A DNA stretch of 64,000 bases from Sphingomonas sp. Leaf357 (lineage in GTDB: Bacteria; Pseudomonadota; Alphaproteobacteria; Sphingomonadales; Sphingomonadaceae): NCBI RefSeq assembly GCF_001423845.1, contig NZ_LMPM01000001.1:180001-244000 (forward strand), read 5' to 3'. Under the pieces are notes generated by a model. That model worked only from the letters and a program-made list of their open reading frames with translations, did no database searches and was not told the DNA's origin. Of the stretch, positions 1-64,000 are shown in pieces; position 1 is the stretch's first letter; each line of letters opens with the position of its first letter. The position numbers and the translations under genes are program-made.

Positions 1-654
1 CGGCACCGGGGCCGGGGCGACCGCATCGAGCGCGACCGGCTTCACCCGGATCGCGAACCACACGATCACCCAGACGATGCCCAAGCCCCCGGCGAGCAGG
101 AACGCGGCCTGCCACCCATACGCCACCGCGATTGCCGGAATGAAAAGAGGCGTGATGATCGCGCCGATGTTGGGCGCGGTATTGCCGATGCCCAAAGCGA
201 TCTGGCGATCCTTGTGGTTGAAATAGGTCGCTGCGGATTTGACCGCCGCCGGGGTGCCGACCGATTCGGCGGCTCCCAACAGGATGCGCGCGGCGAAGAA
301 GGCCGGCACCGTGGTCGCGAAGGCGTGTGCCATGCCGGCCAAGCTCCAGACCAATACGCCGAGCGCAAAGCCGATGCGCAAGCCGACGCGATCGAGGAAC
401 CAGCCGGTACCGAGAAACGCGAACGCGGTCGCGACCTGGAACGCCGTGCCCATATTCGCGTAATCCTGGTCGGACCAGGCGAACTGCGCCTCCAGCGTGG
501 GTTTCAGCAACGCGAGGATCTGGCGATCGACATAGTTGAGCATGATCGCGACGAACACCATCGCCACGATGATCCAGCGCGCCGCGCCGCCCTTCGCCGC
601 CCAGAAACCCGCCATCGTCCCGCTCCCGTCTTTCGTTTCCGATAACGTTGTCAT
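1..654 (-). CDS. MFS transporter, hexuronate/ACS-type (3' part cut by window edge)
   Basis: The reverse strand is open for 218 codons to the left edge, so only the N-terminal half of a roughly 430-residue carrier is present. It reads as an anion:cation symporter family MFS protein: the first helix is followed by NYVDRQIL, then a DRVGLRIG loop (the MFS loop 2-3 signature region) and several hydrophobic helices. Family members import sugar acids through the inner membrane. Two in-frame ATGs are possible, at 654 (MTTLSETK) and 615 (MAGFWAAK); the inner one has a GGGAGCGGGA element upstream and is at least as likely. The 646-655 motif overlapping the outer start recurs at 24316 and 25471. Substrate is not determined by what is visible. 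Confidence 0.85.
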   Translation of the reverse strand, partial: MTTLSETKDGSGTMAGFWAAKGGAARWIIVAMVFVAIMLNYVDRQILALLKPTLEAQFAWSDQDYANMGTAFQVATAFAFLGTGWFLDRVGLRIGFALGVLVWSLAGMAHAFATTVPAFFAARILLGAAESVGTPAAVKSAATYFNHKDRQIALGIGNTAPNIGAIITPLFIPAIAVAYGWQAAFLLAGGLGIVWVIVWFAIRVKPVALDAVAPAPVP

Positions 655-655
655 A
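646..655. promoter_or_regulatory. Candidate shared operator core CGTTGTCATA, copy 1
   Basis: The ten bases CGTTGTCATA lie in an imperfect palindrome GATAACGTTGTC with a central CG, the shape of a LacI-family operator. The same ten bases occur at 24316-24325 and, with two changes, in the reverse complement of 25471-25480. It overlaps the outer ATG of the MFS gene, which partly explains the sequence. Function is inference only. Confidence 0.25.
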
Positions 656-688
656 CCCGTATGTGTTCGGCTAGATAATAGTTGTGTC

Positions 689-805
689 GTCACCCCGGGC
701 ACGTCGACTTCGCTCGGCAGGGCCTTGTTCCGGGGTCCACCGGACCGCATGATCGGTACGGCCTGGTTTGCGGCACCGTGGCGCCCGGAACAAGCCCGGG
801 GTGAC
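689..805. repeat. REP-like inverted repeat, GTCACCCCGG / CCGGGGTGAC type
   Basis: The segment starts with GTCACCCCGGGC and ends with AAGCCCGGGGTGAC, its reverse complement, and has an internal GTTCCGGGGTCCACC unit. The same GTTCCGGGGTCCACC unit is found at about 61137-61151. It fills the gap between the MFS and YeiH genes. Confidence 0.7.
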
Positions 806-819
806 AGAGGGGGAGTGGA

Positions 820-1866
820 ATGACGACTATATCAAGACGCCCCCTGCCGATGGCCGCGGACCTGTACGGCGATATCGAGCCATCCCCCAAGGCGACGTGG
901 CGCGGCTATCTTCCGGGTCTGGTGATCGTCGCGGCGGGGACGCTGGCGGCGGCGTTCATCTCGGATCATTATGGCGCGCCGCTGACGCTGATGGCGTTGC
1001 TGATCGGACTCGCGCTCAACTTCCTCAGCGCCGACACACGGCTGACCCCCGGCCTGGCCTTCGCCTCGCGCTCGCTGCTGCGCTGGGGCATCGTGCTGGT
1101 CGGCGTGCGCATCACCTTCGGGCAGATCGTGGCGCTGGGGCCGGTGGCGTTGCTGTGCGTGCTGGGAATCGTCGCGCTGACGATCGGCGCGGGGATTCTC
1201 GCGGCGCGCAAGTTCGGCTTCGACACGGCGTTCGGTACGCTGGCGGGCGGGGCGGTGGCGATCTGCGGCGCGTCGGCGGCGATGGCGCTGGCGACGACCC
1301 TGGGCGAGAAGCGCGCCAGCCAGGCGCAGCTGACGATGGTGCTGGTCGGGATTTCCGCGCTCTCGGCCAGCGCGATGGTGCTGTACCCGATCGTCGCGCA
1401 CGCCTTGCACATGAGCGACCTGCGCGCCGGCTTCCTGCTCGGCGCGGCGATCCACGATGTCGCGCAGGCGCTGGGCGCGGGCTATTCCTATTCCGACACG
1501 GCCGGCGGCATCGCGGCGATCGTCAAGCTGACCCGGGTCGCGTTGCTCGCGCCGGTGCTGGCGATCGTGGCGCTGTTCCTGCGCGGCGATGCGTCGCGCG
1601 CCAAAGGGCCGGGCATTCCCTGGTTCGTCGTGGGCTTCTTCGTATTGGCCGGGGTCAATTCGTTCGGCGTGATCCCGGTGGTGCTCGCCAAGAGCGCGGA
1701 GCAGATCGCCGCCGGCCTGCTGGCGGCGGCGGTGACCGCGACGGCGATCCGATCGCCTCTGTCGCAATTGCTGGAGGCCGGGCCGAAACCGTTGTTCGTG
1801 ATCCTGGCGGCGACATTGGTGGCGTTCGCGCTGTCGCTGGGCGCGGCGATGCTGCTGATCGGCTAG
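820..1866 (+). CDS. YeiH/UPF0324 family putative sulfate exporter
   Basis: This 348-residue polytopic inner-membrane protein belongs by pattern to the YeiH (UPF0324) family, whose members are usually annotated as putative sulfate exporters. About ten hydrophobic segments are visible, with the family-like stretches GGAVAICGASAAMA (near residue 150), LGAAIHDVAQALGAG (near 210) and a C-terminal LSQLLEAGPKPL loop. The ATG at 820 follows a GGGGGAGTGGA ribosome-binding element. It is monocistronic here, convergent with the LacI gene. A link to the sulfite chemistry encoded at 20-24 kb is possible but unproven. Function within the family is poorly established. Confidence 0.85.
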   Translation: MTTISRRPLPMAADLYGDIEPSPKATWRGYLPGLVIVAAGTLAAAFISDHYGAPLTLMALLIGLALNFLSADTRLTPGLAFASRSLLRWGIVLVGVRITFGQIVALGPVALLCVLGIVALTIGAGILAARKFGFDTAFGTLAGGAVAICGASAAMALATTLGEKRASQAQLTMVLVGISALSASAMVLYPIVAHALHMSDLRAGFLLGAAIHDVAQALGAGYSYSDTAGGIAAIVKLTRVALLAPVLAIVALFLRGDASRAKGPGIPWFVVGFFVLAGVNSFGVIPVVLAKSAEQIAAGLLAAAVTATAIRSPLSQLLEAGPKPLFVILAATLVAFALSLGAAMLLIG

Positions 1867-1896
1867 CTCGACCCAACTCCCGCTTCAGGGAGGGGC

Positions 1897-2901
1897 TCAG
1901 GTCAGCGCGGGCCCGGTCGAATCGCGCACCACCAGTTCGAACGGCACTTCGCGCTGCTCGACCGGGGCATCGTCGCCCATCAACAGCAGGTCCGCCGCCT
2001 GATAGCCCATCTTGCGAGTCGGCTGGCGGATCGTGGTGAGCGGTGGCCACACCACCGCGGCGAGCGCGGTATCGTCGAACCCGGCGACCGACAGTTGCTT
2101 GGGCACGCGCACGCCGCGCTTGTGCGCCGCCGCCAGCACGCCGGCGGCCATGTCGTCGCTCGACGCGAAGATCGCACTCGGCGGCTGTGACAGATCGAGC
2201 AGGGCCTCCGCCGCGCGCGACCCCGAGGCGAAATCGAAGCTGCCGCCCCGGATCAGGGCGGCATCCTGCGCGATCCCCGCGTCCGCCAGCGCAGCGAGGT
2301 AGCCATTCAGGCGATGCGCGCTGGTCGCGTAATCGGGATGCCCCTTCACGAAGCCGATGCGACGGTGGCCGAGCCCGATCAGATGTTCAGTCATCACTTT
2401 CGCCGCGCGCAGATTGTCGATGAAGCTCGACGAGGTCAGCCCCGGATCCCCGCCCGGCGACACGCGGACGAAGCGCACGCCGCGCCGCGCCAGCAGATCC
2501 AGCACCGCCGGATAATCGGTCACCGGCGGGGTCAGGATCAGGCCGTCGACGCTGGTCGCATCGACCAAGCTCTCGACATCGTCGATCAAGGTCGCCGAAT
2601 CGCGATCATAGGGTTGCGCGATCATCCGCACCCCGTCCGCCACGCAGCGGTCGCGGATGCCCGACTGCATCTCGTACACGTAATACGGGCTGGGATTGTC
2701 GCAGATCAACGCGATCTGGAAACTGCGCTTGCCGGCCAGCGAGCGCGCCGCCGTGCTGGGGCGGAAATTGAGCAGGGCGACGGCGGCCTGCACCCGTTCG
2801 CGCGTATCCTCGCCGACATAGCGTTCCTTGTTGAGCACGCGCGATACCGTCTTGATCGAGACCCCCGCTTCGCGGGATACGTCCTTGATGGTCACGCGCA
2901 C
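1897..2901 (-). CDS. LacI family transcriptional regulator
   Basis: A 334-residue repressor-type protein. The N-terminal helix-turn-helix and hinge are clear: IKDVSREAGVSIKTVSRVLN at residues 4-23, then FRPSTAARSLAG, followed by a periplasmic-binding-protein-like sugar domain ending in TTIRQPTRKMG. LacI proteins bind palindromic operators and respond to sugars or sugar derivatives. A long upstream in-frame extension exists, but the helix-turn-helix fixes the start at the GTG at 2901 (VRVTIKDV), which has CCGGAG seven bases before it; an alternative GTG lies two codons further in. The nearest plausible targets are the MFS carrier to the left and its own promoter, where a 22-bp palindrome sits at 2976. 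Confidence 0.93.
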   Translation of the reverse strand: MRVTIKDVSREAGVSIKTVSRVLNKERYVGEDTRERVQAAVALLNFRPSTAARSLAGKRSFQIALICDNPSPYYVYEMQSGIRDRCVADGVRMIAQPYDRDSATLIDDVESLVDATSVDGLILTPPVTDYPAVLDLLARRGVRFVRVSPGGDPGLTSSSFIDNLRAAKVMTEHLIGLGHRRIGFVKGHPDYATSAHRLNGYLAALADAGIAQDAALIRGGSFDFASGSRAAEALLDLSQPPSAIFASSDDMAAGVLAAAHKRGVRVPKQLSVAGFDDTALAAVVWPPLTTIRQPTRKMGYQAADLLLMGDDAPVEQREVPFELVVRDSTGPALT

Positions 2902-2975
2902 GAAATTGCTCCGGAAGTTCGCCCCGTCCCGCGATGTGCCCCAGCCCGTCGCACGCGTCCAGCGGCTTGCAAGGA

Positions 2976-2997
2976 CTGTACTATGCTGATAATACAG
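2976..2997. promoter_or_regulatory. 22-bp palindrome between lacI-type gene and PBP gene
   Basis: CTGTACTAT, four bases, ATAATACAG: nine-base arms with one mismatch. It is AT-rich in a GC-rich background and lies 75 bp upstream of the LacI start and 40 bp upstream of the divergent penicillin-binding protein start. It could be the LacI autoregulatory operator or a promoter element; arm length and spacing fit a dimeric regulator. Inference. Confidence 0.4.
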
Positions 2998-3036
2998 CTC
3001 TCCGCCGCACGGCCGGCTGGCTGATCCGGAAACACG

Positions 3037-5154
3037 ATGCGTCCTTACCCTTTCGATCCTGCGACCGCGCCACCGGCCCAATCGTCGAGCCAGTCCACGG
3101 CTTGGCCGCCGCGCGGCTCCGAATCGGCCGTGCCCATGCCGCCGAGCGACCTTCCGCCGCCCGACCAGGGCCCACGCGATCCGTTCGATCGTCCAGCGCC
3201 GTATCGGGGATCGCGCTGGCGCTGGCCGATGCGGATCGCCGGGGCGGGAATCGTATTGTTCGTGCTGGCGGTGATTTGGCTCGCCTTCACCGCGCCCCTC
3301 TCCAAATCGCTCGAACCGCTGACCCCACCGAGCATTACGTTGCTGGCCGATGACAATAGCCCGATCGCGCGGCGCGGCGCGATCATCGGGCAACCGGTCG
3401 ACGCGGCGAAGCTGCCCGCCAACGTCACCAACGCCTTCCTCGCGATCGAGGACCGACGCTTCAAATCGCATTGGGGCGTCGATCCGCGCGGCATCGCCCG
3501 CGCCTTCTGGCACAACGTCACGTCGAGCGGACGCAGCCAGGGCGGCAGCACGATCACGCAGCAGCTCGCCAAGAACGCGTTCCTCGATTCGGACCGCACC
3601 GCCGCGCGCAAGATCCGCGAAGTGATGATCGCCTTCTGGCTGGAGGCGTGGCTGTCGAAGGACGAGATCCTGTCGCGCTATCTGTCGAACGTCTATTTCG
3701 GCGACAACGTCTACGGCCTGACTGCGGCGGCGAAGCATTATTTCAACCGCGCGCCGGACGATCTGTCGATCGCCCAGTCGGCGATGCTCGCCGGTCTCGT
3801 CAAGGCACCGTCCAAGCTCGCCCCCACCGTCAACCTGCAAGGCGCGCGCGACCGGCAGAAGCTGGTCGTCGCGGCGATGGCCGATGCCGGGTTCATCAGC
3901 AAGGACGAGGCGGAACGGGTGCGCCCGGCGCGGCTATCGACCAACAGCATCAAGCCGCTGCCCGACGGCACCTATTTCGCCGACTGGGTGCTTCCCGAAG
4001 CGCGCGATCGTGCCGGCGAGATCGCGCGCGAGACGACCGTGAAGACGACGCTCGACCGCCGGTTGCAGACCGCCGCCGAGCGCGCGGTGCGCAGCGCCGG
4101 CCTGCGCCAGGCGCAGGTCGCGATCGTCGCGATGCGCCCGGATGGCCGCGTCGTCGCGATGGTCGGCGGCAAGAATTACGCCGACAGCCCGTTCAACCGC
4201 GCCACCCAGGCGCGCCGCCAGCCCGGATCGGCATTCAAGCTGTTCGTCTATCTCGCCGCGATGCGCGAAGGGCTGACGCCGGATTCGATGATCGAGGACG
4301 AGCCGGTGACGATCGCCGACTGGAGCCCGAAGAACAGCGACGGCCGCTACGAGGGCAAGATCACGCTGCGGCGCGCGTTCGCCAAATCGAGCAACGTCGC
4401 GGCCGCGCGGCTGATCCAGCAGGTCGGCGTGAAGAACGTCATCCGCGCCGCGCGCGATCTCGGCATCACCACGCCGATCGCCAGCGAGGCGACGATCGCG
4501 CTGGGCACCTCGACCGTATCATTGCTCGAACTGACCTCGGCCTATGCCGCGGTCGCCGCGCAGAGCTATCCGGTGCGCGCGCGCGGAATCGAGGCGGCGG
4601 GAGATCGCAGCTGGTATCAGACGCTCACCGATCGCTCGCATCCGCTGACCGGCGACGTGCGCGACCATATGCTCGACCTGCTCTCCGCCTCGGCCGAGAC
4701 CGGTACCGGACGGCAGGCGGCCTTGTCGGTCAAGACCTATGGCAAGACCGGCACCACGCAGGACAGCCGCGATGCCCTGTTCGTCGGGTTCGCCAACGAC
4801 CTGGTCGTCGGCGTATGGGTCGGCAATGACGACAATACGCCGAACGCCGGTTTGTCCGGCGGCGGCATCCCGGCGCGCGTATGGCGGGATTTCATGATGC
4901 GCGCGCTTCGCGTCGGCCCGGCGGTCGCCCCCGAAGCCGATCCGGTGATGGACGACAGCGAGGGCGGCAACCTGTTCGGAATCGACGGTCTGGAAGTGCC
5001 CGAAGGCGATATCGAGGGCCTCGGCCTCAACCTGCATGTCGGCCCCGACGGCAGCATCGAGATCAACCGCTCGAACGACCGCGACCGGGGCCCGCCCCCG
5101 CGCCGCGACGATCGTGCGCCTCGCGATGAGCCGTTCCCGGACGAGGAACAATAG
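3037..5154 (+). CDS. Class A penicillin-binding protein (PBP1A-type glycosyltransferase/transpeptidase)
   Basis: A 705-residue bifunctional peptidoglycan synthase anchored in the inner membrane. After a proline-rich cytoplasmic tail there is one transmembrane helix (about residues 66-88), a GT51 glycosyltransferase domain with IEDRRF near 137 and GGSTITQQLAKN near 170, and a transpeptidase domain with the active-site serine in PGSAFK near residue 398, the SSN motif in KSSNVAA and KTGTT near 570. These residues are those required for lipid II polymerisation and cross-linking. A C-terminal acidic/basic low-complexity tail follows. Length is shorter than many PBP1A proteins (about 800), suggesting lack of an OB insert. 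It diverges from the LacI gene. Confidence 0.95.
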   Translation: MRPYPFDPATAPPAQSSSQSTAWPPRGSESAVPMPPSDLPPPDQGPRDPFDRPAPYRGSRWRWPMRIAGAGIVLFVLAVIWLAFTAPLSKSLEPLTPPSITLLADDNSPIARRGAIIGQPVDAAKLPANVTNAFLAIEDRRFKSHWGVDPRGIARAFWHNVTSSGRSQGGSTITQQLAKNAFLDSDRTAARKIREVMIAFWLEAWLSKDEILSRYLSNVYFGDNVYGLTAAAKHYFNRAPDDLSIAQSAMLAGLVKAPSKLAPTVNLQGARDRQKLVVAAMADAGFISKDEAERVRPARLSTNSIKPLPDGTYFADWVLPEARDRAGEIARETTVKTTLDRRLQTAAERAVRSAGLRQAQVAIVAMRPDGRVVAMVGGKNYADSPFNRATQARRQPGSAFKLFVYLAAMREGLTPDSMIEDEPVTIADWSPKNSDGRYEGKITLRRAFAKSSNVAAARLIQQVGVKNVIRAARDLGITTPIASEATIALGTSTVSLLELTSAYAAVAAQSYPVRARGIEAAGDRSWYQTLTDRSHPLTGDVRDHMLDLLSASAETGTGRQAALSVKTYGKTGTTQDSRDALFVGFANDLVVGVWVGNDDNTPNAGLSGGGIPARVWRDFMMRALRVGPAVAPEADPVMDDSEGGNLFGIDGLEVPEGDIEGLGLNLHVGPDGSIEINRSNDRDRGPPPRRDDRAPRDEPFPDEEQ

Positions 5155-5160
5155 GCCCGG

Positions 5161-6609
5161 TTACGGCGTCGCGGCCGGAAGCGGCCCGATCCGCTCGGCA
5201 AAGATCGCCAGCAGATCCACACTGCCCGAGATCGCGGTGTTCGGCGGGAGGTACAGGTTCAGCGTCTGGAAAAAGGCGTTCTGCGCCGACGATGCTGGAA
5301 CATCATCGCCTTCCAGCAACATCGGGCCGTCGATCGCCTGGACGATCGCCTGCGCCAGCGGCGAGCCGTTCACCCCGGTCGCCCCGATCGTCACGCCGCT
5401 GACCGCGCCGGGATTGTTGGCCGTCACCGCGATCCCGAGAATGCCGGTCAACGCGTTGAAATTGACGAGCGCGCCCGATGTCACGAGATCACCGATCTCG
5501 ATCGTGCGATCCGGATTTGCGACGATGCTGATCGCGATGCCGGTGGTATTCGCGCCGCTCGTTCCGCTGAAGCTGGCCCGTACGCACGGCCAGGTCCCGC
5601 GTGGGATCAGCCCCCCGTCCGTCGCGACCGTCACCGTCGACGCCGCGAAGCCGACGCCCAACGTACCGTCGATCGTGCCCGACAGCGTGAAGCCGGCCGG
5701 CGGCGTACCCGTCATCGCACCCGTTCCGTTGTTCGTCAGGCTGATGGTCCCACCGATCTCCACCGTCCGGCCGCCCGGCACCATATTCGCACCCGAGCCG
5801 TTCGGTCCGGCCGCCGCCAGTGCGCGCGACAGGCTTCGCGCCGGCTTCCTGCGATACAGATCGCGCAGCGGGGCGACCGCGAAGCGCTTGAGATACTTTC
5901 CGTAATTCGAACAATGCAGGCCGTCGTCGGTCACCGCGCCGGCCGGCATGGGTGCCGCCGTCGCGCCGAACGGGATCGGATAGCCATTCGCATTCGCCAG
6001 CGCCGGATCGATCAACATGCCCGTCGTGTCCACGAACAGCACGTCCAACGGATTGGCCAGCGCATATTCGTCGTACAGCCGGTTGATCGTATGGATGTAG
6101 GACGCACCGGTCGCCGAGCCCGGGGACCGCGGATCGACCGACACCAGCACGAGATATCTGAAGCAGCCCTGCGGTCGGAGAACCTGCTCGTGAAACTTGC
6201 GGATATTCGCCAGCACCGTCGCGGGTGGCAGGTTGGCGCTCGTATCGTTCGTGCCGATCGTCAGATAATAATCGATCGTGCGGCCCGCCGCCGAATGCGC
6301 GTCCAGCACGGTGCGCGCCGTCGCCAGGCGTGCTGGGCTGAGCAGATTGCCCGCCCCCGTCCCAGAGGTGCTGCCACCGATGCCCAATTCGCCGCCGTCG
6401 AAGCGCAGATCCAGCCCCTCGAACGCGGCCATCCATTGCAGGCCCGTCTTGATCTCGGCGTATTTGCTGTCGCCGTCGAACAGGCAATGCACCGGCGCAT
6501 GGCGTCCCGTTCGCCGCGCGAGCGCCTGCAGGCTGGCGTTGATCTTGTCGCCGCCGGCCTTGGCGGAATCGCCGGCCCCGGCGGTCGTATCGATGAATTG
6601 CATTGCCAT
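5161..6609 (-). CDS. SGNH/GDSL-hydrolase-like protein with beta-rich C-terminal region
   Basis: A 482-residue protein. The N-terminal half carries the SGNH blocks: FDGDSK near residue 45 (block I), GTND near 118 (block III) and DGLHCS near 228 (block V with Asp and His), so an esterase or acetylhydrolase activity is plausible. The C-terminal 200 residues are rich in Gly, Thr, Ala and Val in repeating short strands, like phage tail or surface adhesin modules, and no signal peptide is evident. ATG at 6609 is chosen because AAGG lies eight bases upstream and the TGA of a small upstream ORF overlaps it; a GTG sits one codon before. The position divergent from a C1-like repressor suggests a phage-derived locus. 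Exact substrate unknown. Confidence 0.7.
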   Translation of the reverse strand: MAMQFIDTTAGAGDSAKAGGDKINASLQALARRTGRHAPVHCLFDGDSKYAEIKTGLQWMAAFEGLDLRFDGGELGIGGSTSGTGAGNLLSPARLATARTVLDAHSAAGRTIDYYLTIGTNDTSANLPPATVLANIRKFHEQVLRPQGCFRYLVLVSVDPRSPGSATGASYIHTINRLYDEYALANPLDVLFVDTTGMLIDPALANANGYPIPFGATAAPMPAGAVTDDGLHCSNYGKYLKRFAVAPLRDLYRRKPARSLSRALAAAGPNGSGANMVPGGRTVEIGGTISLTNNGTGAMTGTPPAGFTLSGTIDGTLGVGFAASTVTVATDGGLIPRGTWPCVRASFSGTSGANTTGIAISIVANPDRTIEIGDLVTSGALVNFNALTGILGIAVTANNPGAVSGVTIGATGVNGSPLAQAIVQAIDGPMLLEGDDVPASSAQNAFFQTLNLYLPPNTAISGSVDLLAIFAERIGPLPAATP

Positions 6610-6755
6610 CACGAAACCCTTCCAAATGCGGGCGCGCTATCGCCCCAATGTTGCGTGTTCGATCCGAAGAACGGTGCCGCCGGCACGGGTGCGCCCCCGG
6701 TCGACACGCGCCTTGCCGCGACCTGCGGAATCGAGAGTCCCAGCCCCAGCGTCAC
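6609..6755 (-). CDS. Small ORF (48 aa) overlapping the SGNH gene start
   Basis: A GTG-started reading frame with GGAG seven bases upstream encodes 48 residues, beginning MTLGLGLSIPQVAARR and ending GDSAPAFGRVS. Its TGA overlaps the ATG of the SGNH gene (TGATG), a coupling arrangement. The frame remains open further upstream without a standard start, so it may instead be the 3' part of a frameshifted small gene whose start is at 6811. No family recognised. Confidence 0.4.
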   Translation of the reverse strand: MTLGLGLSIPQVAARRVSTGGAPVPAAPFFGSNTQHWGDSAPAFGRVS

Positions 6756-6811
6756 TGCGACGCTCCGGGCACGGCGGCGGCAGAGCCGCGATCGGAAAAT
6801 GCTTTCGCCAT
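6752..6811 (-). CDS. Possible 19-aa leader ORF or 5' part of a frameshifted small gene
   Basis: ATG at 6811 has AAAGGA ten bases upstream and reads MAKAFSDRGSAAAVPGASQ before a TGA that overlaps the GTG of the next small ORF. The good ribosome-binding site and the overlap suggest it is translated, but the length is marginal. A one-base shift would join it to the downstream ORF. Confidence 0.3.
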   Translation of the reverse strand: MAKAFSDRGSAAAVPGASQ

Positions 6812-6944
6812 GATGAGAGGTTCCTTTTGCTGGAGACGGGAACAGGCACGGCCAAACGTCCCCGGCATATGGACTGCGGGCGACGCGGCATTGCCACGTT
6901 CGATCGTCATTTAGTCGATGTACGCCGCTACTCGCGCTGCTATC

Positions 6945-6960
6945 ATCCCGTTTTAGGGAC
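6945..6960. promoter_or_regulatory. Candidate repressor site upstream of the C1-like gene
   Basis: TCCC-GTTTTA-GGGA is an inverted repeat of the same TCCC/GGGA half-sites as the two sites at 7072-7109, in the spacer between the small ORF and the repressor. Likely operator of the divergent regulator, by inference. Confidence 0.35.
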
Positions 6961-7037
6961 AGGAATTTCGACCCGGGGCGCGCTGGTCCAAGCCAAGATC
7001 GGGTTCCTACCGAGAACAAGGCACGCAAAGGTCACCT

Positions 7038-7751
7038 ATGCCCCGCAATCTGGCAATAAAATCCGATAAACGGGACCATATATCCCATAATCGGGACAGT
7101 CAATCCCATCCGGAAAAGGCGGCGTTCGCGCACCGCCTGCGCGCGACCCTGGAGCGGCTCGATCTCAGCGACGCCTATTTCGCGCGCGCGGCGGACATCC
7201 CGACCAGCACCTTCGCGCGCTACAAGTCCGGCGACAGCATGCCGAAGGGTGATGATCTGTTCCGCCTGTCGGATGCGCTTCGCGTGTCCCCGCGCTGGCT
7301 GATCCAGGGGGATTCCGGCGGCGAATCGGTTCTGGCCGACGTGGCGGATGCGGACTTCGTTTCCATTCCACGCTACCGCCTCGCGGCTCTGACCGACACC
7401 GGCAAGGGCGAACCGATCGAGATGGTGCCGTACCGCAAGGATTGGCTCGCCCGTCGGCTCGGCACCGCCACGGGGCTGTGGATCACCGAACTGCCGTCCG
7501 ATTACGAAGCGCTCGGGCTGGAGGAGGGCGATGCGATCCTCTGTGCGGATATCGATGCCGCCGGCCCGGCCGAGAAATGGGTGTGCATCTTTCGCGGATC
7601 GGCCGGGCCGTTCGTCGCGCGCTACAGCAACCGCGGCATCGCCGGGGACCGTGACCCGCCCGATACCAGCTTCGTCACTGCCGCCGACCTGAGCGGGGGA
7701 GAGACGTTCGCGATCGCGAGAATCAGGGCACGGATGCTGGCGAAATTGTAG
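7038..7751 (+). CDS. C1/LexA-like (XRE HTH plus S24-type) transcriptional repressor
   Basis: A 237-residue protein. Residues 25-85 form an XRE helix-turn-helix (ARAADIPTSTFARYKSGDSM, then FRLSDALRVSPRWLI). The C-terminal half resembles an S24 domain: LPSDYEALGLEEGDAIL near 150 matches the region that carries the catalytic serine in LexA/C1 proteins, but the usual GDS context is altered and I cannot place the catalytic lysine, so self-cleavage is uncertain. ATG at 7038 has AAAGG eight bases upstream and is the only reasonable start, yet two probable operators lie inside the first 25 codons. It is divergent from the SGNH locus and probably represses it and itself. Confidence 0.8.
   Translation: MPRNLAIKSDKRDHISHNRDSQSHPEKAAFAHRLRATLERLDLSDAYFARAADIPTSTFARYKSGDSMPKGDDLFRLSDALRVSPRWLIQGDSGGESVLADVADADFVSIPRYRLAALTDTGKGEPIEMVPYRKDWLARRLGTATGLWITELPSDYEALGLEEGDAILCADIDAAGPAEKWVCIFRGSAGPFVARYSNRGIAGDRDPPDTSFVTAADLSGGETFAIARIRARMLAKL
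7072..7109. promoter_or_regulatory. Two tandem GGGAC-N5-ATCCCAT sites, 21-bp period, inside repressor CDS
   Basis: GGGAC-CATAT-ATCCCAT at 7072-7088 and GGGAC-AGTCA-ATCCCAT at 7093-7109. Starts are 21 bp apart, two helical turns, so two repressor dimers could sit on one face. Both lie within codons 12-24 of the repressor gene. A related half-site pair is at 6945. Confidence 0.5.
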
Positions 7752-7803
7752 AAGCCGTTACATCCGGTTGACGCACCCCGCCCTACCCCGCATGCAATTT
7801 TCC

Positions 7804-8805
7804 ATGCGCTTCTTCTCAGACAATGCCGCCCCCGTGCATCCCGCCGTGCTGGACGCCCTTTCCTCCGCCAACACGCTCGACACCGCTTATGATGGCGACG
7901 GGTGGAGCAAGCAGCTCGACGGCCGCTTCTCGGACCTGTTCGAAACCGAGGTCCGCGCGCTGTGGGTGCCATCGGGCACCGCGGCCAATTGCCTCGCGCT
8001 CGCCGCGCTCTGCCCGCCTTATGGCGGCGTGGTCTGCCACCGCGACGCGCATATCCAGAACGACGAATGCGGCGCGCCGGAATTCTACACCCATGGCGCC
8101 AAGCTGATGCTCGGCGAGGGCGACGGTGCGAAGCTGACGCCGGACAGCATCCGCAAGGTGATCGACGCCATCGCCAACGACGTGCACCGCGTCCAGCCGC
8201 ATGCCATCTCGATCACCAACGCGACCGAATATGGCTGCGTCTACGCCCCCGCCGAGGTCGCCGCGATCGGCGCATTGGCGAAGGACCGCAGCCTGGGGCT
8301 ACACATGGACGGTGCGCGGTTCGCCAATGCGGTCGCGTATCTGGGCTGCTCGCCCGCCGACATTACTTGGCGCGCGGGCGTGGACGTGCTGAGCTTCGGC
8401 TTCGTCAAGAATGGCGGGATGAGCGCGGAGGCCTTGATCTTCTTCAAGCGCGATCTGGCCGACGCCACGCCGATGCGCCGCAAGCGCGCCGGCCTGCTGC
8501 TGTCCAAGGGCCGCTATCTCGCGGCGCAGTTGCTCGCGATGCTGGACGGCGATCTGTGGCTCGACACCGCCCGCGCCGCCAATGCCGGCGCGGCGTTGCT
8601 CGCCGAGGCCGCCGGCGACCGCCTGCTCCACCCGGTCCAGGCCAACGAGGTGTTCCTGCGCGTCACCGCCGCCGAAGCCGCCGCGCTGCGCGCCAGGGGG
8701 TTCGATTTCTACGACTGGGCCGACGGCGAAGCTCGGCTCGTCACGTCCTGGGACCAGCAAGCGGATGCGATCCGCCCCCTGGCGGAGGCGATCGCCGCAC
8801 TCTAG
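7804..8805 (+). CDS. ltaE: Low-specificity L-threonine aldolase
   Basis: A 333-residue PLP-dependent enzyme of fold type I that cleaves L-threonine (and allo-threonine) to glycine and acetaldehyde in the cytoplasm. Family features seen: SDNAAPVHP at the N-terminus, WVPSGTAANCLAL near 65 (phosphate loop), LHMDGARFANAVAY near 163 and the SFGFVKNGG stretch near 198 with the likely Schiff-base lysine. In-frame starts at TTG 7768, ATG 7792 and ATG 7804; the last gives MRFFSDN, the usual family start. The 3' end overlaps the convergent PepSY gene by 65 bp. Confidence 0.92.
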   Translation: MRFFSDNAAPVHPAVLDALSSANTLDTAYDGDGWSKQLDGRFSDLFETEVRALWVPSGTAANCLALAALCPPYGGVVCHRDAHIQNDECGAPEFYTHGAKLMLGEGDGAKLTPDSIRKVIDAIANDVHRVQPHAISITNATEYGCVYAPAEVAAIGALAKDRSLGLHMDGARFANAVAYLGCSPADITWRAGVDVLSFGFVKNGGMSAEALIFFKRDLADATPMRRKRAGLLLSKGRYLAAQLLAMLDGDLWLDTARAANAGAALLAEAAGDRLLHPVQANEVFLRVTAAEAAALRARGFDFYDWADGEARLVTSWDQQADAIRPLAEAIAAL

Positions 8806-10255
8806 CATCGGACACCGGCGCGGCCCGTCCCCGGATGACAAGTCCGGCCGAAGCAAGCGCCAGCGCACAGAGATCGATCGCGACGATCGGCCAGGCCGGC
8901 AGCCAGAAGATCGCCAAGTGCAGCACCGCCGTCGCCAAGACCGACAGCAAGGCGGCCTGCTGGAGTCGATGGCGTGCGGGCCAGGACGGATGCACGGCGG
9001 CAATCGCCAGCCCGGCAACGAGCAGGCCCCAGAAACTCCAGACCAGCGGAGCGTCCGGCCCGACGATGGCCCGCAGCCAGATCGAGGCGACCAACAGCAG
9101 CGGCGTGCCCCAGATCACCACTTCCCAGCACGCGGCGAGGCGATCGCCGCCCAGACCGCGACGACGGCGCTTCTGTAGCCATAAGGTGGTGCCCGTCGCG
9201 GTGACGACGCACAAGCCGAGCCCGAGCAGCATATAGGCCAGCTCGATCGCGAGCCCGCCATAATTGCCGAAGTGGAGGTTGTAGGCGGAGGCGGCGGCCT
9301 GCTGCCCCAGCGCACCGTCGGACAGGCCGGTCGCACCGCGCCACTGCCCGCGTGCGTCGAACGCATAGGTCTCGCCATAGATCAGGCGGCGGGGATGTTC
9401 GGCGATGATCTGCACGTGCTGGCCACGCGTGCCGGGATCGTGGACGATCACGTAGGTGGGCACGGCATAGGGTACGCGCGTCGCCAGCGTGCGCAACGCC
9501 GCCGCAATGTCCGGCGACGGCGCGCCAGACGGATCCGGCTTGGGTTCGTGCCCGAAGATCGGGGCGTAGATCTTCGCCGCGTCGCCGCCGGTATAGGCCT
9601 TGGCCAGTACGCTGAATCCGACGCTGCCCAGCCCGATGAACGCCCCGGTCAAGGCGACGGCCAATACGAACGGCAGGGTCCACACGCCGAGCCGGTTGTG
9701 CCAATCGGCACGGGCGATCTGCGCATCGTGGCGGGTGCGCAACCGGAAGGCGTCGCGCAGGATACGGGGATGCGCCAGGACGCCGGTGACCACCAGTGCG
9801 CTCAACGCGACGCCCAACGCGCCCACGACGATCAGCCCCAGCGTGCTGGGCAAATGCAGATATTCGTGCAGGCCGATGACGAATTCGGTCCAGGCGTGTG
9901 CCTCGCGCCCGACGATGCGCCCCGCCCCATCGACATATTGGCCGCCATGATCGGTCGTCACGACCGCACGGGGCAGGTCGCCGGTCGGCATGCGGATGTA
10001 GAGGTGCGTGGTTCTGGTCTTGCCTCGCTCCGACGCTAGGACGGTACCCATCGCCGCCTGCGCCCCTTCAGGCGACAAGGTCTCGGTCTCGGCGATGGCC
10101 GGCTGCTCCCAGCGTTGCCAGCGATCGTGGATCACGATCAGCGTGCCGGTCAGGGCGATGATGTACAGCAGGGCGCTGGCGAGCAGGCCGATCGCGGCAT
10201 GCCCGCCGAGCGCGCGCTGCACCAAAGTGGCGAGCGGGCGAGACTTCGTGGTCAT
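8741..10255 (-). CDS. PepSY-associated transmembrane protein of an iron-uptake operon
   Basis: A 504-residue inner-membrane protein with the PepSY_TM arrangement: one helix after a short N-terminus (LLASALLYIIALTGTLIVIHD), a periplasmic region, a HEYLHLP motif before the second helix, WHNRLGVWTLPFVLAVALTG, and further C-terminal helices. Such proteins accompany siderophore receptors and some act in ferric-siderophore reduction. The ATG at 10255 overlaps the preceding stop (ATGA), indicating translational coupling; an upstream in-frame extension is ruled out by this. The last 22 codons run into the 3' end of the threonine aldolase gene on the other strand and are proline/arginine-rich, so the original stop may have been lost. 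Confidence 0.85.
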   Translation of the reverse strand: MTTKSRPLATLVQRALGGHAAIGLLASALLYIIALTGTLIVIHDRWQRWEQPAIAETETLSPEGAQAAMGTVLASERGKTRTTHLYIRMPTGDLPRAVVTTDHGGQYVDGAGRIVGREAHAWTEFVIGLHEYLHLPSTLGLIVVGALGVALSALVVTGVLAHPRILRDAFRLRTRHDAQIARADWHNRLGVWTLPFVLAVALTGAFIGLGSVGFSVLAKAYTGGDAAKIYAPIFGHEPKPDPSGAPSPDIAAALRTLATRVPYAVPTYVIVHDPGTRGQHVQIIAEHPRRLIYGETYAFDARGQWRGATGLSDGALGQQAAASAYNLHFGNYGGLAIELAYMLLGLGLCVVTATGTTLWLQKRRRRGLGGDRLAACWEVVIWGTPLLLVASIWLRAIVGPDAPLVWSFWGLLVAGLAIAAVHPSWPARHRLQQAALLSVLATAVLHLAIFWLPAWPIVAIDLCALALASAGLVIRGRAAPVSDARVRRSPPPGGGSHPLAGPRT

Positions 10256-10794
10256 GATACGCTCCACAGGATCGTGCCGAGCAGCGCGGCGGCAATCGGC
10301 GGGACGGCCATCCTCGCGGCATTGGCACGGGTCATCTGGATCGCCATGACGATCGTCCACAGGATCGGTTGCAGGAAGACGGTCAACACGGTCGCGTCGG
10401 CATCACCCATCCCGCCCCGCCGCGCCAGCGCCTGCGCGCCGAACGCGAGCCATTGCGCGGCGACGAACCCGACCGGCACGACGAGTGCGAAGACCGCCAT
10501 GCGGCGGGCGATGTCGGACCAGCGCCGGGGAATCGCGATCGACGGTGCCTCCCGCGGCGCACGGCGCGCCTTCGCAGGCGATCGCCATCCGGCGTACAGC
10601 ACCATGGTCAACGCCACCGCGATGCCCGCGACCATGCCGACCGCAAGGCCCCAGGCACCATCGCGCGCCGTGAGAAGAGCGAGACCGATGGCCGCCAGAC
10701 CCCAGCCGGTAGCGGCGATTGCGCGCCGGCCGGCCCAGCCGATCCGGATCAGCATCATCGCCGCGGCAACGATGGCGAGGAGAAGCCCCACCAT
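10252..10794 (-). CDS. Unknown 180-aa membrane protein between siderophore receptor and PepSY gene
   Basis: The protein has five or so hydrophobic segments, a basic cytoplasmic stretch in the middle (RSPAKARRAPREAPS near 72-86) and a conserved-looking C-terminal LQPILWTIVMAIQMT. I do not recognise a family; position resembles that of DUF3649/DUF3325 proteins in other siderophore operons, but length and sequence do not clearly match. Start and stop overlap the neighbours (TGATG with the receptor, ATGA with PepSY), so all three are very likely translated together and serve the same iron uptake task. Confidence 0.7.
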   Translation of the reverse strand: MVGLLLAIVAAAMMLIRIGWAGRRAIAATGWGLAAIGLALLTARDGAWGLAVGMVAGIAVALTMVLYAGWRSPAKARRAPREAPSIAIPRRWSDIARRMAVFALVVPVGFVAAQWLAFGAQALARRGGMGDADATVLTVFLQPILWTIVMAIQMTRANAARMAVPPIAAALLGTILWSVS

Positions 10795-12908
10795 CAGTAT
10801 CGCACGGTCACCGTGCCGAGGATCGAACGAGGCGCGCTATAATAACCCTGGTCGTAGTTCAGCGCGCCGAGATATTTGGCGTTGGTTACGTTCTTCAGAT
10901 TCGCGCCGACCGAAAGATGGTCGGTGATCGCGTAGCGGCCGAACAGGTCTAGCGCGGCATAAGCGTCCTGCGTGATGCGCACCTGCTGGCCGGTCGTGGA
11001 CGACACCACCCCGGTCGGCTCGAGATACATGCGGCTCTGATACTGGAGCGACGCACCCACTTTCAGCGCGGCGAACGATGGCGGGGCATAACTGACGTTC
11101 AGGCGCGCGGTGTTGCGCGGCACGAAGGTACGCGCCGGCTGGCCGTCCTCGCCACGGATGCGCATGATGGTGTATCCGCCGGTTGCCTGAAGGCCGGGAG
11201 CAAGCTGTCCGCTCATCTCCACTTCGATGCCCTGCGATGTCGCGTCCACGCCGCGATAGATGGTCCGGCCGAGTACGGAATCGAAACCGGCCGCTTCCGC
11301 AGTGTTCTTCTGTCGTGCCTGGAAGATCGCGGCGCTCGCGTTCAGGCGGCCGCCGAACCATTCCCCCTTGACGCCCGCTTCGAGATTGTCGCCCTCGATT
11401 GGAGCGAGCAGGCGATTGTTGATGTCGAACTCCGATTGCGGATTGAAGATCGTCGCGAAGCTCGCATAGGCGCTGATGTTGGACGTCAGATCGTAGGTCG
11501 CGCCGACAAAGGGCAGAAACCGCTTCCGATCATAATCGGTCGGAGTGCCATAGGATGTGCCTACACTCAGCGCGCGGGTGTAGTTGCCGCCGATCATCAC
11601 TTTCAGCGGATCGGCAAGGTTTAGGCGGACGAGCCCGTATGCCGTTTCCCGGCGCGTGTGCGTATCGAGGCTCGGCGTGAAGGCGGGGAAGACGGGTTCG
11701 GGGAACGTACCGTCGAACAAGGTGGACGACAGCGGCAACCCGATGCCGACCTGCGAATAGTCATAGGCCGAACCCTGGGTGTATTTCTGCGCACCGCGAT
11801 TGACGCCGATCATTACATCATGCTCGCGTCCGAACAGTGACGCCTTGCCCGACACGTAGGCGTCGAGCGTCAGGTTGCGACCCTCGGCATCGAACGCCCC
11901 GGGATAGCTGAACACGCCGTTGCCGGTCGTGCGATCGGGATTGCCGTAGACGTAGAACAGTTTGTCCTGCTCGCTCACCGCGCGACGCAGCGCGCTGATC
12001 TTGGCGACCCAGCCATTGCCGAAGGTGTGCGTGATATCGCCGAATATCTGCCGATCGATCACGTTCCAGCCCGCCCATTCCGGACCCGTATTGGCGGATC
12101 GCGCCAAGTCGATCCGCGTGCCGTCGGTATAATAAAGCGGCAACGCCCCCCACATCGCGCCGGACGATTTGTGATCCTGGTGGCCATAGCCCGCGCTGAC
12201 GACCGTGTTCGGGCCAAGATCCGCCTCGACGATGCCGTATCCTGTCCAGCGGCGCACATGGTTGCGATCCAGATAACTGTCGGTATCGAGCAACGCGCCG
12301 ACCGCGCGGGCGCGCACGCTGCCGTCCCTGGTCAGCGGCACGCTGACGTCGCCCTCGAGACGGATATTGTCGAACGAGCCGTATTGCGCGCTGGCCGATG
12401 CCGCGAACGTCTTGGTCGGCCGCTTGCGCACGAAATTGACCACGGCGGACGGATTGCCGGTCGACGACAGCAGCCCGGGGGCGCCGCGTACGACCTCGAT
12501 ATGGTCGTAGGTCGCGGTGTCGATCGACCCGGTCTGGACTCCGAACGCGAACGGCAGACCGATGCCGTCGATCTGGAACGTCTGGATGTCGAACCCGCGC
12601 GCCGAGAAATAGAAGCGATCGGTTTCCTGCGCCTGCACGTTCACGCCCGGCACCGTGGCGAGCAGCGCATTGACGTCGTTGAGCTGAAAATCGTCGATCT
12701 GCGCCCGGGTGACGACGCTGACCGATTGCGGCGTCTCGCGCAGGCTGAGCGGCAAGCGGGTCGCGGTGCTTTGCGATTTGATGCCGTAATCTTCGCTGCC
12801 CTCGGTCCGCTGCGCCACCACGACGATATTTTCGTCACGTTGCGGGTCGGTATCTTCGACGCCGACAGGGCCTGCCGCAACGGCCAGCAACGCGAGAAAA
12901 GCGGTCAT
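10794..12908 (-). CDS. TonB-dependent siderophore receptor
   Basis: A 704-residue outer-membrane barrel of the FhuE/FoxA-like siderophore class. A short hydrophobic N-terminus without the usual basic residues precedes the mature part. The plug domain shows LRETPQSVSVVTRAQIDD near residue 56, IDGIGLPFAFG and EVVRGAPGLLSSTGNPSAVVNFVRKRP, the standard siderophore-receptor signature; the barrel ends in a terminal Tyr (TVTVRY). Expression is probably Fur-controlled because a Fur box lies 55-74 bp upstream. First gene of a three-gene operon with the membrane protein and PepSY protein. The siderophore is not identifiable from sequence. Confidence 0.93.
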   Translation of the reverse strand: MTAFLALLAVAAGPVGVEDTDPQRDENIVVVAQRTEGSEDYGIKSQSTATRLPLSLRETPQSVSVVTRAQIDDFQLNDVNALLATVPGVNVQAQETDRFYFSARGFDIQTFQIDGIGLPFAFGVQTGSIDTATYDHIEVVRGAPGLLSSTGNPSAVVNFVRKRPTKTFAASASAQYGSFDNIRLEGDVSVPLTRDGSVRARAVGALLDTDSYLDRNHVRRWTGYGIVEADLGPNTVVSAGYGHQDHKSSGAMWGALPLYYTDGTRIDLARSANTGPEWAGWNVIDRQIFGDITHTFGNGWVAKISALRRAVSEQDKLFYVYGNPDRTTGNGVFSYPGAFDAEGRNLTLDAYVSGKASLFGREHDVMIGVNRGAQKYTQGSAYDYSQVGIGLPLSSTLFDGTFPEPVFPAFTPSLDTHTRRETAYGLVRLNLADPLKVMIGGNYTRALSVGTSYGTPTDYDRKRFLPFVGATYDLTSNISAYASFATIFNPQSEFDINNRLLAPIEGDNLEAGVKGEWFGGRLNASAAIFQARQKNTAEAAGFDSVLGRTIYRGVDATSQGIEVEMSGQLAPGLQATGGYTIMRIRGEDGQPARTFVPRNTARLNVSYAPPSFAALKVGASLQYQSRMYLEPTGVVSSTTGQQVRITQDAYAALDLFGRYAITDHLSVGANLKNVTNAKYLGALNYDQGYYSAPRSILGTVTVRY

Positions 12909-12963
12909 CGATCGGGTATCCTATAATTGTGATACCGGCCCAATACCAAAACCGATCACTAAC

Positions 12964-12982
12964 GCAAATCATTATCATTAGC
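12964..12982. promoter_or_regulatory. Fur box
   Basis: GCAAATCATTATCATTAGC matches the 19-bp Fur consensus GATAATGATAATCATTATC at 15 of 19 positions when read on the reverse strand. It is 55 bp upstream of the siderophore receptor start. Confidence 0.75.
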
Positions 12983-13208
12983 TTCATCACCGTGCCCGAC
13001 GAGTGGTTAAAGCCGCAGCGGCTAAATGTCTGGAATTGCGTGATCCGGCTCGATCATCGGTCTGGCGGGTAAATGGCGATCGTTGGGACGTGACATCCCA
13101 TCACGGCTCTTTGGCCGACCGGGGACGCATAACGACCCGGGATGTGGGACACGAGCGCGGGAATCGAGCATCGATCGAGCACGATCAGCGAATCCAGCGC
13201 GACCGGCA
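12983..13208. other. Intergenic stretch, nothing recognised
   Basis: Between the Fur box and the tandem hairpins at 13209 I see no ORF with a ribosome-binding site and no repeat family member. It may carry promoter elements of the siderophore operon. Confidence 0.5.
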
Positions 13209-13255
13209 CTTCGGGATGGCCCGAAGGCACCGATCGCGTGAAAGGCGATCGGTGC
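13209..13255. terminator. Two adjacent perfect hairpins, probable terminator/mRNA stabiliser
   Basis: CTTCGGG-ATGG-CCCGAAG (13209-13226) abuts directly on an 11-bp stem, GCACCGATCGC, loop GTGAAAG, GCGATCGGTGC (13227-13255). They lie 80 bp after the stop of the minus-strand TonB receptor at 13336. No T-tract follows on either strand. Confidence 0.45.
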
Positions 13256-13335
13256 GCATCGCGGTCCGCGGTAACGGTCTGCTAAGCGACCGGATTCCGG
13301 CGAACGGCTTTACCCGACGAGGATAGTCGGTCCGC

Positions 13336-15624
13336 TCAGAACTTGAAGGCGGCGGAAATCCCCCATTCGCGCGGCCGCCCGTAGCTCGCCTCGGCCAGAC
13401 CGAACGCACTCGATACGTTGCCCGACACCAGATACAGCGTGTCGGTCAGGTTCGTTCCGAACACCGCCAGCGTGATATCCCGCCCCGGCAGCGTATAGGC
13501 CAGTCGCGCATTGAGCAGGCCGTAGCCATCATCGGTGATGATCGGCGAATTGGCGACATCATGATAGATGCGGCTGTACATCGTATAATCCAGCCGGAAC
13601 GTCAGATCGCTGCCGTCGGCCAGATCCTTGCGGATCTCGGCACCCGTATTGACCGTCCATTCGGGGGCCTTCACGAAGTGGCTGGCAAGCGTGATCGGCA
13701 AGATCTGCGTCGGCCCCAAGCCCTGCCCGACACTGGTATATTTGGCGTCGAGATATCCCACGCCGGCATTGAACGTGAACCAACGCGCCGGACGCATCAC
13801 CGTTTCGAACTCGAAGCCGTTGATGGTGCCCGCGGCGGCATTCGCCACGAAATTCGTCGGTGTCTGGTTCACCGTCAGCTGGATGTCCTTGTACTTCGAA
13901 TGGAACGCCGCGACGTTGGTGGTCAGCGTGCCGTCCAGCCATTGCGCCTTGATGCCCGCCTCGTAGGTCTTGAGCGTCTCCGGCGCATATTGCGTCACCT
14001 CCCCGGCATTATCCAGCGGGCGACCGTTGAACCCGCCCTGCTTGAACCCCTCCGAATAGGATGCGTAGATCAGCAGATCGCGGGAGGCCTTGAAGTTCAC
14101 GCCCAGGCGGGGCGTGAACTTCTCGAACGTCGCCGATTTCGTCACGTTGACGAACTCGACGAGATCGCGCTGCCGCACGTTGATCGACGTGAAGATCTTG
14201 CGATCGCTGGTATAGCGCGCGCCCAACGTGACGCTGAGCCGCGGCACGATCTCGAAATCGAGCTGGCCATATGCGGCCAGGCTGCGATTGTCGGTATAGT
14301 TGCGAATGAACACCGCCGGCGTGAACGGCCCGGCGGTGGCGAGCGGCGGCGACAGTCCGATCGCGAGATCGGCCGTCGCGATGTCCGACGCCTTTTCCTT
14401 GAAGTAGAAACCGCCCAGCACATACTTCATCCGGTCGCCGAAGGCGCTGCCGGTCAGCTGAAGCTCCTGGCTGAACTGCCACTGCTTGTCGCGGTTGGTG
14501 GTCTGGCGGAACACGAACGGCGAATTGTCACCGTCGCGCGTGAAATAGGCCTTCATGTGGCGATAGGCAGTGATCGATTTCAGCGTGGCGCCACCGATCT
14601 CGTAGCTCACCGTCCCCTGCGCGCCCCACAGGTCGAGGTCGTTGTCGTTCGGCCCGCCGGCCCAGGTCTCGAACGGGCTGGCGGTGATGAAGCTCGGGTT
14701 CAGCGTCGGCTGACCATTGGGCGCGATGATCCCGCGCGTCGGCGCGACGAAGCGGTTGTAATTGGTCAGGAACGGCGTGCCGGTGATACCGGGCGCGTTG
14801 CCCACCGCCAGCAGATCGGACGGGGCCGAGGTTTCGCGCGCCCGCGTGTAATCGCCACCGATATCGATCGTCAGCCCGCTGCCTTCGGGCTGGATGCGCA
14901 GCTTGGCGCGGACCATCTGCGCCGATCGGTCGCCCTGCGTGTCGCCGTCCAGCAGCCGCTTGACATACCCGTCGCGGTTGAGGCTCGCCGCGGAGATGCG
15001 CAGCCCCGCAAGCCCCGGCGCGATCGGGATATTGACCGCGCCCTTCACGTCGATCCGGTCGAAACGGCCATAGGTGCCCTCGAGCCGGCCCGAAAAGTCG
15101 TTCAAGTTCGGCGTGGCGGTGTTGATCAGCACCGCGCCGCCAATCGTGTTCTTGCCGAACAACGTGCCTTGCGGCCCGCGCAGCACCTGGACATTGTCGA
15201 TATCGACCGCGTCCATCACGCCACCGATCGACCGGGCATAATAGACGTCGTCGACATAGAAGCCGACGCCGGGATCGCTGAAGATCGCGAAGTCGTTCTG
15301 CCCCACGCCGCGCACGAACACGGTGGCGTTGTAATTGCCGCCCGACAGCGCCGCGGCACCGTCGAAGCGGATGTTCGGGGTGTATTTGGCGATCTCGTCG
15401 AGCGTGGCGACGTTGCGATCCGCCAGCGCCGCGCCACCGAAGGCGGTAACGGCGACGGGCACGTCCTGCAGACGTTCCGATGTGCGGCGCGCCGTGACCA
15501 GAATCTCGTTGCCCTCCGTCGCGGCGGCGTCCTCCGCTGCGGGCGGCGGCGCGTCCTGCGCGTGCGCCGCGCCGCCGAAGACCATGGCAATCGCGGCTGC
15601 GCCGCTGAACAATAGACCCCTCAT
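13336..15624 (-). CDS. TonB-dependent receptor (OMR family), MarR-linked
   Basis: A 762-residue outer-membrane receptor typical of sphingomonads. Signal peptide at residues 1-22 ending AHAQ; TonB-box-like EILVTARRTSERLQDVPVAV near 43; plug signature VLRGPQGTLFGKNTIGGAV near 150; beta-barrel with a terminal Phe (SAAFKF). This subclass is used for uptake of plant-derived aromatic or carbohydrate compounds and not only iron. Its ATG overlaps the TGA of the MarR gene (ATGA), so the regulator and receptor form a translationally coupled unit. Substrate unknown; a MarR partner favours a phenolic ligand. Confidence 0.93.
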   Translation of the reverse strand: MRGLLFSGAAAIAMVFGGAAHAQDAPPPAAEDAAATEGNEILVTARRTSERLQDVPVAVTAFGGAALADRNVATLDEIAKYTPNIRFDGAAALSGGNYNATVFVRGVGQNDFAIFSDPGVGFYVDDVYYARSIGGVMDAVDIDNVQVLRGPQGTLFGKNTIGGAVLINTATPNLNDFSGRLEGTYGRFDRIDVKGAVNIPIAPGLAGLRISAASLNRDGYVKRLLDGDTQGDRSAQMVRAKLRIQPEGSGLTIDIGGDYTRARETSAPSDLLAVGNAPGITGTPFLTNYNRFVAPTRGIIAPNGQPTLNPSFITASPFETWAGGPNDNDLDLWGAQGTVSYEIGGATLKSITAYRHMKAYFTRDGDNSPFVFRQTTNRDKQWQFSQELQLTGSAFGDRMKYVLGGFYFKEKASDIATADLAIGLSPPLATAGPFTPAVFIRNYTDNRSLAAYGQLDFEIVPRLSVTLGARYTSDRKIFTSINVRQRDLVEFVNVTKSATFEKFTPRLGVNFKASRDLLIYASYSEGFKQGGFNGRPLDNAGEVTQYAPETLKTYEAGIKAQWLDGTLTTNVAAFHSKYKDIQLTVNQTPTNFVANAAAGTINGFEFETVMRPARWFTFNAGVGYLDAKYTSVGQGLGPTQILPITLASHFVKAPEWTVNTGAEIRKDLADGSDLTFRLDYTMYSRIYHDVANSPIITDDGYGLLNARLAYTLPGRDITLAVFGTNLTDTLYLVSGNVSSAFGLAEASYGRPREWGISAAFKF

Positions 15625-16115
15625 TTCACCCTCCTGAGAATCGCTTGTGTTTTTGGTGGGACGCGCGGCGCGATCGCACCATGCGCCGCGCGGACCTTGG
15701 TCAGCAGGCGGAACAATTCCGCCCGTTCGTCCGGCGTCAGTGGATTGAAGAACTCGGCCTCATGGTCGGCGATCAACTGGGAGATCTCGGCGCGCAGGCG
15801 ACGACCGGCATCGGTCAGGTGCAGGGCGTTGCTGCGCCGGTCGCGACCGGGCCGACGCTCGACCGCGCCCAGCGCGACGAGACCGTTGACGGTCACCATG
15901 GTGCTGGCGCGGTTGATCCCCAGCACTTGGCCGAGTTCGGTCTGATCGCAGCCGGGATGAAGATCGATGAAGATCAGCGCGGTGGCGCGCCCCGGACGGA
16001 CGCCGAGCTTGGCCATCTCTTCGTGGAGGGCTTCCATCGACAGCATATCTGCGCGGCGCAGCTGATAGCCGATATGCCGCGCGACCTCGCCGATCTCGGC
16101 ATCCTCGTGCGGCAT
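15621..16115 (-). CDS. MarR family transcriptional regulator
   Basis: A 164-residue winged helix-turn-helix protein. The recognition region is DQTELGQVLGINRASTMVTV (residues 58-77), followed by the wing with the MarR signature GRDRRSNALHLTDAGR near 90-105. MarR proteins commonly sense phenolic compounds and release DNA when ligand-bound. The gene is followed with a 4-bp overlap by a TonB-dependent receptor, which is the obvious regulatory target along with itself. Confidence 0.92.
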   Translation of the reverse strand: MPHEDAEIGEVARHIGYQLRRADMLSMEALHEEMAKLGVRPGRATALIFIDLHPGCDQTELGQVLGINRASTMVTVNGLVALGAVERRPGRDRRSNALHLTDAGRRLRAEISQLIADHEAEFFNPLTPDERAELFRLLTKVRAAHGAIAPRVPPKTQAILRRVK

Positions 16116-16464
16116 GCTGTCTCCCCCGATTTATCGTCAGCGTTTTCGCTGTCGAGATATTGTATGTCTGACGTATAGTTATGGCAAGCAGCAATTTTGC
16201 CGGGTACTGGGCCGAGTGTGATGATGAAGAGGTGGAGGCTTGATGACGCCTCTCGGCAGATGCCTAGGTCGGATCAAGAGTCTCTAGGTCGCGGGGAGTC
16301 AGTCGACCAACAGCCACGGGTTCGCGCCGGCGTGGCGACGCTCTCGGACATAACGACCTATCCGGGCTGGACAGGAAGGCTTGCCGACAGGATTTTCTAA
16401 GTATCTATGAGCCGCCCGAACTCGGGCTGCTAATTAGCCAGTCTTCCGTGATGAAACGGAAAAA
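16116..16464. other. Intergenic region between marR-type gene and tRNA-Thr
   Basis: No supported gene. It includes the MarR promoter region (AT-rich near 16140-16190) and a small hairpin GCCCG-AACT-CGGGC at about 16415-16428, downstream of the tRNA on its strand and possibly its terminator, though without a T-run. Confidence 0.4.
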
Positions 16465-16539
<75 letters not shown>

Positions 16540-16606
16540 ATTTCCACTTTGCGGCGGAAGCGGCCTAAGAGACGAGGGCGGCGTGAATGTCAAGGCGAAG
16601 ACGGCA

Positions 16607-16744
16607 ATGAATCAGCAGAACGACAAAGCGGAGCGGCTGGCGGCGGCGCTGCGCGAGAACCTCAGGCGGCGCAAGGCGCAGGCGCGCGGCGCCGACGCGC
16701 CCCCGCCCAGTCAGCCGCCGGAGGACGATCCGGTCAAGCGATAG
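16607..16744 (+). CDS. Small hydrophilic protein (45 aa)
   Basis: A 45-residue ORF beginning MNQQNDKAERLAAALRENLRRRK: an amphipathic, highly charged helix, then a proline-rich acidic tail ending in DDPVKR. Codon choice is typical of the surrounding genes. An in-frame GTG at 16583 has GAGGG six bases upstream and would add eight residues. The stop lies 11 bp inside the 3' end of the convergent aminopeptidase gene. No function recognised; similar short charged proteins are common in sphingomonads, from memory only. Confidence 0.6.
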   Translation: MNQQNDKAERLAAALRENLRRRKAQARGADAPPPSQPPEDDPVKR

Positions 16745-18530
16745 GGGCGCATTTCCCCTGCAACCAGGCAAGGTCGCCCGCGTCCATCTGGGGCCCGAGC
16801 ACCGCCACCACCTGTGCATGATAGGCATCGAGCCAGGCGCGCTCCTCCTGTGTCAGCATGTCCGCGACGATCAGGCCGCGCTCGATCGGGCAGAACGTGA
16901 GCGTCTCGAATCCGAGCATGTCCGCATCGCCGTGAGGAAAGGCGCGCGGCTCGACCAGCACGAGATTCTCGATGCGGATGCCGTATTCGCCGGCTTTGTA
17001 ATAGCCCGGCTCGTTCGAGATCATCATGCCGGCGCGGAGCGGCTCGGCAGGTCCGCCACCGGGATAATTGGGCGGCGCGATGCGCTGCGGCCCTTCATGC
17101 ACCGAAAGATACGCGCCGATCCCGTGTCCGGTGCCGTGCGCGTAGTCCAGCCCAGCCTCCCAGAGCGGGCGGCGCGCGAACGCGTCGAGCTGCGCGCCGG
17201 TGGTGCCGGGCGGGAAGATCGCGCTGGCGAGCGCGATATGCCCTTTCAGCACGCGGGTGAAACGGTCGCGCATCTCGGGCGTAGGCGTGCCGACGGGCAC
17301 GACCCGGGTCACGTCGGTCGTGCCATCGGCATATTGCCCGCCCGAATCGACCAGATAGAGCTGGCCGGGTTCGATCGGCGCGTTCGAGTCCTCGGTGACG
17401 TGATAATGCGGGCTGGCCCCGTTGGCACCGGTCGCTGAGATCGTATCGAACGAGGTGTCGAGCAGCACGCCGGTCGCCTCGCGGAAGTCCTGCAGTTTCG
17501 CGGCGGCGGAGAGTTCGCTCTGGCCGCCCTTGGGCAGTTCGATCTCGCACCAGCGCAGGAACCGCGCCAGCGCCGCGCCGTCGCGGGCCGAGGCCGCACG
17601 ATGGCCGGCGATCTCCGCCGGGTTCTTCAGCGCCTTGGCCAGCACGACGGGATCGCGCTCGGCGATGACGGTCGCGCCGCCCCGCTCCAACGCATCGAAG
17701 ATCGCCGCCACCGCGCGTTCGGGATCGGCGGCGATGCGCTTGCCGGCATAGACACACAGCGCATCGGCGAAATCGGCGCGAGGCCGCACACGTACGGCGT
17801 TGCCGAGATGCTGCGCCACGTCTTCGCCGATCTTGTCGGGCGCGACGAACAGGTCCGCAGTGCCGTCGGCATCGACGATGGCATAGGCCAGGGCGACCGG
17901 CGTATGCGCGACATCGCCGCCGCGTACGTTCAGCGCCCAGGCGATCGAATCCAGCGCGGTCAGCACCACCGCATCGGCTTTCTGTTCGGCCAGCCAATCG
18001 GCGATCAGCGCGCGCTTTTCGGCCGAGGACGCGCCCGCCCGGTCGTCGCTTTGCACGGATAGCTTCGTATCGGACGGCTGCGGCCGATCGGGCCAGATCG
18101 CATCGACCGGGTTGGTATCGACCGCGACCAGTTCCGCTCCGCGTGCCGCCAGCGCGGTGCGCGCCTGTTCGACCCAGGCGCGGGTATGCAGCCACGGATC
18201 GTAGCCGATACGACCGCCTTGCGGCGCATGTTCGCCCAGCCAGTCGGCGATGCTGACGGCGGGCACGGGCACGTATTGCCAGTGCGCACCGTCGACCTGC
18301 TGGCGCACCTGCAGCGTGTAGCGCCCGTCGGTGAAGATCGCAGCATCCTCCGGCAGGACGGCGGCGGCACCGGCAGAGCCCTGGAACCCCGTGAGCCAGG
18401 CGAGGCGCTGGGCATAGGCGCCGACATATTCGCTCATATGTTCGTCGGTCAGCGGCACGACGAAGCCGTCGAGGCGGTCGCGCTTCAGCTGGTCGCGCAG
18501 GGCACGGAGGCGGTCGGCATAGGTGGACAT
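16734..18530 (-). CDS. pepP: Xaa-Pro aminopeptidase (M24B, aminopeptidase P)
   Basis: A 598-residue cytoplasmic metallopeptidase that removes an N-terminal residue preceding proline. Two creatinase-like N-terminal domains are followed by the pita-bread catalytic domain with all dinuclear-metal ligands visible: Asp in LYLVDSGGQYADGTTDVTR (two Asp, near 408-420), His in HGTGHGIGAYLSVHEGP (near 485), Glu in SNEPGYY (near 530) and Glu in RIENLVLVE (near 543). The size matches the three-domain eukaryote-like aminopeptidase P. ATG at 18530 (MSTYADRL) is preferred over an upstream 12-residue extension. Confidence 0.94.
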   Translation of the reverse strand: MSTYADRLRALRDQLKRDRLDGFVVPLTDEHMSEYVGAYAQRLAWLTGFQGSAGAAAVLPEDAAIFTDGRYTLQVRQQVDGAHWQYVPVPAVSIADWLGEHAPQGGRIGYDPWLHTRAWVEQARTALAARGAELVAVDTNPVDAIWPDRPQPSDTKLSVQSDDRAGASSAEKRALIADWLAEQKADAVVLTALDSIAWALNVRGGDVAHTPVALAYAIVDADGTADLFVAPDKIGEDVAQHLGNAVRVRPRADFADALCVYAGKRIAADPERAVAAIFDALERGGATVIAERDPVVLAKALKNPAEIAGHRAASARDGAALARFLRWCEIELPKGGQSELSAAAKLQDFREATGVLLDTSFDTISATGANGASPHYHVTEDSNAPIEPGQLYLVDSGGQYADGTTDVTRVVPVGTPTPEMRDRFTRVLKGHIALASAIFPPGTTGAQLDAFARRPLWEAGLDYAHGTGHGIGAYLSVHEGPQRIAPPNYPGGGPAEPLRAGMMISNEPGYYKAGEYGIRIENLVLVEPRAFPHGDADMLGFETLTFCPIERGLIVADMLTQEERAWLDAYHAQVVAVLGPQMDAGDLAWLQGKCAPIA

Positions 18531-18634
18531 CGGAACGGTTCCCGGTAGCGATCTGATCGGCATCACTTCTGGCAGATTTCCCGCGTGCGCAACAGGCGGT
18601 GATTGCCTAGGAGCGGCAGCGAAGGAGATTGGGC

Positions 18635-19504
18635 ATGCAGACGATAGGGGTGATCGGGGCCGGGCAGATGGGTGCCGGCATCGCGCAGGTTTCGGCGCAG
18701 GCGGGCTATCGCGTGTTGCTGTCCGACGTGTCGAAGGCGCGCGCGGAGGCGGGCAAGGCCGGCATCGCCAAGCAGCTGGACCGGGCGGTGACGAAGGAAA
18801 AGATCACGACCGCCGCGCGCGACGAGGCGCTGGCGCGGATCGACTGCGTCGACAGCGTCGCCGACATAGCACCCTGCGGACTGGTGATCGAGGCGGCGAC
18901 CGAACGCGAGGAGATTAAGCGCGCGATCTTCGCCGAGGTCGGCAAGGTGCTCGGCGCGGACGCGGTGCTCGCATCGAACACATCGTCGATTCCGATCACG
19001 CGCCTCGCCCAGGCGTCGCCCGACCCCGCGCGCTTCGTCGGCGTGCATTTCTTCAATCCGGTGCCGGTTATGGGGTTGATCGAGCTGATTCGGGGGCTGG
19101 CCACGTCGGATGCGACGGTCGAGACGGTGGAAAAATACGCGCAGGCGCTGGGCAAGAAGGTGGTGCGGGCCAACGACGCGCCCGGGTTCATCGTCAACCG
19201 CGTGCTGATGCCGATGATCAACGAAGCGTGCTTCGCGCTCGGCGAAGGCGTGGCGACGATCACGGACATCGACCTGGCCTGCCAGTTGGGCCTCAACCAC
19301 CCGATGGGACCGCTGACGCTCGCCGATTTCATCGGGCTCGACACCTGCCTGGAGATCACGCGCGTGCTGTTCGAAGGCACGGGCGATCCCAAATTCCGGC
19401 CGGCGCCGGTGCTGGTGAAATATGTCGAGGCCGGCTGGTTCGGGCGCAAGACCGGACGCGGCTTCTACGATTATTCGGGCGCGGAGCCGGTGCCGACGCG
19501 ATGA
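18635..19504 (+). CDS. 3-hydroxybutyryl-CoA (3-hydroxyacyl-CoA) dehydrogenase
   Basis: A 289-residue NAD(P)-dependent enzyme that interconverts (S)-3-hydroxyacyl-CoA and acetoacetyl-CoA. The Rossmann [11 protein letters not shown] is at residues 8-18; the catalytic His lies in [16 protein letters not shown] near 140, the conserved KPG-like DAPGFIVNR near 184 and a C-terminal [16 protein letters not shown] near 225. ATG at 18635 has AAGGAG seven bases upstream; an upstream TTG is less likely. Monocistronic, diverging from pepP with 104 bp. Confidence 0.95.
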
Positions 19505-19544
19505 CCCGCCCCGGCCCCTGCCCGAAAGGCAAGGGGCCGACAGG

Positions 19545-20003
19545 TTACGCCGCCAAAGCCTCCAGCCAGCGCTGGTGCCAGTGCTCCATCCGCCGGGGAA
19601 ACAGCCGGCGACCGATACGCGCGATCCAGCCGTGCTGGGTTTCCTCGGTCAGGATCGTGCAGCCGCCGTCGGCGAGCGGGGTGATCAGCCAGGCGTGATA
19701 GGCGCGGATGCCGAACGCTTCCGCGATCCAGGCGATACGCGTCCCGGGTTCGAATTCCACGACTCGGGTGTCGAGCGCGACGCCGAACGTCCTCCAGCGG
19801 AAGCGGGCATCGGCGAACAGGTCGGCGCCGCCGCCCTCCACCCGAACGTCCTGCGCATTGGCATAGATCGCAGGCTAGCCGGAGGCGTGGATCAGGCGAA
19901 TCCAGACGATGTCCGGCGCGATCGTCGTCTCGATGCGATTGACGACATGGACCGGGCTGTCCGCCGGCGCGAAACCGGGCGGCCAGCGGATCCCGTCGGT
20001 CAT
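19545..20003 (-). pseudogene. SRPBCC/START-like protein interrupted by an in-frame amber codon
   Basis: From ATG 20003 the frame reads MTDGIRWPPGF and on to LIHASG, then TAG at 19877-19875, then continues PAIYANAQDV through to a normal TAA at 19545. The 152-codon whole looks like one SRPBCC protein, with a tryptophan expected at the stop in the W-x-x-x-Y-x-NA pattern, so a single G-to-A change (TGG to TAG) is the simplest explanation. The start overlaps the SorB stop (ATGA), placing it last in the sulfur operon. It could be a true null, a sequencing error or a restart at GTG 19841. Confidence 0.75.
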
Positions 20004-20404
20004 TGCGGCTTCGCCTGCGCGGGCAGCGCCGTCAGCGCGGCGATCAGCGCCTTGTCGTCGGCCGGGGCGATCGGAGCCTTGTAGACGGTGCGCATCTTGT
20101 CGATCGTCGCCTGCCACTTCTCAGCGTTCAGCGCCGGCTGGGCGAGGATCATCTCGGGCGAATGGCAGGCGGTGCACCTGGCGGTGATCAGGTCGCTGCC
20201 GGGTGAAGCTGGGAACGCGGCGGTTTCCTCCGGCAAGGTGATGCTGTCGGATGCCAACGTCACGTCGCCGCCTGACACCGTAGCACCGGCGACAGCAGGC
20301 GGCAGAGGTTGGCCAGGGGCAACCATGACGATCAGCGCCAGCCAGCCGACCGCCAGCACTGCGAAGATCGCCACCGCGGCGATCGCGATCTTGCGCCCGA
20401 TCAT
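20000..20404 (-). CDS. sorB: Monohaem cytochrome c subunit of sulfite dehydrogenase (SorB-like)
   Basis: A 134-residue exported cytochrome. An N-terminal membrane helix or signal (AVAIFAVLAVGWLALIV) precedes a single haem-binding CTACH site near residue 84 and a downstream Met-containing stretch (KMRTVYKAPI) that could give the sixth ligand. In SorAB the cytochrome accepts electrons from the molybdenum subunit. It is shorter in spacing and directly coupled: its ATG overlaps the SorA stop and its own stop overlaps the next start, each by 4 bp. Family assignment rests on context plus the haem motif. Confidence 0.85.
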   Translation of the reverse strand: MIGRKIAIAAVAIFAVLAVGWLALIVMVAPGQPLPPAVAGATVSGGDVTLASDSITLPEETAAFPASPGSDLITARCTACHSPEMILAQPALNAEKWQATIDKMRTVYKAPIAPADDKALIAALTALPAQAKPQ

Positions 20405-21612
20405 GCCGCCGTCACTCCGATGCTTTCGATCGCATTGCGCATGAAGCCGGATGGATTCCAGGTCGCCGGCCGAACCTGGGTCTGCCCAGCGGCATTGGTG
20501 CAGCGCACGTCGATCCGGTACGTGCCCGGCGGCTGGGCCGGCACGGTCGCCTCCCACAGGCGGAAGCTGTATTTGCCGTGATCGGGGCCGAGCGGCGCGG
20601 CGTGCCAGCTGCGCCCGCCATCCATCGACAGATCGACGCGCGCGACCGCGCTCGTCCCGCCCATCGCCAAACCACGGATGTAGAACGGCGAACGCGCCAC
20701 GACCTTCGCGCCGTTCGCGATATTGGTGAAGAAGGCACGCGGGATCATGCGATTGATCGGGACGGTGGGGAAATCCTTCGCGCCCGGCATCACGTTCGCA
20801 CCCGGCGTGTCCGGAATGCGATACGCCTTGTCCATCCAGTATCCGGTGTCGGGCGCGTCCAGCACCTCGATCCGGTCGAGCGCCTTGACCCAATAGGTCG
20901 AATACCAGCCGGGCACGATCAGCCTGATCGGAAACCCGTTGAGCATCGGCAATTGCGCCCCGTTCATCTGGAACGCGACCATCACCTCGCCATCGCGCGC
21001 ATGATCGAGTGCGAGCGATTTCTCGAACGGCGCGGCGCCGGGCGGTGGCTTGTCGAGGCCACCCACGCGCACCGCCACCGCATTCGGCGCGACCCCGGCG
21101 AGATCGAGCAGATGGCGCAGGCTGACCCCCACCCATTGCGCATTGCCGATCGCGCCATTGCCCCATTGCGCGCCGGGCACGCGGGGAAAGAACAGCCCGC
21201 GCGAATTGCCCGAACATTGGTTGATCGCGGCGATCTCGACCCGCGGCATCTTCAGAAGATCGGCCAGCGACACGCTGAGCCGCCGCCGAACCGCGCCGCC
21301 GATGTTCAGGCGGAAGCTGCGCACATCGACCGAGGTCGGGATGTCGCTGTAATGCCAGCGGACGAAGAACCGCTCGTTGGGGGTGAAGACCTGCCCGTCG
21401 AGCGCATCCATCGGCGTTTCGAGCAACGGCGCGCGGGCACGCTGCAGGATCATGTCGCCCTTGCCGGGAAAACCGCTGGCGACGGAACGGGCGGCATTGC
21501 CACCGGGCAGGCCGAGATCGATCATCCCCTGCGCCCAGACCGGCGCACTCACCAGCCCTGCCCCACCCAGCCCGATCAGGCCGAGCGCGCGGCGGCGGCT
21601 GAGATCATCCAT
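20401..21612 (-). CDS. sorA: Sulfite dehydrogenase molybdenum subunit (SorA-like, sulfite oxidase family)
   Basis: A 403-residue periplasmic molybdopterin oxidoreductase that oxidises sulfite to sulfate. A Tat signal is visible (SRRRALGLIGLGGAG at residues 5-19). The cofactor-binding cysteine lies in NQCSGNSR near residue 133, with FVRWHYSDIP upstream, and a C-terminal dimerisation domain has VARVDLSMDGGRSW. ATG at 21612 is used; a GTG at 21624 overlaps the previous TGA and is an equal alternative. Fully embedded in an operon with a flavin reductase and SorB, so it likely removes sulfite made by the SsuD-type monooxygenase. Confidence 0.92.
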   Translation of the reverse strand: MDDLSRRRALGLIGLGGAGLVSAPVWAQGMIDLGLPGGNAARSVASGFPGKGDMILQRARAPLLETPMDALDGQVFTPNERFFVRWHYSDIPTSVDVRSFRLNIGGAVRRRLSVSLADLLKMPRVEIAAINQCSGNSRGLFFPRVPGAQWGNGAIGNAQWVGVSLRHLLDLAGVAPNAVAVRVGGLDKPPPGAAPFEKSLALDHARDGEVMVAFQMNGAQLPMLNGFPIRLIVPGWYSTYWVKALDRIEVLDAPDTGYWMDKAYRIPDTPGANVMPGAKDFPTVPINRMIPRAFFTNIANGAKVVARSPFYIRGLAMGGTSAVARVDLSMDGGRSWHAAPLGPDHGKYSFRLWEATVPAQPPGTYRIDVRCTNAAGQTQVRPATWNPSGFMRNAIESIGVTAA

Positions 21613-21620
21613 CGGCCGGT

Positions 21621-22220
21621 TCACCCATTGGTCTGCAGCGAAAGCGGCGCGAAGCGGGCGATCTGCTGCCCGACCATGCACAATTGATCGACCACCGCCT
21701 GGTCGTTCGCCCCACCTTCGTCGTCGAACTTGGTGATCTGCGTATTGATCGCAGCGGCGAACGGCGTCGGCCAGCCGCGCAGCGCATGAACGATCGAGCG
21801 CAGGGCGGCGATCGTGCTGCCGGTCGCCTGCCAGCCATAGGCGGTGGCGATCAGCCCGACCGGCATGTCGGCGAGATACGGGCGATCCGCGTCACGCGCG
21901 GTCTCCTCGAGCAGATCGAGCGCATTCTTGACCACGCCCGAGATGCTGCCGTGATAGCCGGGCGAGGCGATGATCAGCGCGGAGGCACCACGCACGGTTT
22001 CGACGAAATCCTGTTCGTCCGGCGTGCGCGTGGCGGCCTTGGGATCGTAGAGCGGCAGGCGCCCCATCTCCACGCCGCCGAACATGCGGGTGCGGAACCC
22101 CTCCCGCCCCGCCGCATCGAGCGCGATCTTCAGCGCGCGCTCGGTGGAGGACATGCCGCCGATCGTGCCGCCGATGCCGACGACCAGGGGCTGTTCGGAA
22201 GACTCACTCGTTTTCGGCAC
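21621..22220 (-). CDS. NADPH-dependent FMN reductase (SsuE/MsuE-like)
   Basis: A 199-residue flavodoxin-fold protein. The FMN phosphate loop is IGGTIGGMSSTERAL (residues 16-30) and the isoalloxazine loop is ASPGYHGSISGVVKNALDLLE near 85-105, both standard for the PF03358 reductases that feed reduced FMN to two-component monooxygenases. It sits between the monooxygenase and sorA, so it most likely supplies FMNH2 to the former. Its TGA overlaps an alternative SorA start by a GTGA junction. Confidence 0.92.
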   Translation of the reverse strand: MPKTSESSEQPLVVGIGGTIGGMSSTERALKIALDAAGREGFRTRMFGGVEMGRLPLYDPKAATRTPDEQDFVETVRGASALIIASPGYHGSISGVVKNALDLLEETARDADRPYLADMPVGLIATAYGWQATGSTIAALRSIVHALRGWPTPFAAAINTQITKFDDEGGANDQAVVDQLCMVGQQIARFAPLSLQTNG

Positions 22221-22232
22221 TGAATTCTCTTC

Positions 22233-22318
22233 CGTTCGTCCTGAGCTTGTCGAAGGACCGTACTTCTAACGGCGGTTGAAAAGAAGAACAGGGCTTCGAC
22301 AGGCTCAGCCCGAACGGG
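22233..22318. repeat. REP-like palindrome, family 1 (copy A)
   Basis: Inverted pair CGTTCGTCCTGAGCTTGTCG and CTTCGACAGGCTCAGCCCGAACGG around a variable core. It is located inside the sulfur operon, between the monooxygenase and the FMN reductase. Related copies are at 52474, 53481 and 59015. Confidence 0.85.
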
Positions 22319-22342
22319 GATGGGCCAGCGCCCTAAGGAACA

Positions 22343-23410
22343 TCACCGCGCGAGCGGCGCGTGATCGATATTGGGCAGCACGTGGCGCGCGAACAGATCC
22401 GCCTCCGCCGCGTGCGGATAACCCGAGAGGATGAACGCCTCGATCCCCATGTCGCGATATGCCTGGATCTTGGCCAGCACCTGATCCGGATCGCCGACGA
22501 TCGCGGCACCGCAGCCGGAGCGGGCGCGGCCGACACCGGTCCAAAGATTGGCCTCGGCATAGCCGTCATCGGCGGCATTCTCGCGCAGTGCGGCTTGCGC
22601 GGCGACGCCGGTCGAGGCGGAATCGAGCGATTTGGCCCGGATCGCGGCCCCTTCGGCATCGTCCAGCTTGGAGAGCAGGCGATCGGCGGCGGTGCGCGCT
22701 TCGGTTTCGGTATCGCGGACGATGACGTGCGCGCGGTAGCCGAATTTCAGCGTGCGGCCATATGCGGCGGCCCGCGCGGTCATGTCGGCGATGATCGCAG
22801 CAACCGTTTCCTGCTTGTCGGGCCACATCAGGAACACGTCGCAGCCCCTGGCGGCGGCATCGCGCGCGTCGGGCGAGAGGCCGCCGAAATAGAGCAAGGG
22901 CGCCTTGCCGGAAACGGTGCCGATGCGCGGCGGATCGACCTTCAGCTTCCAGAACTCGCCGTCATGGTCGAGCGCCTCGCCGTTCAACAGGGTCTTGAGG
23001 ATGTGCATCGCCTCGACCGTGCGGGCGTAGCGCGGGGCGCTAGCCAAGGTCTCGCCGGGCAGGTCGCTGGAGATGATGTTGACGGTCAGGCGCCCGCCGA
23101 GCAACCGGTCGATCGTCGCGATCTGGCGCGCGAGCTGCGGCGGCCAGCTTTCGCCGATGCGCACCGCCATCAGCAGCGCCATGCGCCGCAGCATCGGCGC
23201 GATCGCGGCGGCGAACGCGGTGGTGTCGATGCCGAGGGCATAGCCCGAGGGCAGCAGGATATTGTCGAACCCGCCGGTTTCGGCCTGCAACACGATGTCG
23301 CGGCAATGTTCCCAGCTGGATTTCAGCCTGGCATCGGGCACCCCGAGAAATTCGTAATCGTCATCGCAGAGCGCGGAAAACCAGGAGATTTCGCAAGGCG
23401 CGCGGGTCAC
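22343..23410 (-). CDS. SsuD-type flavin-dependent sulfonate monooxygenase (LLM class)
   Basis: A 355-residue bacterial-luciferase-fold enzyme. Residues known as active-site positions in E. coli SsuD have counterparts here: Arg/His in FGYRAHVIVRD near 230, Arg in GVGRARSGCGAAIVG near 300 and Tyr in LSGYPH near 335. Such enzymes use FMNH2 and oxygen to cleave a C-S bond, releasing sulfite and an aldehyde. It starts at GTG 23410, overlapping the AKR stop (GTGA). The shared SGYPH and GxGxxRxGxG motifs place it closer to sulfonate and dimethylsulfone oxygenases than to other LLM proteins. Its substrate may be sulfoquinovose (see findings) but any alkanesulfonate is possible. Confidence 0.88.
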   Translation of the reverse strand: MTRAPCEISWFSALCDDDYEFLGVPDARLKSSWEHCRDIVLQAETGGFDNILLPSGYALGIDTTAFAAAIAPMLRRMALLMAVRIGESWPPQLARQIATIDRLLGGRLTVNIISSDLPGETLASAPRYARTVEAMHILKTLLNGEALDHDGEFWKLKVDPPRIGTVSGKAPLLYFGGLSPDARDAAARGCDVFLMWPDKQETVAAIIADMTARAAAYGRTLKFGYRAHVIVRDTETEARTAADRLLSKLDDAEGAAIRAKSLDSASTGVAAQAALRENAADDGYAEANLWTGVGRARSGCGAAIVGDPDQVLAKIQAYRDMGIEAFILSGYPHAAEADLFARHVLPNIDHAPLAR

Positions 23411-24324
23411 GGCAGCTTCTCCCCGCGCGACGCGACCAGCACGTCGTACCATTCGGCGCGCGACCAGCGCACCGTGTGCACATCGGCGATCTCGGCGATC
23501 CGGCCGACATTCTGCGTGCCGACGATCGGGATGACCCGAGCAGGGTGCGCCATGATCCAGCTATAAGCGGCGCTGGCGCGGCTGACGCCGGCGTCCTGCG
23601 CCTTCTTGTCGAGCGCGGCGGCGACGGCATGTTCGCGGGCATTGCCAGGTTCGGCGATGCGCCCGCCACCCAGCGGCGACCAGGCAAGCACGGCGATGTC
23701 GCGTTCCATCGTCAGATCGAGCAGGCCGGACGTGATCGGCTCCAGTTCGAGGGCTGAGAATTCCGGCTGCACGGTGGCGAGCGGGATCGTCAGGTAGCTG
23801 GCCAGTGCGGTCGTCTGGGCGAGCGTGTAGTTCGACACGCCGACCGCGCGGACCTTGCCCGATGCGACCATCTTCTCGAGCGTCGCGGCGACCTCCTGCG
23901 GGTGGGCGAGGATGTCCGGCCGGTGGATCTGGTACAGATCGACCCGGTCGGTCTTCATCCGGCGCAGCGAAGTGTCGAGCGCCGCCTCGAGATAGGCCGC
24001 GCTCGAATCGTACGGCACCGGCGGGGTGATGCCGCCCTTGGTCGCCAGTACCATGCGGTCGCGCAAACCGGGCGAGTCGACAAAGATCTCTCCGAGCAGC
24101 GACTCGGCATCGCCGAACCCGCCAGCACCGTCGAAACCGTAGATATCGGCGGTGTCGAACAGCGTCACGCCGGCGTCGAATGCCGCCTCGATCAGGGCTC
24201 TGCCCTCGCCCGGCGAGACGCCGGCGAAGCGCCACATGCCCCAGGCGATAGGTGAGACCAGCAATCCGCTCTTGCCGAGCGGCCGCATTTCGGGTGTAAG
24301 GTGGGTTTCAGACATCGTTGTCAT
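23407..24324 (-). CDS. Aldo/keto reductase
   Basis: A 305-residue (302 from the inner ATG at 24315) TIM-barrel NADPH oxidoreductase. The catalytic tetrad is visible: Asp and Tyr in FDTADIYG near 55, Lys in LATKGG near 95 and His in YQIHRPD near 130. GKVRAVGVSN and SPLGGG follow, and the end is VASRGEKLP. This GMWR/HRPD/SPLGGG pattern resembles AKRs that reduce sugar aldehydes, including SmoB of the sulfoquinovose monooxygenase pathway, from memory. First gene of the sulfur operon, overlapping the monooxygenase by GTGA. No clear ribosome-binding site is seen at either start. Confidence 0.9.
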   Translation of the reverse strand: MTTMSETHLTPEMRPLGKSGLLVSPIAWGMWRFAGVSPGEGRALIEAAFDAGVTLFDTADIYGFDGAGGFGDAESLLGEIFVDSPGLRDRMVLATKGGITPPVPYDSSAAYLEAALDTSLRRMKTDRVDLYQIHRPDILAHPQEVAATLEKMVASGKVRAVGVSNYTLAQTTALASYLTIPLATVQPEFSALELEPITSGLLDLTMERDIAVLAWSPLGGGRIAEPGNAREHAVAAALDKKAQDAGVSRASAAYSWIMAHPARVIPIVGTQNVGRIAEIADVHTVRWSRAEWYDVLVASRGEKLP

Positions 24325-24325
24325 A
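24316..24325. promoter_or_regulatory. Candidate shared operator core CGTTGTCATA, copy 2
   Basis: It lies in the 15-24 bp spacer between the divergent AKR and Gfo/Idh/MocA genes, so one site could control both. TGACAACGATGTCT on the reverse strand is an imperfect palindrome centred on CG. See copies at 646 and 25471. Confidence 0.3.
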
Positions 24326-24339
24326 TAAGGGCGAGATCG

Positions 24340-25428
24340 TTGGGAGAGCAAGTACGATATGGTCTGGTCGGCGCCGGCATGATGGGCGTCGAGCATATCA
24401 ACAATCTGGCGATCACGCCGGGCGCGGTGGTCACGGCGCTGGCCGATCCGACCGCGACGTCGATCAACTGGAGCCTGAAGGCGCTGGGCGACAGAGCCGG
24501 TTCCGTGACGAGTTTCGACTCGGCCGAAGCGCTGGCGAAAAGCGGCCTGTGCGACGCGGTGATCGTCGCCAGCCCGAACTACACCCACCGCGCGGTGCTG
24601 ACGCCGTTGTTCGACGCGGGCCTGCACATCCTGTGCGAGAAGCCGATCGCCACGACGATCGAAGACGCGCGCTGGATCGTCGACCGGGCGGAAGCGTCGG
24701 ACAAGGTGTTCTGGACGGCGATGGAATATCGCTACATGCCGCCGGCGGCCGAATTCATCCGCGAAGTGCATGACGGGCGCATCGGCACGTTGCGGATGCT
24801 GTCGATCCGCGAACACCGCTTTCCGTTCCTCGAAAAGGTCGGCGACTGGAATCGATTCAGCCGCAACACCGGCGGCACGATGGTCGAGAAATGCTGCCAT
24901 TTCTTCGATCTGATGCGCCTGATCACGCAGAGCGAGGCGGTGCGAGTCTATTGCTCCGGCGCGATGGACGTGAACCATCTCGACGAGCGCTATGGCGGCG
25001 AGACACCCGACATCATCGACAACAGCTACACCACCGTCGACTTCGCCAACGGGGTGCGCGCGATGCTCGATCTGTCGATGTTCGCCGACGGGGCGGAGAA
25101 TCAGGAAGAGATCGCGGCGGTCGGCGACCAAGCACGGCTTGAAGTGCTGATCCCCGAAGGCGCGATCGTGCATTCGCCGCGCGTCGGCTTCCGCAATGCC
25201 AAGCGGGCGACGCGCCGCGTGGTCCATACCGACGAAACCGCGCTGAACGCCGGCAGCCATCACGGATCGACCTTCTACGAGCACCAGAAGTTCAACGCGG
25301 CGGTGCGCGGGCAGGGCAAGGTCGAGGTGACGGCGCGCGACGGGCTGATGGCGGTGGCGATCGGCACGGCAGCGGAGATCAGCGCGCGCGAACACCGCGT
25401 GGTGGAGATGAGCGAACTCGGATTCTGA
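24340..25428 (+). CDS. Gfo/Idh/MocA family NAD(P)-dependent oxidoreductase
   Basis: A 362-residue two-domain protein. The Rossmann motif VGAGMMGVEHINNL starts near residue 9, the family CEKPIATT near 97 supplies the catalytic lysine, and GGTMVEKCCHFFDLMRL near 177 is the substrate-domain helix with a conserved His. The family includes sugar dehydrogenases and NAD-dependent glycoside hydrolases (GH109, GH188). No ATG fits; TTG at 24340 has AAGG nine bases upstream, and GTG 24301 would run through the AKR start. Divergent from the sulfur operon and followed by a TonB receptor, so it may process the imported glycoside. Exact reaction unknown. Confidence 0.85.
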   Translation: MGEQVRYGLVGAGMMGVEHINNLAITPGAVVTALADPTATSINWSLKALGDRAGSVTSFDSAEALAKSGLCDAVIVASPNYTHRAVLTPLFDAGLHILCEKPIATTIEDARWIVDRAEASDKVFWTAMEYRYMPPAAEFIREVHDGRIGTLRMLSIREHRFPFLEKVGDWNRFSRNTGGTMVEKCCHFFDLMRLITQSEAVRVYCSGAMDVNHLDERYGGETPDIIDNSYTTVDFANGVRAMLDLSMFADGAENQEEIAAVGDQARLEVLIPEGAIVHSPRVGFRNAKRATRRVVHTDETALNAGSHHGSTFYEHQKFNAAVRGQGKVEVTARDGLMAVAIGTAAEISAREHRVVEMSELGF

Positions 25429-25470
25429 CGCGAAGCGGGGCTTTGTCGCGGCAAAGCCTGATTGCGCTGT

Positions 25471-25480
25471 CATAACAACG
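25471..25480. promoter_or_regulatory. Candidate shared operator core, copy 3 (CATAACAACG)
   Basis: The reverse complement CGTTGTTATG differs from the other two copies at two positions, and the extended match with copy 2 is CATCGTTGT plus AT. It is 48 bp upstream of the TonB receptor start. Inference. Confidence 0.25.
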
Positions 25481-25528
25481 ATGAAGATAATATCCCATCG
25501 GATGAATGGGAATTCAGTGGAGGGAAGA

Positions 25529-27874
25529 ATGAAAGCCTTGTATCTGTCCGGCGCGGCCTTGCTCGCATCGATCGCCGCCCCCGCCTCCGCGCAGGTCGCC
25601 GCGCCACCGGCCGGCGCACCCGTCACCGATCCGGCGGCGGACGACGCGACGCCCGGCGAGATCATCGTGACCGCGCAGAAGCGCAGCGAACGCCTGCAGG
25701 ACGTGCCGGTCGCCGTTTCGGTCGTGTCCGGCGACGCGCTCGCCGCGCAGGGCAAGGTGAGCCTGGAGGGGGCGCAATATCTCGTCCCCACGCTCAACTT
25801 CCTCAAATCCGGCACGACGCTCAACCAGTCGCTGTTCCTGCGCGGCGTCGGCACCGCGACCTTCTCGATCGCGGGCGAGCCTTCGGTCTCCACCGTGGTC
25901 GACGGCGTGGTCTTCGCCCGCGCCGGCGAGGCGTTCGGCGATCTGGTCGATATCGATCAATTGGAAGTGCTGCGCGGGCCGCAGGGCACGTTGTTCGGCA
26001 AGAATGCGTCGGCCGGCGTGATCAACATCATCTCGAAGAAGCCGACCCGCGAGCTGGGCGGCTATGTCGAGGCGGGGTATTTCACCAAGAGCGAATTCCG
26101 TGGCCGCGCGGTGCTCAACCTGCCGCTGGGCGAGAATGTGCGCTCGCGCGTCACCGGGTTCTACAACAGCTATGACGGCAACATCTACAACACCGCCGTC
26201 AACAAGACGGTCAACGGCTTCAAGCATTATGGCGGCCGGTTGCAGATCGAGGCGGATGCGACGCCGGGGCTGAAGCTGAGCTTCATCGCCGATTATCACC
26301 GCAACGACGACAATTGCTGCGCCGAGGTGATCGCGACGCCGCCGATCAACACCGCGACCGGTGCCGCGACTACCAACCCTTCGTCCGCCGTGCTGCCGAC
26401 GCCATATGGGGACCAAACGCGGCAGGTCGCGCAGAACCTCGTCACCGCGACCAAGGAGACGGGCTACGGCTTCTCGCTGCAGGGCGATCTCGACATCGGC
26501 GATCACACGCTGACCTCGATCACCGCCTATCGCGACTACAAGAACACGGAAATCCGCGACGGCGATTTCCTGCCGAACGCCTATGTCGGCTTCAACCAGC
26601 TGCACGATTTCGGGCCGCAGACCGGGCATACGTTCAGCCAGGAAATCCGCCTCGCCTCGCCGGCCAAGCAGTTCGTCGAGTACGTCGTCGGCGCCTATTA
26701 TTCGCGCGCCGTGAGCGAACGCATCTTCACGCGCAACGACGTGGTGTGCAACACCAACCCGGGCACCACGCCCAGCCCGCTGGTGCCGTGCGGCAGCACC
26801 GGTGCGCCGGCGACGACCTTCCCCACGGGCACCGCGGATTTCGGATCGACCTTCGACAACCTCGCCTTTTTCGGGCAGGGGACGGTCAACGTCGCGCCGC
26901 GCTTCCGCGTCATCGGCGGCCTGCGCTATTCGATCGATCACCTCGACGTGTTCCACAAGCGCGTGACGGCGCTGGCCGGACCGGGAATCAACGGCAATTT
27001 CGACCAGGGCGTGTTCGATACCGGCGTCTCGAACGGCGTTCCGTTCACCGCCAAGACCAGCAACAACAATCTGTCGGGCAAGGCGGGACTGCAGTTCGAC
27101 CTGTCGCACGATTCGACCGCCTATGCCAGCTATTCGCGCGGCTATAAGGGCCCGGCATACAACGTGTTCTTCAACCTGACCGCGACCGGCACCAACGTGA
27201 TCGCGCCGGAAACGTCGGACGCATACGAAATCGGCCTGAAGAACACGCTGGCCGGCGGCAAGCTGGTGCTGAACCTGGCGGCCTATTATGCCAAGTACCA
27301 CAATTTCCAGGCCAACAACCCGGATCTGGTGGCCGGCGTGGTGGTGACCCGCTTCACCAATGCCGGCGAGGTTTCGACCCGCGGCGTGGAGCTGGACGCG
27401 ATCTTCCGCCCGGCGCGCGATTTCAGCCTGTCGGGCGGCGTCGCCTATACCGACGCCAAGGTCGACCAGTTCAACGCCCCGGCCGGCGCGGCGGTGGTGC
27501 CGTCGGGCACGCCGCTCGGCTTTGCGCCGAAGTGGAAGGGCAATCTCAGCGCCGATTATCGCTGGCGCACCGAAGGCCCGGTCGATCTGCTGCTCGGCGC
27601 GCAGGGCTCGTACCAGAGTTCGGAACTGGCGCTGTTCGCGGCGGACGCGGTGCAGCGGCGGCTTGGCACGATCAAGGGCTATGGCCTGGTCAACCTCAGC
27701 GCGGGCGTCACCTCGCAGGACGACCGTTATCGCCTGACCTTCCAGGTGCGAAATTTGTTCGACCAGAGCTTCGCGGCATCGATCATCAATGGCGGACCGG
27801 GCCAGGCCTATCGCTACCAGATCCCGCGCGATGCCGATCGCTATTATGGCGTGACCGGGCGGGTGACGTTCTGA
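25529..27874 (+). CDS. TonB-dependent receptor next to sulfonate operon
   Basis: A 781-residue outer-membrane receptor. Signal peptide residues 1-22 (ends PASAQ); TonB box-like GEIIVTAQKRSERLQDVPVAV near 43; plug signature EVLRGPQGTLFGKNASAGVINI near 145; C-terminal GRVTF. ATG at 25529 has GGAGGGAAGA directly upstream; a 16-codon longer form from ATG 25481 lacks such a site. It follows the Gfo/Idh/MocA gene by 100 bp and probably imports the substrate of the adjacent sulfur-linked pathway. It is of the carbohydrate/aromatic OMR type, not of the siderophore type. Confidence 0.93.
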   Translation: MKALYLSGAALLASIAAPASAQVAAPPAGAPVTDPAADDATPGEIIVTAQKRSERLQDVPVAVSVVSGDALAAQGKVSLEGAQYLVPTLNFLKSGTTLNQSLFLRGVGTATFSIAGEPSVSTVVDGVVFARAGEAFGDLVDIDQLEVLRGPQGTLFGKNASAGVINIISKKPTRELGGYVEAGYFTKSEFRGRAVLNLPLGENVRSRVTGFYNSYDGNIYNTAVNKTVNGFKHYGGRLQIEADATPGLKLSFIADYHRNDDNCCAEVIATPPINTATGAATTNPSSAVLPTPYGDQTRQVAQNLVTATKETGYGFSLQGDLDIGDHTLTSITAYRDYKNTEIRDGDFLPNAYVGFNQLHDFGPQTGHTFSQEIRLASPAKQFVEYVVGAYYSRAVSERIFTRNDVVCNTNPGTTPSPLVPCGSTGAPATTFPTGTADFGSTFDNLAFFGQGTVNVAPRFRVIGGLRYSIDHLDVFHKRVTALAGPGINGNFDQGVFDTGVSNGVPFTAKTSNNNLSGKAGLQFDLSHDSTAYASYSRGYKGPAYNVFFNLTATGTNVIAPETSDAYEIGLKNTLAGGKLVLNLAAYYAKYHNFQANNPDLVAGVVVTRFTNAGEVSTRGVELDAIFRPARDFSLSGGVAYTDAKVDQFNAPAGAAVVPSGTPLGFAPKWKGNLSADYRWRTEGPVDLLLGAQGSYQSSELALFAADAVQRRLGTIKGYGLVNLSAGVTSQDDRYRLTFQVRNLFDQSFAASIINGGPGQAYRYQIPRDADRYYGVTGRVTF

Positions 27875-27967
27875 TCCGAGGTTCACCCGCCTTGCCGATC
27901 CCGACGGGTCGGCGGGCGGGTGAGGATCCTGCGCGGCTCGAATCCAACGTGCGATCCAAACAACGCC

Positions 27968-28060
27968 GTCATCCCCGCGCAGGCGGGGATCCATACTGGC
28001 TGGGCTGAGTGAGTATCACGAAGCTCGAGGATTATGGATCCCCGCCTGCGCGGGGGTGAC
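27968..28060. repeat. REP-like inverted repeat, GTCATCCCCGC type
   Basis: Left arm GTCATCCCCGCGCAGGCGGG and right arm CCCGCCTGCGCGGGGGTGAC, with the inner edges GGATCCATA and TATGGATCC also complementary. It lies between the convergent TonB receptor and cyoD. Similar units are at 55813 and 61030. Confidence 0.8.
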
Positions 28061-28088
28061 GGGGGTGAAGCGCCCCCCGTGCGGCGCG

Positions 28089-28487
28089 CTAACGCTGCAT
28101 CTGCCGCAGCATCTCCATCGGCATCGTATTGTGGGCGAGATTGGACATGATCCAGATCGAGCCGATCAGCACCAGCGCGACGATCAGCACGCCGAACGCC
28201 AGCGCCAGCACGTTGTTGGCATTGTCCGGCCCGGTGGTGATGTGCAGGAAGAAGACGAGGTGCACGCCCATCTGCGCCACGGCGAGCGCGATCAGGGCGA
28301 CCGGCACGCCGGGTCCGTAGATCAGCCCCGATCCCAGCGCCCAGAACGACGCCGCGGTCAGCAGGGCGGCCAGCACCAGCCCGATGACATAACCGCGAAT
28401 GCCTTGCGCGACCGATTGCGCGCTGCCGCCGTCTTCGCCGGGCGCGAGATCGTCACCGCCCCGGACGCGTTCCTCATGCCCGGTCAT
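28089..28487 (-). CDS. cyoD: Cytochrome bo3 ubiquinol oxidase subunit IV
   Basis: A 132-residue inner-membrane protein with three helices. The IRGYVIGLVLAALLTAASFW and MGVHLVFFLHI stretches are typical of CyoD/CtaF. It assists assembly of the oxidase. The ATG at 28487 overlaps the cyoC stop (ATGA). Last gene of cyoABCD; no cyoE (haem O synthase) follows. Confidence 0.94.
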   Translation of the reverse strand: MTGHEERVRGGDDLAPGEDGGSAQSVAQGIRGYVIGLVLAALLTAASFWALGSGLIYGPGVPVALIALAVAQMGVHLVFFLHITTGPDNANNVLALAFGVLIVALVLIGSIWIMSNLAHNTMPMEMLRQMQR

Positions 28488-29128
28488 GCGTGCATCCCCA
28501 GCAGATAGACCATCGTGAACACCGCCACCCAGATGATGTCGAGCGCGTGCCAGAACAGAGCGAAGCAGGCGACGCGGCGCTGAATGTCGTCGCGAAAGCC
28601 CTTGGCCTTCACCTGCGCCATCATCGTCGTCAGCCACACCAGTCCCAGCGTCACGTGCAGGCCGTGACAGCCGACAAGCGCGAAGAAGGCCGACAGGAAC
28701 GCGCTTCGCCCCGGCCCGGCACCGTCCGCGATCAGATGGGTGAATTCATAGACCTCGAGCGCGAGGAACCCGGCCCCCAGCACGGCCGTCGCCGCCATCG
28801 CCGCTTGAAACCATGCCATATGGCGCACGCTCATCGCGATACCGGCCATGCCGCAAGCGAAGCTGGAGAGCAAAAGCAACGCCGTTTCGGTCGCGACCAA
28901 GGGCAGCTCGAACAGCTCGCGCCCCGATGGCCCGCCCGCCGTCTCGCCCGACAGCACGGCATAAGCGGCGAAAAAGCCGGAGAAGAGGATGAAATCCGAC
29001 AGCAGGAAGATCCAGAAGCCGTAGGCGACGACGATCCGCTTCGGTGCCGGGCCCTGCTCGCTGATCGGCACGCTGTCGTCATGGCCGAGATTGTGCGGAT
29101 CGCCGCCCTTCGCCGCGTGCGCGCTCAT
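28484..29128 (-). CDS. cyoC: Cytochrome bo3 ubiquinol oxidase subunit III
   Basis: A 214-residue inner-membrane subunit with five helices. [23 protein letters not shown] near 32 and the C-terminal [23 protein letters not shown] are the canonical subunit III motifs. Both ends overlap neighbours by 4 bp, showing the operon is translationally coupled. Confidence 0.96.
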
Positions 29129-31149
29129 ACCGGATTTCCGTCGAGGCCGAGGAGCTTCGCCTTGCCGGTGCGGCGATCGCGATCGTGCGCCTCGAGATCG
29201 CGGGCATGGATCTCGTATTCGGGATGATCGCGCCACGCGAACACCACGAACGTCGCCCACGCGCCGAGAAAGCCCAGCGCCACCATCCACCAGATGTGCC
29301 AGATCAACGCAAAGCCCATGACGGTGGCGAAGAAAGCGCAGACCACGCCGGTCGGCGAATTGCGCGGCATCTCGATATCGGCATAATCCGGCAGGTCGCT
29401 CAGCCGCTGCCGCTCACGGGCCAGCGCCTTCACACCCCAATAGGCCTCCTCGCCCTCGACGTTCGGCAAGACCGCGAAGTTGAACGCGGGCGGCGGCGAG
29501 GTGGTGATCCATTCCAGCGTGCGCCCGTCCCACGGATCGCCGGTGGTGTCGCGCAGCCTGTCGCGGTTGCGGATGCTGACGGTGATCTGGATGATCTGGC
29601 AGGCGATGCCCCCGGCGATCAGCAACACGCCGACCCCGGCGGCGATCAGCCATGGCTGCCAGCCCGGCACGTCGTAGCGCGCCAGCCGCCGCGTCATTCC
29701 CATCAGCCCGAGCAGATAGAGCGGCATGAACGCGACGTAGAAGCCGGTGATCCACAGCCAGAAGGCGCGCTTTCCCCACGTCTCGTCGAGCTGGAACCCG
29801 AACGCCTTGGGCCACCAATAGGTCAGCCCGGCAAACGCACCGAACAGCACGCCGCCGATCACCACGTTGTGGAAATGCGCGACCAGAAACAGCGAATTGT
29901 GCAGCACGAAATCGGCCGGCGGCACGGCGAGCAGCACGCCCGTCATCCCGCCGATCGTGAACGTCACCATGAAGCCGACCGACCACAGCATCGGCGTGGC
30001 GAAGCGGATCCGCCCGCCATACATCGTGAACAGCCAGTTGAAGACCTTAACCCCCGTCGGCACCGCGATGATCATCGTCATCACGCCGAAAAAGCCGTTG
30101 ACGTCGGCCCCCGCCCCCATCGTGAAGAAATGGTGCAGCCAGACCATGAAGCTGAGGATGCAGATCGCCATCGTCGCCAGGATCATCGAGCGATAGCCGA
30201 ACAAAGGCTTGCCCGAGAAGGTGGAGACGACCTCGCTGAACACACCGAAGGCCGGCAGGATCAGGATGTACACCTCCGGATGCCCCCACGCCCAGACGAG
30301 GTTGACGAACATCATCGGATTGCCGCCGAGTTCGTTGGTGAAGAAGTGGAAGCCGAGATAGCGGTCCAGCGTCAGCATGCCGAGCGTGGCGGTGAGGATC
30401 GGGAAGGCCGCGACGATCAGCAGGTTCGCCGCCAGCGCGGTCCAGCAGAACATCGGCATGCGCGTATAGCCCATGCCCGGCGCGCGCATCTTCAGGATGG
30501 TCGTCGCGAGGTTCACGCCCGACAGCAGCGTACCGACCCCGGAAATCTGGATCGCCCAGAGATAGTAATCCACCCCCACCCCGGGCGAGAAGCGCAGTTC
30601 CGAAAGGGGCGGATAGACCACCCAGCCGGTCTTCGCGAATTCGCCCACCACCAGGCTGATGTTGATCAGCAGCGCACCGCTCGCCGTCAGCCAGAAGCTG
30701 ACCGAATTTAGCGTCGGGAAGGCGACGTCGCGCACCCCGAGTTGCAGCGGCACGACGAAGTTCATCAGCCCGATCATGAAGGTCATCGCGACGAAGAAGA
30801 TCATGATCGTGCCGTGTGCGCTAAACACCTGATCGTAATGGTCCGACGGCAGATATCCGGCATTGCCGTACGCCATCGCCTGCTGCGATCGCATCAGCAG
30901 CGCATCGGAAAACCCGCGCAGCAGCATCACGCCCCCCAGCAGGCAATACATCACGCCGATCCGCTTGTGATCGACGCTGGTGATCCATTCGCGCCACAGA
31001 TAGGGGAAGTATCCGGCGCGCCACGTCCAGCCCAGGATGCCGAGAATGACCAGGGCGACCACGCCCGAGGCGACCATCGGGATCGGCTCGTTCAGCGGCA
31101 CAGCGTCCCAGCCGAGCTTGCCGAACAGGAAGCTTGTATCCGTGGTCAT
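29125..31149 (-). CDS. cyoB: Cytochrome bo3 ubiquinol oxidase subunit I
   Basis: A 674-residue, about 15-helix catalytic subunit that reduces oxygen to water and pumps protons. The haem/CuB site is seen in [25 protein letters not shown] and [11 protein letters not shown]. Residues for ubiquinol binding in E. coli CyoB are kept: Arg and Asp in [15 protein letters not shown] and His/Gln in [11 protein letters not shown], so it oxidises quinol and not cytochrome c. Overlaps cyoA and cyoC by 4 bp. Confidence 0.98.
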
Positions 31150-32021
31150 TGCTGCCTGCCGTCCTTCGCGCGCTTCGCCGACAGCGTGCCGGAATCCTTG
31201 ACCACCGCATCGAACAGGCCGGGCGGGACCGCGCGATAGGTATAGGGTTTCACGTCCTCGCTATCTTTCAGCAGAGCGAGATAGCCGGCGCGATCGAGCA
31301 CCGGCCCGCCGGCCTTCGCACCCGCGACCCAGCCGGCGAACTGTTCGGGCGACACCGCGTCCATCCGGAACGTCATGCCGGGAAAGCCCTTGCCGCTATA
31401 ATGCGCCGACAGGCCGCGATAGCTGCCCGGTTTATCGGCCTGCAGATGCAGCTTCGTCTCCATGCCCGCCATCGCATAGATCTGTCCGCCGAGTTGCGGC
31501 ACGAACAGGCTGTTCATCACGGTCGCCGAGGTGATGCGGAAGCTGACCGGCACGCCGACCGGCGCGACGACGCGGTTGATGCTGGCGATACCCTGATCGG
31601 GATAGACGAACAGCCATTTCCAATCGAGCGCGACCACATCGACACGGATCGGCGCAACTTTCGAGGCTAGCGGCTGCGACGGATCGAGATCGTGGCTGCC
31701 GATCCATGCCACCCCGCCGAGGAAGATCACGACCAGAGCGGGTATCGACCATACGAGCAGTTCCAGCCGCCCGGAATAGGCGAAATCGGGACGATATTCG
31801 GCGCGCGTGTTGCCGGCGCGAAACCACCAGGCGAAGGCCAAGGTGGCGAGGATCGTCGGCACGACGATCGCCAGCATGATCGCCAGGGAATTCAGCAGCA
31901 CCAGCCGGTCGCCCACCCCAACCGGCCCGGCGGGATCGAGCACGCCCGGCGCGCATCCGCCGAGCAATAGCGGCGCGGCGAGACGGTATTGCGAGGTGCG
32001 GGAGAAAATCGGCGCGGTCAC
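31146..32021 (-). CDS. cyoA: Cytochrome bo3 ubiquinol oxidase subunit II
   Basis: A 291-residue lipoprotein-like subunit: a lipobox-type LLLGGC near residue 22, two transmembrane helices, then a cupredoxin-fold periplasmic domain. The CuA ligands of cytochrome c oxidases (CxxxC) are absent in the [20 protein letters not shown] region, as expected for a quinol oxidase. First gene of the operon. Upstream lies a GC-rich repeat at 32099, and no regulator is adjacent. Confidence 0.96.
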
Positions 32022-32098
32022 GCCCGCGATGCTACGCCCGCGCGGCGCGTCCGACCAGCGGGAAGGGATAGATATGGGTCAAGTGGGGCTGCTGCTTG

Positions 32099-32202
32099 CT
32101 CCCCTCCCTGGTAGGGAGGGGTTGGGGGTGGGTCGGTATGGGGTGGGGACAGCACTTCCTTGAGAGCGACCAACCCCCGCCCCCTCCCTTCCAGGGAGGG
32201 GA
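32099..32202. repeat. About 104-bp palindromic-end element, orientation 1
   Basis: Ends are CTCCCCTCCCTGG-AGGGAGGGG type palindromes; the core GTATGGGGTGGGGACA then a GAGAGCGACC is asymmetric. A second copy at 63771-63875 has the same core in the opposite orientation. It separates cyoA from the acylase gene. Confidence 0.75.
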
Positions 32203-32209
32203 GAGGCAG

Positions 32210-34372
32210 TTAAGGCCGATACACGCGCTCGACATGCCCACGCAGATCGGCGCGCCGGAACCAGACGGGCTTCGTCTTGTGCGCGACGAACAACGCCGCC
32301 TGATCGGCGTAATGCGCCGAGTCCGGTCGCGTTGTCGCCGCGCCGTAGGGTTGGATCGAGGTGGACGAGACCCGCCCGGCTTTGTCCCACGCCATGAACA
32401 TGATGAAGCTGTCGCCATGCTTCACCACCAGTCGCCCATCCGGCGCCTCGTCCCAGGTCGAGGCGGCGCGCAGCACGTCCGGCGCGCCGTCCAGGGGCAG
32501 ATCGACCTTGCCCTGACGCAAGCGCAACACCGTACCGAGCGGGGGATCGAGCCGGCCGAAATACTTGGTCAGATACGCCGCCGCCTTGGCCAGTTCCTCG
32601 CGCGGATCCTTTTCCGGCTTGCGCGTGTAATGCCAGGATTGCCCGGCGCGCAGCAGGATCGCGGCGAGCGCCTCGGCCGGATTGTTGCCATCGAAGCGCC
32701 AGTTCCATTTCGCCATCAGCGCCTGGGCCGCGACCAGTTGGCGCTCGCCCTTCGGATCGACCTTCGCGATATCGTCATACCAGCGCGCCGCCCAGCTCAG
32801 CCGGCTGACCCCGGTATCGTATTTGATCCGGTGCAGATCCGCGTCGCTGATCTTGCCGTCCAGCCCCATCAGCTCGACCGCGCGCGTGCCGCGATTGGTC
32901 GTGTCGGTCTCGATGCCAAGCAAAGGCGACCAGTCCTTCGGATTCATCTCCGATCCCGCGCCCGCCGCCTGGAACGGCGTGTTGTTGGCGTTGACCAGAA
33001 AGCCCGAGGCCGGGTTCACATTGCGCGGCACGCTCGCCCACGGCACCGTCCCCGCCATCAGGTCGCGCGACGTGTCGCCGGGCAGCACCTGCCGGTAATC
33101 GTAGCCCGGCTTCCGGTTGGGGAATGCGGCGTTGTAGAAATAGGCGATGTTGCCCGCCGCGTCACCGTATAGGAAATTGGTCGCCGACACGCCCTGGATC
33201 GCCAGCGCCTTCTGCCACGCGGCGAAATCGGTCGCTCGGGTCAGGCGGTAATATTCCTCGACCATGCGCACCTGATCCGCGCCGCCATAGCGCATCGCGT
33301 AAGCACCGCTTTTGTTGACGATCACCGGCCCCTGCACCGCGCGGTAGACCGTCTTCGGCACCGGCAGGACGAACGGCCCGAACCTCACGTGCAGCCAGAC
33401 GCGCATCGCCTCCAGCGGCAGGGACTTCCCATCGAAGCGGTAATGCGTCCCGTTCGGCTCCATCGCCAGCTTGTAGACATCGACCAGATCGGGCCGGTTG
33501 ACCGTGTTGGTCCAGCCCAGATGCTCGTTATGCCCCAGCACCGGGAACGGCACGCCGGGAAAGGTCGCGCCGGCGAAGTTCCATCCACTGCCCGAATGCA
33601 CGACCAGTTCGTACCACGCCACCGGCCCCTTCCACGGCTGATGCGAATTGGAGACGACGCGCGTGAAACCGTCCGACGACCGCTTCGGCGCGACGACGAA
33701 CGCGTTGGAGCCGTTCATGTTGCCTTCGCTGGCATCCTGTCCGGCCGGCAGCGCGGAAGGATCGGGCGAATCCGGCGTTGCTCCTGCGGTTTCCTTCGGC
33801 AAGGGCGTGTCGCCGGAGAGCGCGCCGAGCACCTGATCCAGCCCGAAGAAGAATGGCGTCCTGAGCACGAAGCCGGTCGCGATGTCGCGCCCATCGACCG
33901 GGAACAGCTTGCGCAGGCGCACCTCGCCCGGGTGCCTGTCGGCATAATGGTTGAGGCCCGAGGCATAGCCGTCGAGCAATGCGCGCACATCGGCCGGTTG
34001 CTTGTCGTAATCCCGGTCCACCGTCGCGCGCGCGCCGAGCAGCGCCAGCGCATAATCCACCTTCGCTCCGTCCGCGCCGGTCAGCGCGCCAAGGCGCCCG
34101 CGCGACATCGCGACCGCCTCCTGCAGGGTCGAGAAATCGTCCTCGGCATGGGCATAGGCCACGCCGTACGCGACATCCGGATCGGTCTTGCCGAAGATGT
34201 GCGGCACGCCGAACCTGTCGCGCGCGATGACGGTGTCGTAGCGATACGGCGGCGGCGGCGCGGGGGTCGTGGCGGAGAGTGGCTCCCACACCATCAGCCC
34301 GATCGCGACGACGATCAGGAGCAGCGCGAAGCCGAGCAGAGCATTGCGAAGCTTGCGCATGACGTTCCTCAC
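32210..34372 (-). CDS. Penicillin acylase family Ntn hydrolase
   Basis: A 720-residue exported amidohydrolase. N-terminal membrane/signal helix (LLGFALLLIVVAIGLMVW). The alpha-chain has RDRFGVPHIFG near 50 and AYAHAEDDFSTLQ near 72; the autocatalytic cleavage/nucleophile site is the Ser of MNGSNAFVVAPKRS near residue 221, giving a beta-chain with HLGWTNTVNRPDLVDVY. These enzymes hydrolyse amides such as penicillins or N-acyl-homoserine lactones; the sequence alone does not choose. Start at 34372 or four codons in. Monocistronic, divergent from clpB. Confidence 0.92.
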   Translation of the reverse strand: MRNVMRKLRNALLGFALLLIVVAIGLMVWEPLSATTPAPPPPYRYDTVIARDRFGVPHIFGKTDPDVAYGVAYAHAEDDFSTLQEAVAMSRGRLGALTGADGAKVDYALALLGARATVDRDYDKQPADVRALLDGYASGLNHYADRHPGEVRLRKLFPVDGRDIATGFVLRTPFFFGLDQVLGALSGDTPLPKETAGATPDSPDPSALPAGQDASEGNMNGSNAFVVAPKRSSDGFTRVVSNSHQPWKGPVAWYELVVHSGSGWNFAGATFPGVPFPVLGHNEHLGWTNTVNRPDLVDVYKLAMEPNGTHYRFDGKSLPLEAMRVWLHVRFGPFVLPVPKTVYRAVQGPVIVNKSGAYAMRYGGADQVRMVEEYYRLTRATDFAAWQKALAIQGVSATNFLYGDAAGNIAYFYNAAFPNRKPGYDYRQVLPGDTSRDLMAGTVPWASVPRNVNPASGFLVNANNTPFQAAGAGSEMNPKDWSPLLGIETDTTNRGTRAVELMGLDGKISDADLHRIKYDTGVSRLSWAARWYDDIAKVDPKGERQLVAAQALMAKWNWRFDGNNPAEALAAILLRAGQSWHYTRKPEKDPREELAKAAAYLTKYFGRLDPPLGTVLRLRQGKVDLPLDGAPDVLRAASTWDEAPDGRLVVKHGDSFIMFMAWDKAGRVSSTSIQPYGAATTRPDSAHYADQAALFVAHKTKPVWFRRADLRGHVERVYRP

Positions 34373-34488
34373 CTAATTTCGACTGTGGTATGCCCCGGTT
34401 ACGGCCGTGTCGACCCGCCAATGCACCGCACTGCTTGTGTGACGAAAATATCACACTACATCTTGCCTGCAACTCAACAGGGCTGACC

Positions 34489-37068
<2,580 letters not shown>

Positions 37069-37074
37069 GCAATC

Positions 37075-38367
37075 CTAGTCGGTGATCTGCGCCCGCGAAT
37101 CGTAACCGTGTGCGTCCGCCAGCGGGAAGAATGCGCGCAGCAGGGCCCGCTCGGCGGGGCGGATGTGAGGGTTCCAGACATCGAAGATTAGGATTGCGCG
37201 CATTTGGTCCGACTCGTTCCAAGCCTCGTGCTCGATCGTATCGTCGAACGCCCAAGCCTCTCCCGCCCGCCAAACCCGCGTCTCGCCACCAACGCGAAAA
37301 CGACAGCCGTCGGGCACGATCAGCGGCAGATGGATGATGGTGCGGACGTTGCTCACCCCGGTATGTGCCGGCAAATGCGTCTCAGGGCGTAGCACCGAGA
37401 AAAATACCGTTGGCGCTCGGGCCGGAAGATCGGCAAGCGGCAATGCTTCGATTGCCGCTGTGGTTTGCGGGCAGCGTGCGCAGGCGGCATCATCGCGTAT
37501 GCCGTTCTTCCAAAGATGGAAAGCGCTCCAATCGAGGTTATGGTCGAGCGGTGACCATTTGTTTTCCGGCGTTCCCGCCGGCATCGCGACATAAGGTGAA
37601 AAGCCAGCCGATGCCTCGGCGAACAGCGCCTCGCACTCGCTGCGGATTATGGCGGTCTTTGCTTCGATGTCCTCAAGCCATGAGAAGTGACGGCGATCGA
37701 AGAATTCATCCGCCGGAAGAAACGGGAAATGCAGTCCCGCGCATTGATTAGAGTAGATTTGGCGTCGCCCGAGCAGATGATCGATGCTGGCATCGAATCG
37801 CCGACGATCCGCACCGTCGATCGCACTTCTGGCGTCGGCAAGCCCTTGATCAAGCGCGGCAGCGAAATCCGCCTGCTGCGCGGTGACATAGGACCGGGCA
37901 TGCGACAGCATCTCATCGATTGCCGGGCTTCGTTCATCCATCTGCACGCCTAGCGCCAAAACGCCGGACCAACGCTCCGCTGCTTGCGCCGTGGCTTCCA
38001 ATCGCTCGAATAATTCGGCCAGCCGCACCAGCGCCATGAAATGATGCTGGTCGATCGCCAGCGCACCTTCCAGCGCAGCCTGCTCGCCCACGGCATCGCC
38101 GCTCGACCGCAGCGCGCGCGCGAGATTTAGGTGCAATTCGGGGGCGTTCGGATCTGCCAGCGTGGCGCGCCGGAACATGGCGGCGGCGGCGGCAAAGTCC
38201 TCTCGCGTGAGTGCTTGAAACCCGAGAATATTGAGGGCCAGCGGATGCTCACCACTACCAACGAGTATCTCGTGACAGAGCTTCGCCGCTTGGTCGTGCC
38301 GCCCCGCGCGCTGCGCCTGACTGGCCGCAGCCAATGCATTTTGAAGGTCCGTTTGATTCATTGTCAT
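37075..38367 (-). CDS. TPR protein with aspartyl/asparaginyl beta-hydroxylase domain (copy 1)
   Basis: A 430-residue cytoplasmic protein. Residues 1-180 form tetratricopeptide repeats (for example ALNILGFQALTREDFAAAA and ELHLNLARALRSSGD). The C-terminal half is an AspH-type 2-oxoglutarate/Fe(II) oxygenase: HTGVSN near 350 supplies the first iron His (with Gly replacing the usual acid, as in AspH), HEAWNESD near 393 the second His, and MRAILIFDVW an Arg for 2-oxoglutarate. AGGAG six bases before ATG 38367 fixes the start. Divergent from a sulfotransferase-like gene and 40% similar by eye to the protein at 39484. Substrate probably a protein Asp/Asn. Confidence 0.88.
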   Translation of the reverse strand: MTMNQTDLQNALAAASQAQRAGRHDQAAKLCHEILVGSGEHPLALNILGFQALTREDFAAAAAMFRRATLADPNAPELHLNLARALRSSGDAVGEQAALEGALAIDQHHFMALVRLAELFERLEATAQAAERWSGVLALGVQMDERSPAIDEMLSHARSYVTAQQADFAAALDQGLADARSAIDGADRRRFDASIDHLLGRRQIYSNQCAGLHFPFLPADEFFDRRHFSWLEDIEAKTAIIRSECEALFAEASAGFSPYVAMPAGTPENKWSPLDHNLDWSAFHLWKNGIRDDAACARCPQTTAAIEALPLADLPARAPTVFFSVLRPETHLPAHTGVSNVRTIIHLPLIVPDGCRFRVGGETRVWRAGEAWAFDDTIEHEAWNESDQMRAILIFDVWNPHIRPAERALLRAFFPLADAHGYDSRAQITD

Positions 38368-38434
38368 CTCAGCTCCTCTATATCCGCTACTTCCCCTAGA
38401 CAAACAGCGCGCATGCCGGGCACTACCGCGGGCG

Positions 38435-39487
38435 ATGAACGCGCGTTTACAAACCATGGTTGGCCTTGCGCCAATGGCTGCGGCCCGCGATCCCGCTTGG
38501 CTCCCGCACCGTTACGATCCGTCACAGGATGCCATACAGTTCCTGCCTGTGCCCCGCGCTATGCACCAGCAAGTGACCTTTATTACCGACGAGTATCTGC
38601 CGAAAGGTCTCGCATCCATTGTCCTGCCGCGCACGCAGGCGAAGATCGGCACGCCGTCCGAAGCGCCGCTGCATTTCGTGTTCCATTCTGCGTTTTGCTG
38701 TTCGACAATGCTGGCACGCGCTTTCGAACGACCTGGCTGGGCGATGGGTCTCAAAGAACCCGTTATCCTCAACGATATCGTGGGGTGGCGTCGGCGCGGT
38801 GGGCAAGGTGCTGACATGGCGACCGTGCTCGACGATGTGCTGGCACTGCTCGCGCGACCATTTGCGCCGGGCGAGGCGGTGATCGTCAAGCCGTCCAACA
38901 TCGTCAACTGTCTCGCTGCGGCGATCCTGACCTTGCGCCCGAACGCCCGTGCTGTCCTGCTTCACGCACCTTTACGCACCTATCTCGGTTCGATCGCACG
39001 TAAGGGGATGGACGGTCGGTTGTGGGTTCGCACGTTGCTGCAGGGGCTGATGGACGACAAGTTGGTCGATTTCGGCTTTACGCCGCGCGACTATCTCGGC
39101 CTGACGGACATGCAGGCGGCGGCGGTGGGCTGGCTTGCGCAGCAAGGGCTGTTCGCGCGACTAATCGAACAGTTCGGGCCGAAGCGTGTCGCAACGATCG
39201 ACAGTGCGGCGGTCACCGGCGACCCCTCCGCGACGATGCGCGCGCTGGCGACGCTATTCGGCTTGCCACTGGAGGTGGCCACGCTAGACGAGATTCTCGC
39301 AGGTCCGGCTTTTACCCGACATTCGAAATTGGAGACAGCCTTCACGGCGGGAGATCGCGCGCAGGAGGTTGCCGACGGCAATCGCCTGCATGCTCCCGAA
39401 ATTGAGATGGTCGCACATTGGGCCGAAGTCGTTGCAGAGACGATGAACGTGCCAGTCGTCCTTCCGGCACCACTGTTATCACGATGA
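38435..39487 (+). CDS. Sulfotransferase-like P-loop protein (copy 1)
   Basis: A 350-residue protein. LHFVFHSAFCCSTMLARAF near 82-100 occupies the position of the sulfotransferase 5'-phosphosulfate loop (canonical PxRSGTT), but with HSxxCCST in place of RSGTT. GLKEPVIL follows, and ARAVLLHAPLRTYLGSIARKG near 172 corresponds to the 3'-phosphate region. The same arrangement is found in the protein at 46672. Whether it binds PAPS is open. It overlaps the following TPR-AspH gene by ATGA. An inner ATG at 38456 is a possible start. Confidence 0.6.
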   Translation: MNARLQTMVGLAPMAAARDPAWLPHRYDPSQDAIQFLPVPRAMHQQVTFITDEYLPKGLASIVLPRTQAKIGTPSEAPLHFVFHSAFCCSTMLARAFERPGWAMGLKEPVILNDIVGWRRRGGQGADMATVLDDVLALLARPFAPGEAVIVKPSNIVNCLAAAILTLRPNARAVLLHAPLRTYLGSIARKGMDGRLWVRTLLQGLMDDKLVDFGFTPRDYLGLTDMQAAAVGWLAQQGLFARLIEQFGPKRVATIDSAAVTGDPSATMRALATLFGLPLEVATLDEILAGPAFTRHSKLETAFTAGDRAQEVADGNRLHAPEIEMVAHWAEVVAETMNVPVVLPAPLLSR

Positions 39488-40659
39488 TCGACGATCTGGC
39501 AGCCTTGGCGCAATCGGGCGTCGCGGCGTTGCAGCGCGGCGATCCAGCCGCCGCCCGTGCGGCTTTCGAGCAGATCGACCGTGCCGGGCGCGGCACGCAT
39601 CAGTTGCGCCTGTTGCTGGCACAGGCCTGCATGCTGGCAAGCGACGGCGCGGCGGCGCATCGTGCGCTGGATCAGGTGCTCGATGCGGAACCCACCAACC
39701 TGTACGCCCTCATCCTACGCGGCGATCTGTATCGCGACGCCGACGACCCCCGCGCGGCGGTCAGTTGGTATCAGGCGGCGCTGGCCCTGGCACCACGTGC
39801 CGGCACCCTGCCACCAGATCTGATCGATGCCCTGCGCCGCGCCGAGGGGGCGGTCGCCCAAGCTGGCGCGACGTTCCAGGCCGCGTTGGACGAAGCTCTG
39901 TCCGATGCGGGGCTGGGAGCACCTGCCCCCGGTTCCCGCCTTACCGAGGCGATGGACATTCTGGCGGGCCGCGCGGAAGTTCATCTCCAGCAGCCAACGA
40001 ATTTCTATTATCCTGGTCTCGCTGCACGCCCGTTTTTTGATCGCGAGCAGTTCGACTGGGTCGTCGGGCTCGAGGCGCGTTCCGACGCCATCAGAAAGGA
40101 GTTGAAAGCGATATTGGCAGATGATGCCGCTCTCAGCCCTTATGTGAAGGCAGAGGCAAATCGCCCCGCCAAGCGCCACTCGCTCCTCGACGATCCCGCT
40201 TGGAGCGCATTTCATCTATACGGAGACGGCGAGCCGCTGGCCGAACACGCTGCACGTTGTCCGGAGACGATGGCAGCGCTCGCCGATCTGCCCATGCCCC
40301 GGATAGCCGGGCGGTCCCCGACGGCTATGTTTTCGGTGTTGCGTGCAGGTACGCACATTCCACCGCATCATGGAATGCTCAACACCCGGCTAATCTGTCA
40401 TTTGCCGTTGATCGTGCCGCGGAATTGCCGTTTGCGTGTCGGCAATGTCACGCAGACAGTCGAACCCGGCCGCATGATGATTTTCGACGATTCGATCCAG
40501 CACGAAGCATGGAATGACAGCGATCAGACCCGCGTTGTCTTGCTCTTCGAGATCTGGCGCCCCGATCTCGATCAGGTCGAGCGCGAGGCGCTCACCAAGC
40601 TGTTCGAAGCGATCGGACGGTTCACGCCCGGCGGATCTGCGGATCAGGCCGGCGCTTGA
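39484..40659 (+). CDS. TPR protein with aspartyl/asparaginyl beta-hydroxylase domain (copy 2)
   Basis: A 391-residue paralogue of the 37075 gene. TPR-like helices fill residues 1-125 (ALQRGDPAAARAAFEQIDRAG, LYALILRGDLYRDADDP); the AspH domain has HHGMLN near 299 and HEAWND near 340 as iron ligands and TRVVLLFEIW with the probable 2-oxoglutarate Arg. Its ATG overlaps the stop of the upstream sulfotransferase-like gene by 4 bp, so the two are co-translated. The pairing of a hydroxylase and a sulfotransferase-like protein suggests they act on one substrate in turn. Confidence 0.87.
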   Translation: MIDDLAALAQSGVAALQRGDPAAARAAFEQIDRAGRGTHQLRLLLAQACMLASDGAAAHRALDQVLDAEPTNLYALILRGDLYRDADDPRAAVSWYQAALALAPRAGTLPPDLIDALRRAEGAVAQAGATFQAALDEALSDAGLGAPAPGSRLTEAMDILAGRAEVHLQQPTNFYYPGLAARPFFDREQFDWVVGLEARSDAIRKELKAILADDAALSPYVKAEANRPAKRHSLLDDPAWSAFHLYGDGEPLAEHAARCPETMAALADLPMPRIAGRSPTAMFSVLRAGTHIPPHHGMLNTRLICHLPLIVPRNCRLRVGNVTQTVEPGRMMIFDDSIQHEAWNDSDQTRVVLLFEIWRPDLDQVEREALTKLFEAIGRFTPGGSADQAGA

Positions 40660-40667
40660 TCGCTACT

Positions 40668-40940
40668 TCAGCAGAACGTTCCGGCCTGGCTCCCACGGCA
40701 GGATTGTGTAGGCCGCATGCTGTCGCGCGCCCGTAACATCTCCCGATCCCAATCGGCCTTCGTCTTGCAGATTTTGCGCTTCGCCACCAGCGACCCGGTA
40801 TCCACTTCACGCTTGCACACCATCGTGCTGGAATCGTCGGTCTTTACCTTGGCCGTGGCGCGCGTCACGACCTCGGTCTGCGCTCCTACCGGGCCACTCA
40901 CCGCCATCGCCACGGCCAGGCCCAACAACATGCGAACCAT
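40668..40940 (-). CDS. Small secreted protein with four cysteines
   Basis: A 90-residue protein: signal peptide residues 1-20 (ends PVGAQ), then a charged mature part with MVCKREVDTGSLVAKRKICKTKADWDR and a C-terminal SCRGSQAGTFC, giving four Cys that could form two disulfides. Found convergent to the AspH gene with 8 bp between stops, and divergent from the TPR-sulfotransferase. No family name known to me; similar short proteins with KxxCKTxxxW occur in sphingomonads, from memory. Confidence 0.7.
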   Translation of the reverse strand: MVRMLLGLAVAMAVSGPVGAQTEVVTRATAKVKTDDSSTMVCKREVDTGSLVAKRKICKTKADWDREMLRARDSMRPTQSCRGSQAGTFC

Positions 40941-41011
40941 GGAAGTCTCCCTTGAATTAGTGTGCGGTTATACCCAAACCGCACTGTAGGAAAAGCGGAA
41001 ACGATGAAGAT

Positions 41012-42667
41012 GTGCAATTGAAACGTCTTAAGAAGATCGCTCAAAAACGCATAATTGATCCGGCGCTCAACGCCAGGATACAACGCGCGCTTGTCGCAAA
41101 CGACATACCCGAGGCGGCACGCCTTGCAGAACAGGCACTCGTGCGCGGAGCGGCCGATCCAATGTTACTCAACCTCGCGGCGTGGCGAAGGGAGGAAGCA
41201 GGAGATTATTTGCGCGCGCACGAACTCTTAAGCCGCGCTCTAGCGATATCGCCTGGCGATGCGCTCATCATGGGAGCGATAGGCGCGGTGTTTCGCAAGC
41301 AAAGCCTGTTCGACAAGGCGCTCGCGATGCTCGATCAGGCGATCGCGATCCAGCCAAGCCATGCAGCGACATGGCTTGAACGCGGATATACGCTCGACGG
41401 TTTACGATTGACGCAGCAGGCTAAACATAGTTACGAGCGCGCGCTTTCGCTCGATGGGAGATTGGCACCGGCTTGGGCGAAACTTGCCGATGTGGCTGCG
41501 AAGGATGGCGACGTCGCCCGCGGCATGTCGCTAGCGGAACGAGCGCTGGCGCTCGACCCCCACGAGCCGACCGCGCAATGCGCGCTGGCGACGATGGAGA
41601 TCGAGGCGCGCGACGGGCAAGCGGCGGAGACCCGGCTAAACGCCTTGTTGGATCGCGCCGTGCCGGAGGAGGTCCGCGTACGCGCGCTGACGCTGCTCGG
41701 CGATGCGCTGGACCGGCAGGATCGGACCGTCGAAGCGTTTGCGTCTTATAATCGTGCGCAGGCCAACTTCCGTATAGTTCATTCCAAAAATCTCGCGCCG
41801 CGCGCAGACCGTCCTTCGCATCGGACATTTATCGAGAACATTGCTGCGCAGGTGCGCTCTGCGTCAGCCATGCCGACGCCACCTGTTGGTGCGATGGAAA
41901 TCGAAGGCGCTGCAGCTATCCATGTCTTCCTGCTCGGTTATCCCCGATCGGGCACGACTTTGCTCGAGAATGTGCTCGCTAGTGCGCCCGGCGTCGCCGC
42001 GTTGGAGGAACGCGAAACGTTGGCCGATACCGACGAGATTTTGGTTCGGAATGACGGTTCGATGCCAGCACTGGACGCGATCGCCCCGGACCTGCTGCAG
42101 CGCCTGCGCACGAGCTATTGGCGGCGCGTACGGACGATGGCCGGCGACGTCTCGAACAAGACCTTCGTCGATATGAATCCCTTCAACGGAATTAAGCTGC
42201 CGGTGATCGCGCGACTGTTCCCACAGGCAAGGATCCTCATCATGCGGCGCGATCCTCGCGATGTCATACTCAGTTGTTATCGCATCAACTTCACACCGAG
42301 CACCGCCGCCTGGGCGTTCAGCGAGCTCGAGGAGGCGGCGCGGCATTATGACGCGTTGATGCAACTGACCGAATTGTGTCGCGAACGCCTGCCACTGGCG
42401 TTTCACGATGTCCGCTACGATCGACTGGTGACGGATTTCGAGACTACGGTCCGCGAAACTGCAGCGTTCATCGGCATCGAATGGACCGAGGCGTTTCATG
42501 CCTTCAATCGGACGGCCCAGACGCGTGGGGTGCGCACTGCGAGCGCAACCCAGGTGCGGCGCGGCCTGTATGACGGCCGCGGACAATGGCGGCGCTACGC
42601 CGATCAGCTGGCACCGATCCTGCCTATTCTGGCGCCGTGGGTCGAACGGCTCGGTTTCGACCAATAG
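41012..42667 (+). CDS. TPR-repeat sulfotransferase
   Basis: A 551-residue protein with an N-terminal array of about six tetratricopeptide repeats (residues 20-260, e.g. AIGAVFRKQSLFDKALAML, AWAKLADVAAKDGDVARGMS) and a C-terminal sulfotransferase domain. The PAPS 5'-phosphosulfate loop LLGYPRSGTTLLENVL is at about 306-321 and the 3'-phosphate motif MRRDPRDVILSCY at about 410, both intact. TPR-sulfotransferases of this type modify proteins (tyrosine sulfation in eukaryotes uses the same fold). The start is GTG 41012 or TTG 41018; no ATG fits and the ribosome-binding site is weak. Next to the large TonB receptor across a shared terminator. Confidence 0.92.
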   Translation: MQLKRLKKIAQKRIIDPALNARIQRALVANDIPEAARLAEQALVRGAADPMLLNLAAWRREEAGDYLRAHELLSRALAISPGDALIMGAIGAVFRKQSLFDKALAMLDQAIAIQPSHAATWLERGYTLDGLRLTQQAKHSYERALSLDGRLAPAWAKLADVAAKDGDVARGMSLAERALALDPHEPTAQCALATMEIEARDGQAAETRLNALLDRAVPEEVRVRALTLLGDALDRQDRTVEAFASYNRAQANFRIVHSKNLAPRADRPSHRTFIENIAAQVRSASAMPTPPVGAMEIEGAAAIHVFLLGYPRSGTTLLENVLASAPGVAALEERETLADTDEILVRNDGSMPALDAIAPDLLQRLRTSYWRRVRTMAGDVSNKTFVDMNPFNGIKLPVIARLFPQARILIMRRDPRDVILSCYRINFTPSTAAWAFSELEEAARHYDALMQLTELCRERLPLAFHDVRYDRLVTDFETTVRETAAFIGIEWTEAFHAFNRTAQTRGVRTASATQVRRGLYDGRGQWRRYADQLAPILPILAPWVERLGFDQ

Positions 42668-42684
42668 ACATCTGCTTTGAACAA

Positions 42685-42711
42685 TAAAAAAGGGGGCGGT
42701 AACCCGCCCCC
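42685..42711 (-). terminator. Intrinsic terminator of the large TonB receptor
   Basis: GGGGGCGG-GTTA-CCGCCCCC on the reverse strand is followed by TTTTTTATTG, a classic rho-independent signal 26 bp past the receptor stop. In the forward direction it may also stop the sulfotransferase transcript, although the T-run there is poor. Confidence 0.85.
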
Positions 42712-42736
42712 TTCCTCGTTTCTGGTTTGACCAGGT

Positions 42737-45700
42737 CTAGTACTTGACGCGAAGACCAACCGCGAAGCGGCGGCCCAGCGCGTCGTAAGTCGACGGATAA
42801 GTGTTGCCGCTGTTGTACGACGTGTTGCCGATCGTACCACCGACGACGGGCGGATCCTTATCAAACATGTTCATCACAGAAATCGTGAAGTCGAAATGGT
42901 CGTTGACGCTGAACCGAGTCGCCAGATCGAAATAGTTGTAGGCGTTGATGTGACCGAAGTTGAACGTCCGGCCAGCCAATGCACCTGTTGCGATCGTGCC
43001 GTTAAAGGTCACAGCATCCGGGTCGGCGTTAACGGCGTCGATATGGCGCCACAACAGCGACAAATCGGCCGATCCGATCGTCAATGTGGTCCGCTGGTTC
43101 CAAGAGAACTTCGGTTGAATAGACGCACAGGTGTTGCTGTAGATACCCACGCAATCGATGACAGACGTTGCCGGAAGTGCGCCGCCGCCACCAGGTGCTC
43201 CGGCCGGCAAAACGCTGCCGGGAACGATCGCCTGGAACTGCGAACGATGCGTCCAGTTGCCCTGGAAGCTAAGGTTCAGCTTCACCGCACCGAAATCGTG
43301 GCGATAGTTCGCACCGATATCAATACCGTCGGTCAGCAACTTGCCGGCGTTCGATGTCGGCAGGATAACGCCCTGCGTGGTCGCGGGATCGCCATCGAGC
43401 TGACCAGTAACTGGGTTACGCTTGATCAGGTTACAGATCGGGTTTGCCGTGGTCGGGTTGGCGAAGCAGGCATTGACCAAATCTTGGCCGGAAGGCGACG
43501 AAATCGCGTTACGGACCAGGATGTTGTAATAATCCGCCGTGATCGAGAAACCGGGGATGAGGCTCTTCGGCTGGAGGACGACGCCGAACGTGTAGCTGTT
43601 CGATGTCTCGGGACGCAGGTACGTGGCGCCCGAAAACGTCCCGTTACCTTGGTTTGCGGTCGGGTTCCGGATGTTGCCGATCGACGCCGCAGGAGCGCCC
43701 TGCGCGATGCAGAGCGTTGCCAGTGCGGTACCGGCCGTTGCCAGGCGGCAGGGATCCGCCGAGATGTTGGTCAGACCCGTGTTGAGCGGCGAGAACAATT
43801 CCGTGATGTTTGGCGCACGAACCGCACGCTGATAGTTACCGCGGAACTTGATGCCGTCGACAGGCTCCCAGCTACCGCCCGCTTTGTAGGTGGTGGTGTT
43901 GTAAGTCGGATTGCCCGCCGCGAACACCTTGTATGCTGAGTAGCGGATGCCGGTTTCGAGCGTCAGGCTCTGGAAACCGGGCCGATCCTGCACGAGCGGG
44001 GCGATCAATTCGCCGTACGCTTCCTTCGATTCATAGCTACCCTGGAAATTCAGCACCGCGCCACCGGCACCGCCCAATTCACCGGCCGTCTGAGAAAGCG
44101 CATCCGCCGTTTGAGCTGCGTAATATTTGCGATATTCGCCACCCACCGCGAAGCCGATCGGATCGCTTGCGAACGGGCTCGACGTGCCGAAGTCGCCGCT
44201 CAACAGCGCCCGGGCCTGCGTCAGCGAAGCCTTTTGCGCATTGGTCGCCGTAGCCGTCAAATACGGGATTTGGTTGGGCAGGATGCTACCGTCGGCGCCA
44301 AAGATATTGACGGGAACGCAGCCCGACCCGGCCGAGGTGCTAGCGCCGCCCGCCGCGAGCGGTGGAAGCAGCGGATTCGGGTTGTTGAGCTGAGGCGCCG
44401 CACCGAGATTACAGCTGGTTGTGCTAGTCGTGTACACTGCAGTGCGCAGGCGCGAAATTAGCACATAGCCATCCTGGGTCTGACGATTCTCGGACTCGCC
44501 GTACGACCCCGAAAGGTCGAGGTCGATCGAATGGGTGATTCCCAACTTCACCCCCGCGCGATAGTCGAAGAACGTCGTCGTGTATTCTGAGTTACGCGTG
44601 CCGACTTCGGTTGTGCGCCGGCCTACCGTGGTGGTGAACGAGCGGAAATTCGGATCAGTCGGGCTGGTGGCCAGAGCCGCCGCGGCGCACTGCGCCGGGG
44701 TCAAAGTCTGGATTCCAGCCGTATTAGGGTCGAAATCGTTGTTTGCACAGAACTGCGTCCGGGCCGCAGCGGGCAAATACGGATTGCTCACCGGGATCGT
44801 CAGGATCTGAGAAAATACACCGGACGGAGCTACGATCGTGCTGACCGTATTCTTGGAAAACATGCCACGCGTGTAGAACTTCACGTTGTCAGCCACGTCG
44901 TAATGCGCTGCACCGTAGATGTTATAGCGCTTAAACGGCGTCTGGAAGATGTTGTACGGGTTGAAGTTGAAGCCGTCGCGCGCACCCGAATAAGGACGGA
45001 GCGCGCCAGTGGAAGGCACGATGGAGTTGAACGCCGTACCGAGCGTGAAACGGCCCGGAACGGTGGTGCCCGAACCGCCCTGCGCACCGGAGGTCGAGGT
45101 GTAGTTGTTGAGCGAGACGTTGCGCGCGCCCTGATAGACCGGATCCGACTTTTGGTAACCAATCGCCAGCACGGCATTGCCGCGACCGTCATCGAAATTG
45201 GCACCCATCGTCAAGTCAGCGCGGAAATACTTGCCATCGCCCTTGCCGGTGATCTGGTTCGACACGTTCGCTTCAAAGCCGCCAAAATCTGACCGCGTGA
45301 TGAAGTTGACCACGCCCGAAACCGCATCGGCACCGTAAGTCGTTGCCGCACCGCCGGTAAGCGTATCGACACGCTGGATCAGCGAGAGCGGAATGTTGTT
45401 GAGATCGACACGACCGGTCGAGTCCGAGGGGGTGATGCGTGAGCCGTCCAGCAGCACGACGTTACGGAAGCTGCCGAGACCACGAAGATCAACATACGAC
45501 GCGCCGCCATTGCCGTTGTTGACGGCCGAACCGATGTTCGGAACCACGCCAGGCAGGTCGCGCAGGATCGATTCGGCGGTATTCGACTGACGCAGCTGGA
45601 TTTCCTCCTGGCCAATAACTGCGACCGGACTCGATGCGATCAAATTTGGATTACGAATCAAAGATCCGGTAACGACGATATCGCCGGCCGATGTCTCATC

Positions 45701-45883
45701 AGCAGGTGGCGCGGACTCTTGGCTGGAAATCCCGGCCGCCGGTGCGCCGGGCGTGGAGGCCTGCACGCCCGTTTTTGGCTGGTTGGCTGGATCGGCGTCT
45801 TGGGCGAAGGCCGGTTGGGTCGCAAAGGCAGCACCGACCAGCAAGGTCGAGGTCAGCAGACGCAGACGATACGTAGCTCGCAT
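42737..45883 (-). CDS. Large TonB-dependent receptor at the centre of the hydroxylase/sulfotransferase cluster
   Basis: A 1048-residue outer-membrane protein. Signal peptide residues 1-27 (FATQPAFAQ); a Gly/Pro/Ala-rich linker; TonB-box-like GDIVVTGSLIRNPN near 63; plug with LRGLGSFRNVVLLDGSRI and GAATTYGADAVSGVVNFI near 165-190; barrel to a terminal Tyr (VGLRVKY). The plug signature is of the oligopeptide/protein-type receptors common in Caulobacterales and sphingomonads. ATG at 45883 has AAGGGG eight bases upstream. Codon use is less GC-biased than in flanking genes. It is the only receptor in the cluster and so the likely target or user of the modifying enzymes. Confidence 0.93.
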   Translation of the reverse strand: MRATYRLRLLTSTLLVGAAFATQPAFAQDADPANQPKTGVQASTPGAPAAGISSQESAPPADETSAGDIVVTGSLIRNPNLIASSPVAVIGQEEIQLRQSNTAESILRDLPGVVPNIGSAVNNGNGGASYVDLRGLGSFRNVVLLDGSRITPSDSTGRVDLNNIPLSLIQRVDTLTGGAATTYGADAVSGVVNFITRSDFGGFEANVSNQITGKGDGKYFRADLTMGANFDDGRGNAVLAIGYQKSDPVYQGARNVSLNNYTSTSGAQGGSGTTVPGRFTLGTAFNSIVPSTGALRPYSGARDGFNFNPYNIFQTPFKRYNIYGAAHYDVADNVKFYTRGMFSKNTVSTIVAPSGVFSQILTIPVSNPYLPAAARTQFCANNDFDPNTAGIQTLTPAQCAAAALATSPTDPNFRSFTTTVGRRTTEVGTRNSEYTTTFFDYRAGVKLGITHSIDLDLSGSYGESENRQTQDGYVLISRLRTAVYTTSTTSCNLGAAPQLNNPNPLLPPLAAGGASTSAGSGCVPVNIFGADGSILPNQIPYLTATATNAQKASLTQARALLSGDFGTSSPFASDPIGFAVGGEYRKYYAAQTADALSQTAGELGGAGGAVLNFQGSYESKEAYGELIAPLVQDRPGFQSLTLETGIRYSAYKVFAAGNPTYNTTTYKAGGSWEPVDGIKFRGNYQRAVRAPNITELFSPLNTGLTNISADPCRLATAGTALATLCIAQGAPAASIGNIRNPTANQGNGTFSGATYLRPETSNSYTFGVVLQPKSLIPGFSITADYYNILVRNAISSPSGQDLVNACFANPTTANPICNLIKRNPVTGQLDGDPATTQGVILPTSNAGKLLTDGIDIGANYRHDFGAVKLNLSFQGNWTHRSQFQAIVPGSVLPAGAPGGGGALPATSVIDCVGIYSNTCASIQPKFSWNQRTTLTIGSADLSLLWRHIDAVNADPDAVTFNGTIATGALAGRTFNFGHINAYNYFDLATRFSVNDHFDFTISVMNMFDKDPPVVGGTIGNTSYNSGNTYPSTYDALGRRFAVGLRVKY

Positions 45884-46107
45884 GAAAGTTCCCCTTTTAA
45901 ATCTTCTCGCCGGTGCACCGGACGCCGATCGCCTGTTAACGATCGCCATATGACTGCTTATGGAACTTTTCCTCGTATCGCCATCTGGCTAGTGGCTGTG
46001 ACAAAAGAATCCAGCGCAGTGTAACATCTTCGACACACTTACAGGCCGCTTGTCGATCCGGGCCGTCTCCCGTACCCAACGTTGAGGGCCACTGAGGAAC
46101 CTGATTT

Positions 46108-46656
46108 ATGCGAACCGAACTGATCGCTTGGTCCACTTACTTGGCAATGTTAGCGCTCGCGATGGCCGGCAGAACGGCATCAGCACAAACCACTTCGGCG
46201 GACGCTATCGTGCAATCGTTCTCGCGTTGCCGACAGATCGAGGCGACCGAAGCACGATTGGATTGTTTCGACAAGTCCGCGCAGGCCTTGGAGAAGGCGG
46301 TCAAGGCGCGAGACATCACCATTGCCGATCGGCAGGAGGTACGCTCGGCGCAACGGTCACTGTTCGGATTCTCGATCGGGCGCATTCCGCTGTTGGGTGG
46401 CAGCGATCATTTGGCGGAGCAAAGAAGACGTGACGCCTTCGACCAACTCGATACCACGGTGGTCAGCGCGCAGCCGGCGGCGAACGGTAACGTCCAGCTA
46501 CGATTAGCCGAAGGTGGCGCGGTATGGATCACGACCGACCCGATGCCTTTCCCGCCGCGGGCAGGCGCAAAAGTCTCTATTAAGCGTGGCGCGCTCGGCA
46601 GTTATTTCATCAATGTCGAGGGGCAGCGTTCTGTGCGGGGCGCGCGCCTGCGCTGA
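46108..46656 (+). CDS. Exported protein of unknown function (182 aa)
   Basis: Signal peptide at residues 1-26 (ends ASAQ). The mature part starts with FSRCRQIEATEARLDCFDKSAQAL, a CxxI-x6-RLxCxD motif seen in several periplasmic families (for example VasI-like proteins), then a basic linker with SLFGFSIGRIPL and a small beta-domain (VQLRLAEGGAVWITTD, GAKVSIKRGALGSYFINVEG). Two Cys probably form a disulfide. Located between the receptor and a sulfotransferase-like gene in the unusual cluster. No function assigned. Confidence 0.75.
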   Translation: MRTELIAWSTYLAMLALAMAGRTASAQTTSADAIVQSFSRCRQIEATEARLDCFDKSAQALEKAVKARDITIADRQEVRSAQRSLFGFSIGRIPLLGGSDHLAEQRRRDAFDQLDTTVVSAQPAANGNVQLRLAEGGAVWITTDPMPFPPRAGAKVSIKRGALGSYFINVEGQRSVRGARLR

Positions 46657-46671
46657 TGGAAGCTTCGACGC

Positions 46672-47658
46672 TTAACCGACCAATCGGCGCGCCTCCAGCG
46701 CCGCCAGGGCGGCACCGGTCTGGGCCCCTCGTGGTTCGATCCAGCGCTGAGCCTGAGCGATCTCGTCCGCGAGGATCGTCTTCAACGTTGCGCGCCGCGC
46801 CAACCGTTCGCTATTGTCGAACGCGATTGCCGGGTTCTTGGAGTAGGTCGAGAACAAGGCGCCTGATATGGTTCGCTCCACACATTCAGGCGACAGCGGC
46901 ACGCGCAATACGGTGGCGGCGGTTGCAAGAGTGACTGCGGGTTCCGCAAAAAAGACCTCGGCGTTCAGGCTCCGCGCACTTGCCATCGTCTCAAGTCCTG
47001 CGGCGAAGGCGCGGATCTGTCCAAGCCATAATGCCGCGACCCGCTCGGCATCCGACCAACGCTCCATATCGCCGAGCCACGGCGCGAGCAGGGTTGTGAC
47101 GCGCCGCAGCCATTCACGGTGATTGTCGCTGCGCAGGATTGCCAGCAAATAATCGTGCAGCGGAAGATACAAAAAGATGGCTGGAGCATTGGGATCGAGG
47201 GTCGCCAACGCAGGTAATAGAAAGTTGACCGGGACATTGGCTTTCACGATCGTGGGAGTATCAACCCTATAGCGTTTGGACAGCATTGCGGAAACCAGAG
47301 CCAGACGATCCGCAGCGATCTCGCCAGGTGCGCGGGCTATCGCCGTTTGGCGCAGCGCGAGCGGCTCGCGCAGTACAAGGTTCGAATCCAGGTGATCGAG
47401 CGCGCGTGCCAAGAGCGTCGATCCACAATGTGCGACATGGAAGATCCAGCCGGTCGCAGCAGGTTGGCGCGGCGCGGCTTCCAGCGCCGAAACAGGAACG
47501 CGCATCGCTCCGTTGGCGGCGGGCGAGATGCGACCGTCGAGGAAGATCGAGCGGTGATACGATGTGCGGTCCATTGGCATGAAAACCGCTGTATTACCCT
47601 CGAACGAATGGAGGTAATGGTCGGGCGAGGCAAAAAGGTCGTCGCGTGTCAGGGCCAT
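46672..47658 (-). CDS. Sulfotransferase-like P-loop protein (copy 2)
   Basis: A 328-residue protein. GWIFHVAHCGSTLLARALD near 92-110 sits where sulfotransferases have their phosphosulfate loop; VKANVPVNFLLPAL and APAIFLYLPLHDYLLAIL follow as core strands/helices. Similar architecture to the protein at 38435 (HxAxCxSTxLARA shared), so both form one branch in which the RSGTT loop is replaced. Divergent, 50 bp away, from a TauD-like dioxygenase gene. Could be sulfotransferase, kinase-like or a binding protein. Confidence 0.6.
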   Translation of the reverse strand: MALTRDDLFASPDHYLHSFEGNTAVFMPMDRTSYHRSIFLDGRISPAANGAMRVPVSALEAAPRQPAATGWIFHVAHCGSTLLARALDHLDSNLVLREPLALRQTAIARAPGEIAADRLALVSAMLSKRYRVDTPTIVKANVPVNFLLPALATLDPNAPAIFLYLPLHDYLLAILRSDNHREWLRRVTTLLAPWLGDMERWSDAERVAALWLGQIRAFAAGLETMASARSLNAEVFFAEPAVTLATAATVLRVPLSPECVERTISGALFSTYSKNPAIAFDNSERLARRATLKTILADEIAQAQRWIEPRGAQTGAALAALEARRLVG

Positions 47659-47708
47659 CGCCCGACCCTATAGCTGGCGACCGATTTTGTCGCTATCCAG
47701 ATCGCGTA

Positions 47709-48674
47709 ATGCCTAAAATTTCCCTGCCGGAGCCCGGCCGTCCGCAAGTCCTGATTGAGCCCGCCGAAGAGCGGACGATTCTGGCGATCGATCCGGCGCA
47801 GATCATCGCTCTGTTTAAGGCGCATGGCGCGTTGCTCTTTCGGGGTTTTGCCGCCGATGTCGGACAGTTTCGAAGTTTCTCTCGGCTGTTCTGTCCAACC
47901 TCCGTCATCAACGAAAGTCCTGGCCGACAGCCGATTGATCCCACTCACAATATCCATACCGTCGATGGTGGGACGGGTGCCTTCTCTTTACATCCCGAAC
48001 TGTCGCGCGAGCCTTGGAAGCCAGACGTGGCCTTCTTCGCGTGCCTGTCTCCACCTTCTCAGGGCGGTGCCACGCTGATTTGCGACGGCGTAGCGCTGGT
48101 CCGCACGTTACCCGACGTCGTGCGACGCGGTCTCGAACATCGTCGTCTGCTATACATTAAGCCGACATGGCCGGAACTGCTCGAATTCTGGCTCGGCGAC
48201 CCAAATCCCAGCGATGCTTTGCTGGACGCACCGCCCTCCGACTGCCCCTATCTATTCCGGCGACTGGAGGACCAAATCGTACGATTCTTCACGCGACCGG
48301 CGCTGCATCGCCCGATGTTCATCGACGAACCGGCGTTTGGCAACTTCCTGCTCTTCGCGCGCTTCAACAATAACCGTCGAGATTTCCCCGTGTTGGACGA
48401 CGGTTATCCGGTGCCCGAGGCATGGCTACAGGCGATCAAGGCAGCCGGCGACTCGATCGCGGTGCCGATCGCATGGCACATCGGCGACCTGCTGATGTTG
48501 GACAATACGCGTTTTATGCACGGCCGCACGCCGATCATTGATGCGAAGGAGCGATTGATCGCGACGTATTTTGGGTATGTCGGGTTTGCCAAGCCCGATC
48601 CGGAGGAGCCTGCCGATCCGCTTTGGCGCCGCGCCGATTTTTATCCGCCTTTCCCGCCCGGATTGCCGCGCTGA
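47709..48674 (+). CDS. TauD/TfdA family 2-oxoglutarate/Fe(II) dioxygenase
   Basis: A 321-residue protein with the TauD jelly-roll pattern. GALLFRGFAAD near 38 is the family N-terminal strand; the proximal iron ligands are His and Glu in FSLHPELS near 98 (HxE in place of HxD), and the distal His with the 2-oxoglutarate Arg is in TRFMHGRTPI near 279. FNNNRRDFPVLDDGYP is typical of the clavaminate-synthase-like branch. ATG 47709 gives MPKISLPEPG; an upstream 21-codon extension would overlap the divergent gene. Probably hydroxylates an amino acid or peptide. No ribosome-binding site stands out. Confidence 0.85.
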   Translation: MPKISLPEPGRPQVLIEPAEERTILAIDPAQIIALFKAHGALLFRGFAADVGQFRSFSRLFCPTSVINESPGRQPIDPTHNIHTVDGGTGAFSLHPELSREPWKPDVAFFACLSPPSQGGATLICDGVALVRTLPDVVRRGLEHRRLLYIKPTWPELLEFWLGDPNPSDALLDAPPSDCPYLFRRLEDQIVRFFTRPALHRPMFIDEPAFGNFLLFARFNNNRRDFPVLDDGYPVPEAWLQAIKAAGDSIAVPIAWHIGDLLMLDNTRFMHGRTPIIDAKERLIATYFGYVGFAKPDPEEPADPLWRRADFYPPFPPGLPR

Positions 48675-48675
48675 A

Positions 48676-49599
48676 TTATTGCGCCACCACCATCGGCCCC
48701 GCCACCAGCAGCGGATCGATCCGCGCCTCGCGCCACTTCAGGCCCCAGTGCAGGTGCGGCCCGGTCGCGCGCCCGGTCATGCCGACGGCACCGATCACCT
48801 GGCCGCGTTTCACGCGGTCCCCGACATGCACGTCGATCCGCGACAGGTGCATGAAGGCACTATTGAGGTCGGCGCCGTGGTCGATCAGCAGCAGGTTGCC
48901 CTCTAGTGTGAAGGGGCGGTCGGCGGCCAGCACGACCACGCCGTCGGCGGGCGCGAGCACCGGCGTGCCGGTGGTCCGCGCGATGTCGATCCCCGAATGG
49001 TACGACCCGGCTTCGCCATTCTTGTAGATGCGCTGCGACCCGAACAGGGTCGAGATGCGGCCGGTGGTCGGCCATAGGAACGGCTGTCGCCAGCCCGCGC
49101 TGTCAACCTTCGTCTGGCGAGCGGCGGCGATCTGCGCGAGTTCGGCCGGGCGGATCCGTGCAAACTCGTCTTCGGGCACCGGATATTTCGGCAGCGAATT
49201 GAGCCGCGAGATGTCCCAGCTGCGCGGCGCGACCACCAACGCGTCGCTCACCTGCCGCCCGTCCTGCAGCGTCGCGACCAGACTGGCCGCGGGGCCGGCG
49301 TCGCGATCGAACGCGATCAGGAAGCGCCCGTCCGCGGCGACCGGCACCGGTGCACCGTTCAAGGTCAGCGCGACTGTTCCGGCGGGCGCGATGCCGATCA
49401 CCGCCGCGCCCTGCATGCGCGGGCCGCTATAGCTGAACGTGATCGGGCCGGCCGGGCGGTTCGGCTGGACGGTCGGCGTGTCGCCATGCGTGGACGGGGG
49501 AACCGGCTGGATCCGAGGAGGCACCTGTGGCGCAGCGACGCAACCGCCGAGCAGCATCAGCCCCGCGCTGGCCAGCCCCCAGCGCGCTGGGGCCGTCAC
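48676..49599 (-). CDS. M23 family metallopeptidase lipoprotein
   Basis: A 307-residue envelope protein. Lipobox LMLLGGC near residue 20; a beta-sandwich N-terminal domain; LytM/M23 peptidase domain with YHSGIDIA near 206 (His, Asp), and MHLSRIDVHVGDRVKRG then PHLHW near 285. All zinc ligands are present so peptidoglycan endopeptidase activity is plausible. GTG at 49599 is the start; last gene of xseA-DUF2093-M23, 10 bp after the DUF2093 stop. Confidence 0.9.
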   Translation of the reverse strand: MTAPARWGLASAGLMLLGGCVAAPQVPPRIQPVPPSTHGDTPTVQPNRPAGPITFSYSGPRMQGAAVIGIAPAGTVALTLNGAPVPVAADGRFLIAFDRDAGPAASLVATLQDGRQVSDALVVAPRSWDISRLNSLPKYPVPEDEFARIRPAELAQIAAARQTKVDSAGWRQPFLWPTTGRISTLFGSQRIYKNGEAGSYHSGIDIARTTGTPVLAPADGVVVLAADRPFTLEGNLLLIDHGADLNSAFMHLSRIDVHVGDRVKRGQVIGAVGMTGRATGPHLHWGLKWREARIDPLLVAGPMVVAQ

Positions 49600-49609
49600 G
49601 CCACCGGGC

Positions 49610-49813
49610 TCATCGCCCCGGACTCATCGCGGTGGTCGCGATCTCGGCCGAGGCATAGGCTTGCTGCGCCGCGACGCTCCAATAGCGCAGATCCTCGAGC
49701 GCGATCCGCTCGCCGGAGACGGCACAGACGACATGATCGCCCGGCGCCAGCACGCGGAAGCCATTGGCCATATAATGAAGCCGCGCGGGGCGATCGGTGT
49801 TCGACATCAGCAT
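49610..49813 (-). CDS. DUF2093 family protein
   Basis: A 67-residue cytoplasmic protein with the family core YMANGFRVLAPGDHVVCAVSG and ALEDLRYWSV. DUF2093 genes regularly follow xseA in alphaproteobacteria, as here (14 bp spacing). Function unknown. Start at 49813 or the second Met at 49807. Confidence 0.9.
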   Translation of the reverse strand: MLMSNTDRPARLHYMANGFRVLAPGDHVVCAVSGERIALEDLRYWSVAAQQAYASAEIATTAMSPGR

Positions 49814-49827
49814 AAGACAGGTCCGGA

Positions 49828-51207
49828 TCAGAACAGGGTGGGTTGTTCGGGTTTCGGCCCGGTCACCGGCTTGTCATACGATTTCGCGGGTTTTTGCTCA
49901 AGCCGCGCGTCGACCGGCCCGTCGCGGAAGTGGAGCGTGATGGCCCCCGCCGCCTTCGCCGCCGCCGCCGTGGTGACGACATCGCCCGAAGGCCGCGCCG
50001 ACACGCGGACATAGCCGCGATCGAGCAGCTTGTCCGGATTGAGCGATTTGACCAGCCGCCACGTCGCGTCCAGCCGTTCGCTCGCCGACGCCATTTGCCG
50101 CTCCAGCAGGGAGGGGCGGAGGGCGGCGCCTGATTGATCGAGCTGACCGCGCGCCAGCGTGATGCGCCGTTCCAGCCCCCGGCTGAGCCGCGCACCGATA
50201 TCGTCGGCGCGCTGGCGCTGCGGGCCGAGCAGGGCATCGCGCTTCGGCAGCACGCGGACCAGCGCTTCCAGCCGCTCGCGCCCGAGCTGGTGATAGCGCC
50301 GCGCGCAGCGTTCTGTACGCTGCCCGAAACCCTGAAGCGCCAGGCGCAGGTCGGCGAGCACCGGCACCGCCATCTCCGCCGCCGCGGTCGGGGTGGGCGC
50401 GCGCAGGTCGGCGGCGAAATCGCATAGCGTGGTATCGGTCTCGTGCCCGACCGCGGAGATGATCGGGATCGAACAGGCACTGACGGCGCGCACCACGACC
50501 TCCTCGTTGAACGCCCACAGATCCTCGATCGAGCCGCCGCCGCGCGCGACGATCACCAGATCGGGCCGCGTGTCCGCCGGCATCGCATCGAACCCGGCGA
50601 TGGCGTGCGCGACCTCGTCCGCCGAACCCTGCCCCTGCACCTTGACCGGCCAGACCAGCACATGGGTGGGGCAACGATCCTCCAGCCGGTGCAGGATATC
50701 GCGGATTACCGCGCCGGTCGGCGACGTGACCACGCCGATCCGGCGCGGCAGATAGGGCAACCGCTTCTTGCCCGCGGGATCGAACAGCCCCTCGCCCGCC
50801 AGCTTCGCCTTGAGCTTTTCGAGCAGCGCCATCAGCGCGCCCTCGCCGGCCAGTTCCATCCGGTCGATCACGATCTGGTATTTCGAACGACCGAGATAGG
50901 TCGTCACCTTGCCGGTCGCGATTACCTCCAGCCCGTCCTGCGGCTGGAAGGCGAGATTCGACACGGAGCCCTTCCACATGACGCCGTCGATCACCGCGCT
51001 ATCGTCCTTCAGGCTCATATACGCATGGCCTGAACTGACGCGCTTGTAGCCCGATATCTCGCCGCGCAGCCGGACATGCCCGAACTCGCCCTCCACGACG
51101 CGCTTCAGCTTCTGCGCGAGTTCGCCGACCCCCATCGCTGCGGAATTGTCGCCGGGCGCCTCCTCCGCTACCAGCCGGTGCGACGTATCGAAAAAGGGGT
51201 CGGCCAT
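49828..51207 (-). CDS. xseA: Exodeoxyribonuclease VII large subunit
   Basis: A 459-residue nuclease subunit that degrades single-stranded DNA to oligonucleotides with XseB. N-terminal OB-fold ([25 protein letters not shown] near 44), catalytic domain with [18 protein letters not shown] near 145, [16 protein letters not shown] near 205 and [28 protein letters not shown] near 235. ATG at 51207 has AGGA six bases upstream. The start codon overlaps that of purD on the opposite strand at the tetranucleotide CATG. Confidence 0.97.
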
Positions 51208-52468
51208 GAATATCCTGCTGATCGGCTCCGGGGGCCGTGAACATGCGCTCGCGTGGCGGCTGGCGCAATCGCCGGGTGCGACGAAACTGTACGCCGCGCC
51301 GGGAAATCCGGGCATCGCCGAGCATGCCGAACTGGTCGATCTCGATCCGGCGGACCACCGCGCGGTGATCGATTTCTGCCATCGCCATTCGATCGCCTTC
51401 GTGGTGATCGGGCCGGAGGCGCCGTTGGTCGATGGCCTGGCCGACAATATCCGCACGATCGGGCTGCCGGTGTTCGGGCCGAACAAGGCGGCGGCGCAGC
51501 TGGAGGGATCGAAGGGCTTCACCAAGGATCTTTGCGCGCGCGCCGGCATCCCGACCGCCGGCTATGCCAAGGCGACCTCGAAGGACGGGGCGCTGGCGAC
51601 GTTGGACGATTTCGGCATTCCGGTCGTGATCAAGGCGGATGGCCTGGCCGCCGGCAAGGGCGTGACCGTGGCGATGACGCGCGCCGACGCCGAGGCCGCG
51701 ATCGCCGATCTGTTCTCGGTGCCGCAGGCCGAGGCCGTGATCGAGGAATTCCTGGAGGGCGAGGAGGTCAGCCTGTTCGTGCTGACCGACGGCACCGCCC
51801 TGATGCCGTTCGGCACCGCGCAGGATCACAAGCGCGTGGGCGACGGCGATGTCGGCCCGAACACCGGCGGCATGGGCGCATACAGCCCCGCGCCGGTGCT
51901 GACGCCGGAACTCGAAACCCGCGCGCTGGACGAGATCGTCGCGCCCACCGTCGCGGCGATGGCGGCGGCGGGAATGCCGTTTTCGGGCGTGCTCTATGCG
52001 GGGCTGATGCTGACGGCGGAGGGGCCGAAACTGATCGAATACAATGCGCGCTTCGGCGATCCCGAATGTCAGGTGCTGATGATGCGCTACCAAGGCGATC
52101 TGCTGGAACTGATGCTGGCGGTGGCGAACGGCGCGTTGGCCGAACAGCCCGCGCCGGACTTCGCCGAGGGCACCGCGCTGACGGTGGTGATGGCGGCGAA
52201 CGGCTATCCCGGCACGCCGGAAAAGGGCGGCCCGATCGGTGGCATCGCGACAGCGGAAGTGGACGCACGGGTGTTCCAGGCGGGTACGGCGCTCGAGAAC
52301 GGCAAGCTGGTGGCGTCCGGCGGGCGCGTCCTGGCGGTGACGGCACTGGCCGGAGACATCGCGGCGGCACGGGCGGCGGCCTATGCGGCGGTGGCGAAGA
52401 TCGATTTCCCGAGCGGCTTCAACCGCAGCGACATCGGCTGGCGCGAGATCGCGCGGCGACGAAAGTAA
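51206..52468 (+). CDS. purD: Phosphoribosylamine-glycine ligase (GAR synthetase)
   Basis: A 420-residue ATP-grasp enzyme of purine biosynthesis making GAR from phosphoribosylamine, glycine and [20 protein letters not shown] at the N-terminus, [14 protein letters not shown] near 92, [11 protein letters not shown] near 147, [22 protein letters not shown] near 210 and [11 protein letters not shown] near 282. ATG at 51206 with AAGGGG seven bases upstream, inside the xseA coding sequence. Promoter must also lie within xseA. Confidence 0.98.
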
Positions 52469-52473
52469 GCAAC

Positions 52474-52563
52474 ATTCGTCTGCCCTGAGCTTGTCGAAGG
52501 GCTGTCCTTCTTTTTCGCGGTCGAGAAGAAGGGCAGTGCTTCGACAGGCTCCGCACGAACGGG
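52474..52563. repeat. REP-like palindrome, family 1 (copy B)
   Basis: CCTGAGCTTGTCGAAGG and CTTCGACAGGCTCCGCACGAAC flank a core with TTCTTTTT and a matching GAAGAAGG. Directly after purD; may serve as its terminator. Confidence 0.8.
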
Positions 52564-52658
52564 ATCGGGAAAGGCACCCGACCGAATAACCGCTAGCCGG
52601 TAGCGCAGCGCCCCGCGTCCTGCGATAAGCCCCGGCCTGTAACCCACGGAGTAGCCCG

Positions 52659-53294
52659 ATGACCGAGACCACGACGATCTTCACCTTCGCGCAATTCGCG
52701 TTGATAGGCGTGTTCGCGGTGCTGGCGATCTTCGGCATCCTGTTCGGCATGCGGCTGAAGCGCCGCCGGCTCAACGCCGAGGCCGAGGTGGAGGAACATC
52801 GCGAGGCGATCGAGGATATCGCGAAGCCCGAGGCCGACGCGCCGGCCGAGGTCGCCACACCGGCGGCCGTCGCCGCGCCCTCCCCGGTTCCTGCTCCGAC
52901 GCCCGCGCCGGTCGCGCCCGAACGGCAGGTCGCACCGCCGGTCGTCGCGACGCCGGACCCGGTAGCGCCGCCGGCCGCCGTGACGCCAGCCGAACCGATC
53001 GTGGAACCCGTCGCTCCGCCGGCTCCGCCTGCCCCGCCCCCCGTGCCGCTGGCCGGTGAGATCACGCAGCTGAAAGGCCTCGGCCCCAAGCTCGCCGCGA
53101 CGCTGGCGCAACTCGGCGTCACCCGCGTCGATCAGATCGCGGCGATGACCCCGGCGCAACTGCTGGAACTCGATATCCAATTGGGCGCGTTCAAGGGCCG
53201 CCCGGCGCGGGACCGCTGGGCCGAACAGGCGCGCTTGCTCGTGGCGGGCGACAAGGCGGCGTACGAAGCGGAGTTCGGCAAGCTGGGCGGGTGA
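52659..53294 (+). CDS. Membrane-anchored helix-hairpin-helix protein
   Basis: A 211-residue protein with one N-terminal transmembrane helix (FAQFALIGVFAVLAIFGILFG, residues 9-29), a basic stop (KRRR), a coiled acidic stretch, a long Pro/Ala/Val-rich linker (about residues 60-130) and a C-terminal helix-hairpin-helix fold: LKGLGPKLAATLAQLGVTRVDQIAAM near 143. Such HhH domains occur in COG3743-type proteins and resemble the DNA-binding unit of flap nucleases, but no catalytic motif is seen. The linker would hold the HhH away from the membrane. Function unknown. Confidence 0.7.
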   Translation: MTETTTIFTFAQFALIGVFAVLAIFGILFGMRLKRRRLNAEAEVEEHREAIEDIAKPEADAPAEVATPAAVAAPSPVPAPTPAPVAPERQVAPPVVATPDPVAPPAAVTPAEPIVEPVAPPAPPAPPPVPLAGEITQLKGLGPKLAATLAQLGVTRVDQIAAMTPAQLLELDIQLGAFKGRPARDRWAEQARLLVAGDKAAYEAEFGKLGG

Positions 53295-53336
53295 TTTTAT
53301 TCACGGCGGCCAGCATGCGTGGATCGGCCGATATTG

Positions 53337-53436
53337 TCACACAAAGCCACAAAGCCACGAAGAAGTAAGCGTAAGAAATCAATATTTCTTAGTGTCTTAC
53401 TTCTTCGTGGCTTCGTGGCTTCGTGGCTTCGTGTGA
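53337..53436. repeat. Long inverted repeat with 8-bp tandem units in one arm
   Basis: The left arm has CACAAAGC twice and CACGAAGAAGTAAG; the right arm has CTTACTTCTTCGTGG then repeated CTTCGTGG units and ends CTTCGTGTGA. The right arm has one more unit. A second hairpin TAAGAAAT-CAAT-ATTTCTTA is nested in the loop (53372-53391). Part of the 315-bp gap 53295-53609, which otherwise holds only REP copy C. Confidence 0.8.
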
Positions 53437-53480
53437 GCCGATCTTCTAAATCTTCGCTCGGATTGAGCAAGCCGCCCCCC

Positions 53481-53563
53481 CGTTCGCCCTGAGCCTGTCG
53501 AAGGGCCGTTCTTCTTCTCTGCACACAGAAGAACATTGCTTCGACAAGCTCAGCACGAACGGG
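53481..53563. repeat. REP-like palindrome, family 1 (copy C)
   Basis: CGTTCGCCCTGAGCCTGTCG and CTTCGACAAGCTCAGCACGAACGG around a TTCTTCT/AGAAGAA core. Lies 47 bp from the stop of the minus-strand CBS-domain gene. Confidence 0.85.
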
Positions 53564-53609
53564 GATGGTGCGCGTTAAACCGAATCCGAGGCGAGCCCCC
53601 GCACCACGC

Positions 53610-54926
53610 TCAACCGCGCGCGTGCACCACCGCGCTGACCAGCAGTTTGTCGATCCGTCGTCCGTCGAGATCGACCACCTCGAACTTCCAACCCTGTTGC
53701 ACGAAGCTTTCGCCCTCGCCCGGCAGGTGGCGGAACACGGCCAGCGCCAGCCCGGCGACGGTCGCGTAATCGCGGTCTTCGGGCAGGTCGAGGCCGAGCC
53801 GTTCGGCCAGCGCATCGACCGCCATCTGGCCCGACACCAGGAGCGACCCGTCATCGCGCACGACGACCGAGGGCGAATCCTCCGGGTTGCTGTCCGATGC
53901 GAATTCGCCGGCGATCGCAGCCAGCAGATCGGCCGGGGTGACGATGCCTTCGAAATGGCCGTATTCGTCGTGCAGCAACGCCATCGGCACTTCCGCCAAG
54001 CGCAGCGCGCTCAGCGCGTCCATCGCGTCCAGCTGGTCCAGCACCACCGGCGCGGGACGCAGCAGCGCGCGCAGATCGAGCGGGGCGTTGCCGAGCAGCG
54101 CGATGGCGATGTCGCGCGCCTGCACCACCCCGATCACCGCATCGACCGACCCCTCCGCCACCGGCAGGCGGCTGTGCGTCATGCCGAGCAGGGCCGCGCG
54201 GATACCGTCCTCCTCCAGCCCGATATCAATCCATTCGATTTCGGTGCGGGGCGTCATCACCTCGCGCACGGGGCGATCCGCCAGGCGCACGACGCCGGAA
54301 ATGATCGAGCGTTCGTGTTCCTCGATCACGCCCGATTTGCTCGCCTCGGCGACGATCAGGTGCAGTTCCTCCGCCGTCACGTGATCCTCGGTCTCGCGCT
54401 TCAGCCGCATCAGCTTGAACAGCAGGGCACTCGACGAATCGAGCAATACGCCGAGCGGCGCGGTGCCCCAGGCGATCCAGCGCATCGTCGGCGCCATGAA
54501 CGCCGCGATCGTCTCGGGCGCGCGCAGCGCGATCTGCTTGGGCACGAGTTCGCCGACGATCAGCGAGGCATAGGTGGTCAGCCCGATGACGAGCGCGAAG
54601 CCGATCGTGCCGGTCGTTTCCTGCGAAAAGCCGAGCCAGCCGAGCCGGGCCGCGACCGGCGCGCCGAGGCTCGCGCCCGAATAGGCGCCGGCGAGGATGC
54701 CGATCAGCGTGATGCCGATCTGTACCGTGGACAGGAACTTGCCGGGATCGGCGGCGAGCAGCATCGCCGCGCGCGCGCCGCGCTTGCCCGCCCGCGCCAT
54801 CGCCTCCAATCGCGCCTTGCGCGCCGAGACAATCGCCAGTTCGGACATCGCGAAGACGCCGTTCAACGCGATCAGCGCGAGGATGATCGCCACGTCGATC
54901 CAGGGGAAGGGGGGAAGCGGTGCCAT
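53610..54926 (-). CDS. HlyC/CorC-type (CNNM plus CBS) membrane protein
   Basis: A 438-residue protein. A CNNM/DUF21 domain with four hydrophobic helices (IDVAIILALIALNGVFAMSELAIVSARKARLE at the N-terminus), two CBS domains (PVREVMTPRTEIEWI near 205; LHDEYGHFEGIVTPADLLAAIAGE near 320) and a C-terminal CorC/HlyC domain ending VSAVVHARG. The family is linked to magnesium or cobalt efflux; the older hemolysin label is not functional evidence. ATG 54926 (MAPLPPFPW) preferred over a 14-residue extension. Confidence 0.93.
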   Translation of the reverse strand: MAPLPPFPWIDVAIILALIALNGVFAMSELAIVSARKARLEAMARAGKRGARAAMLLAADPGKFLSTVQIGITLIGILAGAYSGASLGAPVAARLGWLGFSQETTGTIGFALVIGLTTYASLIVGELVPKQIALRAPETIAAFMAPTMRWIAWGTAPLGVLLDSSSALLFKLMRLKRETEDHVTAEELHLIVAEASKSGVIEEHERSIISGVVRLADRPVREVMTPRTEIEWIDIGLEEDGIRAALLGMTHSRLPVAEGSVDAVIGVVQARDIAIALLGNAPLDLRALLRPAPVVLDQLDAMDALSALRLAEVPMALLHDEYGHFEGIVTPADLLAAIAGEFASDSNPEDSPSVVVRDDGSLLVSGQMAVDALAERLGLDLPEDRDYATVAGLALAVFRHLPGEGESFVQQGWKFEVVDLDGRRIDKLLVSAVVHARG

Positions 54927-55123
54927 GTCGCTGCCTAGGCTCTTGCAGCACATCGCCGCGCTTAACAACCTCCTCGTCGCGACCGCGCTTCATCTTGCGT
55001 TCAAATCGCAACCGGAACAATCGCCTCCGGACACGGGTTGTTTGTCCGCGAACGGCGGACGCGGAATTCTCTATCCGCCCACGGCGGACGCCGGTCGCGC
55101 AATCGCCATGTAAGGAGTTTTCT

Positions 55124-55801
55124 ATGCCAGCCCCCAAATTGCTGATCGGCGCCGCGATGGTCGCGCTCATCACCGTCAGCGGTTGCGTCACTGATCCGGA
55201 GACGGGCCAGCGCAGCATTTCGAAGACCGCGCTGGGTGGCATCGGCGGAGCGCTGGGCGGCTATCTGCTCGGCGACATCGTCGGCGGTCGCAACGATCGC
55301 ACCGCGAAGATCGTCGGCGCAGGCTTGGGCGGCATCGCCGGGGCCGGCATCGGCGCCTATATGGACAAGCAGGAACGCGAGCTGCGCGCGCGCACCGCCG
55401 GCACCGACGTGCAGGTGATCCGCCAGGGCGACGACCTGATCCTCAACATCCCGTCGGGCATCAATTTCGCGTATAACAGCGCCGACGTGCAGCCGCAGTT
55501 CCGCAGCACGCTGGACCGCGTGGCGGACGTGCTCGGCCAGTATCGCGAGACCTATATCGACGTGTACGGCCATACCGATTCGACCGGCAGCGACGATTAC
55601 AATCAGGGCCTGTCGGAACGCCGCGCGATCTCGGTCGCCGATTATCTTTCCGGCCACGGCGTGCAATCCGCGCGCATCGCGACGCGCGGTTACGGCGAGA
55701 CGCAGCCGATCGCGTCGAACGACACCGAACAGGGCCGCGCGGCGAATCGTCGCGTCGAGATCAAGATCGTGCCGATCTCGCAGAACGATCTGCGGCGATA
55801 G
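55124..55801 (+). CDS. OmpA-like lipoprotein with glycine-zipper segment
   Basis: A 225-residue outer-membrane lipoprotein. Lipobox ITVSGC near residue 21; a glycine-zipper region (GGIGGALGGYLLGDIVGG, then GAGLGGIAGAGIGAYMD) at 42-85; an OmpA C-terminal peptidoglycan-binding domain with YGHTDSTGSDDYNQGLSERRAISVADYL near 147-175 and GRAANRRVEI near 208. The Asp/Arg pair that binds diaminopimelate is present. TAAGGAG precedes ATG 55124. Related to the YiaD class. Confidence 0.95.
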   Translation: MPAPKLLIGAAMVALITVSGCVTDPETGQRSISKTALGGIGGALGGYLLGDIVGGRNDRTAKIVGAGLGGIAGAGIGAYMDKQERELRARTAGTDVQVIRQGDDLILNIPSGINFAYNSADVQPQFRSTLDRVADVLGQYRETYIDVYGHTDSTGSDDYNQGLSERRAISVADYLSGHGVQSARIATRGYGETQPIASNDTEQGRAANRRVEIKIVPISQNDLRR

Positions 55802-55812
55802 AACCGGCTCTC

Positions 55813-55906
55813 CGTCATCCCGGCGAAGGCCGGGATCCAACGTGTCGCATACGCATCAGACGTAACTTTCGGGGCACGTTGGATCCCGGATCAAGCCCGG
55901 GATGAC
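55813..55906. repeat. REP-like inverted repeat, GTCATCCCGGC type
   Basis: GTCATCCCGGCGAAGGCCGGGATCC and the terminal GGATCCCGGATCAAGCCCGGGATGAC pair, with inner CAACGTG/CACGTTG also complementary. It sits between the convergent OmpA-like and tadA genes and could terminate both. Confidence 0.8.
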
Positions 55907-55915
55907 GGGGTTTGG

Positions 55916-56365
55916 CTACCGCCTTGCGGCGAAGAAATCGCGGAGCAGCGCGCCGGCCTCGACCTCGCCGATGCCAGAATAGACGTCCGGTCGGTGATGG
56001 CACGTGGCCTGACCGAAGAACCGCGCGCCATGCGCCACCGCCCCGCCCTTCACGTCGTCCGCGCCGTAATAGAGCCGCGCGATCCGGGCATGGGCGATCG
56101 CTCCGGCGCACATCTGGCACGGCTCCAGCGTGACCCACAGGTCGCAATCTTCCAGTCGGTCGGTACCCAGCGCCAGCGCGGCGGCGCGAATCGCGAGGAT
56201 TTCGGCATGCGCGGTCGGGTCGTGCAGCGTGCGGGGGGCGTTGGCCGCGATGGCGATCACTTCGCCCGCCCGCGTCACGACGGCGCCGACCGGCACCTCG
56301 CCCGCCGCGGCGGCACGGGCGGCGGCATCCAGCGCGACGCGCATCGGGGCGGGCATGGGGAACAT
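55916..56365 (-). CDS. tadA: tRNA-specific adenosine deaminase
   Basis: A 149-residue zinc deaminase that converts wobble A34 to inosine in tRNA-Arg(ACG). The HAE motif (His53, Glu55) and PCQMC (Cys83, Cys86) form the metal and proton-transfer site; GAVVTRAGEVIA precedes it. Start at 56365 (MFPMPAP) or the Met three codons in. In TadA-type enzymes the size of about 150 is normal. Confidence 0.95.
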   Translation of the reverse strand: MFPMPAPMRVALDAAARAAAAGEVPVGAVVTRAGEVIAIAANAPRTLHDPTAHAEILAIRAAALALGTDRLEDCDLWVTLEPCQMCAGAIAHARIARLYYGADDVKGGAVAHGARFFGQATCHHRPDVYSGIGEVEAGALLRDFFAARR

Positions 56366-56408
56366 CGCGCTCCCTATGCCCGCCCCGATGCGCGTCTGCC
56401 AGCCCGCC

Positions 56409-56648
56409 TTACTGAGCGGTCGAATTGCCCTCCGGGCGATCCATCTTCACGGTCGGCACGGTGATCGTCTTGTTCTCGGTACCGACGACGATCTTGGCCA
56501 TATCGGCATCGACCTTCGGTGCGCTGCCGCCCTCCACCTTCAGGCTGGGCAGCGAGCCCGGCGTGGCGTTCAGCTTGAGCAGGCCGAACGACATCAGGCC
56601 GACGACGACCAGGGCGGCGAGCCCGATCAGGATGAGAATGGCGCGCAT
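56409..56648 (-). CDS. Small single-helix membrane protein (79 aa)
   Basis: One N-terminal helix ([22 protein letters not shown]), then about 50 soluble residues with Val-rich strands (TITVPTVKM) and ending GNSTAQ. Positively charged start and lack of a cleavage site suggest an anchored periplasmic protein. An AGGGAGG element lies seven bases upstream of ATG 56648. Lies 43 bp upstream of tadA. Function unknown. Confidence 0.75.
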
Positions 56649-56812
56649 GGAAACCTCCCTTTGAAAGTCGAATCGTTAGCGTAATAACGTCACAGTCGCG
56701 CGGAAGGTTGCACGGAACACGCGTGAATCGGTTGACGCCCCGGCCCGATGCGGCTATCCGCGCCGCCTTTACGGGACACCTTACAGGGGTCCGAAATTCA
56801 GGATTAGCGAAC

Positions 56813-57109
56813 ATGTCGCGCATTTGCGAGCTGACCGGCAAGGGCCGGATGGTGGGTAACAACGTTTCCCACGCGAACAACAAGACCAAGCGGACGTTCC
56901 TGCCGAATCTGCAGAACGTGACGCTGATGTCGGACGCACTCGGCACCTCGGTAAAGCTGCGCGTGTCCACCCACGGCCTGCGCTCGGTCGAGCATGTCGG
57001 CGGCCTCGACAACTGGCTGGTCAAGACGACCGACGACAAGCTGTCGCTGCGCGCACGCCGCCTGAAGCGCGACGTCCGCAAGAAGCTTGACACGGCGGTC
57101 GCCGCCTAA
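56813..57109 (+). CDS. rpmB: 50S ribosomal protein L28
   Basis: A 98-residue ribosomal protein. [27 protein letters not shown] is the diagnostic start, followed by [10 protein letters not shown] and KRDVRKKL. The upstream frame is open 35 codons further but the family start is at 56813. A hairpin follows at 57135. Confidence 0.98.
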
Positions 57110-57134
57110 CATCCTGTTGCGACGCGACATTGCC

Positions 57135-57163
57135 GGCCCGCTCTTCGGTCTGGAGAGCGGGCC
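57135..57163 (+). terminator. Hairpin after rpmB
   Basis: Ten-bp perfect stem GGCCCGCTCT / AGAGCGGGCC with a nine-base loop, 26 bp past the L28 stop. No T-tract, so rho-independent termination is uncertain; it is also 40 bp past the convergent phytase-like gene stop. Confidence 0.6.
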
Positions 57164-57202
57164 GTCGGCGTTCGTGTCGCGCTCCGGGAGGTGGTTCGGT
57201 CG

Positions 57203-58192
57203 CTAGGGCTCCAGCCGGAACTTGAGCAGCAGACTGCGCTGCAGGAACAGCTGGTTGTCGTCCGACACCATCCAGATCACCGTATCCGGCCCCTCGCGCA
57301 GCACCGCCAGCCCTTCGAAATTGTCGTGTAGCAATGGCGCGGCGAAGGTCGCGATCTCCTCGCCCCGCACCCGCGCGCCGGGGCGAATCGCCCTGGGATC
57401 GACGATCGTCAGCTTGGCGGTGAAATCGAACGGCAGCGCGAACTTGCGGTTGAGTACCAGGATGCGCCCATCGGGCAGCAACGCCGCGTCGCTCGGGTCG
57501 TAATCTGTGGGCGGCAGATAGACGAAGCCGAAGCCGGCGTTCGGCCTCACGGTCGGATCGCCGGCGAAGCGAATCGCGATTCGGCCGGGCGTCTTGCTGC
57601 CGTCCCGTGCCTTGGGCTGCACCGTCTCGGCGAAGACGATCGTCGCGCCGTCCGGCATCCGCACCATCGCCTCCGGGCCGCCATTCTCGTACCAGCGGTG
57701 CATCACGCGCGGCGCGGCATGCGCGTGCACCGCCGTGAGCTGGTGATCGTAGCGCCAAATCGCATTGGCGAATTCGAAACCGATCAGCACGTCGCCGGTC
57801 CTGCGATCTACGATCATCGATTCGCTGTCGCGGTCGCGCTTGCGCCAGCCATTGTCCGGTCCGCCCGGCAGTTCGGCGAACTGCCGCGCGCCGATCCGCC
57901 ACTTCGCATCCATGTCGAAGCGCACGATGTTGCCGCCGTCGCTGAGCAAGGTGAACCGCTTGCGCTCGACCATCAGCGAGGAGAAGCCGCCGAACACCAG
58001 ATCCGGGCTCTTCAGCTCGACCCCGCCGAGATAGGTCAGCCGCCCGACCCGCCGCCGCGCCGGATCGGCCGCGTCGAGCGCCACCGGCGTCGCGCTGAAT
58101 TCGACCCTGGGGCCGAGCAGCCCGAGCCGCGACGGACCGTCCCAGCCGGGGGTGAGGACGGGAAGCAGGAGGATCAGGAGCCAGGTGCGCAC
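57203..58192 (-). CDS. Phytase-like esterase-type secreted protein
   Basis: A 329-residue protein with a short hydrophobic N-terminus (TWLLILLLPVLTPG). GGFSSLMV near 68, FTLLSDGGNI, DSESMIVD near 123, GGPEAMVRMPDG near 170 and HDNFEGLAVL near 292 are the repeating blocks of the esterase-like-activity-of-phytase domain (PF13449), a beta-propeller. Role in sphingomonads unknown; a phosphoesterase function is suggested by family only. Monocistronic. Confidence 0.85.
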   Translation of the reverse strand: MRTWLLILLLPVLTPGWDGPSRLGLLGPRVEFSATPVALDAADPARRRVGRLTYLGGVELKSPDLVFGGFSSLMVERKRFTLLSDGGNIVRFDMDAKWRIGARQFAELPGGPDNGWRKRDRDSESMIVDRRTGDVLIGFEFANAIWRYDHQLTAVHAHAAPRVMHRWYENGGPEAMVRMPDGATIVFAETVQPKARDGSKTPGRIAIRFAGDPTVRPNAGFGFVYLPPTDYDPSDAALLPDGRILVLNRKFALPFDFTAKLTIVDPRAIRPGARVRGEEIATFAAPLLHDNFEGLAVLREGPDTVIWMVSDDNQLFLQRSLLLKFRLEP

Positions 58193-58364
58193 GCGCCCTC
58201 ATAGCCGCGAACGCCGGGCGGACCAGCCCGCGCATGCCGATGAACACGGGATAACGGACCCATTCAGGGATCGCTCAATCCGACTCCTCCATATGTCATG
58301 ACATCGAGGGAGCCGGGAGCTTCGTCGAAGGTGTTTGACGAAGCCAAGGCACAGGAGAAATTCG

Positions 58365-58784
58365 ATGTTCAAGAAATTCACACTCGCCGTTACCGCCCTC
58401 GCCATGGGTTCGGCCGCTCTGGTCTCGGCCACGCCGGCTTCGGCGCAGCGCTATAATGGCGGATATTATGGCGACCAGTACGACCGTGACCAGGTGCAGT
58501 ACCGCGACTATCGCGGCGACCGTGGTTACTATCGCGACGATCGCGCCAATTACCGCGACAACCGCAATTATCGCGACGACCGCCGCTATTACAACAATCG
58601 CCGCAGCAACCGTTGCGACAATACCGGCGGCACGGTGATCGGCGCGATTGCCGGCGGCCTGCTCGGCAACACGGTGGCCGGGCGCGGCGACCGCCTGCTC
58701 GGAACCGTGCTGGGCGCCGGTGCCGGTGCCCTGGCCGGGCGGGCGATCGACCGGTCGGACGATCCGCGGGGTTGCCGCCGCTGA
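58365..58784 (+). CDS. Glycine-zipper exported protein with Tyr/Arg/Asp-rich region
   Basis: A 139-residue protein: signal peptide residues 1-25 (ATPASAQ), a low-complexity region of YRDD/YRDN-type repeats (about 30-88), and a C-terminal glycine-zipper 2TM segment GGTVIGAIAGGLLGNTVAGRGDRLLGTVLGAGAGAL near 93-128 ending in a Cys-containing GCRR. Similar to the 17-kDa surface antigen/RcnB-neighbour families. AGGAG ten bases before ATG 58365. Probably outer-membrane associated. Confidence 0.85.
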   Translation: MFKKFTLAVTALAMGSAALVSATPASAQRYNGGYYGDQYDRDQVQYRDYRGDRGYYRDDRANYRDNRNYRDDRRYYNNRRSNRCDNTGGTVIGAIAGGLLGNTVAGRGDRLLGTVLGAGAGALAGRAIDRSDDPRGCRR

Positions 58785-58792
58785 CGGGTAAA

Positions 58793-59206
58793 GGTGGCGA
58801 GCGAGGCTCGCCACCGATGCTCGGCAAAGCCGAGCATTACCCGGCACGGCCGGCGGGTCGGCCTCTGCCGATCCCGTCCGACGGCGGCTTTGCCGGCGTC
58901 CGCGCCCGAAGAGTTTGCGTATCCCTCGTGTGGCGTAATGAGGGCGAAGGCCGGTTCCCGTCGTTCGGGGGCCGGCCTTCAACTTTTGGGGAGACGTGGG
59001 GCCACCCCCTCCACCGTTCGTGCTGAGCCTGTCGAAGCACGTGCCCCGAACGCGCCCTTCGACAGGCTCAGGGCGAACGGATCGGGGGGCACTGGGTTTT
59101 GTCCCAACGCCGCCGGCAAAGCCGTCGGCCGGATCGGGGTGTTACCCCGTCCGCCGGCCGTGCCGGGCGCTGCGGCGGAGCCGCACCGGCGGCGAAGATC
59201 GCCGCC
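58793..59206. repeat. Array of perfect short hairpins in a convergent 430-bp gap
   Basis: At least five perfect or near-perfect hairpins: GGTGGCGAGC-GAG-mirror (58793-58815), ATGCTCGGC-AAA-mirror (58817-58837), CGGGGT-GTT-ACCCCG (59135-59149), TGCGGC-GGA-GCCGCA (59171-59185) and GGCGGCG-AAGAT-CGCCGCC (59188-59206), around REP copy D. No gene is visible in the gap 58785-59214. Confidence 0.75.
59015..59080. repeat. REP-like palindrome, family 1 (copy D)
   Basis: CGTTCGTGCTGAGCCTGTCGAAG and CTTCGACAGGCTCAGGGCGAACG with a shorter core than copies A-C. It sits in the middle of the hairpin array. Confidence 0.85.
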
Positions 59207-59214
59207 TGCGCCCG

Positions 59215-59937
59215 TCAGTACATATGCTGCCCGCCATTGATGCTCAGCGTGGAGCCGGTAACGAACCCGCCCTCCTCCGAACACAGGAACGCCACGCCGC
59301 GTGCGATCTCGTGCGCCTGGCCGAGCCGCCCGACGGGGATCTTCGCGACGATCTTCTCCAGCACGTCGGCCGGCACCGCCGCGACCATGTCGGTGTCGAT
59401 ATAGCCCGGCGCGATCGCGTTCACCGTCACGCCTGCCCGCGCGCCTTCCTGCGCCAGCGCTTTGGTGAAGCCGTGAATGCCCGATTTCGCGGCGGCATAG
59501 TTCACCTGGCCATATTGCCCGGCCTGCCCGTTGATCGATCCGATATTGACGATGCGTCCCCATTTGCGGTTGCGCATGCCGGGGAAGACGGCCTTGGCCA
59601 TGTTGAAACAGCCGCCCAGATTGGTGTCCATCACCTCTTTCCAATCCTGATACGTCATCTTCAGGATCGTGCCGTCGCGCGTGATGCCGGCATTGTTGAC
59701 GACGATATCCACATCGCCCAGATCGGCGGCGACCTGAGCGCAACCGGCCTGGCAGGCGTCGTAATCGCTGACATCCCATTTATAGGCCTTGATCCCGGTG
59801 CGTTCGGTGAATTCCCGCGCGCGTTCGTCGTTGCCGGCGTAATTCGCCGCGACCGTCAGCCCCATGTCCTTGAGCGCCAGGCTGATCGCCTCACCGATCC
59901 CACGCGTACCTCCGGTTACGATTGCGACGCGTGCCAT
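59215..59937 (-). CDS. phaB: Acetoacetyl-CoA reductase (SDR family)
   Basis: A 240-residue NADPH-dependent reductase forming (R)-3-hydroxybutyryl-CoA for polyhydroxybutyrate. TGGTRGIGEAI near 8, NNAGITRDGT near 85, catalytic Ser in NIGSINGQAGQYGQVNYAAAKSG (Tyr and Lys included) near 140-160, and C-terminal STLSINGGQHMY, the typical PhaB ending that distinguishes it from FabG. 36 bp downstream of hemH on the same strand. Confidence 0.93.
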   Translation of the reverse strand: MARVAIVTGGTRGIGEAISLALKDMGLTVAANYAGNDERAREFTERTGIKAYKWDVSDYDACQAGCAQVAADLGDVDIVVNNAGITRDGTILKMTYQDWKEVMDTNLGGCFNMAKAVFPGMRNRKWGRIVNIGSINGQAGQYGQVNYAAAKSGIHGFTKALAQEGARAGVTVNAIAPGYIDTDMVAAVPADVLEKIVAKIPVGRLGQAHEIARGVAFLCSEEGGFVTGSTLSINGGQHMY

Positions 59938-59973
59938 ATCACTCTCCTGGATTCTAATAGTCCCGACGTGACG

Positions 59974-60996
59974 CTACGGCCTCGGCGTCCAGCCTTCAAG
60001 CTCCCGCGCGATCAAGCTTCGTAACATATCAATGCCGGTGTCGCTGTCGTTCAGGCAGGGCAGATAGGCGAAGTGCGTGCCGCCCGCCTGTTCGAAGCTC
60101 TCGCGCCCGCGAATCGCCAGCTCCTCCAGCGTCTCCAGGCAATCGGCCGAGAAGCCCGGCGCGAAGATCGCGACCTTCTTCACGCCCTTGCCCGGCAACG
60201 CCTCCAGAATGGTGTCGGTCGCCGGCGTCAGCCATTTCGCGCGCCCGAAACGCGACTGGAAGGCGATCGTGATCTCACGCCCCCCCAAAGTTTCCTTCAG
60301 CGCCTCGCCGAGCAACCGCGCGGTCTTCTGGCAATGGCAATGATAGGGATCGCCCAGTTCCAGCGTCCGCTGCGGCATGCCGTGGAAGCTGGCGACGATC
60401 GCCTCGGGCTCAAAATCCAACGCTGCCAATCCCCGTTCGACCGACGCCTTCAGCGCGGCGATATAGCCGGCATCGTCGTGATAAGGCGGCAACGTGCGCA
60501 GCGCGGGTTGCCAGCGCATCTTCGCCAGCGCCTCGAACGCCTTGTCGTTGGCGGTCGCGGTCGTCGCCGCGCAATATTGCGGATAGAGCGGCGCGATCAG
60601 GATGCGTTCGCACCCCGCCGCCTTCATCGCCGCCAGCCGGTCGGCGATCGCGGGATTGCCGTAGCGCATCGCCCAATCGACCAGCACGGCCGGCCCGAAC
60701 GCATGCTTCAGCCCCGCCGCCTGCAGCCGGGTGATCGCGGCGAGCGGCGATCCGTCCTCGCGCCACACCAGCCCGTAGGCATGCGCGGATTTCTTCGGCC
60801 GGGTGTTCAGGATGATGCCGCGCAGGATCGGCTGCCACGCGATCGGCGGTATCTCCACCACGCGCCGGTCGGACAGGAATTCCCGCAGATAGCGCTTCAC
60901 GGATTTCGCATCCGGCCCGTCGGGCGTGCCGAGATTGGTCAGCAGCACGCCGATCTTCGGCTTCGGAATCACGGGGTGGTCGGGGGGCAGGATCAT
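59974..60996 (-). CDS. hemH: Ferrochelatase
   Basis: A 340-residue enzyme inserting Fe(II) into protoporphyrin IX. VLLTNLGTPDGPDAKSV at the N-terminus, SFHGMPQRTLELGDPYHCHCQKT near 185 (catalytic His; the two Cys are noteworthy), FQSRFGRAKWLTPAT near 228 and PGFSADCLETLEELAI near 262 with the conserved Glu. ATG at 60996 is used since the family start is MILPPDHPVIPKPK. It is followed by phaB. Upstream is a complex repeat region. Confidence 0.96.
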   Translation of the reverse strand: MILPPDHPVIPKPKIGVLLTNLGTPDGPDAKSVKRYLREFLSDRRVVEIPPIAWQPILRGIILNTRPKKSAHAYGLVWREDGSPLAAITRLQAAGLKHAFGPAVLVDWAMRYGNPAIADRLAAMKAAGCERILIAPLYPQYCAATTATANDKAFEALAKMRWQPALRTLPPYHDDAGYIAALKASVERGLAALDFEPEAIVASFHGMPQRTLELGDPYHCHCQKTARLLGEALKETLGGREITIAFQSRFGRAKWLTPATDTILEALPGKGVKKVAIFAPGFSADCLETLEELAIRGRESFEQAGGTHFAYLPCLNDSDTGIDMLRSLIARELEGWTPRP

Positions 60997-61029
60997 ATCG
61001 CGGTCATTCTCTCGTAAGTCATCATCACC

Positions 61030-61465
61030 GTCATCCCCGCGCAGGCGGGGATCCATACGGCCTCCCTCGAACGCCCTGGGGCCGATCGACCTTCAGCCGT
61101 TGGAGCGCATCCTGCTATCCATTCATCGTCACCCCGGACCTGTTCCGGGGTCCACCGTGCCGCCAACTCGGCGTTCACTTCACTATTGGTTCGAAAGCCG
61201 CCTGGTGTACCCCGGACCAGGTCGGTACTTATACCCTTCGAACAAGTATTCGTCATTCCCGCGCAGGCGGGAATCCATACTGGCTTACCTTTCGCTTCGT
61301 AAGCGCCGTCAGAGCCTATGGATCCCCGCCTTCGCGGGGATGACGGCTTCATGCTTGCTCGAGAGGTATAAGCGCCGACCAGGTCCGGGGTGACAAAATG
61401 CAGAATGTCGATCCGTCCTAACACAATGTCGGAGATATGGATTCCCGCCTGCGTGGGAATGACGA
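61030..61465. repeat. Mosaic of several nested REP-like units
   Basis: Contains GTCATCCCCGCGCAGGCGGG at 61030, a GTCACCCCGGACCTGTTCCGG unit near 61128, GTCATTCCCGCGCAGGCGGG near 61253, GGATCCCCGCCTTCGCGGGG near 61319, a CCGGGGTGAC end near 61384 and a GGATTCCCGCCTGCGTGGG unit near 61438. It fills most of the 485-bp gap 60997-61481. No ORF supported. Confidence 0.8.
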
Positions 61466-61481
61466 CCGGGTTGATACCGGA

Positions 61482-63725
61482 TCACCCCGCACCGGTTCTG
61501 AGCGGCAGGCCGCGCAAGCGGAACCCCGTCGCCGATTGCAGCGCGTTGGCGATGGCGGGCGCGACCGGCGGGACGGCGAGTTCGCTCACGCCGCCGGGCT
61601 CGGCCTCGCTGCGGATCAGTTCCACCGTGATGTCCGGCGTGTCGGCGAGGCGCGGCAGGTTGAGATCGCTCAAAGTCCGCGCATCGGCGAGGTTCTCGGT
61701 GAAGCCGGTGGAGGCGCCGATTGCCTGCGCCATGCCGAAGATCAGCCCGCTCTCGATCGCCTGCAACACCACGTCCGGATTCACCTGACGCCCGCAATCC
61801 ACCGCCGCGACGATCCGGTCGACGCTGATCGCCTGGCCCTCCCCGATATGCGCTTCGACCAGCACCGCGATATAGCTGCCCCGGAAGCTGTGACAGGCGA
61901 TGCCCTGCCCGCTGCCGGGAATGCCGCCCTCCCATCCGCCGAGCGACGCGGCGGTCGACAGGCAGCGCGCCAACCGCGCGTCGCCGCCGAGCATGCCGAT
62001 GCGGTACGACACGGGTTCGGAACTGGCGACATGCGCCAGTTCGTCGAGAAAGCATTCGGTGAAGAAGCAGTTGGTGCTGTGCGCGCCCGATCGCCAATGG
62101 CCGGTCGGCACGCCGATCTCGGCCGGGTGATGATCGACCGCGAAGCTCGGGATACGGTAGAACGGCTTCGCGCCGCCGACGGCATAGGCATCGCCCCGGC
62201 CCACCGCCTTCATCGCAAGATTGGCGATCCTGTCGCTCGGCATCAACCGCGCGGCCAGTTCCCGGCCGGTGGCGGGCGCGGCGATCTTGGCCAGCCAGCC
62301 GACGATCTGCCCGTTCGCGGCCAGCCGCGCGGTCATCCGAGCGGCGGCCGGCGGGCGATAGCGATCGTGGAGCAGATCCTCCGATCGCGACCAGACCAGT
62401 TGCACCGGGCGCTTCAGTTCGCGCGCCAGCAACGCCGCCTGTTCGGCGACGAGATGCTCCAGATTGGCCCCGAACGATCCTCCGGCGAGCATCGGATGCA
62501 CCACCACATCGTCCTCGGCGATGCCCAAGGTCGCGGCGGCGGCGGCGCGGGCGAGGCCGGGCGCTTGCGTCGGCATCCACACTTCCAGCCGCCCGCCCGA
62601 AAATTGCGCGGTCGCGGTCATCGTCTCGATCGCGGCATGCACGGCGAGCCCGGCGCGATACTCCGCCGTCACCACGTTCGCGCCCTTGAACGCCGCCGAC
62701 AGATCGCCCTGCGACGCCATGCGCGTGCCCGGCCCGTCCAGCGCGGCGGTGAGCGCGGCGTCGATCGATGCGGTGCCGATGATCGCGCCGGTCGTGGCGA
62801 AGCGCGGCTTCAGCGCATCCAGCGCCTTGTTCGCCGCCCACCAGGTGTTCGCCACCGCCGCGACCCAGCGGTCGTTCGTCACCACCGCCAGCACGCCGCG
62901 CACCCGGTCGGCGGCGGCGCGATCGACCCGGACCAGTTTGCTGTCGCCGACCGGCCCCTGCCGGATGCTGGCGAAGACCATGTCGGGCAGGCGGATGTCT
63001 CCGGCGAAATTGGCCGATCCATCCACCTTGGCCGGCACGTCCAGCCGGGGCAGCGACTTGCCGTAAAGACGATCGCCGCCGCCGTCGCCGCGCAACGGGA
63101 TCGGATGCGGCACCTTGCCGCCCGCCGCCTCAGCCGCGAGTTCGGCGAAACGCAGTTTCTTGTCGCCGTGCACGACGAAGCCGGCGGTCGCGCCGCACGA
63201 TTGCCAGTCCACGCCCCAGCGCGCCGCCGCCGCCTTGCTCAGCAGGATCCGCGCCGCCGCGCCGCCTGCGCGCAACACGTCCTCGAACGCGCGCACCGAG
63301 GTCGATCCGCCGGTCAGCACCAGCGCCTGACGCTGGACATGCCCGGCGCGCAGCGGGGCGGGCAGTGCGTCGAACGCGCCCTCGAACAGCTCGTCCGCGC
63401 CCAGTGCATTGGCGTAGAGCGGGTTGAGCGGCGCGGGCTGCACCCCGACGGTGCGCCAGTCCGCGCCGAGTTCGTCGGCCAGGATCTGCGGCAGAGTGGT
63501 GTAGACCCCCTGGCCATGTTCGCATTGCGGCACCGCGACGGTGACATGCCCGTCCTCGCCGATCTTCAGCCACGCCCCGAACACCGTTTCGCCCTTCACC
63601 GCGGTCAGGTTCGAGGCATAATCGCGCGGCCACACGGCCCAGGCGACCAGCAGTCCGACGCCCGCCCCGCCACCGATCAGCAAGGTGCGCCGGTCGATAC
63701 TGGCCAGGGTGTCGCGGGCGCTCAT
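61482..63725 (-). CDS. Molybdenum hydroxylase large subunit (isoquinoline 1-oxidoreductase/aldehyde dehydrogenase type)
   Basis: A 747-residue protein. Twin-arginine-like RRTLLIGGGAGVGLLVAW at residues 12-29; the Mo-pterin motifs GQGVYTTLPQILADEL near 72, LAGGSFGANLEHLVAEQAALL near 415 and the C-terminal AVPPVAPAIANALQSATGFRLRGLPL are those of the IorB/xanthine-dehydrogenase-like periplasmic subunits. It needs a [2Fe-2S] partner (IorA), which is not encoded next to it in the window. Substrate unknown. Confidence 0.9.
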   Translation of the reverse strand: MSARDTLASIDRRTLLIGGGAGVGLLVAWAVWPRDYASNLTAVKGETVFGAWLKIGEDGHVTVAVPQCEHGQGVYTTLPQILADELGADWRTVGVQPAPLNPLYANALGADELFEGAFDALPAPLRAGHVQRQALVLTGGSTSVRAFEDVLRAGGAAARILLSKAAAARWGVDWQSCGATAGFVVHGDKKLRFAELAAEAAGGKVPHPIPLRGDGGGDRLYGKSLPRLDVPAKVDGSANFAGDIRLPDMVFASIRQGPVGDSKLVRVDRAAADRVRGVLAVVTNDRWVAAVANTWWAANKALDALKPRFATTGAIIGTASIDAALTAALDGPGTRMASQGDLSAAFKGANVVTAEYRAGLAVHAAIETMTATAQFSGGRLEVWMPTQAPGLARAAAAATLGIAEDDVVVHPMLAGGSFGANLEHLVAEQAALLARELKRPVQLVWSRSEDLLHDRYRPPAAARMTARLAANGQIVGWLAKIAAPATGRELAARLMPSDRIANLAMKAVGRGDAYAVGGAKPFYRIPSFAVDHHPAEIGVPTGHWRSGAHSTNCFFTECFLDELAHVASSEPVSYRIGMLGGDARLARCLSTAASLGGWEGGIPGSGQGIACHSFRGSYIAVLVEAHIGEGQAISVDRIVAAVDCGRQVNPDVVLQAIESGLIFGMAQAIGASTGFTENLADARTLSDLNLPRLADTPDITVELIRSEAEPGGVSELAVPPVAPAIANALQSATGFRLRGLPLRTGAG

Positions 63726-63770
63726 GGAGATGCTCTATCGCGGGCGGGGGAGTGGGGGAAGGCGCTCTTT

Positions 63771-63875
63771 CTCCCCTCCCTGGAAGGGAGGGGTTGGGGG
63801 TGGGTCGCTCTCGAAGGAGCGTTGTCCCCACCCCATACCAACCCCCCCCCGGCCCCTCCCTTCCAGGGAGGGGAG
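63771..63875. repeat. About 104-bp palindromic-end element, orientation 2
   Basis: Same ends as the element at 32099 but with the core (GAGCGTTGTCCCCACCCCATACC) reversed. Located between the AMP-ligase end and the Mo-hydroxylase start. Confidence 0.75.
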
Positions 63876-63876
63876 C

Positions 63877-64000
63877 TTAGCCGACCGCCGCCAAGGCCCG
63901 GTACGTCGCCTTCAACGACACCTTGTCGATCTTCTCGGTCCCCAATCGCGGCAACGGCTCGAGCGACGTCCAGATCCGCTGCGGCACCTTGAACGCCGCG
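63877..64000 (-). CDS. AMP-dependent synthetase/ligase, C-terminal end (partial)
   Basis: The final 41 codons are visible, ending PRLGTEKIDKVSLKATYRALAAVG. The FKVPQRIW stretch and the Lys in the GTEKIDK motif are the conserved C-terminal end of acyl-CoA synthetases (catalytic Lys of the adenylation half). The rest lies beyond the right edge. Substrate cannot be judged. Confidence 0.8.
   Translation of the reverse strand, partial: AAFKVPQRIWTSLEPLPRLGTEKIDKVSLKATYRALAAVG

Follow-up and report, generated by a model that had tools for sequence, protein, structure and literature searches.

A bacterial gene set combining AspH-type hydroxylases and sulfotransferases around one TonB-dependent receptor suggests an undescribed decoration of the receptor or its partners

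In the piuA/fiu-piuC loci, a TonB-dependent receptor (TBDR) lies next to a cytoplasmic Fe/2OG oxygenase (PiuC-like), and TBDR loci of Xanthomonas and Caulobacter carry SapC, Pass1 and a tryptophan halogenase. Bacterial sulfation of a secreted peptide is known from RaxX/RaxST of Xanthomonas. The EGF-domain hydroxylase AspH modifies EGF-like domains in which two Cys enclose a loop. The sphingomonad cluster described here assembles, around one TBDR, a variable set of AspH-type enzymes and sulfotransferases reminiscent of animal enzymes that hydroxylate and sulfate proteins, which suggests an undescribed bacterial decoration of this receptor or of its partners. Searches of the open-access literature gave no paper on such a cluster among the matches listed, and none was listed on TBDR loci with SapC and a halogenase.

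The cluster occupies positions 37075-48674 of the window, i.e., the whole stretch of 64,000 nt analysed from Sphingomonas sp. Leaf357 (NZ_LMPM01000001.1). It includes two TPR-AspH proteins, one TPR-sulfotransferase, two sulfotransferase-like proteins (STlA and STlB), a TauD enzyme, a TBDR and two small secreted Cys-pair proteins, between two conserved genes that lie outside the system:

34390..37068, + strand, clpB, conserved flank outside the system (TIGR03346, 1376 bits), recurring beside the cluster in other genera
37075..38457, - strand, TPR-AspH hydroxylase 1 (PF05118, 149 bits; weak TPR matches), probable start at an inner ATG near 38367
38435..39487, + strand, STlA, sulfotransferase-like protein without Pfam match, paralogue of STlB, sulfotransferase fold
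39484..40659, + strand, TPR-AspH hydroxylase 2 (PF05118, 153 bits)
40668..40940, - strand, small secreted Cys-pair protein of 90 aa, TGSLV family (family profile 46 bits, E 2.2e-19), hydrophobic N-terminus
41012..42667, + strand, TPR-sulfotransferase, TPST-like (PF13469, 109 bits), PAPS motifs intact
42737..45949, - strand, TonB-dependent receptor (PF07715 plug, PF00593 barrel), 1070 codons from the first ATG
45659..45676, - strand, TonB-box region VVTGSL of the receptor (approximate, read directly from the sequence)
46108..46656, + strand, hyp46, secreted Cys-pair protein divergent from the TBDR gene, hydrophobic N-terminus, recurring near TBDRs
46672..47658, - strand, STlB, second sulfotransferase-like protein, paralogue of STlA
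47646..48674, + strand, TauD-family Fe/2OG oxygenase (PF02668, 96 bits), paired with STlB in divergent orientation, start probably near 47706
48676..49599, - strand, M23 peptidase, conserved flank outside the system (PF01551), same neighbour in other genera

This gene set bears out the one read in the preliminary description: Pfam recognises the AspH proteins, the TPR-sulfotransferase, the TauD enzyme and the plug and barrel of the TBDR, and STlA and STlB prove to be paralogous, with 27.7% identity (E 1.6e-24). Of the pair of periplasmic proteins described there as disulfide-type, one is 46108-46656 (+) and the other, most likely, 40668-40940 (-). The large receptor is indeed a TBDR, with plug, barrel and a TonB box, but the 1048 residues first given differ from the 1070 codons counted from the first ATG, presumably owing to a later start.

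Both AspH proteins, which share 38% identity, score well above the PF05118 cut-off of 22.6 bits. Four His (H289, H293, H304 and H338) are invariant across 14 sequences of the PF05118 AspH-type oxygenase, and we take two of the conserved His to be ligands of this oxygenase. The AspH motifs align with the AspH structure 8re8. In the same way, the profile A1 matches AspH structures (the matched chains are presumably human), AspH being the best PDB match of the oxygenase part, and the TPR part of the AspH profile matches engineered TPR proteins first among PDB sequences. The gene of the second hydroxylase overlaps that of STlA by an ATGA, which suggests coupled translation. Within the 19-kb stretches around this genome's other two AspH genes (L005 and L006), no match to the cluster's other proteins was found.

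The catalytic part of the TPR-sulfotransferase matches seven PDB sequences at E <= 0.001, all of them tyrosylprotein sulfotransferases (TPSTs). The PAPS motifs, already described as intact, are confirmed by alignment to TPST 8w5z: the 5' motif PRSGTT, the Glu downstream and the 3' motif R..S are all present, and we assume their roles in the TPST-like enzyme of the cluster. STlA and STlB have a sulfotransferase fold, although neither is matched by Pfam or NCBIfam at E <= 0.01, and their profile reaches no better than E 0.18 against PDB sequences. E108 is invariant in 38 STl sequences and stands 17 residues after the motif; we read it as the catalytic Glu on the basis of what we take to be the Glu position in TPST. 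The Arg/Lys of the 5' PAPS motif is replaced by Phe in STlA and His in STlB (this place was aligned by eye), and there is no Arg among the invariant residues of the 38 STl sequences. As the usual PAPS-site Arg is lacking, STlA and STlB may use either PAPS or another donor. The STl-TauD pair is also found in seven other stretches (L007, L008, L015, L133, L140, L208 and L215); STlB and TauD form a two-gene module that can sit elsewhere in a genome (L133, L140).

The small protein encoded by 40668-40940 has no Pfam match at E <= 0.05. The + strand ORF 40717-40989 was set aside as a gene, the conserved frame being the overlapping one on the - strand. The TGSLV family has 37 copies in 25 loci, with up to 4 in tandem; the first 34 small-protein matches are partly circular because the alignment was drawn from STl loci. 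Its C-terminal tails are variable and the Cys loop is the conserved part. Assignment of hyp46 to VasI was rejected (21 bits for a cut-off of 124; 16.4 against 26.5 for its relative in L107). A hydropathy window, the only basis used here, suggests that the two small proteins and the receptor are secreted and that the enzymes are cytoplasmic (maxima of 1.54 at residue 44 for TauD and 1.62 for the receptor).

The preliminary description had made its reading depend on co-occurrence across sphingomonads, and this co-occurrence turned out to be strong. In a 196-genome sample of the order, 32 of the 34 fetched STlA-type loci possess a TBDR within 5 kb, always convergent (L101 and L102 do not), and within the same distance AspH is found in 22 and the small protein in 24. 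These neighbourhoods come from 60 of the 73 STl matches outside the cluster itself, the other 13 being mostly weak or on short contigs, and STl classes were split by rank of match. In the 12 STl loci of the second class, no TBDR exceeds 100 bits and the small protein is absent within 5 kb. Four other loci (L149, L155, L183 and L209) carry a TBDR and a small protein with none of the scored enzymes above 100 bits, and the small protein has many relatives with no TBDR nearby (including L151 and L152). Weak receptor matches were not counted (68-74 bits in L124, L126, L129 and L132; 28 bits in L134 and L139). Twenty control stretches contain none of these proteins above 100 bits; their weak matches, also uncounted, are a receptor (22 bits, L189), TPR-sulfotransferases (52 bits in L195, 20 bits in L199) and a ClpB relative (L194). 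Relatives of the receptor occur in at least 34 of the 196 genomes at E <= 1e-150. Genome counts are lower bounds, the best 9 (AspH), 7 (TPR-sulfotransferase) and 3 (receptor) candidates per genome having been scored, and the AspH tally at E <= 0.001 includes TPR-only matches.

A census of 20 of the 57 genomes with a match, chosen by best clpB scores besides the window's own and G140, reveals related TBDRs near clpB in 13 of the 20 stretches, from different genera, with various enzymes around them. The stretch from G140 (L167) holds the receptor, a TPR-sulfotransferase and a TPR-oxygenase. The linkage counts given above share ancestry and are not independent, because related receptors sit downstream of clpB in these 13 stretches. 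Furthermore, hyp46 and the M23 peptidase recur near the TBDR in other loci. Nevertheless, STl and TBDR co-diverge more closely than the genome marker ClpB accounts for (partial Mantel r 0.40, p 0.0005, 2000 permutations, 26 loci); the near-duplicates L017, L094 and L114 were dropped from this set, in which the best AspH per locus may mix two paralogues.

As noticed earlier, GC3 is lower in the cluster genes (0.66-0.79) than in most flanking ORFs: of seven tested, six lie at 0.84-0.89 and one at 0.71. This had been taken as a sign of a separate history. However, recent import as the source of the low GC3 is not supported, because related receptors occupy the same site between clpB and the M23 peptidase gene in other genera.

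We tentatively prefer, with a confidence slightly short of even, the reading in which the enzymes of the locus act in the cytoplasm as a kit, hydroxylating and sulfating a locus-made protein before export. The TPR-AspH hydroxylases would add a hydroxyl to Asp/Asn of this protein, and the TPST-like sulfotransferase, perhaps with STlA/STlB, would add sulfate to it. This target could be the receptor, one of the small secreted proteins or the two together, modified before Sec export, and the decorated product could act with the receptor at the cell surface, for example by setting what it binds or which partner is accepted. We infer this substrate, this order of steps and this purpose; the enzymes' closest relatives of known structure are protein-modifying, which fits the modification of a protein. 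Tyrosine is absent from the window's small protein, which therefore offers a TPST-like enzyme no Tyr to sulfate. Among 40 receptors, a scan of columns for Tyr or Asp/Asn tracking the enzymes gave weak signals confounded by phylogeny, none of them convincing. The patchiness of the set counts against this explanation, AspH being missing in 12 and the small protein in 10 of the 34 STlA-type loci. So do the STlA-type loci without a TBDR, the loci with TBDR and small protein in which no scored enzyme passes 100 bits, the second STl class, the small-protein relatives distant from TBDRs and the Phe at the PAPS site of STlA.

In a bolder version, which appears improbable, AspH, TPST-like and other exchangeable enzymes would hydroxylate and sulfate both the receptor and the small secreted partners before export, and the partner's Cys loop would echo the TonB box (TGSL with TGSL, TGSR with TGSR) as a matched mimic or a shared modification site, making a bacterial counterpart of protein decoration in the animal secretory pathway. 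Across 51 loci, a Leu in the TonB box goes with a hydrophobic residue in the small protein in 29 and a non-Leu with a non-hydrophobic one in 20, with one mismatch of each kind; the comparison omits L118 (both kinds), loci without a readable motif and L088 (length). Each of the two changes only twice on the receptor tree, without any independent supporting pair, so that the match, resting on about two evolutionary changes, is only a lead. In relatives away from TBDRs, the loop residue is R in 12, L in 10, I in 3, others in 4 and unread in 3.

The main alternative, although rather unlikely, is that the enzymes process an imported ligand (peptide, siderophore or other), whose cytoplasmic hydroxylation or sulfation would lead to its release, use or detoxification. 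Changing ligands would account for the changing enzymes, related TBDRs have Fe/2OG oxygenases from several families in their neighbourhood, and loci pairing a siderophore receptor with a PiuC-like oxygenase are known. TauD enzymes, moreover, mostly act on small molecules. However, Pfam and NCBIfam assign no inner-membrane transporter family among the window's cluster genes, protein substrates are suggested by the TPR parts and by the kinship with AspH and TPST, and the linked small secreted proteins would be left unaccounted for. The latter could themselves be precursors in a RiPP-like system, giving rise to a modified peptide (a signal or a siderophore-like compound) that is exported and then re-imported by the receptor. 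Their tandem copies, up to four beside the enzymes and with variable C-terminal tails, would suit such precursors, and RaxX sulfated by RaxST is a precedent. Yet their N-terminus is of Sec type, neither a dedicated exporter nor a leader peptidase is recognised among the cluster genes by Pfam and NCBIfam, the conserved part is a Cys loop instead of a core after a cleavage site, and family members also occur away from TBDRs (L151, L152 and others), which makes this proposal a doubtful one.

Modification of lipids by LpxO/OlsC-like hydroxylases and of outer-membrane glycolipids by the sulfotransferases, the link with the receptor being one of shared regulation, is very unlikely: OlsC (88 and 107 bits) and LpxO (52 bits each) are the best NCBIfam models for the AspH proteins, but these scores are far under the cut-offs of 450 and 500, so that membership was rejected, and the N-terminal TPR matches and the clear match to AspH structures also argue against it. 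There is as little reason to expect neighbours that lack a joint function and stay linked through an ancient conserved site next to clpB. The conservation of clpB, M23 peptidase and receptors at this site agrees with this, whereas the co-divergence beyond ClpB does not, nor does the presence of the STlA-TBDR pair at other sites, beside rsmD/rluB-like genes (L087, L095 and L096, by eye) or in stretches without clpB (L100, L108, L117 and L120).

If the enzymes do modify the receptor or its partners, the preferred reading would make of this locus a system by which bacteria hydroxylate and sulfate proteins in connection with an outer-membrane receptor. The chemistry of AspH and TPST could then be studied in bacterial models, and orphan sphingomonad receptors would become more accessible. 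The cluster also draws attention to STl and to the small Cys-loop protein, two families for which Pfam has no match.

Like the cluster enzymes, human aspartyl/asparaginyl beta-hydroxylase AspH consists of a TPR part followed by a PF05118 oxygenase domain. In contrast, the cluster enzymes are bacterial, work without an ER and are present in two copies near a TBDR, and Pfam assigns no EGF-like domain to the receptor or the small secreted proteins. TPST1/2 are the nearest solved relatives of the TPR-sulfotransferase, and of STlA by fold. As in the piuA/fiu-piuC loci, a TBDR adjoins a cytoplasmic Fe/2OG oxygenase, but the loci studied here together draw on seven enzyme families and add two small proteins that are secreted, and no siderophore genes are recognised in the window's cluster. 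The Xanthomonas and Caulobacter TBDR loci likewise associate a TBDR with unusual cytoplasmic modifying enzymes. These enzymes are different, SapC, Pass1 and the halogenase being unrecognised in the window's cluster. Compared with RaxX/RaxST, no related exporter is recognised here, and the receptor is part of the locus.

Nine genes lie between clpB and an M23 peptidase gene in the window.

Gene order from clpB to the M23 peptidase gene, with Pfam matches at the limits used
34390-37068, + strand: clpB (flank)
− strand: TPR-AspH1, hydroxylase with a Pfam AspH domain
+ strand: STlA, sulfotransferase-like, no Pfam family matched
+ strand: TPR-AspH2, Pfam AspH domain
40668-40940, − strand: small secreted protein of 90 aa, no Pfam family matched
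+ strand: TPR-sulfotransferase, Pfam sulfotransferase domain
− strand: TonB-dependent receptor, Pfam receptor domains
+ strand: hyp46, secreted Cys-pair protein, no Pfam family matched
− strand: STlB, sulfotransferase-like, no Pfam family matched
+ strand: TauD-family oxygenase, Pfam TauD domain
48676-49599, − strand: M23 peptidase gene (flank)

The source name of P0218, a relative of STlA, starts with "Sulfotransfera". Sequence comparison identifies STlA/STlB and TPR-AspH1/TPR-AspH2 as paralogue pairs, and STlA overlaps TPR-AspH2 by ATGA. GC3 is 0.66-0.79 in the cluster genes; of the seven flanking ORFs, six have values of 0.84-0.89 and one has 0.71.

The clpB site is a recurrent one, with changing enzymes. 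A search of 59 genomes, one per genus, detected clpB in 57. Among 20 stretches downstream of it, 13 carry a receptor above 300 bits, nine at least one enzyme above 100 bits, eight both and six the small protein, while neither receptor nor enzyme was found in L210, L211, L216, L222, L223 and L224. The combinations include AspH, STl, TPR-sulfotransferase and TauD (L208, L215), a TPR-oxygenase with AspH (L212) and STl with a PF13661-type oxygenase (L218). The STlA-receptor pair also occupies other sites (L087, L095, L096).

Across the order, STl proteins occur in at least 59 of 196 genomes, AspH-profile matches in at least 162 (TPR-only matches included), TPR-sulfotransferases (E <= 1e-20) in at least 118, receptor relatives (E <= 1e-150) in at least 34 and the small-protein family in 92. 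Comparison by eye of the matches listed places an STl gene beside the receptor in 24 of 34 genomes; among these matches, the other 10 have STl elsewhere only (G065, G034, G062) or none (G175, G061, G071, G152, G044, G027, G148).

The 59 STl neighbourhoods examined cover 60 of the 73 matches outside the window. Within 5 kb of STlA-type genes, the receptor occurs in 32 of 34 loci (convergent in 32/32), the small protein in 24, AspH in 22, hyp46 in 15 and the TPR-sulfotransferase in six; L102 has none of these. On the 72-row receptor tree, the STl label changes 9 times versus 20.4 in shuffles. Distances of STl (r 0.40, p 0.0005, 26 loci) and AspH (r 0.34, p 0.001, 20 loci) track receptor distances beyond ClpB. 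A TPR protein accounts for 18 ORFs in receptor-rich loci examined (L137, L150, L153, L161, L162, L167 and others); at 12122-13612, L137 encodes one with a PF13759 oxygenase domain.

Three families of Fe/2OG oxygenase are represented near STlB-like genes, and each of the 13 loci has a member of one of them within 5 kb. STl and the PF13640-type oxygenase perhaps form an independent two-gene system. This oxygenase adjoins STl in 10 of the 13 (L134, L135, L136, L137, L139, L141-L145), and of these only L137 has a receptor above 100 bits within 5 kb. In a second STl class, a PF13661-type oxygenase occurs in four of 12 loci and a receptor above 100 bits in none of the 12. Within this class, L121, L122, L123, L126-L129 and L132 lack every scored enzyme and the small protein within 5 kb, and no receptor in them exceeds 100 bits; L126, L129 and L132 contain receptor-like sequences scoring 68-74 bits.

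None of twenty control stretches, taken at one fixed coordinate, gave a score above 100 bits for receptor, AspH, STl or small protein; the strongest stray hits were a 52-bit ORF resembling the TPR-sulfotransferase and a 22-bit fragment of a receptor. Among AspH-found loci in named genomes, the stretches examined contain a match to the window receptor in 28 of 80 and none in 52. Some of the cluster's components turn up in Roseateles (L014) as well, and in MAGs assigned to Steroidobacteraceae (L050) and Robiginitomaculum (L048, L056). In L050 and in L055, from an uncultured proteobacterium MAG, receptor and TPR-sulfotransferase ORFs overlap on one strand, operon-like, by about 30 bases as measured on first-start ORFs, with AspH, PF13640-type oxygenase and STl genes nearby.

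The small protein, aligned over 20 members, has the core C-x6-G-S-x7-C-x-T-x3-W, invariant except for Ser (at least 90%), and occurs in up to four tandem copies (L106). Of its 97 best matches, 93 fall within the stretches examined or the window; a receptor within 6 kb accompanies 32 of 34 at ranks 1-34 (a partly circular count), 15 of 25 at ranks 35-60 and 15 of 34 at ranks 61-97. Such TGSLV-family Cys-loop proteins, often in tandem, also lie apart from any receptor (L151, L152, L157, L165, L170, L178 and others). The loop of the small protein commonly reads TGSL or TGSR, resembling the TonB box of the receptor encoded nearby, and in 49 of 51 loci the two agree on whether GS is followed by a hydrophobic residue. 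Since each changes just twice on the receptor tree, this apparent match is a lead and not a result.

That the enzymes process an imported ligand is a serious rival to their acting on proteins. The window's small protein contains no Tyr, and screening the columns of the receptor alignment for a modification target gave nothing convincing. No inner-membrane transporter was assigned among the cluster genes of the window, which favours protein substrates. These fit the cluster enzymes best, also because AspH needs its TPR part to act on its protein substrate, according to PMC12816917, and because enzymes related to either catalytic type have secretory proteins as substrates.
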